A DNA stretch of 64,000 bases from Chloroflexota bacterium (GTDB lineage: Bacteria > Chloroflexota > Anaerolineae > Anaerolineales > Villigracilaceae), in contig JACRLB010000015.1 of the NCBI GenBank assembly GCA_016235445.1, forward strand, positions 310,001 to 374,000. The letters are read 5' to 3'. The notes under the pieces were generated by a model, which ran no database searches, was not told the DNA's origin, and saw only the letters and a list, made by a program, of their open reading frames with translations. Positions 1 through 64,000 of the stretch are shown piece by piece. Each line of letters opens with the position of its first letter. The first letter of the stretch is position 1. The translations under genes were made by a program, and so were the position numbers.

Positions 1-854
1 TTCAATTCGATGGAACGTCCGACGGTATTGAAAATCTGGTTGCCCTCGATCAACAAGCGGACTTCCCTGCCCGTTGGCAGTTCGGAAATCCACGAGACAA
101 TACCCGCATCGCACCCATTGACCTGGTTGTTGATTGCGCTATTGTCATGCCTCTTCGTCCCCCAGCCTTCATATGATTCCTCGGCGAACGCAATGCCAGT
201 CGGTTGTTTTCCTTCTCTCAAATAGACGCCGGTGCAGTACACCACGTTATTCTGGACGATGACATGATAGGAATTGTCCACATAGATATTGACCGAAAAA
301 TTATCCCAGACGCTATTGCTTTCGATCAGCACGTTGTAAGACATTGTGGAGGCAATCCCCTCCCCGCAGTTTTCATACACTTTATTCCCGCGGATGGTCA
401 CATCATGCGAGCCTCTTTCGGCTTTGATGCCGCTTCCCCAGCCGCCGTCTGGATTGTCGCAATTTACTTTTCCATTTTCAGTGACGCTGTATCGGACGGT
501 GTTGTTTTCCACGGTGATGTGCTTCCCAAGAATCAAAATGGCATGGGATTCACAATCTTCGACGATGAAATTCCTGACCGTGATGTAATCCCCTTTTACC
601 TTTAGGCATTGGGCGGTAAAGCCCTTACCGTCGATTACGACGCGGTTGAATCTTGTCCCATCCTGGTTGATTGTGTATGTCCCTGAAACATTCTCTTTAA
701 TGGTCACATCGTTGAATTTGATCGCAACAAATAAGCCAGCCACAAGCGCAAAAACACCTGCAACAAGGAAGATCAAAATTCCTGTATTATCCTTTTTATT
801 GAGATGCTTCACCGTATCTTTGTTTAGCCTGATGGGTCTGTTTGTTTTTTTCAT
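1..854 (-). CDS. Membrane-anchored right-handed parallel beta-helix protein (partial, C-terminus cut)
   Basis: The minus frame is open from an ATG at 854 to the left edge with no stop, so about 284 residues are visible and the C-terminus is missing. The N-terminus is basic (MKKTNRPIRLNK) and is followed by one hydrophobic segment at about residues 24-44, which would anchor the protein with its body outside the membrane. The rest consists of short beta-rich repeats such as ITVENNTV, VTIRGNKVYEN and VLIESNSVWDN, the pattern of right-handed parallel beta-helices (pectate-lyase or NosD-like fold). These often bind or cleave polysaccharide, but no catalytic residues can be assigned here, so the substrate is unknown. 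Plus-strand ORFs over this stretch are shadows. Confidence 0.8.
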   Translation of the reverse strand, partial: MKKTNRPIRLNKDTVKHLNKKDNTGILIFLVAGVFALVAGLFVAIKFNDVTIKENVSGTYTINQDGTRFNRVVIDGKGFTAQCLKVKGDYITVRNFIVEDCESHAILILGKHITVENNTVRYSVTENGKVNCDNPDGGWGSGIKAERGSHDVTIRGNKVYENCGEGIASTMSYNVLIESNSVWDNFSVNIYVDNSYHVIVQNNVVYCTGVYLREGKQPTGIAFAEESYEGWGTKRHDNSAINNQVNGCDAGIVSWISELPTGREVRLLIEGNQIFNTVGRSIEL

Positions 855-927
855 AAATAAAACCTGCTATTAAAAAAGGTGAAAGTATCATGGGCTTGTG
901 TGAGTTGTAAACATCCTTGATCATTCT

Positions 928-2127
928 CTATTCGATTTCAACCGCCATTGCCACCGCCTCGCCGCCGCCGAGACATAACGAAGCGATGCCGCGTTTCAGG
1001 CCGCGATCTTTCAAGGCATAAATGAGAGTCGTCAGCACGCGAGCGCCGCTGGCGCCGAGTGGGTGACCGAGGGCAATCGCGCCGCCGTTCACGTTGACTT
1101 TGTCCCAGTCCCAGCCCTGGTCGGCGAGGGCGTAGCCATCCGCGAGGACTTGGGCGGCGAAGGCTTCGTTGACTTCGATCAGGTCAACATCTTTCAACGT
1201 CCAGCCAATTTTCTTCAAGAGTTTGGGAATGGCATGAGCGGGCGCGGCGAAGAGATACTTCGGCTCCAAAGCGGCCTGCGTGTAACCAGTAATTGACGCG
1301 ATGGGCTTGAGATTATTTTTTTCAGCATATGCGCGGGATGAGATCACCACCGCCGCCGCGCCATCGTTCATGGATGAGGCGTTGCCAGCGGTCACTTTGC
1401 CATCGGCTTTGAAGGCGGGCTTGAGTTTGGCGAGTCCTTCAATTGTGGAGTCTTTGCGCGGGCCTTCGTCTTTGTCGAAGACCGTCACTGCCCCTTTGCG
1501 GCCAGGAATTTGGACGGGAACAATTTCCAGCGTGAACCGTCCCGCTTCTTGAGCCTCTACAGCTTTCAGGTGGGAGCGAAGCGCGAATTCATCCATCGCG
1601 GCGCGGGTCACTTCATATTCATCCGCAATGAATTCTGCGGCCATGCCCATGCCCCAATCCTCGAACGGGTCCCACAGCCCGTCATTGAGCAGGGCGTCGG
1701 TCATTTGGGCGTTGCCGAATTTCAGTTCGCCCATGCGCCCATTGATGAGGTACGGAGCGCGACTCATCGACTCCATGCCGCCTGCGATGAAAAGCTCCGC
1801 ATCTCCCGCGCGGACGGCCTGGGCAGACAGCATGGCGGCTTTCAAGCCTGAGCCGCAAACCTTGTTGACGGTGGTGGCGCTGACGGTGGCTGGCACGCCT
1901 GCAAAGATCGCCGCCTGCCGCGCTGGAGCCTGTCCCTCGCCCGCCTGCACGACATTGCCCATCAGAACTTCTTCCACATCTTTTGGGTTAATACCTGCGC
2001 GTTCCACTGCGGCTTTGACGGCGATTGCTCCGAGGTTGGTGGCGTTCATGCCGCTGAGCGAACCTTGAAATTTTCCAATCGGTGTGCGCGCGGCGCTGAG
2101 GATGACAGCTTCGTTTTCTTTGCTCAT
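928..2127 (-). CDS. atoB: Acetyl-CoA C-acetyltransferase (thiolase)
   Basis: A 399-residue thiolase II that condenses or cleaves acetyl-CoA/acetoacetyl-CoA in the cytoplasm. The nucleophilic Cys is C91 in NKVCGSGLK, the NEAFA motif is present, H355 lies in GHPLGASG and the second catalytic Cys is C385 in CLGGG, so the enzyme looks intact. An ATG further upstream would add 20 residues, but the start at 2127 has an AGGAG ribosome site just upstream and gives the usual family N-terminus, so it was chosen. The gene stands alone; the next gene on this strand is the beta-helix protein. A different acyl-CoA chain-length preference (beta-ketothiolase) cannot be excluded. Confidence 0.93.
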   Translation of the reverse strand: MSKENEAVILSAARTPIGKFQGSLSGMNATNLGAIAVKAAVERAGINPKDVEEVLMGNVVQAGEGQAPARQAAIFAGVPATVSATTVNKVCGSGLKAAMLSAQAVRAGDAELFIAGGMESMSRAPYLINGRMGELKFGNAQMTDALLNDGLWDPFEDWGMGMAAEFIADEYEVTRAAMDEFALRSHLKAVEAQEAGRFTLEIVPVQIPGRKGAVTVFDKDEGPRKDSTIEGLAKLKPAFKADGKVTAGNASSMNDGAAAVVISSRAYAEKNNLKPIASITGYTQAALEPKYLFAAPAHAIPKLLKKIGWTLKDVDLIEVNEAFAAQVLADGYALADQGWDWDKVNVNGGAIALGHPLGASGARVLTTLIYALKDRGLKRGIASLCLGGGEAVAMAVEIE

Positions 2128-2187
2128 GAGTTTCTCCTGTGGGTATGCGGCTATTATAAGGCCTGTGAGGGAATAGGTGCGTCGCAT

Positions 2188-2548
2188 CCAACAGACGAGG
2201 CGCAGTCTTAACGCGAAAGGCGCAAATTGGGCGAATTTGCGCGAAATAAAATTAATTTCGCTTTTTTCGCTCCTTTAGCGAATGTTACGTTAATTTTTTT
2301 CACTTTCAGGATTTTCGCTCGTGACGGCACGCTTCGACTGCGTTCGGACAAAGCCTGCCCTGAGCTTGTCGAAGGGAGCATGTCCTCACTCCGCTCAGCG
2401 CGAAATACCTTCGTCCTGAGCGGAGAACTGAGCGTTCTTCGCGAAGTCCGCAGTCGAAGGACAGATATAAGCGAAGCCTCAACTTTGTAAAACCCAGGTT
2501 CAAGGATGCTATGCTGTGCGCTTTTTTCTTTCTTCAATAAGGTAAAAT
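2188..2548. repeat. Gene-free spacer with palindromic repeat fragments
   Basis: No convincing gene lies between the thiolase and the haemoglobin gene. 2219-2243 contains CGCAAATT-gggcg-AATTTGCG, a small hairpin. About 2335-2465 is a patchwork of short inverted motifs, including CCTGAGCTTGTCGAAGGG and GTCCTGAGCGGAGAACTGAG, with tcgactgcg near the left end and cgcagtcga near the right. Small ORFs across it follow the palindromes rather than any protein family. It looks like a degenerate dispersed repeat. Confidence 0.55.
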
Positions 2549-2555
2549 TTTGATC

Positions 2556-2951
2556 ATGAATGACTTAAACCTAAATTCCCTCTATGACTTGATGGGCGGC
2601 GAGACGGGTGTCCGCACCCTTGTGGAACGCTTCTATGATTTGATGGACTCCTCGCCTGAAGCGAAGGATATCCGCGCCTTGCACGCCGCCAGTTTGAAAT
2701 CTTCTCGTGAGAAGCTGTTTATGTTTCTCTCTGGCTGGACGGGTGGGCCTTCTTTATATATCGAGAAATATGGTCATCCGCAGTTGCGCAGACGTCACAT
2801 GCCTTTCGTCATCGGTGAGCGCGAGCGCGATCAGTGGCTGTGGTGTATGAAGCAGGCCATTGACGAAGGCGATTTCCTGCCTGCGGTGAAGGAGCATTTG
2901 AAATCCCGCCTTTCTGAGGTGGCAGATTTTATGAGGAATCAGGGAGGGTAA
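2556..2951 (+). CDS. Group II truncated haemoglobin
   Basis: A 131-residue truncated haemoglobin of the GlbO/YjbI type that binds haem and O2 or NO in the cytoplasm. The proximal His is H81 in LRRRHMPF, followed by the group II signature IGERERDQW with W94 at the G8 position; F26-Y27 supply the B10 region. Family members act in O2 delivery or NO and peroxide detoxification; which one applies here is unknown. A TTG at 2550 is closer to the AAGGT ribosome site at 2539-2543 and would add two residues, so the exact start is uncertain. A MITE (2956-3142) begins four bases after the stop. Confidence 0.92.
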   Translation: MNDLNLNSLYDLMGGETGVRTLVERFYDLMDSSPEAKDIRALHAASLKSSREKLFMFLSGWTGGPSLYIEKYGHPQLRRRHMPFVIGERERDQWLWCMKQAIDEGDFLPAVKEHLKSRLSEVADFMRNQGG

Positions 2952-2955
2952 GTAA

Positions 2956-3142
2956 TTTGACAATGTCACATTTCAAAACCTTTACCACAAAGTCCACAAA
3001 GGGGCACAAAGGAGAGCAAAAGGCTAAAAACGAAGGTTTCCTTCGTGATACTCACCTGCACTGCAACAAACGCAGTGCGGCGCAAGTGTCGTGCCTTTGT
3101 GGTTTTGTACTTTGGTTTCAGTCTTAATGTGACATTGTCAAA
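2956..3142. mobile_element. MITE family A, copy 1
   Basis: A 187-bp element with perfect 17-bp terminal inverted repeats, TTTGACAATGTCACATT at 2956-2972 and its complement at 3126-3142. It is flanked by a 4-bp target duplication GTAA (2952-2955 and 3143-3146). Inner arms (ACCACAAAG against CTTTGTGGT) extend the fold. It has no coding capacity and no transposase lies nearby, so it is non-autonomous. A second copy is at 48664-48882. Both sit at the stop codon of the preceding gene. Confidence 0.92.
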
Positions 3143-3240
3143 GTAATAAGGGATGAGTAACGAGAGACGGGACGCTGAGTTGGCGAGTTCGCAATTCAGC
3201 AATTGCCTGTTATTTTCTGTCTCGTTACTTTGTAACTTCT

Positions 3241-3918
3241 TTAACTCCCCCCAATATTCTTCAACGCCTCACGCCGACTCAGTGGATGCAGCTCCTTCGT
3301 TGCTTTGACGAACTTTTTCACAGGCGCGGGGTTGGTGTGCGCGTATTGGCGTAACGCCCAGCCAATGGCCTTGTTGATGAAGAATTCGTCCGAGCCAAAA
3401 TTCTCGCGGATGATCTCGCACAGCAGGTCGAAGTCTGTTTCTGTTTTATAGCCGAGTTGGAAAAGCAAAGTGGTGCGGCGCAGCCAGAAGTTTTCTGACT
3501 TGCGCCATTTTTTCAGGTATTTTTCGCGCACTTTGGGGAATCGTTTGAAATGCACGCCGACTGTGTTGCCAGCAATTGTGTCTACCGTATCCCACCAGGA
3601 TTTGGTGATGAGCAGATATTCAATGGTGGTTATGAATTCCGCTTCAAGCTTGTTTTCAAGTTTTCCGAGCAGGCTTATTGACGTATATTGAAATTCCCGT
3701 TGGGGCAGGCCCCAGAGATCACGTGAAATTGAATCGAGTTTATCGAGCGGGGGCAGTCCGTTTTTCTTGATAAATTCATTTTGCAGCGCCGCCCTTTCTG
3801 GTGTTTTGATCCCCAGATATTCGAACTGTTCGCGCATATATTTTTTCATCGGCTCCGCCTGGGCGGGATTTGCGTTTTTCTCGAAGAGGGATTTTAGCGC
3901 AAGAGAATAGGCGTGCAT
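3241..3918 (-). CDS. alkD: AlkD-like DNA-7-alkylpurine glycosylase
   Basis: A 225-residue HEAT-like repeat DNA glycosylase that removes positively charged alkylated purines such as 7-methylguanine. The residues known in Bacillus cereus AlkD fall at the same numbers: W109 and D113 in SWWDTVD, R148 in FWLRRTT and W187 in NKAIGWALR. This makes both the assignment and the start at 3918 secure. It is 39 bp downstream of the HIT hydrolase on the same strand, probably as a two-gene transcript. Shadow ORFs overlap it on the plus strand. Confidence 0.93.
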   Translation of the reverse strand: MHAYSLALKSLFEKNANPAQAEPMKKYMREQFEYLGIKTPERAALQNEFIKKNGLPPLDKLDSISRDLWGLPQREFQYTSISLLGKLENKLEAEFITTIEYLLITKSWWDTVDTIAGNTVGVHFKRFPKVREKYLKKWRKSENFWLRRTTLLFQLGYKTETDFDLLCEIIRENFGSDEFFINKAIGWALRQYAHTNPAPVKKFVKATKELHPLSRREALKNIGGS

Positions 3919-3957
3919 CGTAAATCTCCGTGAAAGAAGAGCGATTCTTTAGAATGT

Positions 3958-4446
3958 TCAACGTTCGACATTGAACGCATCCTTCACCCGCTTGTACGTA
4001 TCCTCCAACGCTTCAGGCAGAACACGCGTCTCCCCCAGTGTGGACATGAAATTCGTATCCCCGGCCCAGCGCGGGACGATGTGAATGTGAACGTGCCCCA
4101 GCACGCCCGCGCCTGCCGCCTCGCCGATGTTCGCGCCCATGTTGAATCCCTGCGGCTTGTAGATTTCACGCAGGGCTGTCATGCAGTGCGCGGTCAACTC
4201 CATGATCTCGGCGCGTGTCTCGGAATGTAATTCTTCGAGGTTGGGTTTATGCTCGAATGGGACAACCATCAAATGCCCGCTGGTGTAGGGGTAGCGGTTG
4301 AGGATTACATACGCGAGGTTTCCACGGAAGGCGATGAGATTCTCCGCGCTGTCCGCTTTGGCTTGTGCGCTGCAAAATACACAGCCGTCTTCTTTTGTGT
4401 TGCTTTCAATGTATGTCATACGCCAGGGTGACCAGAGATGATTCAT
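3958..4446 (-). CDS. HIT-family nucleotide hydrolase or phosphorylase (AP4A type)
   Basis: A 162-residue histidine-triad protein. The HxHxHxxPRW motif (H118, H120, H122) is complete, and the N-terminal LWSPWRMTYI and CVFC segments are typical of the branch related to diadenosine tetraphosphate hydrolases and phosphorylases. It probably cleaves dinucleoside polyphosphates or nucleoside-phosphoramidates in the cytoplasm; the substrate cannot be read from sequence. It precedes alkD on the same strand. Confidence 0.88.
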   Translation of the reverse strand: MNHLWSPWRMTYIESNTKEDGCVFCSAQAKADSAENLIAFRGNLAYVILNRYPYTSGHLMVVPFEHKPNLEELHSETRAEIMELTAHCMTALREIYKPQGFNMGANIGEAAGAGVLGHVHIHIVPRWAGDTNFMSTLGETRVLPEALEDTYKRVKDAFNVER

Positions 4447-4891
4447 GGGATGGGGCTAGTGTGAAGGATGAAGGATGAAAGATGAAGGATGAAGGATGAA
4501 AATCTTGTTTTTATACTGGGCGCGGTCATGAACTGCGCTTTTGTTCAACAGGGATTCGGCGGCTGACCCCTGGGGGCTCTGCTCAGCCCTGCCTGGCACA
4601 GCTCCCTGTGGGCAGTACGTTGAAGTCGGCTGAAGCCGACTGGTGTTGAGTCCGCTTTGCGAAGCACCCTGTGGGTTAGCGGACTTCCATGTACTGAGCA
4701 GGGGATTTATCCCCGCGAAATGGGCGGCAGAAAACCGCAGTTTGTAACCGCGCACAGTATGTTTCCTCAATTATAGGCGAAAATTCCCAACTTCACTTTA
4801 CTCGTTACTTTTTTATTCATCCCTCATCCTTTAGCCTTCATCCTTTCTTACCATCCTTCCCCTTTCCTCTTTTTTCGATTATCCTCCCACA
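4447..4891. repeat. Gene-free spacer with simple repeats and hairpins
   Basis: 4461-4500 is an array of a GAAGGAT heptamer, and 4822-4860 carries the complementary type (CATCCTTTAGCC, TTCATCCTTTC), so the spacer is bracketed by inverted simple repeats. Inside are hairpins such as AGTCGGCT-ga-AGCCGACT near 4624-4641 and AGTCCGCT...AGCGGACT near 4649-4685. A minus-strand 104-codon ORF here is made of these palindromes and resembles no protein. Confidence 0.6.
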
Positions 4892-6103
4892 ATGCAACCT
4901 ACCCTTTTTTCCTCCAACCACCTCACTGTTTCCCAGCTCACTTTCCGCATCCGCAAATTGCTGGAAGGTGACCTGGAATTGCAGGACGTATGGGTGGAAG
5001 GCGAAATCTCCAACCTCTCACGCCCCGCCTCGGGACACATCTACTTCACGCTCAAAGATAAGAACGCTTCATTGAAGTGCGTAATGTGGAAGGCAGACGC
5101 CGCGCGCACGCGCCCGAATCTTCAAGAAGGCGCGGCAGTGGAAGCGCATGGACGCATCGCCGTCTACGAGCCGCAAGGGCAATATCAACTCATCGCCAGC
5201 CTCATCCAGCCCAAAGGCGAAGGCGCACTTTTCCAGGAATTCCTGCGTCTCAAAGCCATGCTCGAAGCGGAGGGGCTTTTCGACCCCGAACGCAAACGGC
5301 CCATCCCCGAACTTCCTCAAAAAATCGGCATCGTCACATCAGCCACAGGCGCCGCCTTGCGCGACATGCTCAACACCATCCTCCGCCGCCAACCCATGCT
5401 TCAAGTAATTCTTGCCCCCTCGCCCGTGCAAGGCGTGGATGCGCCTCCCGCACTTGTCAAAGCCATCCAATCCCTCGACCTCCAGTCTCCCGATCTTATT
5501 ATTTTGGCGCGCGGCGGCGGCTCCATCGAAGACCTCTGGGCATTCAACGACGAGCGCGTTGTCCGTGCCGTTGCAGAATCAAAAGCGCCTGTCATCTGCG
5601 GCGTCGGCCACGAAACAGACTTCACCCTTAGCGACTTCGCCGCCGACCTCCGCGCCCCGACTCCCACCGCCGCCGCCGAACTTGCGACTCAAACGACAAT
5701 TGATGACCTCCACTTTCAACTTTCAACTTTCAACTCCCGCCTCTTTTCTTTAACCCTGGACCTGCTCGCTGATCAAAAAGCATTGACCTCATCCCTGGCA
5801 TCCCGCCTCAAATACGCCTCCCCCGAACGAAGAATCCAATCCGAATATCAGCATCTCGACGAACTTTCCCGCCGCGCATTTTCTGCGCTGACACATCGCA
5901 TCCAATTATATTCCTCCCGCGTAGACGGAATATCAAAACGATTGCAAGCCTTGAACCCCGAAGGCATTCTCGCCCGCGGATATGCTATCATCACCCGCAA
6001 GGAAGACGGCAGAGTCGTCGGCAAAGTCTCACAAGCGCAAGGTGAAATGAACGTCCGCGTGAGTGATGGAGAGTTTGAAGCAATCGTAAATCGTAAATCG
6101 TAA
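4892..6103 (+). CDS. xseA: Exodeoxyribonuclease VII large subunit
   Basis: A 403-residue large subunit of exonuclease VII, which degrades single-stranded DNA to oligonucleotides during repair. The N-terminal OB domain (LTVSQLTFRIRKLLEGDLEL...DVWVEGEISN) and the catalytic-domain blocks GIVTSATGAALRDM, ILARGGGSIEDLWAFND and GVGHETDFTLSDFAADLRAPTPTAAAE are all present. xseB follows after a 28-bp gap. A short run coding HFQLSTFNS (near 5709-5735) is built from a CTTTCAA heptamer and may be a captured simple repeat; the C-terminus runs into a 7-bp tandem repeat. Confidence 0.96.
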   Translation: MQPTLFSSNHLTVSQLTFRIRKLLEGDLELQDVWVEGEISNLSRPASGHIYFTLKDKNASLKCVMWKADAARTRPNLQEGAAVEAHGRIAVYEPQGQYQLIASLIQPKGEGALFQEFLRLKAMLEAEGLFDPERKRPIPELPQKIGIVTSATGAALRDMLNTILRRQPMLQVILAPSPVQGVDAPPALVKAIQSLDLQSPDLIILARGGGSIEDLWAFNDERVVRAVAESKAPVICGVGHETDFTLSDFAADLRAPTPTAAAELATQTTIDDLHFQLSTFNSRLFSLTLDLLADQKALTSSLASRLKYASPERRIQSEYQHLDELSRRAFSALTHRIQLYSSRVDGISKRLQALNPEGILARGYAIITRKEDGRVVGKVSQAQGEMNVRVSDGEFEAIVNRKS

Positions 6104-6122
6104 ATCGTAAATCGTAAATCGT
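6085..6122. repeat. 7-bp tandem repeat spanning the xseA stop
   Basis: About five copies of AAATCGT run through the last codons of xseA and its stop and continue into the gap before xseB. Repeat slippage here would change only the last few residues of XseA (VNRKS) or the spacing to xseB. Confidence 0.8.
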
Positions 6123-6131
6123 GGAGCAATC

Positions 6132-6377
6132 ATGGCAAAAATAAAATCATCCCCAAAACCTGTCGAAGAATTAACCTATGAAGAAGCCCTCGCCGAACTG
6201 GAACAGACTGTGGAAACGCTGGAAGGTGAGCAGAATCCGCTCGAAGATGCGATGAAGCTATTCGAGCGGGGGCAGGTACTGGCGGCGTATTGCGGCGTTT
6301 TACTTGAGTCTGCCCAACTCAAAGTCCAGAAATTGGTTGGCGAGTCGGTTATCCCCTTTGAAGAAGAGCCTGAATGA
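6132..6377 (+). CDS. xseB: Exodeoxyribonuclease VII small subunit
   Basis: An 81-residue helical small subunit with the family core LTYEEALAELEQTVETLEGE and LEDAMKLFERGQ. Several copies bind one XseA to form active exonuclease VII. It follows xseA directly and its stop overlaps the start of the next gene (ATGA at 6374-6377), so the three genes are probably cotranscribed. Confidence 0.95.
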   Translation: MAKIKSSPKPVEELTYEEALAELEQTVETLEGEQNPLEDAMKLFERGQVLAAYCGVLLESAQLKVQKLVGESVIPFEEEPE

Positions 6378-6826
6378 TATTTGAACAACTGCTTGTAAAT
6401 AAGGTTTTAATCGCCGTGATGACGGGCTGGCTTCTCGCGCAGGCGTTGAAAATTCCCACCGAATATTTTCGTTCCCGCCGCTGGATGTGGGCCATGTTCT
6501 TCGCCCCCGGCGGAATGCCCTCCTCCCACTCCGCGTTGATGGTTTCAGGGACGCTTGCCACGGGCTTGTATCACGGCTTTGATACTCCTGTATTTGCAAT
6601 GGCGGTTGCCATCACCATGATCGTCGTGCATGATGCGGCAGGCGTCCGCAGGCAGGCCGGTATGCACGCGGAACGAATCAACGTGCTGTTCGATGAATTA
6701 CTGCACGGCCACATGTGGGACGAGAACGAATTAAAAGAAGTAATCGGCCACACTCCGCTGGAAGTGGTCGGTGGAATTATTTTGGGGCTGATCGTTGGGA
6801 CTGTTCAATGGATGGTCTGGCCTTAA
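6374..6826 (+). CDS. Divergent PAP2-family (DUF212) membrane protein
   Basis: A 150-residue integral membrane protein of the DUF212 / divergent PAP2 family. The conserved GGMPSSHSA block (about residues 46-54) and the VVHDAAGVRRQAGMHAERIN block match the phosphatase-like motifs. These proteins are presumed lipid or undecaprenyl phosphatases, but activity is rarely shown. Three or four hydrophobic segments are visible. It overlaps xseB by four bases and converges on murJ across a perfect hairpin. Confidence 0.88.
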   Translation: MIFEQLLVNKVLIAVMTGWLLAQALKIPTEYFRSRRWMWAMFFAPGGMPSSHSALMVSGTLATGLYHGFDTPVFAMAVAITMIVVHDAAGVRRQAGMHAERINVLFDELLHGHMWDENELKEVIGHTPLEVVGGIILGLIVGTVQWMVWP

Positions 6827-6848
6827 CTCAAGGCCAACGTAAACCGTT

Positions 6849-6897
6849 TTTCTTTCCTCTTTCTTCTTTCATTTGGAAAGAAGAAAGAGGAAAGAAA
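6849..6897. terminator. Bidirectional hairpin terminator between convergent genes
   Basis: A perfect 22-bp pyrimidine/purine inverted repeat (6849-6870 with 6876-6897) with loop ATTTG. It lies between the DUF212 gene and murJ, which converge. A 21-mer of its purine arm also occurs inside the xdh coding sequence at 40330-40350. Confidence 0.75.
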
Positions 6898-6900
6898 TGA

Positions 6901-8475
6901 TTAACTCCGTTTCAATCTTCGTAAAACCCCATTCGTAATATACGTCAACTCAGGCACGCGCATCACGAACAGCGCGGCCACATACACCCCGCCGCCGATG
7001 ACCACGCTCGCAAGTGTCAATATCCATGCGCTGAAATTACTTCCAAAATATAACCAGCCGTAAATACATAACCCCATCACAAGCGCCGCCACAGCGGAGG
7101 GGATCACGCCGCGCAAAATGTGACCGCCTTCAATTCCATTCAAACGCTTGCGCATCACAATAAATAAGGCTGTTGCTTCGAGTGCGGTGGCAAATGAATT
7201 CGCGAGAGCCAGCCCGCCATGCGGGAACCAGCCAAGTGATTCAAATACTTTCGCAAAAGCAATGCTGAAGACAACATTCAACCCCATTGCAACCGTGCCG
7301 ATGATGACGGGGGTTTTCGTATCGTGCTGGGCATAAAACGCGCGGGTCAAAATTTCCATCACCGAATGTCCCACGATTCCAGCCGCGTACCAGAGCAATG
7401 CCCAGGCCGTTAGCTGAACATCGTGTTCATCAAATTTGCCGCGCTGAAATAAAAATGAAACCAGCGGCACGCGCAGAAGAATCAACCCAACACTCGCGGG
7501 AATCGCCATGAACAAAATCCCTCGCAAAGACGAAGCCAGCGACGCACGCATTTCATCAATTTGTCCGAGCGCATGTTGCGCCGAAAAAGTAGGCATCGCC
7601 GCAATCGCCACTGATTGAGCAATCGCCGCCTGCGCCATGATCATCAACGAAAAACCATACGCGAGGCTTGCCACACTTCCCTCCACCATTTGAGAAGCGA
7701 GACGAATATTCACCCAGAAATTTAGCTGTACTACCGCCACGCCCACCAGACGCGGCCCCATTAAGAAAATCACTTTGCGAACTTCGGGATTCTCCAGCCC
7801 AAAAGTAAAACTGTACGTACCTCTTTGCTTGATCAATGTTGGGATCTGCACCAGCAAATAAAATCCCGAACCAATCACCACGCCCCACGCGAGGCCATAA
7901 ATTCCCATCGAAGGCGAAAGCGCCAGCGCACCGAAAATGATTCCCAATTGATACATGGCGGGAGTGAGTGCAGGCACAAGAAAAATTTTATGCGCGTTCA
8001 ATATCCCCACGATTAATCCGCCCAGGCCAAACAACACAGCCGAGACGAGTTGAATGCGCAACAGTGAAACCGTCAACGCGAAGAGTTCTGGTTTTTCAGA
8101 AAAGCCCGGGGCCAGCGCGTAGCGAACCACTTGCGGGGCGAAAAATGCAAATAGCAGAGCAAGCAGGCTGAGGGTCAGCGTGACCGCATTTGCCAGCGAC
8201 GAAGCCAGCCGCCACGCGGAGTCCCTTTCATCTTTGGCAAGCAGTCCAGTAAACGTCGGAATAAAAGCGGAACCCAGCGCGCCGCCCGCCACCAAAAGAA
8301 AAAGCGTTTCACTCACTCGGTTCGCCGCGGTGAACGCATCCAACTCCGGCGAAGCGCCGAACGCGCCTGCCACAAGAATACTGCGCGCCAGGCCCGTGAT
8401 CTGCCCAAGCACAATGGCGATCATCACCGTGCCAGCCGCGCGCGCGATCTGTTGATTTGCATTTGTTTCTGTCAT
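6901..8475 (-). CDS. murJ: Lipid II flippase MurJ
   Basis: A 524-residue polytopic protein of the MOP superfamily (MurJ/MviN), which moves lipid II across the cytoplasmic membrane for peptidoglycan synthesis. The N-terminal block ARSILVAGAFG...DAFTAANRV, the LRRLxRS-type C-terminus and about 14 hydrophobic segments along the length fit the family. It is transcribed alone, convergent with the DUF212 gene and divergent from the phospholipase-D-like lipoprotein. It implies that the host makes peptidoglycan or a related lipid-linked precursor. Confidence 0.93.
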   Translation of the reverse strand: MTETNANQQIARAAGTVMIAIVLGQITGLARSILVAGAFGASPELDAFTAANRVSETLFLLVAGGALGSAFIPTFTGLLAKDERDSAWRLASSLANAVTLTLSLLALLFAFFAPQVVRYALAPGFSEKPELFALTVSLLRIQLVSAVLFGLGGLIVGILNAHKIFLVPALTPAMYQLGIIFGALALSPSMGIYGLAWGVVIGSGFYLLVQIPTLIKQRGTYSFTFGLENPEVRKVIFLMGPRLVGVAVVQLNFWVNIRLASQMVEGSVASLAYGFSLMIMAQAAIAQSVAIAAMPTFSAQHALGQIDEMRASLASSLRGILFMAIPASVGLILLRVPLVSFLFQRGKFDEHDVQLTAWALLWYAAGIVGHSVMEILTRAFYAQHDTKTPVIIGTVAMGLNVVFSIAFAKVFESLGWFPHGGLALANSFATALEATALFIVMRKRLNGIEGGHILRGVIPSAVAALVMGLCIYGWLYFGSNFSAWILTLASVVIGGGVYVAALFVMRVPELTYITNGVLRRLKRS

Positions 8476-8506
8476 AGGGTTGCGCGATTATAACATTGAC
8501 GAAAAC

Positions 8507-8540
8507 AGACCCTAAAGGTTTTAAAAAACCTTTAGGGTCT
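8507..8540. repeat. AGACCCTAAAGG hairpin between divergent genes
   Basis: A perfect 16-bp stem (8507-8522 with 8525-8540) in the divergent murJ/lipoprotein spacer, where a terminator would not be expected. The same stem type (ACCCTAAAGGT) forms the core of repeat family B and resembles the hairpin at 14281-14313, which is likewise followed by ATGAAGT and a start codon. Probably a dispersed hairpin repeat, perhaps acting in the 5' leader. Confidence 0.6.
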
Positions 8541-8574
8541 CTCTATGAAGTTATAATCCTTTCGGGAGATTTTC

Positions 8575-9684
8575 ATGAAAAAAAATTTGACACTGCTTTT
8601 TGTGATGTTGATTTTATTAACCGCATGTGACTCACCAACCGCAACGCCTCAAACCCCGCCGACAGTTGATTCGGTTACCGAAGAACCTTCCACCCCGCTG
8701 ACAGAGATTCCCCTGCCCGCGGGCTATGGCGTGGATGGCGGCTGGTTCCAGTTATATTTTACGAACCCTGAAAGTCCGCTCGCATCTCAAGAGACAGGCG
8801 GCATCGACGTCCCTCTTGTTGATGCAATCGACTCTGCAATATTAAGTGTGGACGTTGCCGTTTATAGTTTAAGTTTGAACAGCGTTCGCGATGCCTTGCT
8901 CCGCGCACATGATCGCGGCGTACAAGTCCGCATGGTGATGGAAAGCGATAACATGGATCGCGCCGACCCGCAGAAGTTGATCGAAGCAGGCATTCCCATT
9001 TTGGGCGACCGCCGCGAGGGATTGATGCACAACAAATTTGTTGTCGTTGATAACTCCGAAGTGTGGACAGGCTCGATGAACTTCACCGATTCTGGCGCGT
9101 ATGAAGACAACAACAATATGATTCGCATCCGCTCGGTGAAGCTGGCTGAGAATTTCACCAAGGAATTCGAAGAGATGTTCATAGACGATAAGTTTGGTGA
9201 TAACGTCGCCGCTGAAACCCCGAACCCACGTGTGACGATTGACGGCACGCCCATCGATACCTATTTTTCGCCTGATGACGGTGTGCAAGCCAGCTTTGTG
9301 GATATTGTCAACACCGCGCAGGAAAGTATTTATTTCATGGCCTTTTCCTTCACAGCAGACCCGATAGGGGAGGCGGTACGCGCCCGCGCAGAGGGGGGTG
9401 TCACTGTGGCAGGGGTGATGGACACCCAGCAGGTCAACTCAAACGTCGGCACCGAGTTCGACCCGTTCAATCAGGCAGGGTTGGATGTGTACCGTGACGG
9501 GAACGAAGGTCAAATGCACCATAAGGTTATGATCATTGACGAAAGCATAGTGATTTTTGGCTCCTACAACTTCACCAACAGCGCCGAAACCAGGAACGAT
9601 GAAACCCTGCTGGTCATCTATAATGAAGAGATCGCCGCGCAGTTCATCGCAGAATTCCAGAGAGTGTACGGACAGGCGCAGTAG
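8575..9684 (+). CDS. Secreted phospholipase-D-like lipoprotein (two HKD motifs)
   Basis: A 369-residue exported protein. Residues 1-18 form a lipoprotein signal ending in LTAC with C18 as lipidation site. Two PLD domains follow: HKD 1 has H152, K154 and D159 in LMHNKFVVVDNSEVWTGSMNFT, and HKD 2 has H315, K317 and D322 in HHKVMIID with GSYNFTNS. The arrangement is that of PLD-type nucleases or phosphodiesterases anchored outside the membrane; extracellular DNA or phospholipid are both possible substrates. A strong terminator follows, so it is monocistronic. Confidence 0.88.
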   Translation: MKKNLTLLFVMLILLTACDSPTATPQTPPTVDSVTEEPSTPLTEIPLPAGYGVDGGWFQLYFTNPESPLASQETGGIDVPLVDAIDSAILSVDVAVYSLSLNSVRDALLRAHDRGVQVRMVMESDNMDRADPQKLIEAGIPILGDRREGLMHNKFVVVDNSEVWTGSMNFTDSGAYEDNNNMIRIRSVKLAENFTKEFEEMFIDDKFGDNVAAETPNPRVTIDGTPIDTYFSPDDGVQASFVDIVNTAQESIYFMAFSFTADPIGEAVRARAEGGVTVAGVMDTQQVNSNVGTEFDPFNQAGLDVYRDGNEGQMHHKVMIIDESIVIFGSYNFTNSAETRNDETLLVIYNEEIAAQFIAEFQRVYGQAQ

Positions 9685-9706
9685 GTTTTGGTAGTTTTTA
9701 GTTAAA

Positions 9707-9754
9707 GTTACGGCCTTCCCAGGGAAATTTCCCTGGGAAGGCCGTAACTTTTTT
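9707..9754 (+). terminator. Intrinsic terminator of the PLD gene
   Basis: A fully self-complementary 42-base palindrome (9707-9748; stem GTTACGGCCTTCCCAGGGAAA) is followed immediately by six Ts, 23 bases after the stop codon. Confidence 0.9.
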
Positions 9755-9802
9755 GCCTCGAAGACAACTATCTAATTAATAGACGATCAAATAGAGGTAA
9801 AA

Positions 9803-10005
9803 ATGAAACAGCTACTAATATTACTCGTCCTTGTCACCCTATATATTCCTCAACGACGCCTGTTCCTACCCTATATTCTGCGCCCGCCGCTGGCAGATTT
9901 ATGCTTGAAAATCAAGGATATGGGAATTTCATCACAATGGAGGGCGTTACAGCAGGTGCAAATGTGAAAAGAAGCCGTAACTTTTTCGCCATGTAGGCGA
10001 CTAAT
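9803..10005 (+). pseudogene. Remnant of a secreted-protein gene (frameshifted)
   Basis: From an ATG at 9803 with AGAGG upstream, the first frame gives a signal-like start (MKQLLILLVLVTLYIP) and closes at 9967. After a one-base shift near 9850, another frame gives a more protein-like continuation (STTPVPTLYSAPAAGRFM, then LENQGYGNFITMEGVTAGAN) to a stop at 10003-10005. The simplest reading is the 5' fragment of a lipoprotein or surface-protein gene with a frameshift; a real 54-residue peptide is the alternative. No family is recognised. The spacer otherwise holds nothing clear. Confidence 0.35.
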
Positions 10006-10044
10006 AGGATGTAACCAATCCAAATATTTCAAAGGAGTGAAGAA

Positions 10045-10743
10045 ATGAAAAAAATGTCTCGTATTCTTTTATTTGTAATGGCTCTTACCGCCATGCTCAT
10101 CAGCGCATGTGGCGGAGCAGCCACAGCCACGGCCACTTCTGCTGGCTCTGGTAAAGGCCAGGCCTCCATCGTCGAATTTACAGGTGTGATCGAGGCGATT
10201 GATGGTACCCAATGGACAATCAATGGGCAGGTGATTACAATTGACGCCTCTGTGGTGCGCGATGGTCCCTACGCTGTTGGCGACACCGTCAAAGTACAGG
10301 CTGAAGTTCTTTCTGATGGCACCATTGCTGTAACAAGTGTCGAAGCGTCAACCGCCGATGATAATACCAACGGTAACGAAAACGGCAACGAAAACGGCAA
10401 CGAAAACGGCAATGAGAACGGCAATGAGAACGGCAATGAAAACGGCAACACCAACGGCAATGAGAACGGCAATACCAACGGCAATGAGAACGAAAACGGC
10501 AATGAAAACGAAAACGAAAACGGCAATGAGAACGGCAACACCAACGGCAATGAGAACGGTAACACCAACACCAACACCAATGGCAACGAAAACAGTAACA
10601 GCAACGGCAATGAAAACGGCAATGAAAACAGCAACGAAAACAGCAACGAAAACAGCAATGAGAACGAAAATGAGAACGAGAACGAAAATGAGAACGAAAA
10701 TGAGAACGAGAACGGCAATAGCAATGAGAACAGTAACGGCTAA
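10045..10743 (+). CDS. Lipoprotein with DUF5666-like domain and Asn/Gly/Glu repeat tail
   Basis: A 232-residue exported lipoprotein: the signal ends in LISAC with C22 as lipidation site. Residues about 43-102 form a small beta domain (GVIEAIDGTQWTINGQVI, VGDTVKVQAEV) of the DUF5666 / OB-like kind. From about residue 108 to the end the protein is NGNE, NGNT, NSNE and NENE repeats, encoded by AAC/GGC/AAT/GAG codon arrays. The tail is hydrophilic and probably disordered, perhaps a spacer or metal-binding brush at the surface; that is inference. The AAGGAGTG ribosome site supports the start. A related tail ends the protein at 12914-14170. Confidence 0.75.
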   Translation: MKKMSRILLFVMALTAMLISACGGAATATATSAGSGKGQASIVEFTGVIEAIDGTQWTINGQVITIDASVVRDGPYAVGDTVKVQAEVLSDGTIAVTSVEASTADDNTNGNENGNENGNENGNENGNENGNENGNTNGNENGNTNGNENENGNENENENGNENGNTNGNENGNTNTNTNGNENSNSNGNENGNENSNENSNENSNENENENENENENENENENGNSNENSNG

Positions 10744-10779
10744 AAATCATCTCTTCAGTACGAACAAGTAGTTTCAAAA

Positions 10780-10814
10780 GGTCGTCTGGGCGCTTTCAAA
10801 AGACCCAGACGACC
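10780..10814 (+). terminator. Hairpin terminator after the repeat-tail lipoprotein
   Basis: GGTCGTCTGGG (10780-10790) pairs with CCCAGACGACC (10804-10814), 36 bases after the stop. There is only a short T-run, so termination may be partial, and the next gene starts 14 bases on. Confidence 0.6.
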
Positions 10815-10827
10815 CTCTTGCACCAAC

Positions 10828-12312
10828 ATGGAAAACCCGATGCCAAAACGCTTCCTGATCCCTGCCCTTTTATTTATCCTCTTTTTTATGGGAATGGCAA
10901 TTGTCCAGTTTGCCACACCCAATATGCCCGATAATGATGGGTACTATCATATCAAGCTGGCCTGGCTGATGCGAACGGAAAGCCTGAAACCCGATTTCCC
11001 CTGGCTCCCGTTGAGCATCCTGAATGAAGGTGAGTTTTACGATCACCACTTCCTTTTTCATGTTGCGCTCATCCCCTTTACCTTTGGCGATTTGCGAGTC
11101 GGCGCAAAATGGGCGGCAGTCGCTTTTTCGGCCCTCGCTTTTTTGAGCGTTTGGTATTTGTTTCATCGCCAAAAGATACCCGCCTCCTGGCTGTGGGCGC
11201 TGGCCCTGCTCGGAATTTCAGACGCCTTCCTTTATCGCATGTCCGTCACCCGCGCACAGTCCCTGTCTCTGGCGGTGTTGGCCCTCGGCCTTGCATGGGT
11301 GTTGGAAGGAAAATATAAACACCTGGCAGTACTGTCTTTTCTCTATGTCTGGATGTATGACGCCTTTCCGTTGATCCTGGCAATTGTCGGCCTGCATATG
11401 CTGGCTGTCCTCATCATGGAACGCAGGCTGGAACTCCGCCTGCTGGTGTGGACAGGGATCGGCGTCGTGGCAGGGTTGATCATCAACCCGTACTTCCCCA
11501 ACAACCTGATATTTACCTATCACCATCTTTTGCCCAAACTATTGGACCCCACCTCTGTAAGCGTTGGCAATGAGTGGTATCCGTATGATACAGATCAATT
11601 GCTGGGGAATTCCCTGCCTGCGCTGATTGCCTTCGTCAGCGGTACATTTGCGCTGGGGATGGCAGGCCGTAAAATGGATCTGCGGACAACGCTTTCCTTT
11701 CTGATCACCCTCCTGTTTGGGTTGATGTTGTTCAAAGCCCGCAGGTTTGTGGAATACTTCCCGCCTTTCGCCTTGATCTTTTCCGCATTTGCCTGGGCGC
11801 CATTTTTCCCTGTGGGACGGAAAACCGTTGTCGCTGATTCGAAACTGCTTGCCAACCTGCACATCATTTTACTGGTCTTGGCAGTATCCGCTGGAATCAT
11901 AAAATCGATCCCTGAAACGCAAGGCAGTATTTCGAATTCAAAACCCTATGATTTGTACGCAGGCGCATCTGCCTGGCTGGTGCAAAATACCCCGTCAGGT
12001 GAACGCGTCTTCCAGACCGATTGGGATGACTTCCCGCGCCTCTTTTTCTACAACACGCACAATACTTACCTGGCCGGCCTCGACCCCACCTACCTGCAAC
12101 TGTACGACCGCGATTTGTACGATGTGTGGGTGGACATCACACAAGGCAAAGTCGAGAAGCCATCCCAAATTATTTGGGAGCGATTCTCCGCCCGCTATGT
12201 GCACACTGATTTGAATCATGGGAATTTCCTGCGCGAGGCCGCGGACGACCCCAACATGATCGAAGTGTATCGCGATGATCAGGCCGTCATTTTTGAAGTT
12301 TTGGAACCGTGA
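10828..12312 (+). CDS. Polytopic GT-C-type glycosyltransferase-like membrane protein
   Basis: A 494-residue protein with around ten hydrophobic segments over residues 8-370 followed by a soluble C-terminal part. The first outside loop has an acidic motif (PDNDGYYHIKLAW), as in GT-C enzymes that use polyprenyl-linked sugars. The C-terminal 130 residues (YAGASAWLVQNTPSGERVFQTDWDD...) resemble the soluble domain often attached to such proteins. Donor and acceptor are unknown. Either ATG at 10828 or 10840 could be the start. It is followed by the ECF sigma gene; a functional tie is not evident. Confidence 0.65.
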   Translation: MENPMPKRFLIPALLFILFFMGMAIVQFATPNMPDNDGYYHIKLAWLMRTESLKPDFPWLPLSILNEGEFYDHHFLFHVALIPFTFGDLRVGAKWAAVAFSALAFLSVWYLFHRQKIPASWLWALALLGISDAFLYRMSVTRAQSLSLAVLALGLAWVLEGKYKHLAVLSFLYVWMYDAFPLILAIVGLHMLAVLIMERRLELRLLVWTGIGVVAGLIINPYFPNNLIFTYHHLLPKLLDPTSVSVGNEWYPYDTDQLLGNSLPALIAFVSGTFALGMAGRKMDLRTTLSFLITLLFGLMLFKARRFVEYFPPFALIFSAFAWAPFFPVGRKTVVADSKLLANLHIILLVLAVSAGIIKSIPETQGSISNSKPYDLYAGASAWLVQNTPSGERVFQTDWDDFPRLFFYNTHNTYLAGLDPTYLQLYDRDLYDVWVDITQGKVEKPSQIIWERFSARYVHTDLNHGNFLREAADDPNMIEVYRDDQAVIFEVLEP

Positions 12313-12336
12313 TAATATAGTACCCGATAAATTTGA

Positions 12337-12921
12337 ATGGCAAACTCTGAACCACGGATGTCTATAAAAACCATGTCAGTAGCGGATGTACAACAAGAAC
12401 TAAAGAACCTGCGCGGGTTGGATTCAAAAACGATCGGCGCAGTCTACGACCAATATTTTTCCGAGGTCTATCGTTATGCGCTGTATCGCATCGGCGACCA
12501 GACCCTCGCCGAAGATATTGCCAGCGACGTATTCATCCGCCTGCTGGAAGCGGTGCAGGATGGACGTGCTCCCCAAACCAACCTCAAAGGATGGTTGATC
12601 GGGACCGCCTCTCATGTTGTGGCTGACCACATGCGAAAAAAATATCGCCGCCCCGAGGAAGAGATATCCGATTCACTGCCAGACCTGATGCCTGGTCCCG
12701 CCGCCGAAGTGGATCAACGCGAACAGAACCGCGTCGTTCAAAGCGCGTATACGCAATTGACGCCCGAACAACAACATGTACTGGCTCTGCGGTTTGGACA
12801 GGGATATTCCCTCGAAGAAACTGCAACCTTCATGAATAAAAATATAAATGCAATCAAAGCTCTCCAGTTCCGCGCGCTGGCTGCTCTTCAGCGTGAGCTC
12901 GGTGAGGTGGATTATGAATAA
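12337..12921 (+). CDS. ECF-type RNA polymerase sigma factor
   Basis: A 194-residue sigma-70 family factor with region 2 (YDQYFSEVYRYALYRIGD...AEDIASDVFIRLLEA, then LKGWLIGTASHVVADHMRKK) and region 4 (QLTPEQQHVLALRFGQGYSLEETATFMNK) but no region 3, the ECF architecture. Its stop overlaps the start of the next gene by eight bases, and that gene encodes a single-span membrane protein placed as its likely anti-sigma partner. The signal is unknown. Confidence 0.9.
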   Translation: MANSEPRMSIKTMSVADVQQELKNLRGLDSKTIGAVYDQYFSEVYRYALYRIGDQTLAEDIASDVFIRLLEAVQDGRAPQTNLKGWLIGTASHVVADHMRKKYRRPEEEISDSLPDLMPGPAAEVDQREQNRVVQSAYTQLTPEQQHVLALRFGQGYSLEETATFMNKNINAIKALQFRALAALQRELGEVDYE

Positions 12922-14170
12922 TATGTTTGATGAACTTGAAATTTGCCTGCAAGAACTTGACAATGGCGCAGATATGGAAGCCGTGCTGGCCCGCTTTCCG
13001 AGCCATGCCAGTGAATTACGGCCCATCCTGAAAGCCTCTGCAAAAGCGCGGACGATGAACTCGTTTGCCGCCGAGCCTTCACAGGATGCTATTCGCCGCG
13101 GACGCGCTCGCCTAATGCAGCGCGCCGCGGAAATGCGCGAATCTTCCAAGGCCGCGCCGCGCAAACGCGTCATCCCCGCTTTTCAGCGGCTGGCTTTTTC
13201 GTTCGCACTGGCCGCCTTGTTCCTCATGAGCGGGTCGGGTTTGCTCAACGCATCGGCCTCTGCATTGCCGGGCGAAAAACTATACCCTGTCAAACGCTCG
13301 TGGGAGGGACTGCGCCTGCTTCTCATATTCAATGAAGGCGCCCGCGAGGCGTTGGAGGATGAGTTCGAATATGAGCGTCTGGATGAAGTGGCTGAATTGC
13401 TCACGGAAGGCCGCGATGAAACGATCCAATTCGTAGGCGTTTTTATGCAGGTAAATGAAGTATCGTACGTTTCAGGTGTTCAGGTCATTTTACCGGCTGG
13501 CGCGCAAACGCCTGTCAATGGCGATGCAGTCATTCTCAGCGGGCAAACCAATGACCAGGGATTTGTTGTCATCACGAACCTGGATCGGTTGCCCGAAGGC
13601 TCTATCGTGCCGCTGGGAAGCCCCGTCGTAGTGGAAGCGGAATCAGAACCTGAATCAAGTTCAGGTCCCGGCGAAGTGGCGACCGAACCCACTCCCCAAT
13701 ATTTTGCGATGAAGGGAACCCTTGAATCCATTTCAACCACCACCCTCGTCATCAACGGGCTGACGGTGTACCTGGAAAATACGCAGATCGAAGGCGAAAT
13801 TTGCCCCGGAATGCAGGTGGAGGTTAAGGGATATTTCGCCGATAACGGCAGGTATATCGTTGCAAAACTGGAAGGGGAAGGTTCATGCCTTATCGATAAT
13901 GGTGGAAATTCCAACTCCAATACTAATACGAATCCGCAAAATGGAAATGAAGGCAACGAAAACGAAAACGGAAATACAAACACGAACACAAATACAAACA
14001 CAAATACAAACACGAACACGAACACAAACACAAATACGAACACGAACACGAACACAAATACGAATACGAATACGAACGGAAACGAAAACGGGAACGAAAA
14101 TGGGAACGAAAACGGGAACGAAAATGAGAACGAAAACGGGAATGGGGGAAACGACAACGACAATGATTAA
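12914..14170 (+). CDS. Probable membrane anti-sigma partner (DUF5667-like) with Asn/Thr/Gly/Glu tail
   Basis: A 418-residue protein starting at an ATG inside the end of the sigma gene, so translation is coupled. Residues 1-90 are cytosolic and acidic at first (ELEICLQELDNGADMEAVLARFP), the place for sigma binding. One membrane span lies at about 92-112, followed by the DUF5667-type block ALPGEKLYPVKRSWEGL. Two beta domains follow (about 150-235 and 255-330; the second is DUF5666-like). The last 80 residues are NTNTNT and NGNE repeats encoded by a hexanucleotide microsatellite. The anti-sigma role is inferred from position and topology. Confidence 0.72.
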   Translation: MNNMFDELEICLQELDNGADMEAVLARFPSHASELRPILKASAKARTMNSFAAEPSQDAIRRGRARLMQRAAEMRESSKAAPRKRVIPAFQRLAFSFALAALFLMSGSGLLNASASALPGEKLYPVKRSWEGLRLLLIFNEGAREALEDEFEYERLDEVAELLTEGRDETIQFVGVFMQVNEVSYVSGVQVILPAGAQTPVNGDAVILSGQTNDQGFVVITNLDRLPEGSIVPLGSPVVVEAESEPESSSGPGEVATEPTPQYFAMKGTLESISTTTLVINGLTVYLENTQIEGEICPGMQVEVKGYFADNGRYIVAKLEGEGSCLIDNGGNSNSNTNTNPQNGNEGNENENGNTNTNTNTNTNTNTNTNTNTNTNTNTNTNTNTNTNGNENGNENGNENGNENENENGNGGNDNDND

Positions 14171-14171
14171 C

Positions 14172-14208
14172 AATCAAAACTGCGAGGCGACCCCTCGCAG
14201 TTTTGATT
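14172..14208 (+). terminator. Intrinsic terminator of the sigma/anti-sigma operon
   Basis: AATCAAAACTGCGAGG pairs with CCTCGCAGTTTTGATT immediately after the stop codon; the T-rich arm doubles as the T-tract. Confidence 0.8.
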
Positions 14209-14280
14209 CCCCGCAGAATTAATTTGCCTTTTGACATAAAATCGATTAAATTAACTGCCTAGCACGCACGTTCTAAAGAT

Positions 14281-14313
14281 AGACCCTACAGGTCTTTAAG
14301 ACCTGTAGGGTCT
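14281..14313. repeat. AGACCCTACAGG hairpin upstream of the HerA-like gene
   Basis: A perfect 16-bp stem with a one-base loop (14281-14296, 14298-14313), followed by ATGAAGT and then the gene start at 14340. Similar in sequence and setting to the hairpin at 8507-8540, so probably a dispersed element in 5' leaders. Confidence 0.55.
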
Positions 14314-14339
14314 ATGAAGTAAATTTATGGAGAGACCTC

Positions 14340-16931
14340 ATGCCCGAATCAAATTTCTACCTTGGCCGCCTGTTCGATTCGAAAACCGCAAAAGTAACTG
14401 CAACCCCCATTGAGTACAACCCCGCCGACCTGACCACGCACGCCGTCGTCACAGGGATGACAGGCTCAGGCAAAACAGGCTTGTGCATTTCCCTGCTCGA
14501 AGAAGCCGCCTTGCAAGGCGTGCCTGCCATCATCATAGACCCAAAAGGCGACCTCACCAATTTACTGTTACATTTCCCCGAACTCGCCCCGCAAGACTTC
14601 CAACCGTGGATTGATCCCGAAATGGCGCGCCGCGCAAGCAAGACTCTCGATCAGGCCGCAGACGAAGCCGCCTCCGCGTGGCGCAGTGGACTCAAAGAAT
14701 GGGGCATTGGCCCAGACCGCTTGCAAGCCTTGCAGAACGCCGCTCAGTTTGCCATCTTCACCCCAGGCTCGGATGCGGGCATTCCCGTCAGCGTGCTTTC
14801 TTCACTCGCCGCACCAGACCTTGATTGGGAGACCAACCGCGAGGTCCTGCGTGAACGAATTTCAAGCACCGTCACCGCACTGCTTGGCCTGGTCGGCCTC
14901 AACGATCTCGATCCCATCCGTTCGCGTGAGCACATCCTGCTTTCCAATATTTTTGAATTTCACTGGAGCGAAGGCAACGATCTCGATCTCACCGAGTTGA
15001 TCCTGCAAACGCAAACTCCGCCGTTCGCAAACCTCGGCGCATTTCCCGTGGATACTTTCTTCCCAGCCAAAGACCGCATGGAACTTGCGATGTCTCTCAA
15101 CAACATCCTCGCCGCGCCCGCCTTTGAAACATGGCGCGAAGGCCAATCGCTTGATATCAAATCCCTGCTCTTCACCGAAGACGGCCGCCCGCGTCACAGC
15201 ATTTTCTACCTCGCGCATCTCTCTGATGGCGAGCGCATGTTCTTCGTCACTCTCCTCCTTTCCGCCGTCGAAACATGGATGCGCACCCAAAGCGGCTCAA
15301 CCTCCCTGCGTGCCCTTCTTTACATGGACGAGATTTACGGCTACCTTCCGCCCACCGCCGTCCCGCCCTCAAAAGGCCCGCTCCTGCGCATGTTGAAACA
15401 AGCCCGCGCCTTTGGCCTCGGCCTTTTGCTCGCCACCCAAAACCCCGTAGACATCGATTACAAAGCCCTCTCCAACACAGGCACATGGTTCATCGGCAAA
15501 CTGCAAACCGAGCGCGACAAGAATCGCCTGCTTGACGGTCTCGAAAGCGCGGCAGGCGGAATCCCCCGCGCCGCAATGGACAAGCTCATTTCATCGTTGG
15601 GCAAGCGCGTCTTCGTCATGCACAATGTCCACGAGAAAATGCCCGTCTTAATGCAAACCCGTTGGGTGATGAACTTCCTTGCCGGGCCGCTCACACGCAA
15701 TCAGATTCCCGCCCTTAACGACCTCGCCAACGCCCAGGCATCGCTTCCCGCTTCGCGTCCGCCGATAACTGCTTCGGTTTCGAGAACAGTTCCCAAGCCC
15801 CAGCCTTCGGTGGAAAGCCTGCAACCTATTGCAGTTGCCAGTAATCAGTCATCAGTGACCAGTGTGCCAGTTACCAATTACCAATCACCAATTACCGATC
15901 GTAAATCGCAAACCCAAAATCCAAAATCCGAAGGCAGTCTCACCAAACCTCCTCTCCCCGCAGGCATTCGCGAATATTATCTCCCGCAAAATTACAGCCT
16001 GCCCGAAGCCTTCCAATCCGCGGGACGCGCCATGCCCGCGCAAGCCATGATCCAGGGCGTGATGTATCGTCCGTCCTTGCTCGCCGCCGCCCAAGTCCGC
16101 ATCATGGATCGCAAGTATGGCGTGGACAGCGAAGTTACCAAAGCCGCCCTCGTGAATTCACTGGATCGCCGCGGCATCGTCCGCTGGGATGAGTTCACCT
16201 ACGCGGGTCCCTCGCTCGATAAAGTGGAGACCATGCCAACTCCATCCGCGCGCTTCGGCACAATTGACTCTCCGCTCAATGACACAAAGTTGATGAGTGC
16301 CTTGCAAAAAGATTTCACAGACTGGGCTTTCAGAAATTCATCCGTCACGGCGCGCGCAAATCTTGCGCTTAAAGTCTACGGCGGACCAGACGTCAGCCAG
16401 GCCGAATTTATGACGGCATGTGCCGAGCAGGCCCGGGCGGGGCGCGATGCGGAAATATCCAAAAAGACATCCGCCATCGAAAAGAAGATCAGGTCTCTCG
16501 AAGATAAATTAGGGCGGGAAGAACGCGAATTGCGCGAGGATGAATCAGAGCTTCAGAATCGCAACATTGAATCAGGCGCAAACCTGCTCGAGTTGGGCGC
16601 GGGTCTCGTGGGCTTCGGGCGCAAGAAGAGCGTAACGACTCAATTCACCAAACACCGCCTCGCGCAAAATGCCAAGGCTGAAGTTCAAGAATCGCAGGAA
16701 GCCATCGCGCAGTTTAAAAAAGATTTGAACAACCTTCTGCGTGAACGCGATGAAGTGACCGCCGAGATCAATGACCGCTGGGGGCGGGTGGTGAATGAAA
16801 GCAGTGAAGTGACCATCAACCCGAAGAAGACGGATGTGTACGTCAACATTTTCGGCGTGGCGTGGATGCCGTATTACGTTATCCAGGCTGGCGATGAGAC
16901 GATGGAACTGCCCGCATTTGGCGCAGAATAA
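14340..16931 (+). CDS. HerA-like / DUF853-type ATPase with C-terminal coiled coil
   Basis: An 863-residue AAA-type ATPase of the HerA/FtsK branch. Walker A is GMTGSGKTG (about residues 39-47), followed by AIIIDPKGDLTNLL; Walker B is LLYMDEIYGY (about 325-334) and the sensor block is GLGLLLATQNPVDIDYKAL. Residues about 475-535 are low-complexity and include a stretch (PVTNYQSPITDRKS) encoded by an intergenic-type repeat. A charged coiled coil follows at about 700-810. HerA-type motors pump DNA in end processing with NurA, but no NurA is next to this gene, so its role is open. It appears to be transcribed alone. Confidence 0.82.
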   Translation: MPESNFYLGRLFDSKTAKVTATPIEYNPADLTTHAVVTGMTGSGKTGLCISLLEEAALQGVPAIIIDPKGDLTNLLLHFPELAPQDFQPWIDPEMARRASKTLDQAADEAASAWRSGLKEWGIGPDRLQALQNAAQFAIFTPGSDAGIPVSVLSSLAAPDLDWETNREVLRERISSTVTALLGLVGLNDLDPIRSREHILLSNIFEFHWSEGNDLDLTELILQTQTPPFANLGAFPVDTFFPAKDRMELAMSLNNILAAPAFETWREGQSLDIKSLLFTEDGRPRHSIFYLAHLSDGERMFFVTLLLSAVETWMRTQSGSTSLRALLYMDEIYGYLPPTAVPPSKGPLLRMLKQARAFGLGLLLATQNPVDIDYKALSNTGTWFIGKLQTERDKNRLLDGLESAAGGIPRAAMDKLISSLGKRVFVMHNVHEKMPVLMQTRWVMNFLAGPLTRNQIPALNDLANAQASLPASRPPITASVSRTVPKPQPSVESLQPIAVASNQSSVTSVPVTNYQSPITDRKSQTQNPKSEGSLTKPPLPAGIREYYLPQNYSLPEAFQSAGRAMPAQAMIQGVMYRPSLLAAAQVRIMDRKYGVDSEVTKAALVNSLDRRGIVRWDEFTYAGPSLDKVETMPTPSARFGTIDSPLNDTKLMSALQKDFTDWAFRNSSVTARANLALKVYGGPDVSQAEFMTACAEQARAGRDAEISKKTSAIEKKIRSLEDKLGREERELREDESELQNRNIESGANLLELGAGLVGFGRKKSVTTQFTKHRLAQNAKAEVQESQEAIAQFKKDLNNLLRERDEVTAEINDRWGRVVNESSEVTINPKKTDVYVNIFGVAWMPYYVIQAGDETMELPAFGAE

Positions 16932-17147
16932 ACTCACGTCATTCCCCATTCGGGGACGATGTGCGAGGGCGCACTTGTTCTTCGCCCGAAGCAATCTCGT
17001 TTACAATGTTCGAGATTGCTCACCGCACTGGCGCGCGGCGCAAGTGTCGTCGGGAAAAGCACCCTCCTCGCAATGACGGGATGAATGCAATGTAATATAG
17101 TGACGGCCTCAGGTCGTCACTATGCTTTATAGGACACAACCATCATC
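16932..17147. other. Spacer with two hairpins
   Basis: GCAATCTCG...CGAGATTGC (about 16991-17019) and ATAGTGACG-gcctcaggt-CGTCACTAT (about 17097-17123) are visible. The flanking sequence (CCTCGCAATGACGGG) looks like a decayed repeat. No gene is seen. The second hairpin lies just upstream of the next gene and has no T-tract. Confidence 0.45.
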
Positions 17148-17735
17148 ATGAACATTTTCATTCTTTTACTTGCCCTCACAATTTGGGGCATCGTACACTC
17201 CTTCCTCGCTTCCCATTTGGCGAAAGATTTATTTCATCTGCAAGCAGGCGGCATGGATTTTTACCGCCTCGCCTACAATATCTTTGCAGGCATCAGCTTT
17301 CTACCCGTTTTATATTTGATGGCAACTTTGCCAGATCAAGCTGTCTATCAAGTCTCTGCGCCGTGGAGTTGGCTCATGCTGGGCGGGCAGGCGTTTGCGG
17401 TGTTGATGCTGGTTGCCGCTTTCCTGCAAACGGATTCGCTGTCTTTCGTGGGGTTGCGTCAGTTGTTCGAGCAGGAGAAAACGGGAGCGCTTGTCACACG
17501 CGGGTTGTATCGCGTGGTGCGTCATCCGCTTTATACGTTTGGTTTGCTGTTCATCTGGCTCTCGCCATCTGTCTCGCAAAATTCGTTAACGGTGTATCTC
17601 GGCGCGACGCTCTACACTTTAATCGGCGCATATTTTGAGGAGCGCAAACTCCTGCGTGATTTTGGCGAGGCGTATGCCGAGTACAAACGCAAAACGCCGA
17701 TGTTGATCCCTGGGTTGGTTTTGGGAAGAAAATAA
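17148..17735 (+). CDS. NnrU/isoprenylcysteine-methyltransferase-like membrane protein
   Basis: A 195-residue membrane protein with about five hydrophobic segments. The C-terminal block TRGLYRVVRHPLYTFGLLF with GAYFEERKLLRDFGEAYAEYKRKTPMLIPG is the SAM-binding signature of the ICMT / phospholipid-methyltransferase / NnrU group, which includes methanethiol S-methyltransferase. The methyl acceptor is not predictable. It stands between two repeat-rich spacers and has no operon partner. Confidence 0.8.
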   Translation: MNIFILLLALTIWGIVHSFLASHLAKDLFHLQAGGMDFYRLAYNIFAGISFLPVLYLMATLPDQAVYQVSAPWSWLMLGGQAFAVLMLVAAFLQTDSLSFVGLRQLFEQEKTGALVTRGLYRVVRHPLYTFGLLFIWLSPSVSQNSLTVYLGATLYTLIGAYFEERKLLRDFGEAYAEYKRKTPMLIPGLVLGRK

Positions 17736-17740
17736 TATAT

Positions 17741-17853
17741 TTAGGACTTACGCAGTTCAAAATCTTTAGCCGCGAATTCCCGCTAATTTTTTGAATAATT
17801 CGTGCGAATTCGCGAAATTAGCGGCAGTTCTTGTGGTCTTGCGTAAGTCCTAA
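17741..17853. mobile_element. Inverted-repeat element family D, full copy
   Basis: 113 bp with perfect 14-bp ends TTAGGACTTACGCA (17741-17754) and TGCGTAAGTCCTAA (17840-17853), possibly with a 3-bp TAT duplication. The interior pairs GCTAATTT with AAATTAGC. A truncated copy is at 48887-48943. Confidence 0.75.
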
Positions 17854-17860
17854 TATTCAT

Positions 17861-18041
17861 CTTACGCAGTTCAATCCCGAAGGGATGGCAGGATTATAGA
17901 AAATGGCATGAAAGAATTCCAAAATCCCGAAGGGATGATATTGATTTTACGAGCGATGACACCCCTTCGGGGTTGAATTTGGCGCATCCCCAAATCTATA
18001 ATCATTTGACCCCTACGGGGTCAGGGAACTTCTTGCGTAAG
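17861..18041. mobile_element. Inverted-repeat element family C, copy 1
   Basis: Starts CTTACGCAGTTCAATCCCGA and ends TTGCGTAAG. It contains several small palindromes (ATCCCGAAGGGAT, AACCCC-type with CTTCGGGG) in the same order as the copies at 21495-21637 and 49158-49348. No target duplication is clear; it abuts families D and E. Confidence 0.72.
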
Positions 18042-18047
18042 GTGAGT

Positions 18048-18139
18048 TCTTAACGCAAAGCCGCCAAGTCGCAAAGATTGAAGGGCTTTTCCTTCGCGCC
18101 TTTGCGACTTTGCGTTAAAAAGGAAAACCGCAATTCATA
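18048..18139. repeat. Palindromic repeat family E, copy 1
   Basis: TTAACGCAAAG...CTTTGCGTTAA (18050-18118) with inner AAGTCGCAAAG pairing, followed by AAAAGGAAAACCGCAATTC. The same unit with the inner part inverted is at 61814-61904. Confidence 0.72.
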
Positions 18140-18152
18140 GACGTGCCCAGTA

Positions 18153-18187
18153 TAAAAGGACGTGATTTAAAATCACGTCCTTTTTTT
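18153..18187. terminator. Hairpin terminator
   Basis: AAAAGGACGTGATTT pairs with AAATCACGTCCTTTT and runs into Ts. It lies 445 bp before the cytochrome start, downstream of the repeat block. From here to 18632 no gene is recognised; the plus frame is open from 18249, but without protein-like character before the signal peptide. Confidence 0.7.
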
Positions 18188-18632
18188 GTCAGGGTGGGAG
18201 AATGCCTATTAGACAGGAGCAGGCTTCTCGGTCGGGGAAGAGGCGGGGGTGAATCGCTTTTGTCTGATGGGGCGCAAATCATCTTGTCAGCCTGTCAATA
18301 AAATATCCAGAAGCGGGGAATGGGATATTCGATTTTCAATACCTGCACTTCCCATACAGCTTGTATATACCCGTAACTTTTTGCGTCAATTTGCGACTAC
18401 TAGAAAACGAGGGAAGTGTTTTACGTTTTCCCATTTATTGGTAGAGCTGTGCCCAATTTTGCGGGCTGTGTATGAGGCTGTGTTTCATAGGCAGTTTCAT
18501 GCTTCGAATGTAGAGATGCGGCTGATGGCCGTATGTCTTCATATTGTTGATCGCTGTAGATTTATCGTCCGCTGGGAAGTGTGCGGCGGCCATCTTGTAT
18601 TCGCGGAAGATTGCGAGGGTAAGCATTACACC

Positions 18633-21413
18633 ATGAACTCACAACCGAATCGATTTATGAAAGCTTTCCACAAGATAAGAACCCTGCGTTTTGGATGCCT
18701 GACGAGCACGGGACTTGTTTCAGGCCTGATCGCGGTATTTTTTATCGTGGGTTCTGCGCTGGCAAGCGGCGGAATGATGTACAGCCCTGGCGAGCTTAAT
18801 TCAATCTCTGGCGATGTGATTGGCGGGGTCTCTTCCCATGCGGAAATCGAAGGGGATTGTAAATCCTGTCATGTTGCGCCATGGGAAACGGAAACGATGG
18901 ATGACCGCTGTTCGACATGTCATACGGAGATTGCGGCAGAGTTGGAAGATGCCGCTTCGGTTCACGGTGGGATGATGCAGGAGGACCCAAATGCAAATTG
19001 CCGTGATTGTCACCCTGAGCATCATGGAGCCAGCGCCCTGCTGACTGTATTTAAAGGATGGATGTTCCCGCACGAGCTGATGGCTTACTCATTAAAGGGA
19101 CATCAGTTCAAAGCCGAGAATGAGCCGTTTGTATGCGCGGACTGCCACGGTGAGGATGTCACTACATTCGATTCTGTGACCTGTACCAAGTGCCATGTTC
19201 AGGAAGACATGACCTTTATGGTGGATCACATGGTCACGTTTGGCGAAACCTGCCTCGATTGCCATGACGGGATCGACAGGTTTGGGGATGATTTTAACCA
19301 TGATGAATTTCCTTTTAAGTTGAACGGCAAACATGCGGCTGTCACCTGCCAGCAGTGCCACCTTAACTCCCATACTCCCGCGGACTTGCGGGCAACCAGT
19401 CAGGATTGTTTTTCATGCCATCAAGGGGATGACCTGCACAACGGGAAGTTGGGGACCGATTGCGCTTCGTGTCATTCTGCTGACGGCTGGAAGCCTTCGA
19501 GCTTTGACCACAATCAATCTGATTTCAGACTGGATGGTTCCCACATCCATGTGGAATGCGAGATGTGCCATGCGAACAGGGAGTATAAGGGCACGCCAAA
19601 AGATTGCTATTCCTGCCATGAACAGGACGATGAGCATCTTGGGCAGTTGGGGACTGATTGCGCCGCGTGCCATGTTACGAGTGATTGGAAGAATATTACT
19701 TTTAATCACGATACGGCGGCCTTTAAATTGACTGGTTTGCACAATCAGGTTAAGTGTACGTCCTGTCACGTCAATGGAGTTTTCAAAGGCACGCCGATGG
19801 ACTGCTATTCCTGCCACGCGAAAGTGGATGCTCATAACGGTCAATTCGGCAGAAATTGCAGTCAATGCCATACTACCAGCGGATGGCAGAATGTATCCTT
19901 TGACCATAACGGCACTGGGTTTCCATTAACAGGCCTGCATGTGGATGTGGCTTGTAAAAACTGTCATGTAGACGGCGTTTTCAAGAATACCCCAAAGAAT
20001 TGCCATGCCTGCCATGCAGGGGATGACGCGCACAATGGAGAATTTGGCCAGGACTGTGCCACTTGTCATAACCCCAGCGGTTGGAAGAATGTATCCTTCG
20101 ACCATGGCAAAACTGCATTCCCGCTGGTGGCTTCGCACACAAGCGTTGCCTGCGCCTCGTGCCATGTGGGCGGAGTCTACAAGGGCACGCCGACGGATTG
20201 TTATTCCTGCCATGCCGCGAAGGATAAACATAATGGACAATTTGGAACAGACTGCGGGTTGTGCCACAAACCGACGAAGTGGGATGACGTGGTTTTCGAT
20301 CACAGCGTTACCTCATTCCCGTTGACTGGCACGCACACAAACGTTGCCTGCGCCTCCTGCCATGTGGGCGGAGTCTACAAGGGCACGCCAAAGGATTGTT
20401 ATTCCTGCCATGCCGCAGATGATGATCACAATGGACAATTTGGCACCAACTGCGGGTCATGCCATAAGCCAACGAGATGGCGGGATGTCTTTTTCGATCA
20501 CAGCGTCACTTCCTTCCCGCTGACCGATTCGCATACAACCGTTGCCTGCCTCGCCTGCCATGTGAATGGAAACTTCCAGGGTACGCCGACAGATTGCTAT
20601 TCCTGCCATGCCACAGACGATAACCATAACGGTCAGTTTGGAACCAACTGCGGGTCATGCCATAGACCGACGAGATGGCAGGATGTCTTTTTCGATCACA
20701 GCGTCACTTCATTCCCGTTGACGGATTCGCACACAAACGTTGCCTGCGCCTCCTGCCATGTGGGCGGAGTCTATCAGGGCACGCCGACAGATTGCTATTC
20801 CTGCCATGCCACAGACGATAACCATAACGGTCAGTTTGGAACCAACTGCGGGTCATGTCATAGACCGACGAGATGGCAGGATGTCTTTTTCGATCACAGC
20901 GTCACTTCCTTCCCGCTGGTTGGCAGGCACACCAGGGCGGCCTGTTCCGCCTGCCATGTGAATGGAAATTTCAACGGCACGCCAACGGATTGTTATTCCT
21001 GTCACGCGGCGGATGATGATCACAACGGGCAATACGGGACGAATTGCGGATCATGCCACTCCCCAACAGGGTGGAGCAACGTGACATTCGACCACGACCT
21101 GACAGCCTTCCCTTTGACAGGCCAGCATACGAGATTGGTTTGTACCCAATGTCATGTAGCAGGTCAATACACGGGACTTTCCACCACCTGCGCTTCGTGC
21201 CACAACGAGCCGACATTCCACTCAGGCGCATTTGCGACAGCCTGCGACCAATGTCATACCACCGCTCGCTGGATGCCCGCTCCATTTGCCGCACACCCGA
21301 GGTACAACGGCGAGAGAATGCTTAACCATCACGGCGCCACATGCAGAACGTGTCACGTGATCACAGTGAATGACTTTACCTGCCTTGACTGCCACGACAG
21401 CAACAACCCGTAG
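18633..21413 (+). CDS. Giant secreted multihaem c-type cytochrome (about 38 haem motifs)
   Basis: A 926-residue protein with about 38 CXXCH motifs by my count. The start at 18633 was chosen because it gives a signal peptide: a basic stretch (KAFHKIRTLRFG), a hydrophobic core to about residue 44, then ASGG. After an irregular N-terminal part, most of the protein is a tandem array of about 66-residue units. Each has three haem motifs (of the CASCH, CYSCH and CGSCH type) plus conserved VFFDHSVTSFPLTGTHT histidines that can serve as distal ligands, in the manner of cytochrome c3/c7 proteins. It should act outside the cytoplasmic membrane in long-range electron transfer. No cytochrome-maturation genes are in the window. 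A small CGCAAGAT hairpin follows. Confidence 0.9.
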   Translation: MNSQPNRFMKAFHKIRTLRFGCLTSTGLVSGLIAVFFIVGSALASGGMMYSPGELNSISGDVIGGVSSHAEIEGDCKSCHVAPWETETMDDRCSTCHTEIAAELEDAASVHGGMMQEDPNANCRDCHPEHHGASALLTVFKGWMFPHELMAYSLKGHQFKAENEPFVCADCHGEDVTTFDSVTCTKCHVQEDMTFMVDHMVTFGETCLDCHDGIDRFGDDFNHDEFPFKLNGKHAAVTCQQCHLNSHTPADLRATSQDCFSCHQGDDLHNGKLGTDCASCHSADGWKPSSFDHNQSDFRLDGSHIHVECEMCHANREYKGTPKDCYSCHEQDDEHLGQLGTDCAACHVTSDWKNITFNHDTAAFKLTGLHNQVKCTSCHVNGVFKGTPMDCYSCHAKVDAHNGQFGRNCSQCHTTSGWQNVSFDHNGTGFPLTGLHVDVACKNCHVDGVFKNTPKNCHACHAGDDAHNGEFGQDCATCHNPSGWKNVSFDHGKTAFPLVASHTSVACASCHVGGVYKGTPTDCYSCHAAKDKHNGQFGTDCGLCHKPTKWDDVVFDHSVTSFPLTGTHTNVACASCHVGGVYKGTPKDCYSCHAADDDHNGQFGTNCGSCHKPTRWRDVFFDHSVTSFPLTDSHTTVACLACHVNGNFQGTPTDCYSCHATDDNHNGQFGTNCGSCHRPTRWQDVFFDHSVTSFPLTDSHTNVACASCHVGGVYQGTPTDCYSCHATDDNHNGQFGTNCGSCHRPTRWQDVFFDHSVTSFPLVGRHTRAACSACHVNGNFNGTPTDCYSCHAADDDHNGQYGTNCGSCHSPTGWSNVTFDHDLTAFPLTGQHTRLVCTQCHVAGQYTGLSTTCASCHNEPTFHSGAFATACDQCHTTARWMPAPFAAHPRYNGERMLNHHGATCRTCHVITVNDFTCLDCHDSNNP
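20290..21080 (+). repeat. 198-bp tandem repeats inside the cytochrome gene
   Basis: The segment around GATGTCTTTTTCGATCACAG recurs at 20484, 20682 and 20880, exactly 198 bp apart, with near-identical DNA between; flanking units are more diverged. This shows recent unit duplication in the gene and a risk of mis-assembly of unit number. Confidence 0.85.
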
Positions 21414-21432
21414 AAATCGTCCACTGCCGTAC

Positions 21433-21450
21433 CGCAAGATTTATCTTGCG
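21433..21450 (+). terminator. Weak hairpin after the cytochrome gene
   Basis: CGCAAGAT-tt-ATCTTGCG, 20 bases after the stop. A closely similar imperfect hairpin follows rbcL (52951-52970). There is no long T-tract. Confidence 0.45.
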
Positions 21451-21494
21451 ATGCCGAGGCTCACCCAGCCCAAACTGCGTAAGATGAGCGAATA

Positions 21495-21637
21495 ACTAAC
21501 CTTACACAGTTCAATCCCGAAGGGATGACATGGATATTACAGGCTATGACACCCCTTCGGGGTTGAACGGACCGCATCCCAAAATCTATAATCATTTGAC
21601 CCCTTCGGGGTCATAAAGCCTTTTGCGTAAGGTGAGT
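21495..21637. mobile_element. Inverted-repeat element family C, copy 2
   Basis: 143 bp with ends ACTAACCTTACACA and TGCGTAAGGTGAGT and a perfect 5-bp target duplication GAATA (21490-21494, 21638-21642). The interior has the ATCCCGAAGGGAT and CCCTTCGGGG palindromes of the family. Confidence 0.85.
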
Positions 21638-21647
21638 GAATAACTCA

Positions 21648-21684
21648 CATCGTCCCTTTTTCTTTCTTTGAAAAAGGGACGATG
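21648..21684. terminator. CATCGTCCC hairpin
   Basis: Perfect 15-bp stem, CATCGTCCCTTTTTC with GAAAAAGGGACGATG, between families C and B. A hairpin with the same ATCGTCCC base pairs lies beside the other C/B island, upstream of fba (49372-49430). Confidence 0.5.
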
Positions 21685-21703
21685 CATTTAAAATAATACT
21701 TCT

Positions 21704-21802
21704 CTACCGTACATCCAAACCCTAAAGGTCTCCATTCCCTTAGCAAATTCCTGATTGGCAAGAAAGACCTTTAGGGTTTTTTACGAGGAAAATGTACGGT
21801 AG
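21704..21802. mobile_element. Inverted-repeat element family B, copy 1
   Basis: 99 bp with perfect 11-bp ends CTACCGTACAT and ATGTACGGTAG and an inner stem AACCCTAAAGGTCT with AGACCTTTAGGGTTT. Copies at 49049-49146 and 54626-54723. Confidence 0.78.
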
Positions 21803-21819
21803 CAAAAAGAATACAAGCT

Positions 21820-22179
21820 TTATTTATATGCTGTACTCTCCATCCCCAAAACAGATGTCAATCCCTGAACAAACAAACTCCCCCCAAACAACAGAACCGT
21901 ATTCTTCATATCCCCGCTGACAATAGACCAGTGTACGCCAAATGCAAAAGCCGACACGCCGATGATGACGAGAAGCAATCCGCTCAGCAGAAGGCGGCCC
22001 TGGCTGATGGGTTGGATGCTGTCCTTGAAAGTCAGCATGCCGAAATAGATCGCCAGAATCCCCGCACCCGTCTTGAACGCGATCCATCCCAACGCCTCAC
22101 CCGCCGACACGCACGAAAGAATCAACAACACCCCGAAGATCGAATTGAGAAAAGCAATAAGAATGGAAATGACTTTCAT
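21820..22179 (-). CDS. Small four-helix membrane protein, unrecognised
   Basis: A 119-residue, strongly hydrophobic protein with three or four predicted spans (ISILIAFLNSIFGVLLI, GAGILAIYFGMLTF, LLLSGLLLVIIGVSAFAFGV, TVLLFGGSLFVQGLTSVLG). It is codon-consistent and preceded by AGGAGGCG on its strand (about 22185-22192), a good ribosome site, so it is likely real. No family is recognised. It is divergent from the purine region. Confidence 0.6.
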   Translation of the reverse strand: MKVISILIAFLNSIFGVLLILSCVSAGEALGWIAFKTGAGILAIYFGMLTFKDSIQPISQGRLLLSGLLLVIIGVSAFAFGVHWSIVSGDMKNTVLLFGGSLFVQGLTSVLGMESTAYK

Positions 22180-22299
22180 GACGCGCCTCCTTTGTTTCTT
22201 GCTTCAAGGATACAAGGGTCGCGCTGGCAAAGTCTATTGAGAGTCTGTCAAATGCTATTGAACCTTTAACTTTCAACCCTCGCAACTTTATAACCAGAT

Positions 22300-22346
22300 T
22301 TGACATCCTCCCCCTTTTTTGCTAAACTAGAAGTTGTCAGACAACT
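22300..22346 (+). promoter_or_regulatory. Sigma-70 promoter with palindromic operator for the purine region
   Basis: TTGACA (22300-22305), a 17-bp spacer and TAAACT (22323-22328) form a good promoter 60 bp before the 8-oxoguanine deaminase start. At the expected transcription start lies a perfect 15-bp palindrome AGTTGTC-A-GACAACT (22332-22346). GntR-family repressors of the HutC/UTRA group commonly bind TTGT...ACAA palindromes, and such a regulator is encoded at 26159. The link is inference. Confidence 0.72.
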
Positions 22347-22388
22347 AGGCAAATCTCTAATCTCCAATTACAAATTCCCACTTACCCC

Positions 22389-23768
22389 ATGTCCACCCTC
22401 CTCATCAAGAACGCACACATCCTCACCATGGACGATCATCAGCGGGAGATTCCCGAGGGTGGTCTTTTTATTCGAGACGGAGTTATCGAAGCCGTAGATC
22501 AAATTGCCAATTTGACCTACACCGCCGATGAAGTGCTCGATCTCAAGGGGCACATCGTTCTGCCTGGCCTCGTCAACACGCATCATCATTTTTATCAAAC
22601 CCTCACGCGCGCCGTACCTGCCGCGCAGGATGCCAATCTCTTCAACTGGCTCAAGACCCTCTATCCCATTTGGGCGCGCCTGACCCCCGAAGATATTTTT
22701 ATTTCGACTCAGACCGCACTGGCAGAACTGGCCCTTTCGGGATGTACCACCGCAGCGGACCATCTCTACCTTTTTCCAAACGGCTCAAAACTGGACGATG
22801 AAATTGATGCGGCTTCCGAGATCGGTTTACGCCTGCAAGCATCGCGCGGCTCAATGAGCCTCGGTGAATCCAAAGGCGGCCTGCCACCCGATAGTGTCGT
22901 GGACAGCGAAGAGAACATCCTCAAAGATTCACAACGCCTCATCGAAAAATATCACGACGCCAAAACAGGCGCGATGACCCAGATCGTGCTCGCGCCCTGC
23001 TCACCATTCAGCGTCACATCGGATTTGATGAAACAGTCCGCGAAGCTGGCGCGTGAATATGGCGTGCATCTGCATACGCATCTCGCAGAAACCGAAGACG
23101 AAGAACAATTCTGTATGCAGATGTTCGGTCATCGTCCCGTGGGATACATGCAGGCAGTGGACTGGGTGGGGGATGACGTCTGGTTCGCACATGCGGTGTG
23201 GGTCAATGACGAAGAGATTCAAGTCTTTGCCAAACATAACTGCGGCGTGGCGCATTGTCCCACCTCGAACATGCGATTGGCGTCAGGGATTGCTCCTGTC
23301 AAAGAATACCGGGCGGCAGGCGTAAACGTAGGATTAGGCGTGGACGGTTCTGCATCCAACGATGGCTCGCATCTGCTGGCTGAAGTCCGCAATGCCATGC
23401 TCGTGTCCCGAGTCAAAGAGGGACTTACGGGTTATTCCCTTTCAAACGACCCCAACCGAAAATTGATGACCGCCCGTGAAGCCTTGCATCTCGGCACACG
23501 CGGCGGCGCGGCAGTGCTTGGGCGCAGAGACATCGGCTCTCTCGAAGCGGGCAAATGCGCCGACTTCTTCGCGGTCGACTTGAACAAGCTCGGTTATGCA
23601 GGTATGCACGATCCCGTCTCTGCCATTGTGTTCGGACAGTCTATGAATGTGGATTACACCGTGGTCAATGGAAAGTTCGTTGTGAAGGAAGGTCAATTGG
23701 TGACAGTGGATCAGGGCAATTTGATCGAGAAGCATAACAAGGCCTCGAAGAGATTGTTGGCAGGATAA
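22389..23768 (+). CDS. 8-oxoguanine deaminase (amidohydrolase)
   Basis: A 459-residue cytoplasmic amidohydrolase that hydrolytically deaminates 8-oxoguanine to urate; the same subgroup includes related purine and triazine deaminases. Metal-binding and catalytic blocks are complete: NTHHHFYQTLTR near residues 64-75, LHTHLAETEDEE, the His in WFAHAVW, CPTSNMRLASG and GVDGSASNDGS. The match to the 8-oxoguanine deaminase branch runs through the substrate-side segments VPAAQDANLFNWLKTLYPIW and RGSMSLGESKGGLPPDS. It is the first gene after the promoter and operator at 22300-22346 and is four bases from the next gene. Guanine as an additional substrate is possible. Confidence 0.87.
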   Translation: MSTLLIKNAHILTMDDHQREIPEGGLFIRDGVIEAVDQIANLTYTADEVLDLKGHIVLPGLVNTHHHFYQTLTRAVPAAQDANLFNWLKTLYPIWARLTPEDIFISTQTALAELALSGCTTAADHLYLFPNGSKLDDEIDAASEIGLRLQASRGSMSLGESKGGLPPDSVVDSEENILKDSQRLIEKYHDAKTGAMTQIVLAPCSPFSVTSDLMKQSAKLAREYGVHLHTHLAETEDEEQFCMQMFGHRPVGYMQAVDWVGDDVWFAHAVWVNDEEIQVFAKHNCGVAHCPTSNMRLASGIAPVKEYRAAGVNVGLGVDGSASNDGSHLLAEVRNAMLVSRVKEGLTGYSLSNDPNRKLMTAREALHLGTRGGAAVLGRRDIGSLEAGKCADFFAVDLNKLGYAGMHDPVSAIVFGQSMNVDYTVVNGKFVVKEGQLVTVDQGNLIEKHNKASKRLLAG

Positions 23769-23772
23769 TGGA

Positions 23773-24336
23773 ATGAAAAACAAACGCGCCTGGATTCATG
23801 TTCTTCCTGAGGAAGAAGCGGAGGGCGAATTGAAAGCCTTGTACGAACAGGAATTCGATTCCGAAAAACAGGGCACGGATAATATCCTCGCCGTGCATTC
23901 GTTGAATCCGCCCACCTTGCGCGCCCATGCGGATTTGTATCATACGGTGATGCACGCGAAGAGTCCGCTTGGCCGTTCGGAGCGGGAGATGGTGGCGGTT
24001 GTGGTCAGCGCCATCAACAAATGTCATTATTGAGTTGCACATCATTCGCGCGGTCTGCTGCGATTTGTGAAGAAGCCTGAATTGGTGGAAGCCTTGAAGA
24101 ATGATTACCGCGCCGCAGAGTTGACCCCGCGTCAGCGCGCCCTGCTGGATTATGCCGATAAACTCACTCGTGAGCCGTGGGCAATGGTTGAAGCGGATTT
24201 GAGTCCATTGCGCGAGGCAGGTTTGGACGATCGCGGCATTCTGGACCTGAATCAGGCGGTTGCCTATTTTGCCTATGTCAACCGTGTTGCGGATGGCTTG
24301 GGCGTTGTTATCGACAAATACGCGCTTGAAAAGTAA
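23773..24336 (+). CDS. AhpD-like peroxidase-related selenoprotein (CXXU), read through TGA
   Basis: One continuous 187-residue frame if the TGA at 24031-24033 is read as selenocysteine 87. The TGA falls exactly where the second Cys of the AhpD/carboxymuconolactone-decarboxylase redox motif belongs: C84-H-Y-U87-V-A-H-H. Protein homology continues past it (LLRFVKKPELVEALKNDYRA, then PRQRALLDYADKLTREP and QAVAYFAYVNRVADGLG) to a TAA at 24334. A SECIS-like hairpin follows the TGA. AhpD-like selenoproteins are a known class. The enzyme would be a thiol/selenol peroxidase or disulfide reductase in the cytoplasm. It sits tightly between two purine deaminase genes. The alternatives are two separate peptides or a mutated pseudogene; both are less likely. 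Confidence 0.88.
24034..24069 (+). promoter_or_regulatory. Bacterial SECIS-like hairpin
   Basis: 24040-24051 (CATCATTCGCGC) pairs with 24057-24069 (GCTGCGATTTGTG), with one bulged T and two mismatches, closing an apical loop GGTCT at 24052-24056. The loop begins 18 bases after the TGA, the same spacing and GGTCTG apex as in E. coli fdhF. This is the recognition structure for SelB. Confidence 0.85.
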
Positions 24337-24349
24337 TTTGGAGAATTCT

Positions 24350-26140
24350 ATGACATCTTCCACAAAACTCACCCGCACCCTCGTGGATGTAGCCATGGGA
24401 CGCGCCCATGCCGACCTTGTCATTCGCGGCGGCAGATGGGTCAGCGTGCAATCAGGTGAGATCATTGCCAATACGGAAGTAGCCATTGTGGCGGGTCACA
24501 TTGCATTTGTTGGGCACAATGCCGAACATACGATTGGCAAAAAGACAAAGGTTATCGAAGCCAAAGGTAAATACCTTGTGCCTGGCTTACTCGATGCCCA
24601 CATGCACGTTGAATCAGGCATGGTCACAGTCACGGAATTTGTGCGGGCGGTGGCAGTGCGCGGTACGACAGGCATGTTCATCGACCCGCATGAGATGGCA
24701 AACATCTTCGGCCTCAAAGGCGTGAAGTTGATGGTGGACGAAGCGCAAAAACAACCCATCCATGTTTGGGTGCAGATGCCCTCGTGCGTTCCGTCTGCGC
24801 CTGGGTTTGAGACGCCAGGTTCTTCCATCGGCCCGAAGGAAGTGATCGAAGCCATGAAGTGGAAGGGCATCATTGGCCTCGGTGAGATGATGAATTTCCC
24901 CGGCGTATTCATGAGCGACAAGAAGATGCTGGATGAAATGTCCGCGACCCATGCGGCGGGGAAGGTGATTGGCGGGCATTACGCCTCGCCGGATTTGGGA
25001 TTGCCGTTTCACGGCTATGTGGCGGGCGGCGCGGAAGACGACCACGAAGGCACGCGCCTCAATGATGCGATTGCAAGAGTGCGGCAGGGCATGAAAGCCA
25101 TGCTGAGATACGGCTCGGCCTGGTTCGATGTGGCCGCGCAGGTGAAAGCGATTACCGAAAAGAAAATGGACTCGCGCCGCTTCATCCTTTGCACGGATGA
25201 TTCTCACGCGCAGACTCTCACCACCGAAGGCCACATGGACCGCGTCCTGCGCCACGCCATCAGCGAAGGGTTGAATCCGATGACGGCGATTCAGATGATG
25301 ACGATCAACACCGCCGAGCATTTTGGCCTCACCAAAGAGATCGGCATGATTGCTCCAGGCCGCTGGGCGGATGTGGTTCTTGCGGATGACCTGATGAATT
25401 TCAAAGCTGACATGGTCATTGCCAGGGGACAGGTGATTACCGAGAAAGGCGAACTGCTGGTTAAACTGCCTGCGGTGAAATATCCCAAGTGGGTGACGAA
25501 GTCTGTGCATTTGAAGAGAACACTCATAGCGCAGGATTTTGTCCTTCGGACGAGAGCAGTGGACGGCGTAGAGGTCGAGGCGCATGTCATCGGTGTGATC
25601 GAGAATCAGGCGCCGACCAGGCATCTTAAGATGAAGGTCAAGGGTGAAGGGGGCGAAGTCAAAGCGGATATTAAACGGGACCTTGCAAAGATCGCGCTGG
25701 TGGAACGTCACCGCGCGACGGGCAAGGTGACGGTTGGTTTGATCAGTGGGTTTGGTTTTACGCGAAAGTGCGCGATTGGTTCGACGGTGGCGCATGACAG
25801 CCATCACATGATCGTGGTCGGCACGGATGATGAAAGTATGGCGATGGCCGCGAATGAATTGGCGAAGTGTGGCGGCGGTCAGATCGTGGTGTTGGACGGC
25901 AAGGTGATTGGCTTGGTGGATTTGCAAATCGCGGGGCTGATGTCGAACGAGCGCGCGGATGTTGTGGCGAAGAAAACTGCGACGGTGCTGGATGGTTTCA
26001 AGATGTGCGGCAGTGAATTGAACAACCCGAACATGCAGTTGAGTTTGATGGCGCTGGTGGTGATCCCTGAATTAAGAATTTCAGATAAGGGACTCGTGGA
26101 CGTGACGCAATTCGATTTCGTGCCTGTGTTGGAAGATTGA
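24350..26140 (+). CDS. ade: Adenine deaminase
   Basis: A 596-residue adenine deaminase (adenine to hypoxanthine and ammonia) of the amidohydrolase superfamily. Seen: PGLLDAHMHVESGM, IDPHEMANIFG, GLGEMMNFPGVF, GHYASPDLGLPFHGYVAGGAEDDHEGT (split here as blocks), and LCTDDSHAQTL, followed by the C-terminal domain with FGFTRKCAIGSTVAHDSHHM. Length and motif order match the two-domain Ade family. The start at 24350 follows TTTGGAGAATT; an upstream in-frame ATG would run into the selenoprotein gene. It feeds hypoxanthine to the xdh enzyme encoded downstream. Confidence 0.95.
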   Translation: MTSSTKLTRTLVDVAMGRAHADLVIRGGRWVSVQSGEIIANTEVAIVAGHIAFVGHNAEHTIGKKTKVIEAKGKYLVPGLLDAHMHVESGMVTVTEFVRAVAVRGTTGMFIDPHEMANIFGLKGVKLMVDEAQKQPIHVWVQMPSCVPSAPGFETPGSSIGPKEVIEAMKWKGIIGLGEMMNFPGVFMSDKKMLDEMSATHAAGKVIGGHYASPDLGLPFHGYVAGGAEDDHEGTRLNDAIARVRQGMKAMLRYGSAWFDVAAQVKAITEKKMDSRRFILCTDDSHAQTLTTEGHMDRVLRHAISEGLNPMTAIQMMTINTAEHFGLTKEIGMIAPGRWADVVLADDLMNFKADMVIARGQVITEKGELLVKLPAVKYPKWVTKSVHLKRTLIAQDFVLRTRAVDGVEVEAHVIGVIENQAPTRHLKMKVKGEGGEVKADIKRDLAKIALVERHRATGKVTVGLISGFGFTRKCAIGSTVAHDSHHMIVVGTDDESMAMAANELAKCGGGQIVVLDGKVIGLVDLQIAGLMSNERADVVAKKTATVLDGFKMCGSELNNPNMQLSLMALVVIPELRISDKGLVDVTQFDFVPVLED

Positions 26141-26158
26141 GAAAGAAAAGAGTCTCAA

Positions 26159-26875
26159 ATGGCAAATTTTCCGTTTCAAAGATTACAAACCGACCTGGCC
26201 GCGTTGATCGCGCGTTCGCCGGCGGGCCAGCGGCTTCCCTCCGAGCCTGACCTTGCAAAACAACTTGGCGTTTCGCGCGCCACCTTGCGCGAGGCCATGC
26301 GTTCCTTTGAAACGCAAGGGCTGATTCGCCGCAGGCAGGGTTCGGGCACGTTTGTGGTTGGCAAGATGGAAGCGCTGGATAGCGGCCTTGAAATTCTCGA
26401 AAGCCTGGAGACGATGGCAAAGCGTTTGGGGCTTGAAGTTTCAGTCAGCGATTTGAATATTGAATCCATCATTGCCGATGAAGAACTTGCAGGGCTTCTG
26501 GATGTTTCGGTGGGCGAGGCCTTGACTCGCGTACGCCGCGTCGTCCGTACCGAGAACAGGCCGGTTGCCTATCTTGTGGATATTTTGCCTGAGACGATTC
26601 TGCGCTCGAAAGATTTGCCCACCGATTTTCACGGCTCCGTGCTGGACTTTTTGCTTGGTCGCGGGGATTCTCTGACATCTTCCCGCGCGAATGTCAGCGC
26701 CATTGGCGCAACGGCGGAAGTGGCCAAAGCCATCGAAATCCAGCGCGGCGATGTACTCCTGCATTTCTATTCACAACTGTTTAGCGCCGAAGGCAAGGTT
26801 GTGGATTATTCATTGAGCTATTTTATTCCAGGCTATTTCCATTTCCATGTTGTGAGGCGCGTGGGTAATTCCTAG
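26159..26875 (+). CDS. GntR-family regulator with UTRA domain (HutC type)
   Basis: A 238-residue transcription factor: an N-terminal winged helix-turn-helix (LPSEPDLAKQLGVSRATLRE, then AMRSFETQGLIRRRQGSGTFV) and a C-terminal UTRA ligand-binding domain (about 75-235; RVVRTENRPVAYLVDILPE, SYFIPGYFHFHVVRR). It starts 19 bp after ade in the same direction and probably controls the surrounding purine genes. Candidate sites are the palindromes at 22332-22346 and 32970-32985. The ligand may be a purine or pathway intermediate; this is inference. Confidence 0.9.
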   Translation: MANFPFQRLQTDLAALIARSPAGQRLPSEPDLAKQLGVSRATLREAMRSFETQGLIRRRQGSGTFVVGKMEALDSGLEILESLETMAKRLGLEVSVSDLNIESIIADEELAGLLDVSVGEALTRVRRVVRTENRPVAYLVDILPETILRSKDLPTDFHGSVLDFLLGRGDSLTSSRANVSAIGATAEVAKAIEIQRGDVLLHFYSQLFSAEGKVVDYSLSYFIPGYFHFHVVRRVGNS

Positions 26876-27036
26876 CCACACACTTGCCACATCGGTATCG
26901 CTCCGAGAATGCGAAGCTGATGTGGCGGGCAGTTCAATTCAAAAATGGTAAAAGACGGCATCAAGAGCTTTGTTCTTTAAGACTCAAAAAACTCAGATCT
27001 CTCTGTGAACTCTGCGTCTAAAAAAAGGAAAATAAT

Positions 27037-28239
27037 ATGACAGACAAAATACAAGAAATACAAAAGCGCGTGCAAGCCTCGCGTGAAGACATCATTCAAT
27101 TCATGCTCGAGATCGTGGAAATCCCATCCATGGACTCACAACTCAAGGATGTGGGGGAGCGCATCGCCAGGGAAATGAACAAACTCGGCTTCGATGAAGT
27201 CCGCTTTGACAAGATGGGCAACATCATGGGCCGCATCGGCAATGGCAAGCGCGTCATTGTCTACGATTCTCATGTCGATACCGTCGGCATTGGCGATCCG
27301 CACGAATGGCAATGGGACCCGTTCAAAGGCAAGATTGAAGACGGCATTTTATACGCCCGCGGCGCATGTGACGAAAAAGGATCCACCCCTGGCATGATTT
27401 ATGGCTTAGCCATGGCGCGTGATCTTGGTCTGCTCGACGGCTGGACAGCGTATTACTTTGGCAATATGGAAGAATGGTGCGATGGCATCGCCCCCAACAC
27501 CTTTGTCGAAGTGGACCCGAAGATCAAGCCTGACTTTGTCGTCATCGGCGAGCCGACCAAAATGCTCGTCTATCGCGGCCACAAGGGACGCCTTGAAATG
27601 AAAGTTACCGCAAAGGGCAAGTCTGCTCACGCGGCCAGCAATCACCTCGGCGATAACGCCATCTATAAATTATTGCCCGTCATTGCAGGCATCCGCGACC
27701 TTGAACCCAAACTCGGCGACCATGAATTTTTAGGTCACGGCAAGATCACGGTTTCAGACATGCACGTCAAAACCCCGTCCATCAACGCCGTGCCCGACGA
27801 AGCCATCATCTTCATCGACCGCCGCATGACCTTCGGTGAAACCAAAGAAATGGTCAAAAAACAGGTCGAAGATCTCATCCCCGCTGAATTCAAAGACACC
27901 GTCAAACTCGAAGAACTTTTTTATGATGAACCGTCCTACACGGGCTTCGTTTTTCCGGTGGATAAATACTTCCCAGCCTGGGCATTGGATGAAGATCACG
28001 CGCTCGTTCAAGCGGGACAGTTGGCACGAAAAACTATCGGCCTCAACGAAGCCCCAAGCAGTAAATGGAACTTCTCCACGAACGGCATTTACTGGGCTGG
28101 CAAAGCGGGCATCCCCTCCATCGGCTTCGGCCCCGGCGACGAAGAGACCGCCCACACCGTCCGCGATTCTGTCTCGCTCGAAGACATGGTCAAAGCCACC
28201 GAGTTCTACGCGATACTACCGAGCCTGATAGCGGGCTAG
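27037..28239 (+). CDS. ygeY: YgeY-family M20 hydrolase linked to selenium/purine metabolism
   Basis: A 400-residue M20 metallopeptidase-like hydrolase. Metal-binding and catalytic blocks are present: YDSHVDTVG near residues 75-83, GACDEKGST, NMEEWCDG (Glu pair) and ETAHTVRDSV near the C-terminus. This branch is annotated YgeY, a selenium metabolism-linked hydrolase found with xdh, ygeW and carbamate kinase, and the same set occurs in clusters reported to degrade urate or purines anaerobically. It may cleave an amide in a ring-opened purine product; the substrate is not certain. A 160-bp spacer with a GCCACATC/GATGTGGC stem precedes it. Confidence 0.88.
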   Translation: MTDKIQEIQKRVQASREDIIQFMLEIVEIPSMDSQLKDVGERIAREMNKLGFDEVRFDKMGNIMGRIGNGKRVIVYDSHVDTVGIGDPHEWQWDPFKGKIEDGILYARGACDEKGSTPGMIYGLAMARDLGLLDGWTAYYFGNMEEWCDGIAPNTFVEVDPKIKPDFVVIGEPTKMLVYRGHKGRLEMKVTAKGKSAHAASNHLGDNAIYKLLPVIAGIRDLEPKLGDHEFLGHGKITVSDMHVKTPSINAVPDEAIIFIDRRMTFGETKEMVKKQVEDLIPAEFKDTVKLEELFYDEPSYTGFVFPVDKYFPAWALDEDHALVQAGQLARKTIGLNEAPSSKWNFSTNGIYWAGKAGIPSIGFGPGDEETAHTVRDSVSLEDMVKATEFYAILPSLIAG

Positions 28240-28317
28240 TTGATTAGTCTGCCAGTCAAGACCAGCCGACCAGCAGACTAGAAAACCAGAAGATTACAAG
28301 ACAAGGAGACTAATCAT

Positions 28318-29298
28318 ATGCAAACCAATTTTCGCGGTCGTGACTTTATCGGCGACCTCGACTTCTCGAAAGAGGAAGTCGAAACAGTTTTAGACGTAGC
28401 CTGGGATTTAAAACGCAAACGCGCATTAGGTGAACCCCATGCCTTACTGCGCGACAAGACCCTCGCCATGTTGTTCTTCTTCACCTCCACCCGCACCCGT
28501 GGATCGTTCGAATCGGGCATGGCTCAGCTTGGCGGGCACGCCGCTTTCATCGACAGCGAAACTACCCAAATCTCACACGGCGACACCGCCAAGGAGATCG
28601 GCGAAATCTTTGGCCGCTATTTCGACGGCATCGCCATCCGTCAATGTGACTGGCAATTCGGCAACCAGTACATCAACGAAGTTGCCAAAGCCAGCCGCGT
28701 GCCGATCCTCAACATGCAATGCGATGTCTATCATCCCTTCCAATGCCTCGCAGATTTGATGACCATTCAGGAAAAGAAAGGCCGCGACCTCAAACGCAAA
28801 AAAGTGGTCGTCTCATGGGCCTATGCCGCTTCCTACAGCAAGCCGATTTCCGTTCCCCAATCTCTGATTCTGCAAATGACCCGCTTCGGCTGTGACGTGG
28901 TGTTGGCGCATCCACCGGAGTTCAAGCTCATGCCTGAGATCATGCAACAGGCAAAGGACAACGCCAAAAAATACGGCGTCGGCTTTGACGTCACCGATAA
29001 CATGGACGAAGCCTTCAAGGATGCGGACGTGGTCTACCCCAAAAGCTGGGGTCCCATGCTCACCACCACTGGCAAGGATGAAGGCAAAGCCCTCATCGAA
29101 AAATATAAATCCTGGATCACCGACGAACGCCGCATGAAACTGACCAGGGAAGATTCAATTTACATGCACTGCCTCCCCGCAGACCGCGGACTCGAAGTCA
29201 CCGATGGCGTGATCGATGGTCCGCACTCGGTTGTGTACGACGAAGCCGAAAACCGCCTGCACGCGCAGAAGGCCGTCATGGCGTTGACGATGTCTTGA
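28318..29298 (+). CDS. ygeW: YgeW-type knotted carbamoyltransferase
   Basis: A 326-residue carbamoyltransferase with the carbamoyl-phosphate loop STRTRGSFE (about residues 58-66) and the signature HCLPADRGLEVTDGVIDGP near the C-terminus that marks YgeW rather than ornithine or aspartate transcarbamoylase. In a catabolic setting it would phosphorolyse a ureido compound to carbamoyl phosphate, which carbamate kinase (29948-30904) turns into ATP. It follows ygeY by 78 bp; AAGGAG precedes the start. Confidence 0.9.
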   Translation: MQTNFRGRDFIGDLDFSKEEVETVLDVAWDLKRKRALGEPHALLRDKTLAMLFFFTSTRTRGSFESGMAQLGGHAAFIDSETTQISHGDTAKEIGEIFGRYFDGIAIRQCDWQFGNQYINEVAKASRVPILNMQCDVYHPFQCLADLMTIQEKKGRDLKRKKVVVSWAYAASYSKPISVPQSLILQMTRFGCDVVLAHPPEFKLMPEIMQQAKDNAKKYGVGFDVTDNMDEAFKDADVVYPKSWGPMLTTTGKDEGKALIEKYKSWITDERRMKLTREDSIYMHCLPADRGLEVTDGVIDGPHSVVYDEAENRLHAQKAVMALTMS

Positions 29299-29342
29299 GC
29301 AGTAGACAAGGAAACAGGTAAACACGTAGACAGGAGGTAGTA

Positions 29343-29840
29343 TTGAGCGAAAAGAAGCCATTGTATGAATCACCAGGCGAGAAAGGTAAACGTGGATTTG
29401 AAGATCTGGAGTGTTATCAACTTGCTCTTCAGGTGATGGCAAAGATACATGCCTTTTCCAAAACACTACCTCCTGATGAAAAATTTGACCTGTACGCCCA
29501 AATACGCCGTTCTGCCAAAGGCATCACTGGAAATCTTGGCGAAGGATATGGACGGTATCATTATCTTGATAGTTTACGGTTTTATTCAATTGCCCGCGGC
29601 GAACTGAATGAAACCCTTGCCCGTCTGATTGACGCGAAAGTGTTGGATTACATCAACCCAACAGAGTTTGAACTGTTGTATAAGCTCATCCGCCAAACAG
29701 AGCAGGCATTAAACGGTTTCATGTCCTACGTCCGCCGCCAACGCACTGGCTCACAGGAATATGGCGATAAGTCAGTTCATGAAGATCAGGCAAGTTATGA
29801 CATTTTGCAAGGCGCAGAAGTTGACGATAGGCAAGACTAA
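29343..29840 (+). CDS. Four-helix-bundle protein (S23 / intervening-sequence type)
   Basis: A 165-residue helical protein with the family core FEDLECYQLALQVMAKIHAF and YAQIRRSAKGITGNLGEGYG, ending in an acidic tail. Genes of this kind were first seen inside 23S rRNA intervening sequences and are scattered as accessory genes; function is unknown. It starts with TTG at 29343 after AGGAGGTAG. It separates ygeW from carbamate kinase and is bracketed by inverted GTAGACAGGTAAAC-type simple repeats, which suggests insertion into the purine operon. Confidence 0.85.
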   Translation: MSEKKPLYESPGEKGKRGFEDLECYQLALQVMAKIHAFSKTLPPDEKFDLYAQIRRSAKGITGNLGEGYGRYHYLDSLRFYSIARGELNETLARLIDAKVLDYINPTEFELLYKLIRQTEQALNGFMSYVRRQRTGSQEYGDKSVHEDQASYDILQGAEVDDRQD

Positions 29841-29847
29841 ATAATCA

Positions 29848-29926
29848 TAGCCTGTCTACTTGTTTACTTGTTTACCTGTTTACTTGTTTACCTGTCTACC
29901 TGTCTACCTGTTTACCCTTTACACGA
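29848..29926. repeat. CTGTCTACnTGTTTAC spacer array
   Basis: About ten 8-base units alternating between CTGTCTAC-like and TTGTTTAC-like sequence. The complementary kind (GTAGACAAGGAAACAGG, ACACGTAGACAGG) lies at 29303-29337 on the other side of the four-helix-bundle gene, and another stretch is at 45798-45832 after panB. Confidence 0.75.
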
Positions 29927-29947
29927 AATTACACTCAAGGAGCGCTC

Positions 29948-30904
29948 ATGACCACCAAACTCGCAGTCATCGCCATCGGTGGCAACTCACTGATCGTGGA
30001 TGAAAAACACATCTCTGTGGAAAGCCAATATAAAGCCGCAAAAGAAACCGCCATTCATATTGCCGATATGATCGAGCAGGGCTGGGAAGTGGCAATCGGC
30101 CACGGAAACGGCCCGCAGGTCGGCTTCATTCTCCGTCGCTCGGAAATTGCCGCGCGGGTCGAAGGGATGCACGAAGTCCCGCTGGAAGTATGCGGCGCAG
30201 ACAGTCAGGGTGCCATTGGCTATGCCCTTCAACAAAACCTGCAAAACATCCTTTACCAGCGCGGCATCAAGAAAAAAGTAGTCACGGTCATCACCCAAAC
30301 TCTGGTGGACAAAGCCGACCCAGCCTTTCAAAAACCGACCAAGCCTATCGGCGGGTTTATGACCATGGAGGATGCGGAACGCCGTCAGCGTGAACAAGGC
30401 TGGAGTGTGGTCGAAGATGCCGGGCGGGGTTGGAGGCGGGTCGTCGCTTCGCCCCTGCCAAAGGAAATCGTCGAACTAGAGACCGTTCAAATCCTGCTCG
30501 AGAAGGGCATTATCACCATCACAGTGGGCGGCGGCGGAATCCCGGTGATCGACCCCGGTGACGGCAATTACGAAGGAATTGCGGCTGTGATCGACAAGGA
30601 TTTTGCATCCTCGCTTCTGGCGCGCGAGATCAATGCAGACCTGTTCGTCATCTCCACCGCGGTTGAGAAAGTTGCCATTAACTTCGGCAAGCCCGAACAA
30701 AAATGGCTTGACACGATCACTCTTGCCGAAGCCAAGGCCTACCTTGCCGAAGGCACTCATTTTGCCAAAGGCTCGATGGCTCCCAAAATTCAGGCGGTCA
30801 TCTGGTATTTGGAAGCGATGCCGAATGGCAAGGCTCTCATCACCAACCCCGAAAATATCGGGCGCGCGCTCAAAGGCGAAACTGGCACATGGATCGTGCC
30901 ATAA
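29948..30904 (+). CDS. arcC: Carbamate kinase
   Basis: A 318-residue carbamate kinase (carbamoyl phosphate + ADP to ATP + carbamate) of the ArcC/YqeA group. Seen: AIGGNSLI at the N-terminus, GHGNGPQVG, ADSQGAIGYALQQNL, GGGGIPVI and INADLFVISTAVEKVAINFG, then FAKGSMAPKIQA. With YgeW it gives substrate-level phosphorylation at the end of purine catabolism. It is preceded by CAAGGAGCGCTC and followed four bases later by a membrane-protein gene. Confidence 0.95.
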   Translation: MTTKLAVIAIGGNSLIVDEKHISVESQYKAAKETAIHIADMIEQGWEVAIGHGNGPQVGFILRRSEIAARVEGMHEVPLEVCGADSQGAIGYALQQNLQNILYQRGIKKKVVTVITQTLVDKADPAFQKPTKPIGGFMTMEDAERRQREQGWSVVEDAGRGWRRVVASPLPKEIVELETVQILLEKGIITITVGGGGIPVIDPGDGNYEGIAAVIDKDFASSLLAREINADLFVISTAVEKVAINFGKPEQKWLDTITLAEAKAYLAEGTHFAKGSMAPKIQAVIWYLEAMPNGKALITNPENIGRALKGETGTWIVP

Positions 30905-30908
30905 CCGA

Positions 30909-32924
30909 ATGAAAAATTGGATCGAGCGATTCAATGCCCTGAAATTTACAACACGCAGTGTCGTGTGGTTCATGCTGTTCATTGCCGCGCTCACCTATGG
31001 CCTGTTCTTCTGGCGGCGCGGCTTTTACTGGGATGAATTCCCCTGGGCGTGGATCTATTTTCGTTTAGGCCCTGAAGTTCTCACCAAAACATTTACCACC
31101 AGCCGTCCCTTTTGGGGCATGATCTATCAACTCACATTGCCGTTGCTTGGGCCAAACCCCTGGGCCTGGCAGTTGCTGGCAATCATCCTGCGCTGGGTGA
31201 CTGCAATTCTATTGTGGGCAATTTTGCGCGTGTTGTGGCCGTCCCATGCGCGGCCTGCAATGTGGGCGAGCCTGCTCTTCCTTGTTTACCCCGGCATGGG
31301 TCAGCACAACATCGCTCTGATGTACAGCCATTTTTATATTGTGCTGTCCTGCTTCCTGCTTTCGCTTTACCTTTCCCTGCTGGCATTGCAAAACGAAAAA
31401 CGCCGCGCGGTTTTATTCGCCGCATCGTATTTGCTTGCCGCGCTCAACCTGCTGACGATGGAATATTTTTATTTCCTCGAGTTCACGCGCATCTTCCTCT
31501 TCTGGCAAATCCTGCCGGGCACAACCAAATCGCGCATCCAAAAATCTGCCCTCCACTTTTTGCCGTACTTCCTTATTTTTGCAGGCGTCACCATCTGGCG
31601 CATGTTCTTCTTCACCTTCCAAAACGCCAGCTACCAATACATCCTGCTGGATGCCCTGCGCGAAAATTTCCTTTCAGGACTCCTGCTGTTGGCAGGCAAC
31701 GTGCTCCTGAGCTTCTGGCGGACTGTATTCGAAGTTTGGATGTATCCTGCCGCAACCATCGGCACAACTGGACTGGGTCCGCTCACGCTTACCATATTGC
31801 TGGTTCTGTTATTCTCGGTCATTCTCCTCGTTGGAATATTCCTGTTTAAATTTAATGTCAGCGATGGCGATGACCGCAATTTTGCGAAACAAGCTGGCTT
31901 CATTGGCCTGATATTTTGGGGGTTATCAGGCGGCTCGGTTTGGATCATCGGAATCGTGCCGCAACTCAATTTCTCGATTGACCGCTTCATTCTGCCATTT
32001 ATGCTGGGCGCAAGTTTACTACTGGCTTGCCTGATCGCTTTGATAAAAAACAAACGCACGCAAATGATTCTGCTGGCATTGCTGGTTGGCTTTGCCGCAA
32101 GCAGGCATTTCCGTTTGGACGATGTGTACCGCCGCGACTGGGCTGTTCAAAAAGATATGTTCTGGCAAATGACCTGGCGCATCCCTGCGCTGGAAAAGGG
32201 AACGATCCTGCTTTCGAACGATCTGCCAGTGACGTATTATTCGGATAACTCATTGACTGGGCCGCTCAACTGGATATACAGCCCGCCCGGTGAAATGAAC
32301 GTCATGTTGTATTTTGCATCCATTCGCGTGGGTAAAACATTGCCAAGTGTGGAGCCGGGCCAGCCGCACGAGTTGTATTACATCGGCCCGACTTTTTATG
32401 GAAACACATCCAACATTCTGGTGGTGGATTACGAGCCGCCGGGCTGTTTCCGCGTGGTGGATGCCGAAGTGGAGGCTGAAAATCGCCTGCTCCCGCCTGC
32501 CCTGCGGGATGTGGCGCGGGTTTCCAATCAGCGGGTGATTCTGTTCGAGAAACAGAATCAGTTGCCAGGTCAGTTTTATGGAAGCGAACCGTCCCATAAC
32601 TGGTGTTATTATTTCGGGCAGGCTGAGTTGTCGCGCCAAAAAAAGGATTGGGGGCAGGTTGTCGAATTGGGTGAAATCGCCCTCGCGCTGGACGATCATC
32701 CCAATGACCCGCTGGAGCGTTTTGTTTTTATCGAGGGCTACGCTCATGTTGAAGATTGGAAAAAGGCGGTAGAATTGTCAACAACTTCATATAAGATTTC
32801 AAAAAATTATGTGGCGCCGCTTCTTTGCAAATTATGGAGCCGCATCGAACGTGAGACTCAAAGTACCCCGGAGCAGGCCTCTGCGCTGGATGATGTACGA
32901 AGCAAGTTCAGTTGTTCGCCTTAG
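30909..32924 (+). CDS. Large polytopic membrane protein, GT-C-like
   Basis: A 671-residue protein with about ten membrane spans over residues 15-400, then a soluble C-terminal part of about 270 residues. The first periplasmic loop contains RGFYWDEFPWAWIY, with the acidic DE pair typical of GT-C glycosyltransferases using polyprenyl-phosphate sugars. An open frame extends upstream into arcC, but ATG 30909 directly after the arcC stop is the natural start. It has no obvious purine role; it may be cotranscribed by chance. Confidence 0.65.
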   Translation: MKNWIERFNALKFTTRSVVWFMLFIAALTYGLFFWRRGFYWDEFPWAWIYFRLGPEVLTKTFTTSRPFWGMIYQLTLPLLGPNPWAWQLLAIILRWVTAILLWAILRVLWPSHARPAMWASLLFLVYPGMGQHNIALMYSHFYIVLSCFLLSLYLSLLALQNEKRRAVLFAASYLLAALNLLTMEYFYFLEFTRIFLFWQILPGTTKSRIQKSALHFLPYFLIFAGVTIWRMFFFTFQNASYQYILLDALRENFLSGLLLLAGNVLLSFWRTVFEVWMYPAATIGTTGLGPLTLTILLVLLFSVILLVGIFLFKFNVSDGDDRNFAKQAGFIGLIFWGLSGGSVWIIGIVPQLNFSIDRFILPFMLGASLLLACLIALIKNKRTQMILLALLVGFAASRHFRLDDVYRRDWAVQKDMFWQMTWRIPALEKGTILLSNDLPVTYYSDNSLTGPLNWIYSPPGEMNVMLYFASIRVGKTLPSVEPGQPHELYYIGPTFYGNTSNILVVDYEPPGCFRVVDAEVEAENRLLPPALRDVARVSNQRVILFEKQNQLPGQFYGSEPSHNWCYYFGQAELSRQKKDWGQVVELGEIALALDDHPNDPLERFVFIEGYAHVEDWKKAVELSTTSYKISKNYVAPLLCKLWSRIERETQSTPEQASALDDVRSKFSCSP

Positions 32925-32942
32925 AAATTCACAGTGATTTTA

Positions 32943-32985
32943 TTCACAAAAACAGTTGTAACGGGTACAATTGTTTAGACAACTT
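32943..32985 (+). promoter_or_regulatory. Sigma-70 promoter with TTGT-ACAA operator-like site
   Basis: TTCACA (32943-32948), a 17-bp spacer and TACAAT (32966-32971) match the sigma-70 consensus at five of six bases each. Overlapping the -10 and start is AATTGTTTAGACAACTT, a near-palindrome sharing GACAACT with the operator at 22332-22346. It drives the nucleoside-transporter genes; control by the GntR protein is inferred. Confidence 0.65.
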
Positions 32986-33061
32986 GAAAGGAGTTCAAAG
33001 GAGAAAAATTGACCCATCAAGCCCCGTCTCAAAACACATATTTCATAAGGAGAAGAAGAAA

Positions 33062-34261
33062 ATGAAAAAGAACGTTATGCGCATCGTGTTTCTCGCAATG
33101 GCCCTCATGTTGGTTCTTGCCGCTTGCGGCGCGAAACCCGAAGAAGTGGGTGGTTTCCAGATCCCTGAAGTTGAAGACGGTAAATTCAATATCGCCATGG
33201 TCTTGATCGGACCCCATGATGATGGCGGCTGGTCGCAGGCTCATTATGAAGGCTTGCTCTATGTTGAAGAGAATGTGCCCAATACCAATGTTGCTTATAT
33301 TGAAAACGTGCCCGAAGGCGCTGATTCTGAGCAGATTTTCCGAAGCCTGGCGCGCAAAGGATTCGATTTGATCCTGGGCACATCCTTTGGTTACATGGAC
33401 CCGATGGAAGTTGTAGCAGGTGAATTCCCTGATTCGATGTTCATCCATTTGACCGGCATCAAATCCAACTTCACAAACTTTGGCAACCTGATGGGCGCCA
33501 TGGAAAACATGAAGTACCTGGCTGGTATGCTGGCTGGCGCGCGCGCCAAACAGGATGGCGAAACCAAACTCGGTTACATGGCCACCTTCCCGATCCCTGA
33601 AGAAATTCGTTTGGGAAATGCCATTGCCCTGGGTATGCGCAAGACCTGCCCGGAATGCACATTGGATGTCCGCTGGATCAACACCTGGCATGACCCCATC
33701 ATCGAGAAGGAAGCCGCCGCTTCATTGTTTGACGCCGGCGCGTACGTGGTCTTCACCGGCGCAGATACCCCCGCGGTTGCCGATGTTGCCCAGGAAAAAG
33801 GTAAATATGGCGTGACCTATGATTGGTTCGGTTCCTGCAAAGTGGATGCCTGTCTTACCGCTCCTTATTGGCTGTGGGGCACTGAATACGCCCGTATTAC
33901 AGAAGGCATCATCGCAGGCACCTATATCCCAGGGTACGACTACTTCGATGCGGATACTGGCGCGCTCGGCTTGTATGGCTTCATGGAAGGCCAGGAATTG
34001 ACCCCCGGCTTGAAAGACCTTGACCCTGCAGTGATTGCCGAAGTAAAGGATATTCTTGCCATGATGCAGGCTGGTGAATTTACCCGCTTTGAGGTGTTTA
34101 CCGGCCCGATCAATGACAACAAGGGTAATGTGGTTTTGCCTGCTGGTCAGCACCTGGAGCAGGTGGACCTGGACGCCTTCCCCGAATTTGGTCTGCCGTG
34201 CAGTGTCGATGTCTGTATGAAGTGGTGGGCTGAAGGCATTACCGCCGAACTGCCTGAATAA
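33062..34261 (+). CDS. BMP-family nucleoside-binding lipoprotein of an ABC importer
   Basis: A 399-residue lipoprotein with a signal ending in LAAC (C22) and a BMP/PnrA-type domain (FNIAMVLIGPHDDGGWSQAHYEG, shown here as its start; then FIHLTGIKSNFTNFGNLMGA and YLAGMLAGARA). The family binds purine nucleosides or related ligands and delivers them to the permeases encoded downstream. The ATG at 33062 with AAGGAGAAG upstream gives the signal peptide; the longer open frame is not used. A terminator after the gene lets the binding protein be made in excess over the membrane parts. Confidence 0.92.
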   Translation: MKKNVMRIVFLAMALMLVLAACGAKPEEVGGFQIPEVEDGKFNIAMVLIGPHDDGGWSQAHYEGLLYVEENVPNTNVAYIENVPEGADSEQIFRSLARKGFDLILGTSFGYMDPMEVVAGEFPDSMFIHLTGIKSNFTNFGNLMGAMENMKYLAGMLAGARAKQDGETKLGYMATFPIPEEIRLGNAIALGMRKTCPECTLDVRWINTWHDPIIEKEAAASLFDAGAYVVFTGADTPAVADVAQEKGKYGVTYDWFGSCKVDACLTAPYWLWGTEYARITEGIIAGTYIPGYDYFDADTGALGLYGFMEGQELTPGLKDLDPAVIAEVKDILAMMQAGEFTRFEVFTGPINDNKGNVVLPAGQHLEQVDLDAFPEFGLPCSVDVCMKWWAEGITAELPE

Positions 34262-34277
34262 AATTAATTTGATACGT

Positions 34278-34311
34278 GGGCTAGGACTCCTTTGGGGTCC
34301 TAGCCCTTTTT
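34278..34311 (+). terminator. Terminator after the binding-protein gene
   Basis: GGGCTAGGAC pairs with GTCCTAGCCC around a TCCTTTGGG loop and is followed by five Ts. Partial read-through would set a lower level for the ATPase and permeases. Confidence 0.88.
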
Positions 34312-34363
34312 GTAAATCGTAATTCTGGAATCCATCGGCTTATTGATGGACAGGAGCAATCCA

Positions 34364-35953
34364 GTGACCAAACAGCCCTCCTCGGCAACTGAAATACCAT
34401 TGATCGTTGAAATGCGCGGGATCGTTAAACGCTTTCCCGGTGTGCTGGCAAATGACCATGTTAATTTTGAACTCAAGCGCGGCGAGATCCACGGCTTGCT
34501 CGGAGAGAACGGCGCGGGCAAAAGCACCCTGATGAATGTTCTGGCTGGGTTATACCGTCAGGAGGCGGGGACAATTTTGGTTAAGGGAGAGCCGAAGGTT
34601 TTCTCCTCGCCGCGTGACGCGATCAAATCTGGCATTGGCATGGTGCATCAGCATTTTATGCTGGTGCCTTCCCAGACGGTGACGGAAAATATTTTGCTCG
34701 GGCTGGATGAGCCGCGCTTTATCATGCGTTTACCTGACTATGATTCCAAGATTGCAGAGTTGGGGGAGCGTTTTGGTTTGAAGGTGGACCCGCGCGCAAA
34801 GATCTGGCAATTATCGGTGGGGGAACAACAGCGTGTTGAAATTCTTAAAATGCTTTATCGCGGCGTGGATGTGCTGATCATGGATGAGCCGACCGCCGTC
34901 CTTGCGCCGCAGGAGATCGAAGGTTTATTTATCACCCTGCGGGCCATGATCGCCCAGGGGAAATCGGTTATTTTCATCAGCCATAAATTACAGGAAGTGA
35001 GCGCCATTGCAGACCGCGTGAGCGTTTTGCGAAAGGGAGTTGCCACCGCTTCGGGCGTTGCCTCCAAAGGCGTTTCACGTCAGGAGTTGGCGCGTTTGAT
35101 GGTGGGGCGCGATGTCATTTTTGCGCTCGATAAAAAGCCCGGCAAGCCCGGTGATGTTGTTCTGGATGTTCGTGATATTTACGCTGAAAACGACAAGGGA
35201 TTGCCCGCCCTGCGCGGGCTTTCGCTTAACGTCCGCGCGGGTGAGATCGTCGGTGTGGCGGGTGTGGCAGGCAATGGACAAAGCGAACTCTCGCAGGTGA
35301 TTTCAGGGATGCGTGAATGCAAGCAGGGACAGGTTTTGCTGGGTGGGGATACCGTCAGCAACCGCACCACTTTATTCGGAATTCAACACGGCATGGCATA
35401 TGTTCCCGAAGACCGCACCCACGTGGGCAGCGCTCCCAATTTGAGCATTACCGATAATGTCATTATGAAGCAATATCGCAAGCCGCCTATTTTGAAAAAT
35501 GGTTTGCTGGATATGAAAGCCGCCACGAAACTTGCCACTGAACTTAAGCAAGCCTACGATATTGTCGTCCCAAATGTTTCCACCCCGGTTCGACTTCTTT
35601 CGGGCGGGAATCTTCAACGGGTGATTCTGGCGCGCGAGATTTCAGGGTTGCCCTCTTTCATGGTTGCGGTTCAACCCACCCGTGGGCTGGATGTTGGCGC
35701 GATCGAGGGAGTCCACCGTTTGCTGTTAACCCAGCGCGAGGCTGGCGCGGCGGTTCTGCTTGTTTCTGAAGAGTTGGAAGAACTGCTTTCGCTGAGCGAC
35801 CGCGTTTATGTAATTTACGAAGGAAAAATCATGGGGGAGGTAATGGTCGAGGGCAGGGAGCAGGATGAGGCGTTGGTGGATACGATTGGTCAAATGATGA
35901 CGGGCACTCCGCTCGATCAAATCCAAAATGAAGGAGTCGCCGCACATGGCTGA
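34364..35953 (+). CDS. Nucleoside ABC importer, double ATPase
   Basis: A 529-residue protein with two ABC cassettes, like NupA/YufO of nucleoside importers and RbsA-type ATPases. Cassette 1 has Walker A GENGAGKST, C-loop LSVGEQQR and Walker B VLIMDEPTAVL. Cassette 2 has a degenerate Walker A (GVAGNGQSEL) and C-loop LLSGGNLQR, as usual in this family. GTG 34364 was chosen because AGGAG lies seven bases upstream at 34352-34356; an in-frame ATG at 34346 has no ribosome site. Its end overlaps the next gene. Confidence 0.92.
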   Translation: MTKQPSSATEIPLIVEMRGIVKRFPGVLANDHVNFELKRGEIHGLLGENGAGKSTLMNVLAGLYRQEAGTILVKGEPKVFSSPRDAIKSGIGMVHQHFMLVPSQTVTENILLGLDEPRFIMRLPDYDSKIAELGERFGLKVDPRAKIWQLSVGEQQRVEILKMLYRGVDVLIMDEPTAVLAPQEIEGLFITLRAMIAQGKSVIFISHKLQEVSAIADRVSVLRKGVATASGVASKGVSRQELARLMVGRDVIFALDKKPGKPGDVVLDVRDIYAENDKGLPALRGLSLNVRAGEIVGVAGVAGNGQSELSQVISGMRECKQGQVLLGGDTVSNRTTLFGIQHGMAYVPEDRTHVGSAPNLSITDNVIMKQYRKPPILKNGLLDMKAATKLATELKQAYDIVVPNVSTPVRLLSGGNLQRVILAREISGLPSFMVAVQPTRGLDVGAIEGVHRLLLTQREAGAAVLLVSEELEELLSLSDRVYVIYEGKIMGEVMVEGREQDEALVDTIGQMMTGTPLDQIQNEGVAAHG

Positions 35954-37070
35954 GTCAACTGTTGTAAAAAAAGGGCGCGCGTCTTTCAAAATTCGCGTTG
36001 AACCGCGATTGAACGAACCGCCTGCATGGTATCCAGCCGCAGTATCGTTTGGCGCGCTGATCGTAGCCTTGATTTTGGGAGGCATCTTGATTTCACTTGC
36101 CGGCGGCGACCCCATCCGTTCCTACCTGCATATTGCCAAGGCTTCATTTGGCGATAGCGGCGTGCTTTCGGATACCATCGTGAAAGCGACGCCGATCATT
36201 TTGGCGGCTCTGGCCTGTTCGGTTGCGTTCCGCATGAAGTTATGGAACATCGGCGCCGAGGGACAATTTATCATGGGCGCGTTTGGCGCGAGCGCAATCG
36301 TGCTTGCGCCTGTACTGCCCGCCGAGACCCCGCGTATTATATTTATTCCGGTCATGATGATGGCGGGCATGGCGGCCGGCGCTTTGTGGGGATTCATCCC
36401 CGGCTATCTTAAAGCAAAATTCAATGTCAATGAGATCATCAGCACATTGATGTTGAACTACGTGGCTGTGGCCTGGGTAAACTTTTGGATCTTTGGCGTA
36501 TGGACGGAAGGCGGTTTCCAAATGTCGCCCAAGTTTCCAGCCACTGCCAGCCTGCCGCGTTTGCTGGAGTACGCCGAGGCCTTCCCGATTCTGCGCGGGC
36601 TTACCACTCACCTGGGGCTGGTGATTGGGGTCGTGGCCGCGGTCATTTTATGGTTCATCATCTTTCGCAGTCGCTGGGGGTATGAAATTCGCCTGATCGG
36701 CGACAACCCACATGCGGCGCAGTACGCGGGTATTAATATCACGCAAAACATTATTTGGGTGATGATGCTTTCAGGCGCGCTCGCGGGCCTGGGCGGCATG
36801 TCTGAAGTGGCGGGCGTTGTCCACCGTTTGCAAACGGCTCCAGTTGCCGCCGGGTATGGCTTTACCGGCATCATCGTGGCGTGGCTGGCGAAATTGAATC
36901 CGCTGGTGATTATTGTGGCTTCGATATTGTTCGGGGCGTTGATCCTTGCCGGGCGGGAAATTCAACCTTCCGGCGTGCCCAAGATGATTCAGGGAATTAT
37001 CCTCGTCTGTCTCATCGCCAGCGACTTTCTACTGCGCTATCGCATCGTCGTCGAACGCGGGGAGGAATAA
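35946..37070 (+). CDS. Nucleoside ABC importer permease 1
   Basis: A 374-residue membrane protein of the BPD_transp_2 (branched-chain amino acid / ribose / nucleoside) type, like NupB/YufP. Seen: FRMKLWNIGAEGQFIMGAFG, then NVNEIISTLMLNYVAVAWVN and GLGGMSEVAGVVHRLQ. The start at 35946 lies within the ATPase stop region and AAGGAG is nine bases upstream. About ten hydrophobic segments. Forms the channel with permease 2. Confidence 0.92.
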   Translation: MAESTVVKKGRASFKIRVEPRLNEPPAWYPAAVSFGALIVALILGGILISLAGGDPIRSYLHIAKASFGDSGVLSDTIVKATPIILAALACSVAFRMKLWNIGAEGQFIMGAFGASAIVLAPVLPAETPRIIFIPVMMMAGMAAGALWGFIPGYLKAKFNVNEIISTLMLNYVAVAWVNFWIFGVWTEGGFQMSPKFPATASLPRLLEYAEAFPILRGLTTHLGLVIGVVAAVILWFIIFRSRWGYEIRLIGDNPHAAQYAGINITQNIIWVMMLSGALAGLGGMSEVAGVVHRLQTAPVAAGYGFTGIIVAWLAKLNPLVIIVASILFGALILAGREIQPSGVPKMIQGIILVCLIASDFLLRYRIVVERGEE

Positions 37071-37073
37071 ATT

Positions 37074-38042
37074 ATGGACTTTACCATTATTCTACAGGCG
37101 GGCATCGCCAGCGGAACGGTTCTGCTGTTTGCCACAATCGGGGAATTATTTTCCGAGCGCGCCGGCGTGCTAAACCTCGGCGTGGAAGGCATGATGTTGA
37201 TCGGCGCGATGAGCGCCTTTAGCGCCACCATCGCCACAGGCAACCCCTGGCTGGGTGTGCTGGTTGCCATGTTTTTTGCGGGACTCATCAGCCAGATCCA
37301 TGCCTTCATCGTGATTACTTTGCAGGCCGATCAAGTTGTCAGCGGCCTCTCGCTCACTTTTTTGGGAGCAGGCATCAGTTTGGTGTTAGGCGAGGGGTTG
37401 AGCAAGGCCGGCACCGTTTCACTCCTTCCCAATTTTTCGATCCCTCTGCTTAGCCTGATCCCCATCATCGGAAAAATATTTTTCACCAATCAAAGCATCC
37501 TTGTTTATGTGGGGTATCTGCTTGTGCCCCTCTCATGGTATTACATAAACCGCACGCGCCCGGGCTTGCACCTGCGTTCCGTGGGTGAGTACCCGTCTGC
37601 CGCAGATGCATTGGGCATCAATGTTTTTCGCCTGCGTTATTTTTATGTTTTTATCGGCGGAATGCTGGCCGGGCTGGCGGGCGCAACCATCAGCCTCGCA
37701 GTTTCACCCGGCTGGTTCAGCGAACTGACCACAGGCGGACAGGGCTGGATCGCCATCGGCCTCGTCATCTTCGCCCAGTGGGATCCAATCCGCGCGGCGG
37801 TGGGAGCGTATACATTTGGCGCGCTTCGCCGCCTCATTTTGGATATTCAAGGCCCGCTCGTATTATTCGGTTTTGCAAATCCTTTTTATTACAACCCATA
37901 TCTCGGCTTTTTCCTGCAAATGCTCCCTTATCTTTTTACGGTCTTCGTTTTGGTGATCGGTTCACGCGAAGCCATGCGCAAACGCATCGGCGCGCCCGCC
38001 GCGCTCGGCAATCCATATGTCCGCGGTGAACGCGGCAAATAA
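37074..38042 (+). CDS. Nucleoside ABC importer permease 2
   Basis: A 322-residue membrane protein of the NupC/YufQ kind with the family block GELFSERAGVLNLGVEGMML and QADQVVSGLSLTFLGAGIS; a later block LRYFYVFIGGMLAGLAGAT. It starts three bases after permease 1. With the BMP protein and ATPase it completes an importer that likely supplies purine nucleosides to the deaminases and hydroxylase of this region. Confidence 0.92.
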   Translation: MDFTIILQAGIASGTVLLFATIGELFSERAGVLNLGVEGMMLIGAMSAFSATIATGNPWLGVLVAMFFAGLISQIHAFIVITLQADQVVSGLSLTFLGAGISLVLGEGLSKAGTVSLLPNFSIPLLSLIPIIGKIFFTNQSILVYVGYLLVPLSWYYINRTRPGLHLRSVGEYPSAADALGINVFRLRYFYVFIGGMLAGLAGATISLAVSPGWFSELTTGGQGWIAIGLVIFAQWDPIRAAVGAYTFGALRRLILDIQGPLVLFGFANPFYYNPYLGFFLQMLPYLFTVFVLVIGSREAMRKRIGAPAALGNPYVRGERGK

Positions 38043-38149
38043 AATATAAAATAAATCCATCGGTTCGGTGGTCGCTGAATGAAACCAGCGGCGTTGGGCT
38101 TGACCCCATCGAAAAGTGCCGCCGTCCAACAGAAAAGGACACACCACCT

Positions 38150-39034
38150 ATGAACCTTTGGCAGGAATACAAACGCCCAACCTCCGTTATGGAGGCCGTT
38201 CAATCCCTTGCTTCTGCATCCGGCCCCGCCTTGCCCATCGCTGGCGGCACCGACTTGTTGCTCGATTTAAAGCAAGGCCGTCATTCCCCAATCCACACTT
38301 TAATTGATTTGACTTTCATCCCAGAGATGACTCTGCTCGAAGTAAGAGGGGATGAACTCTTCATCGGCGCCGCCGTCCCCGTCAACCGCATCGCTCTTGA
38401 CCTGTTAACTGGTACCCACGCCCAGGCATTGACCGAAGCCTGTAACTTGATCGCAGGCCCGCAAGTCCGCAACACTGCCACGCTCGGCGGCAACGTGGCG
38501 CACGCTCTCCCCGCCGCAGATGGAACCATTGCCCTGACCGCCCTCGAAGCGCAAGCCGAAGTTGCTGGTGTTTCAGGGACTCGTCGAATGCCGTTCACCT
38601 CGCTCTTTCTCGGCCCGGGCAAATCTGCCATCGACAAAAGCAAGGAAATTATTGTTGGTTTTTATTTACCAATTACCAATCACCATCAAGCCTCCTGCTT
38701 CAAACGCATTATGCGTCCGCAAGGCGTTGCGCTTCCCATCTTGAACTGCGCCGTCTGGCTCGAACGCGCAGGGGATGTTGTCAACGACATTCACATTGTC
38801 GTTGGCCCAGGCGGAGCGACTCCCTTCCGCGCCACCGAAGCGGAATCCGCTTTGCGTGGAAAATCTCTCAGCGAAGAAACCTTTGACCACGCACTTGAAT
38901 CCCTGCTCGCGCAAGCAAAATTCCGCACCAGCCCCCGCCGCGCCAGCGCAGACTATCGCAAGCACATTGTTGGCGGTTTGTTTAGTGACACACTCAACGA
39001 TGCCTGGTCACGCGCCTTAATATCGGATAGATGA
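38150..39034 (+). CDS. xdhB: Xanthine-dehydrogenase-type FAD subunit
   Basis: A 294-residue FAD-binding medium subunit of a molybdenum hydroxylase. Seen: PIAGGTDLLLDLKQGR (FAD pyrophosphate loop, about 26-41), FIGAAVPVNRIALD and the second flavin motif GPQVRNTATLGGNVAHALPAAD, with a CO-dehydrogenase flavoprotein C-terminal domain. A stretch coding YLPITNHHQAS (38660-38692) contains a 20-mer identical to one in the HerA-like gene, replacing the usual sequence here. The stop lies inside repeats at 39021-39060 and a Fic gene separates it from its partner subunit gene. Confidence 0.92.
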   Translation: MNLWQEYKRPTSVMEAVQSLASASGPALPIAGGTDLLLDLKQGRHSPIHTLIDLTFIPEMTLLEVRGDELFIGAAVPVNRIALDLLTGTHAQALTEACNLIAGPQVRNTATLGGNVAHALPAADGTIALTALEAQAEVAGVSGTRRMPFTSLFLGPGKSAIDKSKEIIVGFYLPITNHHQASCFKRIMRPQGVALPILNCAVWLERAGDVVNDIHIVVGPGGATPFRATEAESALRGKSLSEETFDHALESLLAQAKFRTSPRRASADYRKHIVGGLFSDTLNDAWSRALISDR

Positions 39035-39060
39035 TAAAATAGCTTATCCGATACCGATAT
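39021..39060. promoter_or_regulatory. Three TATCGG-type half-sites before the Fic gene
   Basis: TATCGGATA (39021-39029), TATCCGATA (39045-39053) and CCGATAT (39054-39060) form an inverted and tandem arrangement 16 bp before the Fic start and overlap the xdhB stop. The Fic protein ends in a DNA-binding-like domain, so autoregulation is plausible. Confidence 0.6.
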
Positions 39061-39075
39061 TGATGGAGCGATTTC

Positions 39076-40005
39076 ATGCTTGACCGACGCCTGCTTGCTC
39101 GTATTGATGAGAAGAAATCCAAATTAGACGCTTTGCGCCCGCTTCCTTCGGCGGCTGTGAACCGTCTCAAAGAACAGTTCACGGCGGAGTGGATTTACAA
39201 CTCCAACGCGATTGAAGGCAGTACGTTGACCTTGCGTGAGACACAACTGATCCTCGAAACAGGCCTGACAATCGGCGGAAAATCCTTGCGTGAGCATTTC
39301 GAAGTAACCAATCATAAAGACGCCATTGATTATGTCGAATCGCTTGCGCAACAGGGCGAACTCATTACACCCTTTCATGTGCGACAGATACACAAACTGG
39401 TCTTATCCCAGATTGACGATGAAAATGCAGGCCAATACCGCAAGACTGAAGTTCGTATCGCAGGCGCAAAGCATATCCCACCCGAAGCATGGGAAACCCC
39501 TCAGCGCATGACAGAATGGGGTGACTGGCTGAAGAATGCAGAGAAACATATCCATTCTGTTGAACTTGCCGCGCAGGCGCATCATCGCCTGGTGGCAATC
39601 CATCCGTTCATAGACGGCAATGGACGCACTGCTCGATTGGTGATGAATCTAATCTTATTCAGGCAAGGCTATCCACCCGCTGTGATTTTGCGAGTTAACC
39701 GAAAACAATATTATCAAGTCCTCATGCAAGCCGACGCAGGGAAGAACGATCCGCTGGTCAATTTCGTTGGACGGGCTGTGGATCATAGCCTCACACTATA
39801 TTTGGAAGCGTGTGTTTCAAAATCCATGCAGTTATCCAGCAACGAGCAATGGATTCCCCTCGCTCAGGCCGCCGCAGGAACAACCTACACTCAGGAGTAT
39901 CTTTCTCTGCTAGCCCGTCAGGGCCGCATTGAAGCCATCAAACGCGGACGGAATTGGTTCACAACTCGTAAAGCTGTAAAAGAATATCAGGATTCTATAA
40001 AATGA
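39076..40005 (+). CDS. Fic-family protein with C-terminal helix-turn-helix
   Basis: A 309-residue Fic protein. The catalytic motif HPFIDGNGRTAR has H176, and an N-terminal inhibitory motif SNAIEG (43-48) marks the self-inhibited class II. Fic enzymes transfer AMP or other nucleotide parts to target proteins. The last 60 residues (IPLAQAAAGTTYTQEYLSLL, then GRIEAIKRGRNWFT) look like an excisionase/MerR-type helix-turn-helix. It sits between the two xdh genes, with its own operator-like repeats, as an inserted accessory gene; its target is unknown. Confidence 0.9.
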   Translation: MLDRRLLARIDEKKSKLDALRPLPSAAVNRLKEQFTAEWIYNSNAIEGSTLTLRETQLILETGLTIGGKSLREHFEVTNHKDAIDYVESLAQQGELITPFHVRQIHKLVLSQIDDENAGQYRKTEVRIAGAKHIPPEAWETPQRMTEWGDWLKNAEKHIHSVELAAQAHHRLVAIHPFIDGNGRTARLVMNLILFRQGYPPAVILRVNRKQYYQVLMQADAGKNDPLVNFVGRAVDHSLTLYLEACVSKSMQLSSNEQWIPLAQAAAGTTYTQEYLSLLARQGRIEAIKRGRNWFTTRKAVKEYQDSIK

Positions 40006-40063
40006 AAATGGTAATTTCGCCCGCCAGTTTCTCCTTCCGTGGTTCAATATTTTGAGGAAAATT

Positions 40064-42901
40064 ATGAATAACAAAATCTCTCTTACAGTTAATGGCAACA
40101 GACATACCCTCGAACCAGTCGCGGGTGAAACTTTATCCACCCTGCTCCGCGAGAGGCTTCGCTTAACAGGCACCAAGATTGGATGCGAAGAAGCCGAGTG
40201 CGGCGCGTGTACCGTCCTTGTGGATGGCGAGCCGATGATGTCCTGTGTCTATCCCGCCGAGCGGGCCGATGGGAAAACGATTGTGACGATTGAAGGACTG
40301 GCGGGGAAATTTACCGCGAAGGATTTAAAGAAAGAAGAAAGAGGAAAGAATCTTGGCGAGCTTCGCAGTCTTCACCCTCTCCAGGAAGCCTTCGTGGAGC
40401 ATGGCGCAGTCCAGTGTGGGTTCTGCATCCCCGGGCAGATTATGACGGCGTATGCCTTGCTTGAGCGGAATCCCAACCCGACCCAAGATGATATTCGTTT
40501 TGCGTTGAAGGATACCCTTTGCCGCTGTGCAGGCTATCAGACGATTGAGAATTCCATTCTCGCCGCCGCAGAATCATTGCGGACAGGTGAATCCGTCAGG
40601 AAGCCAAACATCCCTGATTCGATTCACGAACATAATTCAGTCGGGCATACGCACACGCGCCACGATGGAGTGGATAAGGTCACAGGCACGGCCATCTATA
40701 CCGATGATCTTGTCTTCGACGGCATGTTGTATGCCAAAGCCAAACGCGCCATGATCCCGCACGGCTTTTTGACGAAGCTGGATATTTCCAAAGCCAAAGC
40801 CCTTCCAGGCGTTGTGTCTGTTTTAACCGCCGAAGATGTAAAAGGCGAAAAGAATCACGGCCTCGTCATTTATGATTGGCCTGTGCTGGTGGGTGTTGGC
40901 GAACGCGTGCGTTATGTGGGTGATGCGCTTGCTGTCATAGCGGCGGAAACCCAACAGATCGCCGAACAGGCGTCGGCTTTGATTGAGGCGGAATTTGATC
41001 TTCAGCCTGTCATCACAAATCCAGTCATGGCTCGTGAAGAGGGCGTTCCGCAAATCCATGAAAAAGGGAATTTGCTCAAGCACATCAAGGTCCGCAAAGG
41101 TGATATGGATGCAGGCTTCGCTGAGTCTGATGTAATTCTTGAACACACCTTCCACACGCCGACCACTGACCATGCTTTTATCGAACCCGAATGCAGTATT
41201 GCCGTGCCAACTCCCGATGGGCGAATGGAAATTTATGTCGGCTCGCAAATTCCGTATCAGGATAAAACGCAGGTGGCGCGCGCGATGGGTTGGGATGAGT
41301 CGCGTGTGCGCATCATCGGGCAGTTGATGGGTGGCGGCTTCGGCGGCAAGGAAGACATCATGGGACAGATCCATGTTGCCATGCTTGCCGATGCCACACA
41401 GCGGCCTGTGAAATTATTGTTTGATCGTCATGAAAGTTTGCTTGTGCATCCGAAACGCCACGCCACACAAATCCGCGTGAAGATTGGCGCAAAGAAAGAT
41501 GGCCGACTCGTTGCGGCTGAAACAGAGTTGTATGGCGATACGGGCGCGTATGCTTCGCTCGGCGAAAAAGTGATGACCCGCGCCACCACGCACTCGGCTG
41601 GCCCGTACGACATCCCCAACGTGCGCGCCGATTGCTACGCCATGTACACCAACAATCCGCCCGCGGGCGCGTTCCGCGGTTTCGGCGTTACGCAATCTGC
41701 GTTCGCGGTTGAGTCGATGATGGATATGCTCGCCGAAAAATTAAACATCGAACCCGTCGAATTGCGCCGCATGAATTCATTGCATGTTGGAAGCATCACC
41801 AACACGGGACAGGAATTGAAAGAGTCTGTTGGTTTGATGGAATGTATTGATAAAGTGGATGCGGAGATGCGGAAAACAAACCCGCATCCTTTCACGCCGA
41901 TCACTGATCCTGCTCAACCGAATTTGGTTCGAGCCTGGGGTTTTGCCGCGGCTTACAAGAACACAGGCCTTGGCGGCGGCGCGCCCGACATCTCTGGCGC
42001 AGACGTTGAACTTTATGAAGACGGTACTTTCCAGGTCCGCAGTTCATCAGCAGAAATGGGACAGGGACTTGTCACCGTCATGCGAACCATTGTTGCGGAA
42101 GAAATGTCTGTGCCGCCTTCGCAGGTGCGCGTCCTCGTCATGGATACAGACCTGACCCCGAACGGCGGCCCCACCACAGCCTCGCGCCAGACCTTCGTCA
42201 CAGGCAATGCGTCTCGTTACGCCGCCAAGACTTTGCGTGATGAAATCACCGCCGTGATGGCTGAAAAATATGATGTGCGCCCCGAACAGATTCGTTTCGA
42301 GAACGGCATTGTCCACGTCAACGGGCATTCGATGAGCTACTCAGATATTTACAAGGAAATGAATGCTCTCGGAAAACAACCGAAAGTCCGCTACACCTAC
42401 GAAGCGCCGAAGACTCAACCTCTCGGCTCAGGCGGTGACATGCATTTCGCATTTTCCTTCGGCGTGCAAGCCGCCGAAGTGGAAGTCAACAAGCTGACGG
42501 GCGAAGTGCGCGTGCTGAAAGTCATCTCTGCCAATGATGTGGGCATGGCGGTCAATCCGCTTGGTTTGCAGGGACAGATCGAAGGCGGCGTGATGATGGG
42601 ACTCGGCAATGCCCTCACCGAAGAATTCATCATGGAGGATGGCAACGTGGTCACTGACCATCTTGCGCGCTATCGCGTCCCTGGCATTATGCTCACGCCA
42701 GAGATTACATCCATTATTGTGGAACATCCCATATCCACGGGGCCGTACGGCGCGAAAGGAGTGGGGGAGATTTGCAGTATCCCCACCACGCCTGCCATCA
42801 CGAACGCAATTTACAACGCGGTGGGTGTGCGGATTTTCAAGACGCCTGTGGACCAGGAGATGATTGCGAGGGAGATTTGGGAGAGGGAAGAGAAAAAGTG
42901 A
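40064..42901 (+). CDS. xdhA: Xanthine-dehydrogenase-type hydroxylase, fused iron-sulfur and molybdopterin subunits
   Basis: A 945-residue fusion. Residues 1-165 carry two [2Fe-2S] clusters: C41, C46, C49 and C61, then C118, C121, C153 and C155 in GAVQCGFC and DTLCRC. The remainder is the molybdopterin part with GGGFGGKE, AFRGFGVTQ and GAKGVGEICSIPTTPAI, the last holding the catalytic Glu. It would oxidise hypoxanthine, xanthine or a related purine with the FAD subunit. Residues about 83-102 include KKEERGK, encoded by a purine repeat identical to the hairpin arm at 6876-6896. ATG 40064 follows GAGGAAA. The 3' end is duplicated after the downstream toxin-antitoxin pair. Confidence 0.92.
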   Translation: MNNKISLTVNGNRHTLEPVAGETLSTLLRERLRLTGTKIGCEEAECGACTVLVDGEPMMSCVYPAERADGKTIVTIEGLAGKFTAKDLKKEERGKNLGELRSLHPLQEAFVEHGAVQCGFCIPGQIMTAYALLERNPNPTQDDIRFALKDTLCRCAGYQTIENSILAAAESLRTGESVRKPNIPDSIHEHNSVGHTHTRHDGVDKVTGTAIYTDDLVFDGMLYAKAKRAMIPHGFLTKLDISKAKALPGVVSVLTAEDVKGEKNHGLVIYDWPVLVGVGERVRYVGDALAVIAAETQQIAEQASALIEAEFDLQPVITNPVMAREEGVPQIHEKGNLLKHIKVRKGDMDAGFAESDVILEHTFHTPTTDHAFIEPECSIAVPTPDGRMEIYVGSQIPYQDKTQVARAMGWDESRVRIIGQLMGGGFGGKEDIMGQIHVAMLADATQRPVKLLFDRHESLLVHPKRHATQIRVKIGAKKDGRLVAAETELYGDTGAYASLGEKVMTRATTHSAGPYDIPNVRADCYAMYTNNPPAGAFRGFGVTQSAFAVESMMDMLAEKLNIEPVELRRMNSLHVGSITNTGQELKESVGLMECIDKVDAEMRKTNPHPFTPITDPAQPNLVRAWGFAAAYKNTGLGGGAPDISGADVELYEDGTFQVRSSSAEMGQGLVTVMRTIVAEEMSVPPSQVRVLVMDTDLTPNGGPTTASRQTFVTGNASRYAAKTLRDEITAVMAEKYDVRPEQIRFENGIVHVNGHSMSYSDIYKEMNALGKQPKVRYTYEAPKTQPLGSGGDMHFAFSFGVQAAEVEVNKLTGEVRVLKVISANDVGMAVNPLGLQGQIEGGVMMGLGNALTEEFIMEDGNVVTDHLARYRVPGIMLTPEITSIIVEHPISTGPYGAKGVGEICSIPTTPAITNAIYNAVGVRIFKTPVDQEMIAREIWEREEKK
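42812..42889 (+). repeat. 78-bp direct repeat, copy 1 (in xdh 3' end)
   Basis: Identical over 78 bp to 43649-43726. It codes YNAVGVRIFKTPVDQEMIAR and EIWERE of the xdh protein, and the frame then continues with EKK and a stop. Confidence 0.95.
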
Positions 42902-42956
42902 GAAGTAAGACCTAAATGTTGCGCTATAATCAAGCCAGAGAATAAAGGAACATACT

Positions 42957-43286
42957 ATGGTAATTGCAACCGAAATCATTCCCTTGGAAACAGATGCGCA
43001 TGGTGTGATTCGCGTCAGCAATACACGCGTGACGCTGGATACGATTGTGTTCGCTTTTCAGGAGGGCGCCACAGCAGAGGAAATTGCCCAGCAGTATTCG
43101 ACTGTTCTGCTGGCTGATGTTTATTACATTATTGGATACTACCTGCGAAGGCGCGATGAAGTGGAATCCTATCTGGGGAAACGTAAACAAGAGGCGGATG
43201 ATTTGCAAAAGCAAATGGAAGCGCGGTTTAATCCAGTTGGGATACGTGAAAGATTGATGGCGCGGCAAAAAGGCGGGAAACAGTAA
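42957..43286 (+). CDS. DUF433-family antitoxin
   Basis: A 109-residue protein with the DUF433 core (RVSNTRVTLDTIVFAFQEGA, TAEEIAQQYSTVLLADVYYI), a small helix-turn-helix family usually paired with PIN-like toxins. It is the first gene of a two-gene unit with one base between the genes, and has ATAAAGGAACATACT upstream. The pair lies between the two 78-bp repeats. Confidence 0.88.
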   Translation: MVIATEIIPLETDAHGVIRVSNTRVTLDTIVFAFQEGATAEEIAQQYSTVLLADVYYIIGYYLRRRDEVESYLGKRKQEADDLQKQMEARFNPVGIRERLMARQKGGKQ

Positions 43287-43287
43287 T

Positions 43288-43641
43288 ATGCTTCTTTTGG
43301 TGGCGGACGAAAATTTCAATAATGATATTGTGCGCGGATTATTACGGCGTGACCCGTCTTTGGATATTATCCGCATACAGGATGTAGGATTGACACGCGC
43401 GCCTGACCCAGTTGTTTTAGAGTGGGCAGCACAAGAAAACAGGATTTTGCTTACCCATGACCGAAACACAATCACAAAATTTGCTTATCAGCGCGTGGTA
43501 GAAGGAAAGCCAATGCCTGGGGTAATTAAAGTTGATCGTTCCGTGCCTATGAGCGTTGCAATTGACGATATTCTTTTGCTGGCAGTATCAAGCGATAGCG
43601 GAGATTGGGAAGGCCAGATTATTTATTTGCCGTTGAGATAG
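43288..43641 (+). CDS. DUF5615 PIN-like toxin
   Basis: A 117-residue protein with acidic PIN-like positions in LVADENFNNDIVRGLL and ENRILLTHDRNTITKFAYQR. DUF5615 proteins are predicted RNases of DUF433/DUF5615 toxin-antitoxin pairs. The upstream partner supports this. Toxicity is not shown by sequence. Confidence 0.88.
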   Translation: MLLLVADENFNNDIVRGLLRRDPSLDIIRIQDVGLTRAPDPVVLEWAAQENRILLTHDRNTITKFAYQRVVEGKPMPGVIKVDRSVPMSVAIDDILLLAVSSDSGDWEGQIIYLPLR

Positions 43642-43648
43642 GGCTATC

Positions 43649-43726
43649 TACAACGCGGTGGGTGTGCGGATTTTCAAGACGCCTGTGGACCAGGAGATGA
43701 TTGCGAGGGAGATTTGGGAGAGGGAA
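43649..43726 (+). repeat. 78-bp direct repeat, copy 2
   Basis: Exact copy of 42812-42889. Here the xdh reading ends in EIWERE and a TAA, which looks like the original xdh terminus. It is followed by the terminator at 43768-43801. From there to 44075 no gene is seen. Confidence 0.95.
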
Positions 43727-43767
43727 TAACTATAAGGATGAATGCAGAAGGATGAATGATGAAAACG

Positions 43768-43801
43768 GACTCTCAAGGTTGCAAGCCTGAGAGTCTTTTT
43801 T
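43768..43801 (+). terminator. Terminator ending the purine region
   Basis: GACTCTCAAGG pairs with the following CCTGAGAGTC (one mismatch) and a T6 run follows. Confidence 0.82.
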
Positions 43802-44022
43802 GGTCAAGACCTGAGCAGAGACACCGCGCCTGTAGGGGGTATTAGTAGACTCTCTTAAGGTTGGCATAACCCTGAATATCCCTTTGGCATGTCTGATCTG
43901 TATTGACAGGTGGAATTATGTGCGCAAACATTATCTGGGCCAGTTTTCGATTATTTCACAAGGCGGCTTTGGGATGGGAGGAACCAGAATTTTATTAATA
44001 AATAGGGGTATTAATTTATAAT

Positions 44023-44054
44023 TTGTTTTGAGTTTTCGGCGTATCGCAAAACAA
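44023..44054. promoter_or_regulatory. TTGTTTTG/CAAAACAA inverted repeat before the Lrp gene
   Basis: An 8-bp inverted repeat (44023-44030, 44047-44054) centred about 37 bp before the start of the Lrp-type gene; a candidate autoregulatory site. Confidence 0.45.
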
Positions 44055-44075
44055 TGTTGAATTAGGAAGCAAAAT

Positions 44076-44558
44076 ATGATAAAAAATTTACAGAACACCG
44101 TGTTGGATGAAACCGATAAAGCCCTGTTGAAAGCCATGCAAACAGACGGACGCCTGAGCAATGTGGAACTGGCTCGCAAGATCAACCTCTCTCCGCCCGC
44201 CACCCTGGCCCGCCTGAGAAGGTTGGAAAAGGATGGTTACATCCGCAACTACACGGCAGTCGTTGACCGCGAAAAGGCTGGCTACGATCTGCTGTGCTTC
44301 ATCCATATCAGCCTGCAAATGCACCAATTGGAGCAGGTTGAAAATTTCCGCCGACTGGTGCGAGAGATGCCCGAAGTGCTGGAATGTCACCACATCACTG
44401 GCGAATATGATTACCTGCTCAAAGTGGCGTTGCGCAATCGCAAGGATTTGGAGCGCTTCGCCGTGGACCGCCTCACCCCCATTCCCGGAGTTGCCCGCAT
44501 TCATACCAGCCTGGTGTTTACGGAAGTGAAATCCACGACGGCGTTGCCGTTGGAATAA
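44076..44558 (+). CDS. Lrp/AsnC-family transcriptional regulator
   Basis: A 160-residue protein with an N-terminal helix-turn-helix (LDETDKALLKAMQTDGRLSN, VELARKINLSPPATLARLRR) and a C-terminal RAM domain with HHITGEYDYLLKVALRN for effector binding. These regulators usually sense amino acids. Its target might be the adjacent panB region or itself; an inverted repeat lies just upstream. The CMD-family gene follows after 33 bp. Confidence 0.92.
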   Translation: MIKNLQNTVLDETDKALLKAMQTDGRLSNVELARKINLSPPATLARLRRLEKDGYIRNYTAVVDREKAGYDLLCFIHISLQMHQLEQVENFRRLVREMPEVLECHHITGEYDYLLKVALRNRKDLERFAVDRLTPIPGVARIHTSLVFTEVKSTTALPLE

Positions 44559-44591
44559 TCTTTTACGTGCTGTGTATTCCGTTTCTACACC

Positions 44592-44873
44592 ATGCACCAC
44601 CGAGAACCCATGCCCGCCAAACTCGACGAATTCCGCGCCTGCCGCGAACGCATGAATGACCGCATCCTCGAAATTGACCATCTCGGCATCAAGCGTTTCT
44701 TCAACCTCGACACCGCCGCATATAAGGACGCTACACTGGATGGCAAAACCAGGGAACTGCTTGGCTTGGTCGCTTCGAACATCGCGCTCGTCGTCGGCGG
44801 AAGCATCGTCATCCCGCACATGCGCCATGCCGTGGAAACGATTGACACATTGAGGCTGGAGCAAAATAAGTAG
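44592..44873 (+). pseudogene. Carboxymuconolactone-decarboxylase-family protein lacking the CXXC region
   Basis: A 93-residue frame. The N-terminal part (RMNDRILEIDHLGIKRFFNL, then KTRELLGLVAS) and the C-terminal part (VVGGSIVIPHMRHAVETID) match opposite ends of AhpD-like CMD proteins of about 120-130 residues. The central stretch of about 30 residues that should hold the CXXC redox motif is missing, while the frame is kept. It is probably an internally deleted, catalytically dead gene; a retained structural role cannot be excluded. It follows the Lrp gene. Confidence 0.65.
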
Positions 44874-44880
44874 TGCATTC

Positions 44881-44925
44881 AATTACCAATTACTTTTTTC
44901 GTAATTGGTAATTTTATTTTACGAA
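44881..44925 (+). terminator. Hairpin terminator
   Basis: AATTACCAATTAC pairs with GTAATTGGTAATT and is followed by a T-rich tract, after the CMD-family frame and before panB. Confidence 0.75.
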
Positions 44926-44939
44926 ATCGGAGGAACACC

Positions 44940-45797
44940 ATGAATGAAGCACGAAAGAAAATGACCCTGCCTGCCCTGTACCAAAAAGTGGCAGACAAAC
45001 AACCCATCACCTGGCTCACTTGCTACGACTATCCCACCGCAACTATGCAAGACCAGGCGGGTATCGACATGATCCTCGTCGGCGACAGCCTCGGCATGAC
45101 CATGCTTGGCTACGACTCGACCCTGCCTGTCACAATGGACGACATGATTCGCCACTCTGCGGCAGTTCGCCGCGGCGCGCCCAATGTCTGGCTGGTGGGC
45201 GACATGCCGTACATGACCTACCAACCCAGCGTAGAATCTGCCATTCGCAACGCGGGACGTTTCATGGCAGAAGCAGGTTGTGACTGCATCAAACTCGAAG
45301 GCGGAGCGGCGATGGCAGACCGCATCAAAGGGATTGTGGACGCGGGTATCCCCGCCATTGGGCATTTGGGACTCACGCCTCAATCTGTCTCCGCCCTGGG
45401 TGGGTTCAAGTTACAGGGAAAGTCTGCCACGCTGGCAAAGAAAATCGTGGACGACGCCAAGTCGTTGGAAAAGGCTGGAGCTTTTTGTATCCTGCTCGAA
45501 CTCGTCCCAGACCGCCTTTGCAAACTCATCACCGAACGCGCCGAGAATTGCATCATCATGTCGCTCGGTTCAGGCCCCAATGCACACGGACAACTGCTCA
45601 TCTATCACGATGCCTTCGCCCTCTATCCCAAATTCAAGCCGCGCATGGCAAAAGTATTCGCGGACGCAGGCGCAGTCATCCGCGAGGGACTCAATGGCTA
45701 CGTCAAGGAAGTCACCGAGAAAACCTTCCCCGCCAAAGAGAATTGGTTCGGAATGCCCGATGAAGAGTATGACGAATTGTTGAAAATGTTGGAGTAG
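44940..45797 (+). CDS. panB: 3-methyl-2-oxobutanoate hydroxymethyltransferase
   Basis: A 285-residue ketopantoate hydroxymethyltransferase, first step of pantothenate and CoA synthesis. Seen: TCYDYPTATMQDQAGIDMIL and VGDSLGMTMLGYDSTLPVTM (Mg and substrate site), VKLEGG-type IKLEGG, GHLGLTPQSVSALGGFKLQG and LELVPDRLCKLIT. AGGAACACC precedes the start. panC and panD are not in the window. The next gene follows after a 76-bp spacer of GTAGACAGG-type repeat. Confidence 0.95.
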   Translation: MNEARKKMTLPALYQKVADKQPITWLTCYDYPTATMQDQAGIDMILVGDSLGMTMLGYDSTLPVTMDDMIRHSAAVRRGAPNVWLVGDMPYMTYQPSVESAIRNAGRFMAEAGCDCIKLEGGAAMADRIKGIVDAGIPAIGHLGLTPQSVSALGGFKLQGKSATLAKKIVDDAKSLEKAGAFCILLELVPDRLCKLITERAENCIIMSLGSGPNAHGQLLIYHDAFALYPKFKPRMAKVFADAGAVIREGLNGYVKEVTEKTFPAKENWFGMPDEEYDELLKMLE

Positions 45798-45873
45798 GTA
45801 GACAAGTAGACAGGTACACACGTAGACAGGTAACTCGTAATTCGTAACTTGTAGCATTTCAAAGGAAAACGCC

Positions 45874-47127
45874 ATGCAAAACCTTCTCAAGATCAATCCC
45901 AATTTACTCGACTCCGTTAACTCTGTTTTACTCGACCCAAACTCACGCGTGATGAAAAACTTTTTTGATATAGTCGCCAAGTACGGCACGCCCGAAGAGA
46001 TCAACCGCAAGCACCGCGAATCGCGCAAGATGGAAAATCTCTTCAAGCAAGTGGAAGCCAAAGCGCCCGCATATATCAAAGACCTCAACTGGCTGATCGA
46101 ACAACGCAACAGGGGCGCATTTGTCTCAGTCGCAGACTACAGGCTCAAAGTTAAGGGCGAAGCGGCGAAGCAAATCCAATTCAAAGACGAGTACGCCGTC
46201 ACGCTCGAAGTATCAGCCTTGCAATACTTCCCATGGATTCGAGCCATGGCCGAGCAAGCCATCGCGAACAAGACGCTTGTGCCTGGGCGCTTCATCGCAG
46301 TCCGCAACATGAAAGAATCCGAAGCGGATGGTGACCTGCCCGCCATCGTCGCCGCGCTGGACATCATCGGCGCATCGTTTGTGGAAACGCTTGACACGAA
46401 AGGCACCGATGGCTCGAACCCGCACCTCGGCGGCCCCGCCACGATTACGGGATATTTCGGCGGCATCGGCCAACCCAACGAACACGCGCTCATGTGGCTG
46501 GATGAATTTTTGTATTACTACACCAATTACGGCGTTCAGCATGTTTTGAATTTCAACGCGGGCACAATTTTGCTTGGCTTCATGCTCTACAAACTTGGCG
46601 TGGATATTCAATTCAAGATTTCGGTTTTCTTCGGTTCGGATAATCCCTACCATGCGCTGTGGATTATGACGATGGCGAAACTGTTCAGCCGCGACGACGG
46701 CACAAGCCCGCTGATTGGATTCAACTGGTCGAACTCCATCAACAACCAAACGATGGAACTGACCGCCGATTTCCGCAAGGCGCTTGGGTTCGAGCAGGTG
46801 GTGCGCTTCGAACATCACATTACTGAGCCGCAGAAGAGCATTGTCATCCAGCCGTACAATCGCCGCGCTGAGTTGGTGGAGATCGCCGACCACGTGGCGA
46901 ACATTGCCGCCAAGCACGAAGGCGGCGACCCCGAAGTGGATGTGACCCGCGCCCATATCTCTGACATTCTCGATTACTTCCGCGAGAAAAAGGAAGTCAT
47001 CGAAAACGGCGATTGGGATAATTTGCAAACTAACTATCTAGACAAAGTGGATGCCTGCAACCGCACGGCCTGGGCATTGACCGAGAAGGGGTTGAGTTTT
47101 ATCGCGGCGAGGAATTTGCACAAGTAA
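45874..47127 (+). CDS. Conserved-looking protein of unknown function
   Basis: A 417-residue soluble protein with good coding character and an AAAGGAAAACGCC ribosome site. I do not recognise the family. It has no membrane segments or signal. Glycine-rich and aromatic stretches (GGPATITGYFGGIGQPNEHA, then LDEFLYYYTNYGVQHVLNFN) followed by alternating strands and helices would fit a TIM-barrel-like enzyme, with a candidate acid/His cluster in RFEHHITEPQKSIV. Its position after panB gives a weak hint only. The large minus-strand frame beneath it is a shadow. Confidence 0.75.
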   Translation: MQNLLKINPNLLDSVNSVLLDPNSRVMKNFFDIVAKYGTPEEINRKHRESRKMENLFKQVEAKAPAYIKDLNWLIEQRNRGAFVSVADYRLKVKGEAAKQIQFKDEYAVTLEVSALQYFPWIRAMAEQAIANKTLVPGRFIAVRNMKESEADGDLPAIVAALDIIGASFVETLDTKGTDGSNPHLGGPATITGYFGGIGQPNEHALMWLDEFLYYYTNYGVQHVLNFNAGTILLGFMLYKLGVDIQFKISVFFGSDNPYHALWIMTMAKLFSRDDGTSPLIGFNWSNSINNQTMELTADFRKALGFEQVVRFEHHITEPQKSIVIQPYNRRAELVEIADHVANIAAKHEGGDPEVDVTRAHISDILDYFREKKEVIENGDWDNLQTNYLDKVDACNRTAWALTEKGLSFIAARNLHK

Positions 47128-47366
47128 TCAGTGATCAGTGGGGAAGATATTGATGAAGGCAGTATTCAAAATGGATATTGCCTTTTTGATTCCAAACTCA
47201 ACGGGTGGATTCTGTAAATTTAACGGAACCAGCTCGACGGTCTGGTTTGATGCGGGCGGGGAATTTCCATCAGCCAGTTGATAAGTCCAAAATCGTGACC
47301 TGCTGATTTATAATAACCCGCATCGTCGTATGTTTCATTGACTGTAGCCCATGGGAAGTTCGAATT

Positions 47367-48050
47367 ATGCCAAACCGTGATCTTGCTGCAAAACGCCTTC
47401 TGGCTGTAACGGAAGAGGAACTCCAGCGTATTGTGCTGGATATTCACGATGGGCCGGTGCAAAATCTCTTTGCCGCTCTCAGCCAGTTGACTTTGCTTCG
47501 GTCGCGCATAAGCGCAATGCAACCGCCCGCCGATGATTGCATCACGGTTGTCAATCGCACGATCAACCTGCTCGAATCTTCGCTGGGGGATATTCGCGAC
47601 CTGCTGGGGACATTTCGTTCCGCTGAGTTTACAACCCGCGGCCTGGGGGAAATTGTGGAAGATATTGTGATCCAGCATGAATCCTTCAATTCCGGCAGGG
47701 TGGCGCTTGAAATGGATGGGGCGTTGAGTCAGCCTGTGTCCATGCCGGTCAAGATCGCGTTGTGCCGCATCTTGCAGGAGTCGCTTTCGAATGTCCGCCG
47801 CCATGCCGGGGTGGAAAATGCGTCGGTTAAATTATGGATGGAAAAAGGAAATCTCGTTCTCGAGGTTGCCGATCAGGGACGCGGATTCGAGCCGCCTCCG
47901 TTAAGCGGGCCGCACGCAACAGAGCGGCAGGAACATATCGGCCTGCGCGGGATGCGTGAGCGGGCCGCATTGGTGGGTGGAAAATTATTCGTCGAAAGCC
48001 AGCCTGGCGCAGGGACGCGCGTCCGCGTGGAGGTTCCAACTGATGAGTGA
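47367..48050 (+). CDS. Short NarL-type sensor histidine kinase (no sensor domain)
   Basis: A 227-residue kinase core: a HisKA_3 dimerisation helix with H27 in IVLDIHDGPVQNL and an HATPase domain (LQESLSNVRRHA N-box, VADQGRGFE, GLRGMRERA and GAGTRVRV). No membrane span or input domain, so it must sense through a partner or in the cytoplasm. The response regulator overlaps its end by eight bases. Confidence 0.9.
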   Translation: MPNRDLAAKRLLAVTEEELQRIVLDIHDGPVQNLFAALSQLTLLRSRISAMQPPADDCITVVNRTINLLESSLGDIRDLLGTFRSAEFTTRGLGEIVEDIVIQHESFNSGRVALEMDGALSQPVSMPVKIALCRILQESLSNVRRHAGVENASVKLWMEKGNLVLEVADQGRGFEPPPLSGPHATERQEHIGLRGMRERAALVGGKLFVESQPGAGTRVRVEVPTDE

Positions 48051-48663
48051 TTTGCCCCAGATTCGAATTGTGCTTGCAGATGACCATGCCCTTGTGCTGG
48101 AAGGATTGCGCGCTTTGCTGTCTGCCGAGCCTGATTTAACCGTGGTTGCAACAGCTACCGATGGAGAACGCCTTCTGGATGCAGTCCGCCGCTTTACCCC
48201 GGATGTGGTTGCGATGGATCTGCAAATGCCTTTCATGGACGGCCTGACTTGTTTGCGCCATCTTCGCTCCGAGGAATTGCCCGTGCGGGTGCTGGTTATC
48301 AGCGCCTTTGGGGATGCTCAATCACTGCGGGCGGTGGTCGAAGGCGGCGCGGATGGGTTTGCGCTCAAGACAGACCCGCCCGAAATGACCATCGCGGCCA
48401 TCCGCCAGGTGGCTTCCGGGCGAATGGTGTTTCCGGATGCTGTCCGCCGCTGGCTGGTGCGTTCGACCACAAATGATCCCAATGCGCTTACAGACCGCGA
48501 AGAGTCTGTGCTTGCGCTCATCGCCGAAGGCAGGAGCAACTCGCAGATTGGCGTAACATTAAGTTTGAGCGAGAATACCATCAAATTTCACCTGCGGAAT
48601 TTGTTTTCAAAACTGGGGGTCACGAATCGTACGGAAGCCGCCGCGAAATATCATCGCAGATAA
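48043..48663 (+). CDS. NarL/LuxR-type response regulator
   Basis: A 206-residue regulator with receiver domain (DD at 13-14 in LADDHA, phospho-Asp D59 in VVAMDLQMPFMDG) and a LuxR helix-turn-helix (LTDREESVLALIAEGRSNSQ, then NTIKFHLRNLFSKLGV). The ATG at 48043 inside the kinase end was chosen over a longer frame. The pair lies directly upstream of the Calvin-cycle cluster, separated by a repeat island; regulation of that cluster is possible but unproven. Its stop codon is within the target duplication of a MITE. Confidence 0.92.
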   Translation: MSDLPQIRIVLADDHALVLEGLRALLSAEPDLTVVATATDGERLLDAVRRFTPDVVAMDLQMPFMDGLTCLRHLRSEELPVRVLVISAFGDAQSLRAVVEGGADGFALKTDPPEMTIAAIRQVASGRMVFPDAVRRWLVRSTTNDPNALTDREESVLALIAEGRSNSQIGVTLSLSENTIKFHLRNLFSKLGVTNRTEAAAKYHRR

Positions 48664-48882
48664 TTTGACAATGTCACATTTCAAAACCTTTACCACAAAG
48701 TCCACACGCGTGCCTGCTGCACGGTGCAGGCAAAGGGGCACAAAGGAGAGCAAAAGGCTAAAAACGAAGGTTTCCTTCGTGACACTCACCTGCACTGCAA
48801 CACACCTGCCCTGGCTGCGGCGCAAGTGTCGTGCCTTTGTGGTTTTGTACTTTGGTTTCAGTCTTAATGTGACATTGTCAAA
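48664..48882. mobile_element. MITE family A, copy 2
   Basis: 219 bp with the same perfect 17-bp ends as copy 1 and a 4-bp target duplication ATAA (48660-48663, 48883-48886) that includes the stop codon of the response regulator. It differs from copy 1 mainly by an extra segment of about 30 bp (GCGTGCCTGCTGCACGG) near the left arm. Confidence 0.92.
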
Positions 48883-48886
48883 ATAA

Positions 48887-48943
48887 TTAGGGCTTACGCA
48901 AAGCCGCAAGAAGTGCCGCGAATTCGCACGAATTATTTAAATC
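48887..48943. mobile_element. Inverted-repeat element family D, truncated copy
   Basis: Begins TTAGGGCTTACGCAA and continues GCCGCGAATTCGCACGAATT, matching the reverse complement of the right half of 17741-17853. The other end is missing. From 48944 to 49048 nothing recognisable is seen. Confidence 0.65.
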
Positions 48944-49048
48944 CCCACCCATTCGGGCGGGTCGTCCTACTCGTACAGGTTCTCGCAATCCACCCGCTCG
49001 AACGTTCATTCGTACGTTCTCCCATGCTATTATTTTATTAATAATTCT

Positions 49049-49146
49049 CTACCGTACATTGAAACCCTAAAGGTCTCCTCCCCTTCGTAAAAATACCGAT
49101 TAATAGAAAAGACCTTTAGGGTTTTTACGAGAGATTTGTACGGTAG
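49049..49146. mobile_element. Inverted-repeat element family B, copy 2
   Basis: CTACCGTACA...TGTACGGTAG with the AACCCTAAAGGTCT inner stem. Flanks both contain ATTAATAA, a possible target duplication just outside the ends. Confidence 0.78.
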
Positions 49147-49157
49147 CAAAATTAATA

Positions 49158-49348
49158 ACTCACCTTACGCAATTTACTTGAAGACCCCGAAGGGGTCAAA
49201 TGATTATAGATTTTGAGAAGCAGTGATTCAACCCCGAAGGGGTGTTATCGCCCGTAAAATCAATATCATCCCTTCGGGATTTGGAATTCTTCCACGTAAT
49301 TTTCTATAATCCTGCCATCCCTTCGGGATTGAACTGCGTAAGGTGAGT
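49158..49348. mobile_element. Inverted-repeat element family C, copy 3
   Basis: 191 bp with perfect 14-bp ends ACTCACCTTACGCA and TGCGTAAGGTGAGT and a 5-bp target duplication TAATA (49153-49157, 49349-49353). The interior is inverted relative to copies 1 and 2. Confidence 0.88.
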
Positions 49349-49371
49349 TAATAATTTCGAGCAATTCCGAA

Positions 49372-49430
49372 ATCGTCCCGCAGGTTGATTGAAATGGAAA
49401 TACCTGGGCAGGTGCAGCCTGCGGGACGAT
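49372..49430 (+). promoter_or_regulatory. ATCGTCCCGCAGG hairpin in the fba leader
   Basis: A perfect 13-bp stem (49372-49384 with 49418-49430) around a 33-base loop, ending 26 bp before the fba start. It may be a terminator for read-through from upstream, a leader structure, or a repeat; a related stem is at 21648-21684. Confidence 0.5.
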
Positions 49431-49455
49431 GATTATCAAACTCAGGAGAGTCTCC

Positions 49456-50418
49456 ATGATTATCACCACTGCCGAATTATTCAAAGCCGCCTATGGAAAA
49501 TTTGCCGTGGGCGCGTATAACATCAACAACATGGAGCAGGCCCTCGGCCTGTTTCAGGGGCACATCACTGCGCAGGCTCCTTTCATTATTCAAATATCAA
49601 AAGGCGCGCGCAAGTACGCGGGGGTAAAAATGCTCGAAGCCATTATCCGCGCCTGTGACGAAATCTACCCCGAAGCCATTTATGCCGTCCACCTCGATCA
49701 CGGCGACGAAACAACCTGCTATGAATGTATCGACTCGGGCTTTTATTCCTCCGTGATGATCGATGCCTCACACGAATCCTTCGAGCAAAATGCCGCCATT
49801 ACGCGCCGTGTTGTGGAACGCGCACACGCCAAAGGATTAAGCGTCGAAGCGGAAATGGGCATGTTGGGCGGCGTGGAGGAACACGTCAGCGTGGATGAAA
49901 AACATGCCATGCTCACCGACCCCGATGAAGCCAAAGCATTCGTAGACCAAAGCGGGTGCGACAGCCTCGCCGTTGCCATCGGCACAAGCCACGGCGCGTA
50001 TAAATTCAGCGGAAGCCAGGGCCTGCATTTCGACCGCATCGCTGAAATTCAAAAACGACTGCCCGGCTTCCCGCTGGTCATGCACGGTTCGAGTTCGGTG
50101 CCAAAAGCCGAAGTGGAGAAAATCAATTCGGCGGGCGGCCAGCTCGACCCGTCGGCAAGAGGCGTGAATGAATCGGAGTTCGCAAAAGCCGTCCCGTTGG
50201 GAGTCACAAAAGTCAATATCGATACCGATGGCCGCCTGGTCTGGACTCGCGTTCACCGCGAATATCTGCGTGACAACCCCAAAGATTTCGATTTCCGAAA
50301 ACCGGGGGCGGCGTACATCCAGGCCTATGCCGATTTCATCGTGCAAAAATCAATCGCCCTGCTTTCCGCGGGCACACTCGCGGAAGTGCGCACTGCCATC
50401 GCCGCGAGCGCCGCATGA
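49456..50418 (+). CDS. fba: Class II fructose-bisphosphate aldolase
   Basis: A 320-residue zinc aldolase. Seen: VGAYNINNMEQ, AVHLDHGDETTCYECIDSGF (catalytic Asp and Zn His), EAEMGMLGGVEEHVS, GTSHGAYKF, LVMHGSSSVP and VNIDTDGRL. In a Calvin cluster it makes fructose-1,6- and sedoheptulose-1,7-bisphosphate. ATG 49456 follows AGGAGAG at 49444-49450; an earlier in-frame ATG lies in the hairpin leader and is less likely. The stop overlaps glpX by four bases. Confidence 0.94.
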   Translation: MIITTAELFKAAYGKFAVGAYNINNMEQALGLFQGHITAQAPFIIQISKGARKYAGVKMLEAIIRACDEIYPEAIYAVHLDHGDETTCYECIDSGFYSSVMIDASHESFEQNAAITRRVVERAHAKGLSVEAEMGMLGGVEEHVSVDEKHAMLTDPDEAKAFVDQSGCDSLAVAIGTSHGAYKFSGSQGLHFDRIAEIQKRLPGFPLVMHGSSSVPKAEVEKINSAGGQLDPSARGVNESEFAKAVPLGVTKVNIDTDGRLVWTRVHREYLRDNPKDFDFRKPGAAYIQAYADFIVQKSIALLSAGTLAEVRTAIAASAA

Positions 50419-51437
50419 AAGCCGCGGCTGATTCACAAAACCCCATGAGTGAAACCCCCAACCGCAACCTCGCCCTCGAATTGGTGCGCGTCACCGAAGC
50501 CGCCGCGCTTGCCGCAGGTCATTGGATGGGCCGCGGCCAAAAGGAAGCTGGCGACGGCGCGGCGGTGGAAGCCATGCGGTTGATCCTCGCCACGATCGAC
50601 ATGGACGGCGTCGTCGTCATCGGCGAAGGCGCAAAAGATGAAGCGCCCATGCTCTTCGACGGCGAAAAAATTGGCAACGGCTCAGGCCCCGCCGTGGATT
50701 TGGCCGTCGACCCCATCGAGGGAACAGCCCTGCTTGCCTACGGACGGCCCGATGCGATTTCCGTCGTAGCCATTGCCCCGCAAGGGATGATGTGGTCGCC
50801 GGGGCCGGCGTATTACATGAACAAACTCGTTGTTGGAAGTGAGGCCCGCGCCGCGCTTCATCCGGGACTTTTAGCTGGTCCCGTTTCTGAGACATTATCC
50901 GCCATTGCGGCATCTCTCCGCAAACCCCTCGGCGACCTGACCATCTTCGTGCTCGACAAGCCCCGCCACCAAAAACTCATCGCAGATATCCGTGAAGCCG
51001 GCGCGCGCGTCTTGCTCCGCACCGATGGAGACGTGGCCGGCGCGCTCATGGCCGCCATGCCCAACTCCGGCGTGGATGTGCTCATGGGCATCGGTGGCAC
51101 TCCCGAAGGTGTGATTGCCGCCTGCGCGATCCGCGCCTTGGGCGGCGCCATGCTCGGCCAGCTCGCGCCGCAAAAAGAGGATGAGCGCAAAGTCGTTGAA
51201 GAAGCCGGCTTAGACCTTGGCCGTGTGCTGACCGAACTCGACCTGGTGCAAAGCGATGATGTCTTCTTCGCCGCCACCGGCATCACCGATGGCGTGCTCA
51301 TGCCCGGCGTGCATTACTACGGCGGCGGCGCAAGCACCGTCTCCATCGTCATGCGCGGAAAGACGGGAACCGTGCGAAGAATCCACGCCGATCACCGACT
51401 CGATAAACTGCGTGAGATCAGCGCGGTGGCCTATTAG
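50415..51437 (+). CDS. glpX: Class II fructose-1,6-/sedoheptulose-1,7-bisphosphatase, intact copy
   Basis: A 340-residue GlpX-type phosphatase. Active-site positions are kept: D47 in GDGAAVEAMR, E71 and D75 in GEGAKDEAPML, VDPIEGT, and the Glu in GGTPEGV. It should hydrolyse FBP and perhaps SBP in the Calvin cycle. The start overlaps fba (ATGA); a second ATG at 50445 is possible. A second, altered glpX is at 55867-56889. Confidence 0.93.
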   Translation: MKAAADSQNPMSETPNRNLALELVRVTEAAALAAGHWMGRGQKEAGDGAAVEAMRLILATIDMDGVVVIGEGAKDEAPMLFDGEKIGNGSGPAVDLAVDPIEGTALLAYGRPDAISVVAIAPQGMMWSPGPAYYMNKLVVGSEARAALHPGLLAGPVSETLSAIAASLRKPLGDLTIFVLDKPRHQKLIADIREAGARVLLRTDGDVAGALMAAMPNSGVDVLMGIGGTPEGVIAACAIRALGGAMLGQLAPQKEDERKVVEEAGLDLGRVLTELDLVQSDDVFFAATGITDGVLMPGVHYYGGGASTVSIVMRGKTGTVRRIHADHRLDKLREISAVAY

Positions 51438-51491
51438 TCGCCAGTCTCTCATCCTGGTCAACCAGACTTTAAAACCATAAAGGAGAAACCC

Positions 51492-52946
51492 ATGTCCAAA
51501 GCGAAATCAGATGCAAAAGATGAAAAAGCGTTGTTCGATGCGGGGGTAAAGGAATACAGCGCAGCCGGTCGTTATTATTACGATATTGGCTATAAACCAA
51601 CTGAAACCCAGGTGTTGGCGGCTTTTCGAATCACCCCGCAGGAGGGCGTTTCGTTTGAAGAAGCGGCCGCGGCTGTGGCGGCTGAATCCTCCTTCTCCAC
51701 ATGGACAACGGTCTGGTCCGATTATTTGGTGGATGCCTCCCGCTATTCTGCGCGCACGTATGAGATGAAACCCGTCCCCGGTCACCCAGACCAGATGATG
51801 GCTTACATCGCCTATCCGCTGGACCTGTTCGAAGAAGGCTCGATGGGCAACTTGATGTCTTCGCTCGTGGGCAACGTATTCGGCTTCAAGCCTTTGCGCG
51901 CTCTGCGCCTCGAAGACCTTTACTTCCCGCCTGCACTGCTCAGCACATTCCAGGGACCTCCGCATGGCATTCAAGTGGAGCGCGACCGCATGGACAAATA
52001 TGGCCGTCCCCTGCTCGGCGCGACGATGAAACCGAAACTTGGTCTTTCTGCCAAGAACTATGGGCGCGTGGTGTACGAAGCCCTGCGCGGCGGACTGGAC
52101 TTTACCAAAGACGATGAGAATATCACCTCCCAGCCTTTCATGCGCTGGCGCGACCGCTGTGAGTTCGTGATGAGTGCCGTCAAGCAGGCCGAGGCCGAAA
52201 CCGGCGAACGCAAGGGGCACTACCTCAACGTCACCGCCGGCGACATGGAAGAAATGTACGCCCGTGCCGAACTGGCAAAGGAACTCGGTTCGCGCATTAT
52301 CATGGTGGACTATCTCATCGTTGGCTTTACCGCATTCACATCCCTTTCCAAGTGGTGCCGCCGAAATGGAATGTTGCTCCACGCCCATCGCGCCATGCAC
52401 TCGGTTCTGGACCGCCAGCCGAATCACGGCATCAACTGGCGCGTGCTTGCCAAGATGTGCCGCATCGTCGGCGCGGATCACCTGCACAACGGCACGGTCG
52501 TGGGCAAACTCGAAGGCGACCGCGCCTCGACCATCGGTATCAACGAAATGATGCGCGAGACCCGCGTTGCCACGGTGGAACAATGCCCCGGCCATCACTT
52601 CGACCAGCCCTGGCTTTCCATGCCCGGCATGTTCCCAGTCGCTTCGGGGGGTATCCACGTTTGGCATATGCCGGAGCTTGTATCCATTTTTGGCGATGAA
52701 GTGATTCTGCAATTCGGAGGCGGGACGGTTGGTCATCCGTGGGGAAGCGCGGCGGGAGCCACTGCCAACCGCGTTGCGCTGGAAGCGGTTGTGCAGGCGC
52801 GCAACGAAGGCCGCAACCTGCTCGCCGAGGGCACAGACATTCTCAAATCTGCCGCAAAGCATAGCGGTGAACTGCGCGCCGCCATGGAAACCTGGAAGGA
52901 TATTACCTTCGACTACGAATCCGTGGACGCGCTCGAAAAGCCGTAG
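51492..52946 (+). CDS. rbcL: RuBisCO large subunit, Form I type
   Basis: A 484-residue large subunit that carboxylates ribulose-1,5-bisphosphate. Catalytic residues are intact: K180 and K182 in [14 protein letters not shown], carbamylated K206 with D208 and E209 in [11 protein letters not shown]299 in HAHRAMH, loop-6 K339 in [10 protein letters not shown], and [23 protein letters not shown] precedes the ATG. A small-subunit gene follows, separated by 93 bp that includes a weak CGCAAGAT/ACCTTGTG hairpin (52953-52970). This indicates Form I with RbcS rather than the small-subunit-free Form I-prime known from Chloroflexota; the exact clade needs a tree. Confidence 0.95.
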
Positions 52947-53039
52947 CCATACCGCAAGATTTACCTTGTGAATTGACTATTTTCATTCCAAGCCAAACGC
53001 AAAGTGAACTTTGCTGTACAAAACCGAGGAGCAATTGAA

Positions 53040-53339
53040 ATGAAAACTGAAACCTTTTCCTACCTTCCCACTTTTTCCCGTGAACAGATCGAAAAGCAGG
53101 TTCAATACTTTCTGAAAAACAACTGGGTGGTCGGCATCGAATATACCTCCCAGCCGAATCCATCCCTTGCATTTTGGGATTGGTGGAAACTGCCGCTGTT
53201 CAGCATGAAAGCTGTCAGTGAGATCATGGCAGAGATCGAAGCCTGCAAGGCGAATCACGCGAACTGCTTCATCCGCATTACCAGCTACGATAACGCCCGT
53301 CAAACCCAGGTGATGAGTTTCGTTGTACACAGACCTTAA
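53040..53339 (+). CDS. rbcS: RuBisCO small subunit
   Basis: A 99-residue small subunit: ETFSYLPTFSREQIEKQVQY, GIEYTSQPNPSLAFWDWWKL, then PLF and an ending SYDNARQTQVMSFVVHRP. It is compact, with a short loop between the first two strands and no C-terminal hairpin extension, as in proteobacterial/cyanobacterial IA/IB proteins. GIEYT and MSFVVHRP are closer to IC/ID proteins. It should cap the large-subunit octamer to L8S8. ATG 53040 has GAGGAG 10 bases upstream; a longer frame from 53004 is unlikely. Confidence 0.93.
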   Translation: MKTETFSYLPTFSREQIEKQVQYFLKNNWVVGIEYTSQPNPSLAFWDWWKLPLFSMKAVSEIMAEIEACKANHANCFIRITSYDNARQTQVMSFVVHRP

Positions 53340-53593
53340 GAGAGGGTTTCGTAACTCTTTTTTAGGGCACGAACAGCACGGATTAAACTGAAGTTCACGG
53401 AAGAAACCATAAAAAAGCCGCTCTTTTCCGTGTGCGAAGCGTCCGTGACATCCGTGTACAAAAGAAGGCGATAAGAACTTGAGAAACACTCTCTAACGGT
53501 CTCGCATATCCAAAAGAGACGTTGCGCGGGAGTTCCGTCGAATACCGCGCTTTTCATGCAAACAGACCTGTACGGTCTTAAGAAGGTGATCCC
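53340..53593. other. Spacer between rbcS and prk
   Basis: 254 bp without a recognised gene. Loose inverted sequence (GAGAGGGTTTCGTAACTC and GAGAAACACTCTC; TTCACGGAAGAAA with CTTTTCCGTG) suggests a folded or repeat-derived region. A new promoter for prk could lie here, but no clear consensus pair is seen. Confidence 0.4.
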
Positions 53594-54592
53594 ATGATCA
53601 AACAACGCCCAATCATCCTGGCGATAGTAGGAGACAGCGCTGCTGGAAAGAGCACCCTTACCAATGGCTTGGTTCAAATTCTAGGGGCAGACCGCGTCAC
53701 AGTCGTCTGCACCGACGACTATCACAAATATGACCGGCAGGAACGCGCACAGCTTGGCATCACGCCCCTGCATCCCGATTGCAATTACATGGATGTGTTG
53801 GAGCTTCACCTGGAGCGCCTGCATTACGGACAGCCTTTCCTCAAGCCGGTTTATGAGCATTCGAGCGGCACGCTGATTCGTCCGGAATACATTCGTCCGC
53901 GCGAATTTGTGATTGTGGAAGGCTTGCTCGGGTTTCATTCCGCCGTCATGCGCCAGTTCTATGACGTGAAGGTATTTCTGGACCCGCCGGAGGATATGAG
54001 AACGGCATGGAAGATCAAGCGCGATACCAGCAAACGCGGTTACAAACCCGAGCAGGTATTGGCTGAAATGAAAAAGCGCGAAGCAGATACGCTTAAATAC
54101 ATCCGTCCCCAGCGCGAACATGCGGATATCGTTGTCCGCTTTCACCCGGATGAGGGCGTGAAACCGCAGGATGCCGGGCCGAACCTCAATGTTCAACTCG
54201 TTCTGCGTCCGACGATTCCACACCCAGACCTGACCTACCTGATCGAGGGAACGCATCATGCCCCGACCGATATCCGTCTGCGGCTTGGACGCGATGGCGG
54301 CCGCCCGGTGGATTTTCTCGAAATTGCCGGCAACGTGAACGCAGACAACGCCAAAAGACTCGAAGATGCAATTTGGCAGCACCTGCCCGACCTGCGCCCC
54401 GTGCGCGAAGATCAGTTCGGCGATTACCAGGACCGACTGGAAGTGAAGCACAGCCATCCGCTGGCCCTTTCGCAATTGTTGATCACCTATCACTTACTGC
54501 GCAAGTACAGCAACCTTGCGCAGATTCCCATGGCGCCGCCGGTGGCCGCGTTGAGCCGCTTGCAGACGAGTCCTTCGGCTGATTCGGAATAG
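53594..54592 (+). CDS. prk: Phosphoribulokinase
   Basis: A 332-residue P-loop kinase that makes ribulose-1,5-bisphosphate for RuBisCO. P-loop GDSAAGKST at 13-21, CTDDYHKYDRQER, PVYEHSSGTLIRPEYIRP and VIVEGLLGFHSA match the PRK/uridine-kinase superfamily, and the position two genes after rbcL supports PRK over uridine kinase. AAGAAGGTGATCCC precedes the ATG. Confidence 0.9.
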   Translation: MIKQRPIILAIVGDSAAGKSTLTNGLVQILGADRVTVVCTDDYHKYDRQERAQLGITPLHPDCNYMDVLELHLERLHYGQPFLKPVYEHSSGTLIRPEYIRPREFVIVEGLLGFHSAVMRQFYDVKVFLDPPEDMRTAWKIKRDTSKRGYKPEQVLAEMKKREADTLKYIRPQREHADIVVRFHPDEGVKPQDAGPNLNVQLVLRPTIPHPDLTYLIEGTHHAPTDIRLRLGRDGGRPVDFLEIAGNVNADNAKRLEDAIWQHLPDLRPVREDQFGDYQDRLEVKHSHPLALSQLLITYHLLRKYSNLAQIPMAPPVAALSRLQTSPSADSE

Positions 54593-54625
54593 CGGTATCA
54601 ATTTTCAGCGAAGAAAAAAACCTTG

Positions 54626-54723
54626 CTGTCGTACATCTCTCTCGTAAAAACCCTAAAGGTCTTTTTGGATTATCGGGTATTTACGAAGGGCAGGCAGACC
54701 TTTAGGGTTTCGTGTGCGGCTTT
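54626..54723. mobile_element. Inverted-repeat element family B, copy 3 (diverged ends)
   Basis: Inverted relative to copy 2: CGTACATCTCTCTCGTAAAA, AACCCTAAAGGTCTTT, then TTTACGAAGGGCAGGCAGAC and TTTAGGGTTTCGTG. The ends have drifted (CTGTCGTAC, GTGTGCGG). Near-identical 18-base flanks (TTTCAGCGAAGAAAAA type) border it. Confidence 0.68.
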
Positions 54724-54801
54724 CAGTGAAGAAAAATTTAATTTGGGTGAATCAGTTGTCAGCGCGGCAGGATGCGAGAAGTCCATCGAAAAGGATTAAG
54801 C

Positions 54802-55827
54802 ATGAGCGATGAATATGACGTCACAATAATTGGCGCGGGGCCGGTGGGTCTGTTCGCCGCATTTTATGCAGGGATGCGAAATCTCAAAACGCTGGTGCTC
54901 GAAGCATTGCCGAGGCCGGGCGGTCAGATTACTGCGCTGTATCCTGAAAAATATATTTATGATGTGGGCGGCTTTCCTGCCATTTTGGGGCGCGACCTGG
55001 TGACGGAGCTTTATAAACAAGCGGGACAGTTCGGCGCAGATTTCAAATTCAACGAGCGCGTGGAATCTTTGGAGATGCTGGAGCCTGGGCATTTGAAGTT
55101 GACCACAACGGAAGCCGCGTATTCGAGCAAGACTGTTATCATTGCCGCGGGCATCGGCGCGTTTCAACCGAACCGACTCAACGTGGCGGGCGCGGCGGAA
55201 CTCGAAGGGAAGGGGGTTTCGTATGTGGTGCGCGAGCGCGAGAAATTTTTGGGGCGGCGCCTGCTGGTGATTGGCGGCGGCGATACGGCTGTGGATTGGT
55301 CGCTGGAGCTTCGCAATTGGGCCAGCGAGGTGACGTTGATCCATCGCCTCGATTATTTCGAGGCGCATCAGCGCAGTGTGATTGCCTTGTACGATTCGCA
55401 GGTGAACGTGCATACGCAAAACGAATTGGTAGGCATTTCCGGGAAGGACGCGGTGGAACGCGCCGTGATCCGTGATAATGTTACCGGCGATGAACGCACG
55501 CTGGATGTGGATGATATTCTGGTTTGCATCGGCTTTCGCGCCGACCTGGGGCCCATCAGCCAGTGGGGGCTTAATTTGGAGGGACGCAAGGTTTCGGTCA
55601 ACCGACAGGCAGAGACCTCGATGCCCGGCGTTTATGCAATCGGGGATATTGCGTATCCGCAGGATGGCGTCAGCATGAATTTGATTGCCTACGGGTTTGG
55701 TCAGGCCACATTGGCGGTGGGGCACGCCAGTCATTTCATCCACCCGAAAGAGCGCGTAACGCACGGGCACAGCAGTCAGCGCAAGGGAATGAAGTACGCG
55801 CCCACACCCGGTTCCGCGCAGTCGTAA
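54802..55827 (+). CDS. Ferredoxin-NADP+ reductase, thioredoxin-reductase-like type
   Basis: A 341-residue flavoprotein with FAD motif IIGAGPVGLFAAFYAG (9-24), GGQITALYPEKYIYDVGGFP, NADPH motif VIGGGDTAVDW and the C-terminal AIGDIAYPQDGVSMNLIAYG. It lacks the CXXC of thioredoxin reductases, which marks TrxR-like ferredoxin-NADP reductases. It could balance reduced ferredoxin and NADPH for CO2 fixation. ATG 54802 follows AAAGGATTAAG. It lies inside the Calvin cluster, which is unusual enough to suggest a functional link. Confidence 0.9.
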   Translation: MSDEYDVTIIGAGPVGLFAAFYAGMRNLKTLVLEALPRPGGQITALYPEKYIYDVGGFPAILGRDLVTELYKQAGQFGADFKFNERVESLEMLEPGHLKLTTTEAAYSSKTVIIAAGIGAFQPNRLNVAGAAELEGKGVSYVVREREKFLGRRLLVIGGGDTAVDWSLELRNWASEVTLIHRLDYFEAHQRSVIALYDSQVNVHTQNELVGISGKDAVERAVIRDNVTGDERTLDVDDILVCIGFRADLGPISQWGLNLEGRKVSVNRQAETSMPGVYAIGDIAYPQDGVSMNLIAYGFGQATLAVGHASHFIHPKERVTHGHSSQRKGMKYAPTPGSAQS

Positions 55828-55866
55828 GTCAAATTGCCAATTTGACTTACAAAGAAGGAGCAACAC

Positions 55867-56889
55867 ATGCCAGAAAGACCACAACGAAATTTATCGCTGG
55901 AATTGGTACGCGCCACCGAAGCCGCCGCGCTTGTGGCCGCGCGTTACCGCGACCTCAATAAATTGGACTCCGCGAATTCCGCCGCTACCCATGCCATGCG
56001 GCTTGTTTTGCAAACCATTGACATGGATGGCGTCATCATCACTGGCGAAGGCGAAAAACATAACACCCCCATTCTCTTTCACGGCGAGATGGTCGGCACC
56101 GGCCATCCGCCCGCCGTGGATGTGGCCGCTGACCCAATCGAAGGCACACCATCCCGTTCGCTCGGACGCCCAAATACGCTATCCCTCGCCGCCCTCGCCG
56201 AACGCTGGAGTCTGTGGGACCCCGGCCCCAGCATCTATGTGGAGGAGATCGTGGTCGGCTCTGCGGCACGCGACGCCATTGATTTGAATCTCAGCGCAAC
56301 CAAAAACCTGCAACAGATCGCCGAGGCGCTGAAATGCAAAGTCAGCGACCTGAACGTTTTTGTTCTCGACAAACCCCGCCACGAAAATTTGATCCGTGAA
56401 TTGAACGAAGCCGGCGCGCGGGTGAAGATCAACTCTGGCGGTTTCATCGTCGGCGCAATTCTCGCGGCCATGCCCGGCACCGGCGTGGATGTGATGATGA
56501 GCATCGGGCGCGCCTCCGAATCCGTTCTCGCCGCCTGCGCCGTCAAAGCAGTGGATGGCGGAATGCAAGTCCGCCGCGCGCCGCAAAGTGACGATGAAAT
56601 GAAGCGCGTGCAAGCCGCGATGGGAAAACGAGCCGCTCAGACTTTAAGTGGGGCTGATCTCTGCAAATCTGACGATGTTTTCTTCGCCGCCACAGGCATC
56701 ACCGACGGCGCACTTCTGCGCGGAGTGGATTTCCAACGCGACGGCGTAACCACCGAAAGCCTGGTGATGCGTGCGCGTTCCGGCACGATCCGCTATGTGC
56801 GCGCCCTTCATCAACTGGATAAACTCATGCGCTTCAGTCAAATTGATTACACCGGCGATCATAAAGAAAAGGCGGAAAACCATGGTTAA
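55867..56889 (+). CDS. Second GlpX-like protein with altered catalytic positions
   Basis: A 340-residue GlpX homologue, collinear with 50415-51437. The positions equal to E. coli GlpX D33 and D61 are changed: N37 in SANSAATHAMR instead of DGAAV, and H65-N66 in GEGEKHNTPIL instead of GEGxKDEAP. E61, ADPIEGT and the Glu in GRASESV remain. It may be inactive on FBP, have a new substrate such as SBP, or regulate the other copy. AAAGAAGGAGCAACAC is a strong ribosome site and its end overlaps rpe by eight bases, so it is expressed with the cluster. Confidence 0.85.
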   Translation: MPERPQRNLSLELVRATEAAALVAARYRDLNKLDSANSAATHAMRLVLQTIDMDGVIITGEGEKHNTPILFHGEMVGTGHPPAVDVAADPIEGTPSRSLGRPNTLSLAALAERWSLWDPGPSIYVEEIVVGSAARDAIDLNLSATKNLQQIAEALKCKVSDLNVFVLDKPRHENLIRELNEAGARVKINSGGFIVGAILAAMPGTGVDVMMSIGRASESVLAACAVKAVDGGMQVRRAPQSDDEMKRVQAAMGKRAAQTLSGADLCKSDDVFFAATGITDGALLRGVDFQRDGVTTESLVMRARSGTIRYVRALHQLDKLMRFSQIDYTGDHKEKAENHG

Positions 56890-57547
56890 ACTGGCCCCCT
56901 CCATTCTTGCCGCAAATTTTGCCCGCCTCGAAGATCACGCCCGCGAAGCCGTCACCGCCGGGGCAGAGTGGTTGCACATCGACGTGATGGATGGCCACTT
57001 CGTCCCCAACATCAGCATCGGCCCGCTCATCGTGGAAGCCTTGCGTCCGCTGAAAAAAGAGACAGGCATCCTGCTCGACGTGCATTTGATGATCGAACAA
57101 CCCGAGCGGTACATTGCCGATTTTGTAAAAGCCGGCGCAGATATTGTCACCGTGCATGTGGAAACCTGCCCGCATTTGCATCGAACCATCAGCCACATCA
57201 AGGAACTGGGCGCGAAGGCGGGCGTCACGTTGAACCCATCCACCCCGCTCGGCACGCTCGAAGAAATTTTAGCGGATGCAGACCTGGCGCTGATTATGTC
57301 CGTCAACCCCGGCTTCGGCGGCCAGAAATATATTCCATCCTCTACGGCAAAAATCCGCCGCCTGCGCCAGATGCTGGATGCCATTGCCTCGAAAGCCTTT
57401 CTCGAAGTGGATGGGGGAGTCTATGCCGGGAACGCCGCTGAAATCGTCCACGCGGGAGCAGATGTACTGGTAGCTGGAAGCGCAATCTTCGGCGGAACGA
57501 AATCGGTCGCCGAGAATATATCCGCATTGCGAAGCGCGTCCAGGTAG
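56882..57547 (+). CDS. rpe: Ribulose-phosphate 3-epimerase
   Basis: A 221-residue TIM-barrel epimerase (xylulose-5-P to ribulose-5-P). Seen: KLAPSILAANFARL, HIDVMDGHFVPNISIGP, DVHLMIEQPERYI, VTLNPSTPLGTLEEIL, LIMSVNPGFGGQKYIPSST and EVDGGVYAGNAAEIV. The start at 56882 lies within the end of the second glpX; a longer upstream frame is a shadow. It regenerates the substrate of phosphoribulokinase. A spacer of CCAATTCTCCAATTCTCC-type simple repeat follows. Confidence 0.95.
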   Translation: MVKLAPSILAANFARLEDHAREAVTAGAEWLHIDVMDGHFVPNISIGPLIVEALRPLKKETGILLDVHLMIEQPERYIADFVKAGADIVTVHVETCPHLHRTISHIKELGAKAGVTLNPSTPLGTLEEILADADLALIMSVNPGFGGQKYIPSSTAKIRRLRQMLDAIASKAFLEVDGGVYAGNAAEIVHAGADVLVAGSAIFGGTKSVAENISALRSASR

Positions 57548-57613
57548 CTGTGGAGTCCCCAATCCCCAATTCTCCAATTCTCCAATCTCTAATCTCTAAT
57601 TCCCCCCCTCCCC

Positions 57614-58564
57614 TTAAATCGCCCACTCCTTCTTTTTCACATTCATCTCTTTTGCAATCTCCGCCGCGAGGCGGGCGTTGTTGAGGAGTAAAGCTATGTT
57701 GGCTTTGAGCGATTTGCCTTTGGTCAATTCGTTGATGCGACTTAATAAAAATGGAGTCAACCCCTGCCCGTGGATTCCCTGCCCGATGGCCTCGGCAGAC
57801 GCTTTGGCAATCATCGGCTCCAACTTGGACTTTGAAATTGATTCTTTTTCTGGAATAGGGTTCGCCACGAGGACACCGCCCCTCATGCCTAAATTCCAAT
57901 GGGCTTTGGCAAACTCTGCAATCTCTTCGGGAGAGTCGAGGCGGGCGCTGACGCCCAGCCCGCTTTCGCGGGAGTAGAAGGCGGGGAATTCGTCCGTCTG
58001 GTAGCCGATGACGGGCACGCCCATCGTTTCAAGGTATTCGAGTGTGGCGGGCAGATCCAAAATTGCTTTCGCGCCAGCGCAGACGACGATGGTGGGAATC
58101 TCTGCGAGCGAGCGCAAGTCGGTTGAAATATCGAAAGCTGATTCTTTGTGTACGCCGCCGATGCCGCCCGTGGCGAAGACTTTGATGCCCGCCATGTTTG
58201 CGGCGAACATCGTCCCTGCCACTGTGGTGCCGCCGTCCAGTTTTTTGACAATGGCGGTGGCGAAGTCTCGGTGGCTTACTTTCGCGAAGCGCCCTGTGGG
58301 TAGCGTGGAGTCTGATTCCGCGTCAGCGAGCCGAATCAGTTCCAAGTCCGAGAGACCGATGCGGATCTTTCCATCCAACAAGGCGATGGTGGCGGGAGTC
58401 GCGCCGTTGTCACGCACTTGTTTTTCCATATCCCGCGCGAGTTGTAAATTTTGCGGGTGGGGCAGGCCGTGGGTGATGACGGTGGATTCGAGGGCAACAA
58501 TCGGCGCGCCCATGTTGAGCGCGCGTGTGATTTCGGGGGAGAGTTGAAAGTTGGGATGTTTCAT
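57614..58564 (-). CDS. psuG: Pseudouridine-5'-phosphate glycosidase
   Basis: A 316-residue PsuG that splits pseudouridine 5'-phosphate to uracil and ribose 5-phosphate. Seen: GAPIVALESTVITHGLPHPQ, ATIALLDGKIRIGLS, KVSHRDFATAIVKKLDGGTT, VFATGGIGGVHKESAFDIST and VCAGAKAILDLPATLEYLET. The family length (about 300-310) fits. No PsuK kinase is adjacent. Its start overlaps the stop of the SPFH-like gene upstream on this strand, so it is the last gene of that operon. Confidence 0.94.
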   Translation of the reverse strand: MKHPNFQLSPEITRALNMGAPIVALESTVITHGLPHPQNLQLARDMEKQVRDNGATPATIALLDGKIRIGLSDLELIRLADAESDSTLPTGRFAKVSHRDFATAIVKKLDGGTTVAGTMFAANMAGIKVFATGGIGGVHKESAFDISTDLRSLAEIPTIVVCAGAKAILDLPATLEYLETMGVPVIGYQTDEFPAFYSRESGLGVSARLDSPEEIAEFAKAHWNLGMRGGVLVANPIPEKESISKSKLEPMIAKASAEAIGQGIHGQGLTPFLLSRINELTKGKSLKANIALLLNNARLAAEIAKEMNVKKKEWAI

Positions 58565-60159
58565 GGGGTGTGTTTTACGTAGTGGTAGGTGAGGTGGCCG
58601 ACATCGTGCAGGGCTTTTTCGATGCGTTCAAGGTCGGTCTGTTTTTCGAATTCAGGTTTGTTTTCGTTTTGAATCAAGAGCCTGGCGGCGAGCAGTTCTT
58701 TGTGGAAGGCTTTTAAGATTTCGACTGCAATACTGCGCGCGTCTTTTTTATTTGTGGCGTGTTCGGTGATGAGCTGGTAGGCAAAGAGCGGGTCTACCAC
58801 GTCTGGGCTGGCGGCAATCATTTGTTCGAGTTCCTTTTTTTCTTTGTTGCTGAGTTTGGAGATCGAGGTTGTTTTTTCATAATTTGAGATGATGATATCG
58901 CCGATCAGTTGCAGAAGTTCTTCCATTTCGTGCTTTTTCTTCGAGCGTTCGAAAGCGCCGCGTTTCTTTGCGTTTTCGCGGGCAAGATTCCATGCGTCCT
59001 TGTGATTGTCGAGGATCAGGTTGTTCGGCAAATGCCAGGCGCCGATATCGATCCAGTCTATGGCCACGCCAATGCTGGCGGCTTTTTTCTTGAATTCCGG
59101 GCTGAAGAATTGGGCGGTGATCTTCGAGCGGGATTCGAAATTGGGCGGGCGGGCTTCCTTTTTGTCGCTGGCCTGGGTTTGAGCGCCGGTCATTTCCACG
59201 CGCATCTGGGCGATGGTCTCTTCGTTGTTCGTGATCTGGTCCGTTTCCTTTTGGCTGATGCTGGCAAGGATTTCGTTTAAAGTGTGGGAGGTGATCAGGT
59301 TTTCCAACTCCGAAACGACGAGCGGCACCACGGTGGTATCCCAGGGGAAGGGGATGCCAATGGCGCTGGAAGGTTCTGGCGTAATCAAGGCCTGGTTGTA
59401 GACCAGCGCGCGCACGGCTTTTTCATCGAAGAAATAGGCGTCGTTTTCATCCTGGTCGCTTTCGTTATTCTGTTTACGCAGAATGCTGAAGATAATCTTG
59501 ATGCCCTGCGCCTCCAGCGGGATGCCGTCTTTGGTGCGGGATTTGACAGGCAGGCCGCTGACGAACTGGTCGCGCAGGTTGATGATGGCGTATTCGCGTT
59601 TGCCCACTTCATCGTGCCTGCCGATCTCACGGATGCGTTCGAACCTGCCGAGTTTCCACGGCTCGTTGCGCGGATGGATGATCTCCGGTTCACCGTCCAC
59701 TTTTTCGAGCAGGGCCACGTTATCCAAATTGACCTGAATCGAGCCTGGCCCACCGATGAGGATGATGGAAGACCTTTCATCCCCTGCGGGGATTTTGCCT
59801 TCGCGGATGGTGATGCGCTCGTGCCCGTAGCCGAAGGTGACTTCTTCCAGAAAATCAGATGCGAGGTCTTCATCGTGCAGTTCGTAAATATCGTCGAGGT
59901 ATTGGGCGGCCATCCTCCGCGCAAGGTTGTAGATGACGATCAGCAGGGGAATATATTTAATGAAGCTCATGACCATGATGATGATCCTGTGCATGTCTTC
60001 CTGGGCAAAGAAAACATTCAGGAGCATCGCCGCGCCGCTTAGCAGGAACCAGATTGCAACCATGGCAATACTGCGCCATTTATTCCTGAATTCCACATTC
60101 TTGTCTGTCAGGCCAAAGAGCTGGGCGGCAAGCCTGGCGCGCTGGGCGTTTCTGCTCAT
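58561..60159 (-). CDS. SPFH/band-7-like membrane protein 1
   Basis: A 532-residue protein. Two membrane spans at about 30-51 and 60-80 are followed by an SPFH-like beta-rich domain (about 120-240; SSIILIGGPGSIQVNLDNVA, then SRTKDGIPLEAQGIKIIFSI) and a long charged helical C-terminus, probably coiled coil. SPFH proteins form membrane-bound rings or caps. It overlaps the next upstream gene by four bases (60156-60159) and psuG by four, so all three are cotranscribed. Specific function unknown. Confidence 0.72.
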   Translation of the reverse strand: MSRNAQRARLAAQLFGLTDKNVEFRNKWRSIAMVAIWFLLSGAAMLLNVFFAQEDMHRIIIMVMSFIKYIPLLIVIYNLARRMAAQYLDDIYELHDEDLASDFLEEVTFGYGHERITIREGKIPAGDERSSIILIGGPGSIQVNLDNVALLEKVDGEPEIIHPRNEPWKLGRFERIREIGRHDEVGKREYAIINLRDQFVSGLPVKSRTKDGIPLEAQGIKIIFSILRKQNNESDQDENDAYFFDEKAVRALVYNQALITPEPSSAIGIPFPWDTTVVPLVVSELENLITSHTLNEILASISQKETDQITNNEETIAQMRVEMTGAQTQASDKKEARPPNFESRSKITAQFFSPEFKKKAASIGVAIDWIDIGAWHLPNNLILDNHKDAWNLARENAKKRGAFERSKKKHEMEELLQLIGDIIISNYEKTTSISKLSNKEKKELEQMIAASPDVVDPLFAYQLITEHATNKKDARSIAVEILKAFHKELLAARLLIQNENKPEFEKQTDLERIEKALHDVGHLTYHYVKHTP

Positions 60160-61559
60160 TTGCCGCTCCTGCTGGCGTTATCGGCGCTGTGCTCTAACAG
60201 CCATTTCCAGATTTCGTCCAGTTTCCTTAATTCCGCTTCCATGTCACTGCTGGCGTTGCTCTCTTTAAGGATGAATTCCTTGAGCGGCTGGATGAGCAGT
60301 TGCAGGGTCTTGAATGGGTTTTGCTGGGGCATGGTCACCTTGCCGCCAAATTTTTCGGATGCGAGCCGCGCAAACCTTTTGCTGGCTTCATCGCGTGAGG
60401 CGGTCTCGATGAGCGACTCTTTTTCCTTGAGGAAATTTTCCTCCTTTTTGGCGGCGTTCATCCACTCTGCGCTCCATTGTTGAATCATCTGCTCTTCAAC
60501 AGACGGCTCGAACATCATGTTGTGGATGCGCACTTCCATGATCTCCAGCCCGCGCGAATCCAACTGCCTGTGCTCGAGGCTTTCGACCCATTCGCCAGTT
60601 GGAGAGCCGGTATCGTCCAACGCAACCACATGGCTTTCCTTCATGCGTTTATTGATCATTTCTTCGATGGTTTGCAGGCCGCTCACTTCCGCGCTGGTGA
60701 AGAGGTCTTCAAGTTTGAACTTTCGCACATATTCGCGCCAGAGATTCACAACCAGGTGCGCAGGCAGTTTGTTCCAATCCATGCGGGCTTTGCTGTTGTC
60801 TGCTGTGTTGAGACGCACCACCTCCCGCGTAATCGCATTGCGGACGGAGAGCGCATCAAACCCGTAATGTGAAATGACTCCGCTTTCTGAGGCAGTTTTT
60901 TCCCTGGGGCGTTTGACGCTGAACTTAATGCTGATGGTGGGAAAGACTTCAAAACCGTCGCGGGTCAACCCGGCGGTTTGCTGGCGGCGGCCATACGATT
61001 CATTGTAGTTTTTTGGCGAACCAATCGGCACGGGATTTAGAAAAGGCTGGTCGCTCGCCAGCGGACCGATGAACTGCCACTGCGCCCGCAGATCGACACT
61101 CCCTGCAATATATTCGTTCGCTCTTGTGAATTTGATGCCCGGGCCAACCGTGTCTCGAATTTCGGTATCCGTCCGCAAGACGAGCGCGCTGGCGGTATCC
61201 AGCACGATCACGCCCGCCCCGCGTTTGCCCGCCTCACCCTCATGCTCGATCACACGTCCGTTCTTGACGAAGAGCGTCGGCCCGCGGCTCCCGGAATCGA
61301 ATATCTTCACCCTCGCATGGATTTCCCGCCTGTCCTTTGGGTTTTGAATGGGGAGCACGAATTGGGAAAAGAAATAGATGAGGCGGTCGAGCAAATAGGA
61401 AGCGACGGCAAGGTCGATGAGAAACACAAGTCCACTGGCGAAATAATTAAATTGAATCCCCAACCCCAGCAGAACGCCATGCCAGACGACGGTAGTCGTA
61501 AGAATGACGCCGACAGGCATTTGCAAAAACGACCCGATTCCGCTAAAGATTTTTTTCAT
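60156..61559 (-). CDS. SPFH/band-7-like membrane protein 2
   Basis: A 467-residue protein beginning MKKIFSGIGSFLQM, chosen because it gives an immediate membrane region (two spans, about 14-70); the longer frame upstream runs through spacer repeats. After the spans comes LPIQNPKDRREIHARVKIFD and an SPFH domain (RGAGVIVLDTASALVLRTDT, then GPGIKFTRANEYIAGSVDLR), followed by a helical C-terminus. It is related to the partial protein at 63406-64000 over the same segment. First gene of the minus-strand operon. Confidence 0.75.
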   Translation of the reverse strand: MKKIFSGIGSFLQMPVGVILTTTVVWHGVLLGLGIQFNYFASGLVFLIDLAVASYLLDRLIYFFSQFVLPIQNPKDRREIHARVKIFDSGSRGPTLFVKNGRVIEHEGEAGKRGAGVIVLDTASALVLRTDTEIRDTVGPGIKFTRANEYIAGSVDLRAQWQFIGPLASDQPFLNPVPIGSPKNYNESYGRRQQTAGLTRDGFEVFPTISIKFSVKRPREKTASESGVISHYGFDALSVRNAITREVVRLNTADNSKARMDWNKLPAHLVVNLWREYVRKFKLEDLFTSAEVSGLQTIEEMINKRMKESHVVALDDTGSPTGEWVESLEHRQLDSRGLEIMEVRIHNMMFEPSVEEQMIQQWSAEWMNAAKKEENFLKEKESLIETASRDEASKRFARLASEKFGGKVTMPQQNPFKTLQLLIQPLKEFILKESNASSDMEAELRKLDEIWKWLLEHSADNASRSGK

Positions 61560-62003
61560 CTCGTGTGATTCTAAAGCAGAATCGGGGGATTCGCAAAGCG
61601 GGTTGTTGTAGTCCAATACCGTGTGCAGGCAAAGGGTGTCAGCATTCCCCTTTTCCCTCACCCCAAGTATGAAGACTTTTCGCCGTGTCGACTCCCCCCT
61701 CTCCCTGAGGGACGTGTGCCCGTAAGGGTAGAGGGCAGGGTGAGGGGTTTTCACAGCCCAGCGAACAATCTATACTGAACACGGGAACAAATTGCGCTTT
61801 TGTCGAATGAAATTCTTAACGCCAAGTCGCAAAGGCGCGAAGGAAAAGCCCTTGAATCTTTGCGACTTTGTGACTTTGCGTTAAAAAGGAAAACCGCAAT
61901 TCATGGCCGCACCTCCCCTGACATCTTTTGCTTGCACGTCCATTACCTTATGAAGGCTTATCGCGAAATATTTTAATGGGTATTAAATTATGATTAAAAT
62001 CGC
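61560..62003. other. Divergent spacer between the SPFH and KAP genes
   Basis: About 61675-61755 holds CTCCCTGAGGGACGTGTGCC-type low-grade palindromes. 61814-61904 is repeat family E. Apart from the promoter at 62004, no other signal is clear and no gene is seen. Confidence 0.5.
61814..61904. repeat. Palindromic repeat family E, copy 2
   Basis: TTAACGCCAAGTCGCAAAGG...CTTTGCGTTAA (61816-61884) and then AAAAGGAAAACCGCAATTC. The inner GCGCGAAGGAAAAGCCCTT is the reverse of that in copy 1, while the outer ends keep the same orientation, so the core has flipped. Confidence 0.72.
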
Positions 62004-62033
62004 TTGACAGTGAGGATTACAGGAGTATATACT
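62004..62033 (+). promoter_or_regulatory. Sigma-70 promoter for the KAP gene
   Basis: TTGACA (62004-62009), 18-bp spacer, TATACT (62028-62033), about 54 bp before the start codon. Confidence 0.7.
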
Positions 62034-62086
62034 AATTGCAATGGTGTTGTAATGCTGGGATGAAGTTCAGATTTTGGAGGGTGCAG

Positions 62087-63409
62087 ATGCCCAATCAAAA
62101 AGAAATTACATACAGAAATAATATCCATGAGCCCATTAAAGTTGGCAAGGATGATATCGAGAAAAGAGATATCCTCGAAAGACGCCATCTGGCAGGCAGG
62201 ATTTTGAATCGTTTGGAAGAAGAGGATTGCCCCAGCGTATTGGGTATTTATGGAGGGTGGGGGACGGGGAAGACAAGCCTTGTTAATTTACTGGTCAATT
62301 ATAACAACCGTCGCGAAAAAAGCACCCTTTATATTGTGAAAATTGATGCTTGGAAATATGAATCCGGGGAAAGCTTATTAATTCCAATAGTGGTAGAACT
62401 TAAAAATCTTGTGGGGAACCTAGGAGTAAAGGTAAATTGGAAATCCATCACTCGTCGTGTTTTTGCCGGTGCTGCGCTTACCGTGGCAGATGAATTATTG
62501 AAGAAAACTTTCCTCGATAGAAAAAGACTAATAGATAATATCGAAGAGGCCACAGAAAAGGATAAGGCAAATGCACACGAAGCTGTAATGAAGGAATGGG
62601 TGGCTGATGCAAAAGAAATTGAGGAAACCGAAGAGGGGTTTCGTCAAATCGTGGGTTTGGCTGCCAAACAATTGAATAAGGATAAGATCGTGCTCTGCAT
62701 TGACAATCTTGACCGCTGCTCCCCGGATAATGTTGTTCGTCTATTGGAGTCGGTAAAACTCTTCTTTAATGACTCTCAGAATTGCGCCTGGCTTTTTGCC
62801 ATAGATTCGGATGTGATTGCCAGTTATATCAGTCGAAAATATGATGGTACAAGCATTGATGGATACAGCTATTTGGATAAGATCATTCCTGAGCAGTATC
62901 ACCTATCATTATCACCTACGTCAGACGAAAGAATAATTGCTTCGCTGCTTCGATATGCATCCGGTGGAGACGCACAACATCAGATCAATATTTCTAAAAT
63001 ACCACAAATTCCAAAGATATTGGTTCCAAGGAGATTGATAAAAAGCGCAAAAAAATTTTCGGATTACTACAAAAACGGCCAGGCTTCTCAAGGAGTATCC
63101 CCAGAAATGGTCATGGCGCTTTCAATGCTTTACCATTCGTGGCCTGATTTTTATCAACGGCTTTCCTCGGCTTCGAAGGAACATATTAAGGGTATCCTTG
63201 AAAATTTTTTCCAAAGAGACCCCAAAAAACCTGTCGAAGCCAGAGCTAAGAACGTAAATATCCCCTTGGACGAAAAGTTTTTACAAGACAGGGAACTTGT
63301 ATATTTCCTACAGACCGTGTTTGCTGGGTATAACTCGAATTCATCTGAAAGATATGTTATTGATATTGTGAATGGCTTAAAAGGACTTCGAGAAGGCGGG
63401 TTGCCATGA
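62087..63409 (+). CDS. KAP-family P-loop NTPase
   Basis: A 440-residue NTPase of the KAP family. Walker A is GGWGTGKTS (56-64), followed by KIDAWKYESGESLL; Walker B is IVLCIDNLDRCSPDNVVRLL and LFAIDSDVIASYIS follows. KAP proteins are membrane-associated, patchily distributed ATPases, several of them in defence or signalling. A weak hydrophobic stretch is near 122-140. ATG 62087 has GGAGG six bases upstream (62076-62080). Its base use is visibly more AT-rich than the genes before it, which suggests horizontal transfer. The stop overlaps the start of the next gene. Confidence 0.88.
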   Translation: MPNQKEITYRNNIHEPIKVGKDDIEKRDILERRHLAGRILNRLEEEDCPSVLGIYGGWGTGKTSLVNLLVNYNNRREKSTLYIVKIDAWKYESGESLLIPIVVELKNLVGNLGVKVNWKSITRRVFAGAALTVADELLKKTFLDRKRLIDNIEEATEKDKANAHEAVMKEWVADAKEIEETEEGFRQIVGLAAKQLNKDKIVLCIDNLDRCSPDNVVRLLESVKLFFNDSQNCAWLFAIDSDVIASYISRKYDGTSIDGYSYLDKIIPEQYHLSLSPTSDERIIASLLRYASGGDAQHQINISKIPQIPKILVPRRLIKSAKKFSDYYKNGQASQGVSPEMVMALSMLYHSWPDFYQRLSSASKEHIKGILENFFQRDPKKPVEARAKNVNIPLDEKFLQDRELVYFLQTVFAGYNSNSSERYVIDIVNGLKGLREGGLP

Positions 63410-64000
63410 AAACGGTGCGAAGCGTCAAGCCATTGTCTTATAAAATTTTCTGGGGAATGGGATTGCTGGTCTTGGCGTTATTGTTGTGGAAAACAATTGG
63501 GTCTGGCTTATTTAGCGCTTATGTCCTTGCAAAGGGGCTTGGCGAATATGGATGGGCGATATTAAATCAAGAAAATCTTGCGGTGTTGATCTCGCAAGAC
63601 GCTTTCGGCATTTTTTTCTTTTCGTGGAAGGCGATATTTTCCCTGTTTTTTCTTGCCGCACTCATAATTTTTACACAAAACATATCCGTATATATTATTG
63701 CGCAGTTTGTGTTGCCTGTGAGACAGTATGAAGATCGACGAAAAGCCTGGGATAGTTTCTCGTCGTTTATTAATGGAGAAAATGTAGTCGCCATTTTTGT
63801 GAAAGAGGGGAATATCATAGAAAGCCATGCTGAATCTGAAAACGCAGGCGGTGGAGTGATTCTTGTTGATTTGAGTAGCGCAGTGACTTTATCTCAACAG
63901 GATGATACCGATTCGTGGAATATCGCTGATGGAACTGTAGAAGATGGAGTAAATGAAAATTACCATCCTACGGTAAAACAAGGAATGCAAAAAAAACACG
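63406..64000 (+). CDS. SPFH-like membrane protein 3 (partial, C-terminus cut)
   Basis: An open frame from ATG 63406 (overlapping the KAP stop) to the right edge, 198 residues visible. Two hydrophobic spans (about 16-45 and 72-103) are followed by FVLPVRQYEDRRKAWD and AGGGVILVDLSSAVTL, which align with LPIQNPKDRREIHARVK and GAGVIVLDTASALVL of the SPFH-like protein at 60156-61559. So it is a third member of that group, translationally coupled to the KAP NTPase. Confidence 0.75.
   Translation, partial: MKTVRSVKPLSYKIFWGMGLLVLALLLWKTIGSGLFSAYVLAKGLGEYGWAILNQENLAVLISQDAFGIFFFSWKAIFSLFFLAALIIFTQNISVYIIAQFVLPVRQYEDRRKAWDSFSSFINGENVVAIFVKEGNIIESHAESENAGGGVILVDLSSAVTLSQQDDTDSWNIADGTVEDGVNENYHPTVKQGMQKKH

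Follow-up and report, generated by a model that had tools for sequence, protein, structure and literature searches.

AhpD-like proteins with selenocysteine in a CxxU motif have been recorded several times. The 2005 Sargasso Sea survey gives 27 CXXU-bearing AhpD-like proteins, alongside CXXU families of CMD-domain proteins and of 'hypothetical protein 1' (PMC1088965), the GOS survey distinguishes AhpD-like 1 and AhpD-like 2 (PMC2398784), and a 2026 review carries the entry 'AhpD-like protein, TIGR01926, CxxU' (PMC13188914). For PA0269 of P. aeruginosa and AhpD of M. tuberculosis, a further study describes a proton relay running through Glu, Cys, Tyr/His, Cys and His (PMC3141380). Loss of DR1765 in D. 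radiodurans is reported to raise H2O2 sensitivity, with the CxxC cysteines mattering for complementation, and the same account gives a lipoamide-containing protein as the reductant of M. tuberculosis AhpD (PMC8945050). Our search of the open-licence literature on Chloroflexi/Anaerolineae selenoproteins, and on AhpD, selenoproteins and purines together, listed no paper on the gene described here or its setting.

This gene lies in the window, the whole 64,000-nucleotide stretch of DNA that was analysed, and its central features are as follows.

23773-24336, forward strand: very probable AhpD-like selenoprotein gene, ATG start and TAA end included, 187 aa with Sec at residue 87
24022-24024, forward strand: first Cys codon of the CxxU motif, residue 84
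24031-24033, forward strand: in-frame TGA, very probably decoded as selenocysteine, at the second CxxU position; 58 of the 61 loci read have TGA at this column

The frame opens with the ATG at 23773, contains this sole in-frame TGA and closes with the TAA at 24334-24336; with the TGA taken as Sec, the 187-residue product contains INKC84-HY-U87-VAHH. The initial annotation had placed the single TGA at the second cysteine of the AhpD CxxC motif, with homology continuing in frame beyond it, and had expected ordinary gene calling to fragment the gene. The frame reading bears out the first point, and the mechanical ORF list bears out the last, cutting the gene into pieces of 86 aa (23773-24033) and 89 aa (24067-24336). 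The joined protein, with the TGA entered as Cys for the profile search, scores 159.8 bits with the TIGR01926 model (peroxidase-related enzyme; cut-off 81.8), and because this match covers residues 6-179 the homology does indeed span the TGA. The Pfam CMD model is matched at 48.3 bits (cut-off 23).

Across 32 aligned sequences Glu72, Cys84, residue 87 (Sec or Cys) and His91 are invariant and Tyr86 is nearly so. The offsets of E72, C84, Y86, U87 and H91 (0/12/14/15/19) are those of residues 36/48/50/51/55 of PA0269. In AhpD chemistry one residue of the CxxC pair attacks and the other resolves. By this analogy Sec87 would attack peroxide or another electrophile and Cys84 would resolve it by forming a selenenylsulfide; Glu72, Tyr86 and His91 would make up the proton relay. 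The predicted structure is of moderate quality, with a mean pLDDT of 67 from three input sequences, values below 50 for residues 1-47 and better ones for approximately residues 61-170. Entries 3c1l, 2pfx, 2oyo and 6k40 are recovered as structural relatives both by fold and by sequence search, and from a reading of titles 6k40 appears to be DR1765 of D. radiodurans.

On sequence grounds we think it highly probable that the product is an AhpD-fold thiol/selenol peroxidase-type oxidoreductase, for which SelB and tRNA-Sec(UCA) would decode the UGA as selenocysteine with the help of a hairpin just downstream; that the selenoprotein is real is itself very probable. The TGA could otherwise be a nonsense mutation or a sequencing error in an ordinary CxxC AhpD gene, the locus then being a pseudogene or a misread one. 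Such a reading could draw on there being just one in-frame stop within a 187-codon gene and on the existence of a Cys form, found at the same column in three of the 61 loci read (L042, L045 and L077). These 61, which comprise the best-scoring matches with the window's own copy included (32 in one reading and 29 new), were drawn from an order-level search of 400 genomes, 44 of them with matches to the AhpD-like protein, and a class-level search of 396 genomes, 117 of them with matches. Aligning homologues at this C-x-[YF]-U column, as had been suggested, tells against the reading: the identical column is TGA in 57 loci besides the window's own, at identities down to 26-28%, and the frame, start and stop of the window gene are intact. 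With a column-conserved TGA and an intact frame, a pseudogene or sequencing error is close to refuted, and we give it almost no likelihood.

Many of the weaker matches in the order and class searches have no internal stop. At 100 bits or more, a TGA-bearing match is present in 67 of the 396 class genomes (a list compiled by hand), so TGA-bearing members are common in the class, and in three genomes all the matches at that level are free of stops. Stops scattered elsewhere in close homologues, which the initial annotation had named as a sign against the selenoprotein, are mostly missing: additional stops occur in the best match of just three of the 67 genomes (G539, G543 and G564). Among genomes with Cys or stop-free copies, G494, which carries the Cys copy L077 and is 87% complete, has no selA match, and G710 and G704, stop-free in their matches of at least 100 bits, have selA.

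The window's own genome (4.13 Mb, 55 contigs, 98.28% complete) was searched for the selenocysteine machinery, whose absence would have spoken against the initial annotation. SelA (558 bits, cut-off 267.9), SelB (339.5, cut-off 242.25), SelD (348.6, cut-off 125) and tRNA-Sec (70.3, cut-off 47; anticodon UCA by ARAGORN) are all found above their cut-offs, and this machinery, together with the TGA retained in relatives, supports the proposed AhpD-like CxxU selenoprotein. The genome's SelD gene (contig C24 of G000, 68775-69710; L050) has an in-frame TGA within a CAGU motif, and this selenophosphate synthetase is probably a selenoprotein itself. Decoding of the UGA as cysteine or another ordinary residue, through a code change or near-cognate read-through, might be suggested by the three loci with Cys at this column. 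TGA, however, terminates 10 of the 27 window genes checked and is thus an ordinary stop elsewhere, and the UCA-anticodon tRNA-Sec, SelA and SelB are present. Code reassignment was rejected on these grounds, and we regard ordinary-residue decoding as a whole as very unlikely.

The distribution of selA is consistent with selenocysteine decoding but is weak evidence for it. Of the 67 class genomes whose TGA-bearing match reaches 100 bits, 59 have it at E <= 1e-60 (p 0.07 by an approximate Fisher test with the whole class as reference). The other eight have no strong selA, which tells against the selenoprotein reading, and two of them (G709 and G633) are 90-91% complete. As selA scores above cut-off in 315 of the 396 class genomes (and in 320 of the 400 order genomes), its co-occurrence with the TGA-bearing matches tells little.

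Downstream of the UGA there is a candidate SECIS element.

24038-24069, forward strand: candidate bacterial SECIS hairpin, -10.1 kcal/mol, 10 bp; equalled at 31% of control positions in the gene
24052-24056, forward strand: apical loop GGUCU of the candidate SECIS, spacing 18 nt after the UGA

The published bSECIS model calls for a loop of 3-9 nt whose first two positions include a G, 4-16 bp of stem, a spacing of 16-37 nt and an MFE <= -7.5 (PMC13188914). The window hairpin lies within these limits in loop, spacing, stem and energy, yet the same-gene controls score equally as often as stated above. The 55-nt fold from the TGA onward is no better than shuffled sequence (z +1.1; 178 of 200 shuffles at least equal), the window falls at the 28th percentile for its gene in a weak energy test, and an Rfam scan of positions 23000-25000 at E up to 5 gave no match. 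In L047, the relative 82% identical to the window protein, the best hairpin reaches -6.3, short of the -7.5 threshold. Taken over all TGA loci, the model is satisfied in 44 of 58, whereas control positions within these genes satisfy it in 30-36% of cases; in three subgroups delimited by eye the passes are 27/36, 11/16 and 6/6, against controls of 33%, 36% and 30%, respectively. A stricter earlier test, which allowed no break in the stem, required the loop to begin 16-29 nt past the T of the TGA and has since been replaced by the published constraints, gave only 4 bp in the window and at least 5 bp in 31/42 and 14/16 loci of two subgroups, and it missed the hairpin in the subgroup with RNL instead of AGL.

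The position of the best SECIS-like hairpin varies with subgroup. Its spacing is mostly 16-19 in the window's subgroup; in the second (L025-L039, L043) it is 24 in 15 of 16 loci, with a loop that is mostly CGGGCT or CGTGNN, and in the third (L063-L065, L073, L074, L080) it is 28 in all six, with the loop AGUU. This subgroup-dependent distance from UGA to hairpin is relevant to the positional freedom of bacterial SECIS elements. The window element shares with the E. coli fdhF SECIS the sequence GGTCTGC (RNA GGUCUGC) at nucleotides 21-27 when the T of the TGA is counted as 0 in each gene, whereas the stem sequences are unlike and a U is predicted to bulge from the 3' side of the window's stem. 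At the fdhF-equivalent offset GGTCT occurs in 15 and GG in 28 of 42 loci outside subgroup A, a recurrence due in part to a conserved Gly codon.

The gene is tightly flanked by genes of purine metabolism, and the initial annotation, which named ygeY and ygeW among the neighbours, had seen here a coherent Sec-using purine pathway. The relevant local neighbours are the following.

22389-23768, forward strand: 8-oxoguanine deaminase gene, 4 nt upstream; NF006055 675.6 bits, cut-off 532
24350-26140, forward strand: adenine deaminase gene, 13 nt downstream; TIGR01178 498.6 bits, cut-off 472.5
27037-28239, forward strand: YgeY-family selenium-metabolism-linked hydrolase gene; TIGR03526 486.6 bits, cut-off 321.5
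28318-29298: carbamoyltransferase gene; TIGR03316 (YgeW) 208.7 bits, curated cut-off 500
40052-42901, forward strand: xanthine dehydrogenase-type Mo/Fe-S subunit gene; TIGR03311 769.7 bits, cut-off 830.45

The scores confirm ygeY. They do not confirm ygeW, the carbamoyltransferase falling far below the YgeW cut-off and slightly below that for ornithine carbamoyltransferase (268.2 against 280.85). The xanthine dehydrogenase likewise fails the cut-off of the model for Se-dependent enzymes, though TIGR03311 is its best-scoring model. Two genes within the cluster look unrelated by eye, one, for a four-helix-bundle protein, separating the carbamoyltransferase gene from that of carbamate kinase (29343-29840), and one, for a Fic-like protein, lying between the two xdh genes (39076-40005). 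Elsewhere in the window we noted, also by eye, a 1054-aa ORF with many CxxCH motifs, resembling a large multihaem cytochrome (18249-21413), and an apparent Calvin-cycle cluster (49429-57547) with aldolase, two FBPase-like, RuBisCO large-subunit-like, phosphoribulokinase-like and ribulose-phosphate epimerase genes.

YqeB and YqeC are maturation factors of Se-dependent Mo hydroxylases. Both are matched in the window's own genome (YqeB at E 2.2e-78; YqeC at 159.7 bits, cut-off 73.05). In locus L102 (6402-10188) yqeB, an unassigned ORF, a yqeC fused to a MocA-like domain and then the AhpD selenoprotein gene follow one another on the same strand, the last 70 nt past the yqeC/MocA-like gene (yqeB 326.4 bits, cut-off 220; yqeC 157, cut-off 73.05; MocA-like domain 153.3, below its 186.45). 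The selenoenzyme could be proposed to serve the purine cluster or labile-selenium Mo hydroxylase chemistry, for example by removing peroxide or handling selenium/sulfur species near xanthine dehydrogenase. The 4-nt and 13-nt spacings to the two deaminase genes, the arrangement in L102 and the YqeB and YqeC matches speak for such a role, and were it correct, the deaminase setting here and the yqeB/yqeC setting in L102 would be two independent signs linking both selenium traits. The proposal concerns the role of the protein and not its status as a selenoprotein, and its probability overlaps with that of the selenoprotein reading given above.

The evidence from relatives and congeners, like the subthreshold xanthine dehydrogenase, weighs against this role. 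None of 42 relatives' flanks, some of which end early at contig ends, has the purine cluster beside the gene (tblastn, E <= 1e-8, 12 proteins of the neighbourhood as queries, the ABC ATPase set aside); the search yielded only an ornithine carbamoyltransferase homologue in L086 and, at the Cys copy L112, homologues of XDH subunits. The nearest relative, L047, adjoins what look by eye like nuo and mrp genes, and L048 lies near photolyase-like and sigma-factor-like genes, again by eye. Nor does an AhpD-like gene occur within the 1.5 kb examined beside the 8-oxoguanine deaminase gene at any of 29 congener loci, the best from 57 congeners searched, whose deaminases are 88-94% identical to that of the window. 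At the 18 of these loci that reach adenine deaminase, 45-1293 nt separate the two deaminase genes, and in 10 of the 18 this gap holds, by eye, a hydrophobic ORF of about 110 aa. Among the 44 same-genus genomes in the order's 400 only the window's genome has a match above 50% identity. The stretch between the deaminase genes is therefore variable, and the purine setting seems to be a local matter.

The placement among purine genes thus looks peculiar to this one species, and the 8-oxoguanine deaminase is probably not part of the selenoprotein's function. Since the gene may simply have arrived, or been kept, between the two purine deaminase genes in this species, a shared run with them need not mean a purine role, and we consider a role in either purine or labile-selenium chemistry unlikely. 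As to the Sec-using purine pathway, then, the YgeY assignment and the YqeB and YqeC matches stand in its favour, and the cluster missing from relatives, the xanthine dehydrogenase score and the unconfirmed ygeW stand against it. Some neighbours of the AhpD selenoprotein gene do recur among 43 loci (window included): uracil phosphoribosyltransferase 9-144 nt upstream in four (L091, L092, L093 and L095), hypoxanthine phosphoribosyltransferase downstream, at no more than about 1.3 kb, in three (L087, L105 and L111), and a UvrA-like protein (by eye) in six. NCBIfam confirms four of the seven phosphoribosyltransferases, and these recurrent neighbours, the UvrA-like protein included, were judged to be housekeeping genes.

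Set against known systems, the gene is a clean, checkable selenoprotein candidate which ordinary gene calling divides in two. DR1765 (6k40), 3c1l, 2pfx and 2oyo resemble the window protein in fold and sequence and differ from it in being Cys-form proteins, with Cys where the window gene has TGA. The family NF041238 (AhpD-related CFYUT (seleno)protein) is similar in having, by its description, an AhpD domain and Sec at the second CxxU position, but the window protein scores 64 bits against its curated cut-off of 175, matching only positions 147-339 of the 357-position profile, and so lies outside it. Judged by its sequence, the protein is an AhpD-like member of TIGR01926, and since CxxU selenoproteins of this kind are on record, the catalogue of selenoprotein families is not enlarged by it. 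With the TIGR01926 AhpD-like CxxU selenoproteins of the survey and review (PMC1088965, PMC13188914), it shares the family model, matched above cut-off, and Sec as the second residue of CxxU; by model and motif the difference is nothing categorical, and it is the setting between purine deaminases that is particular to this genome.
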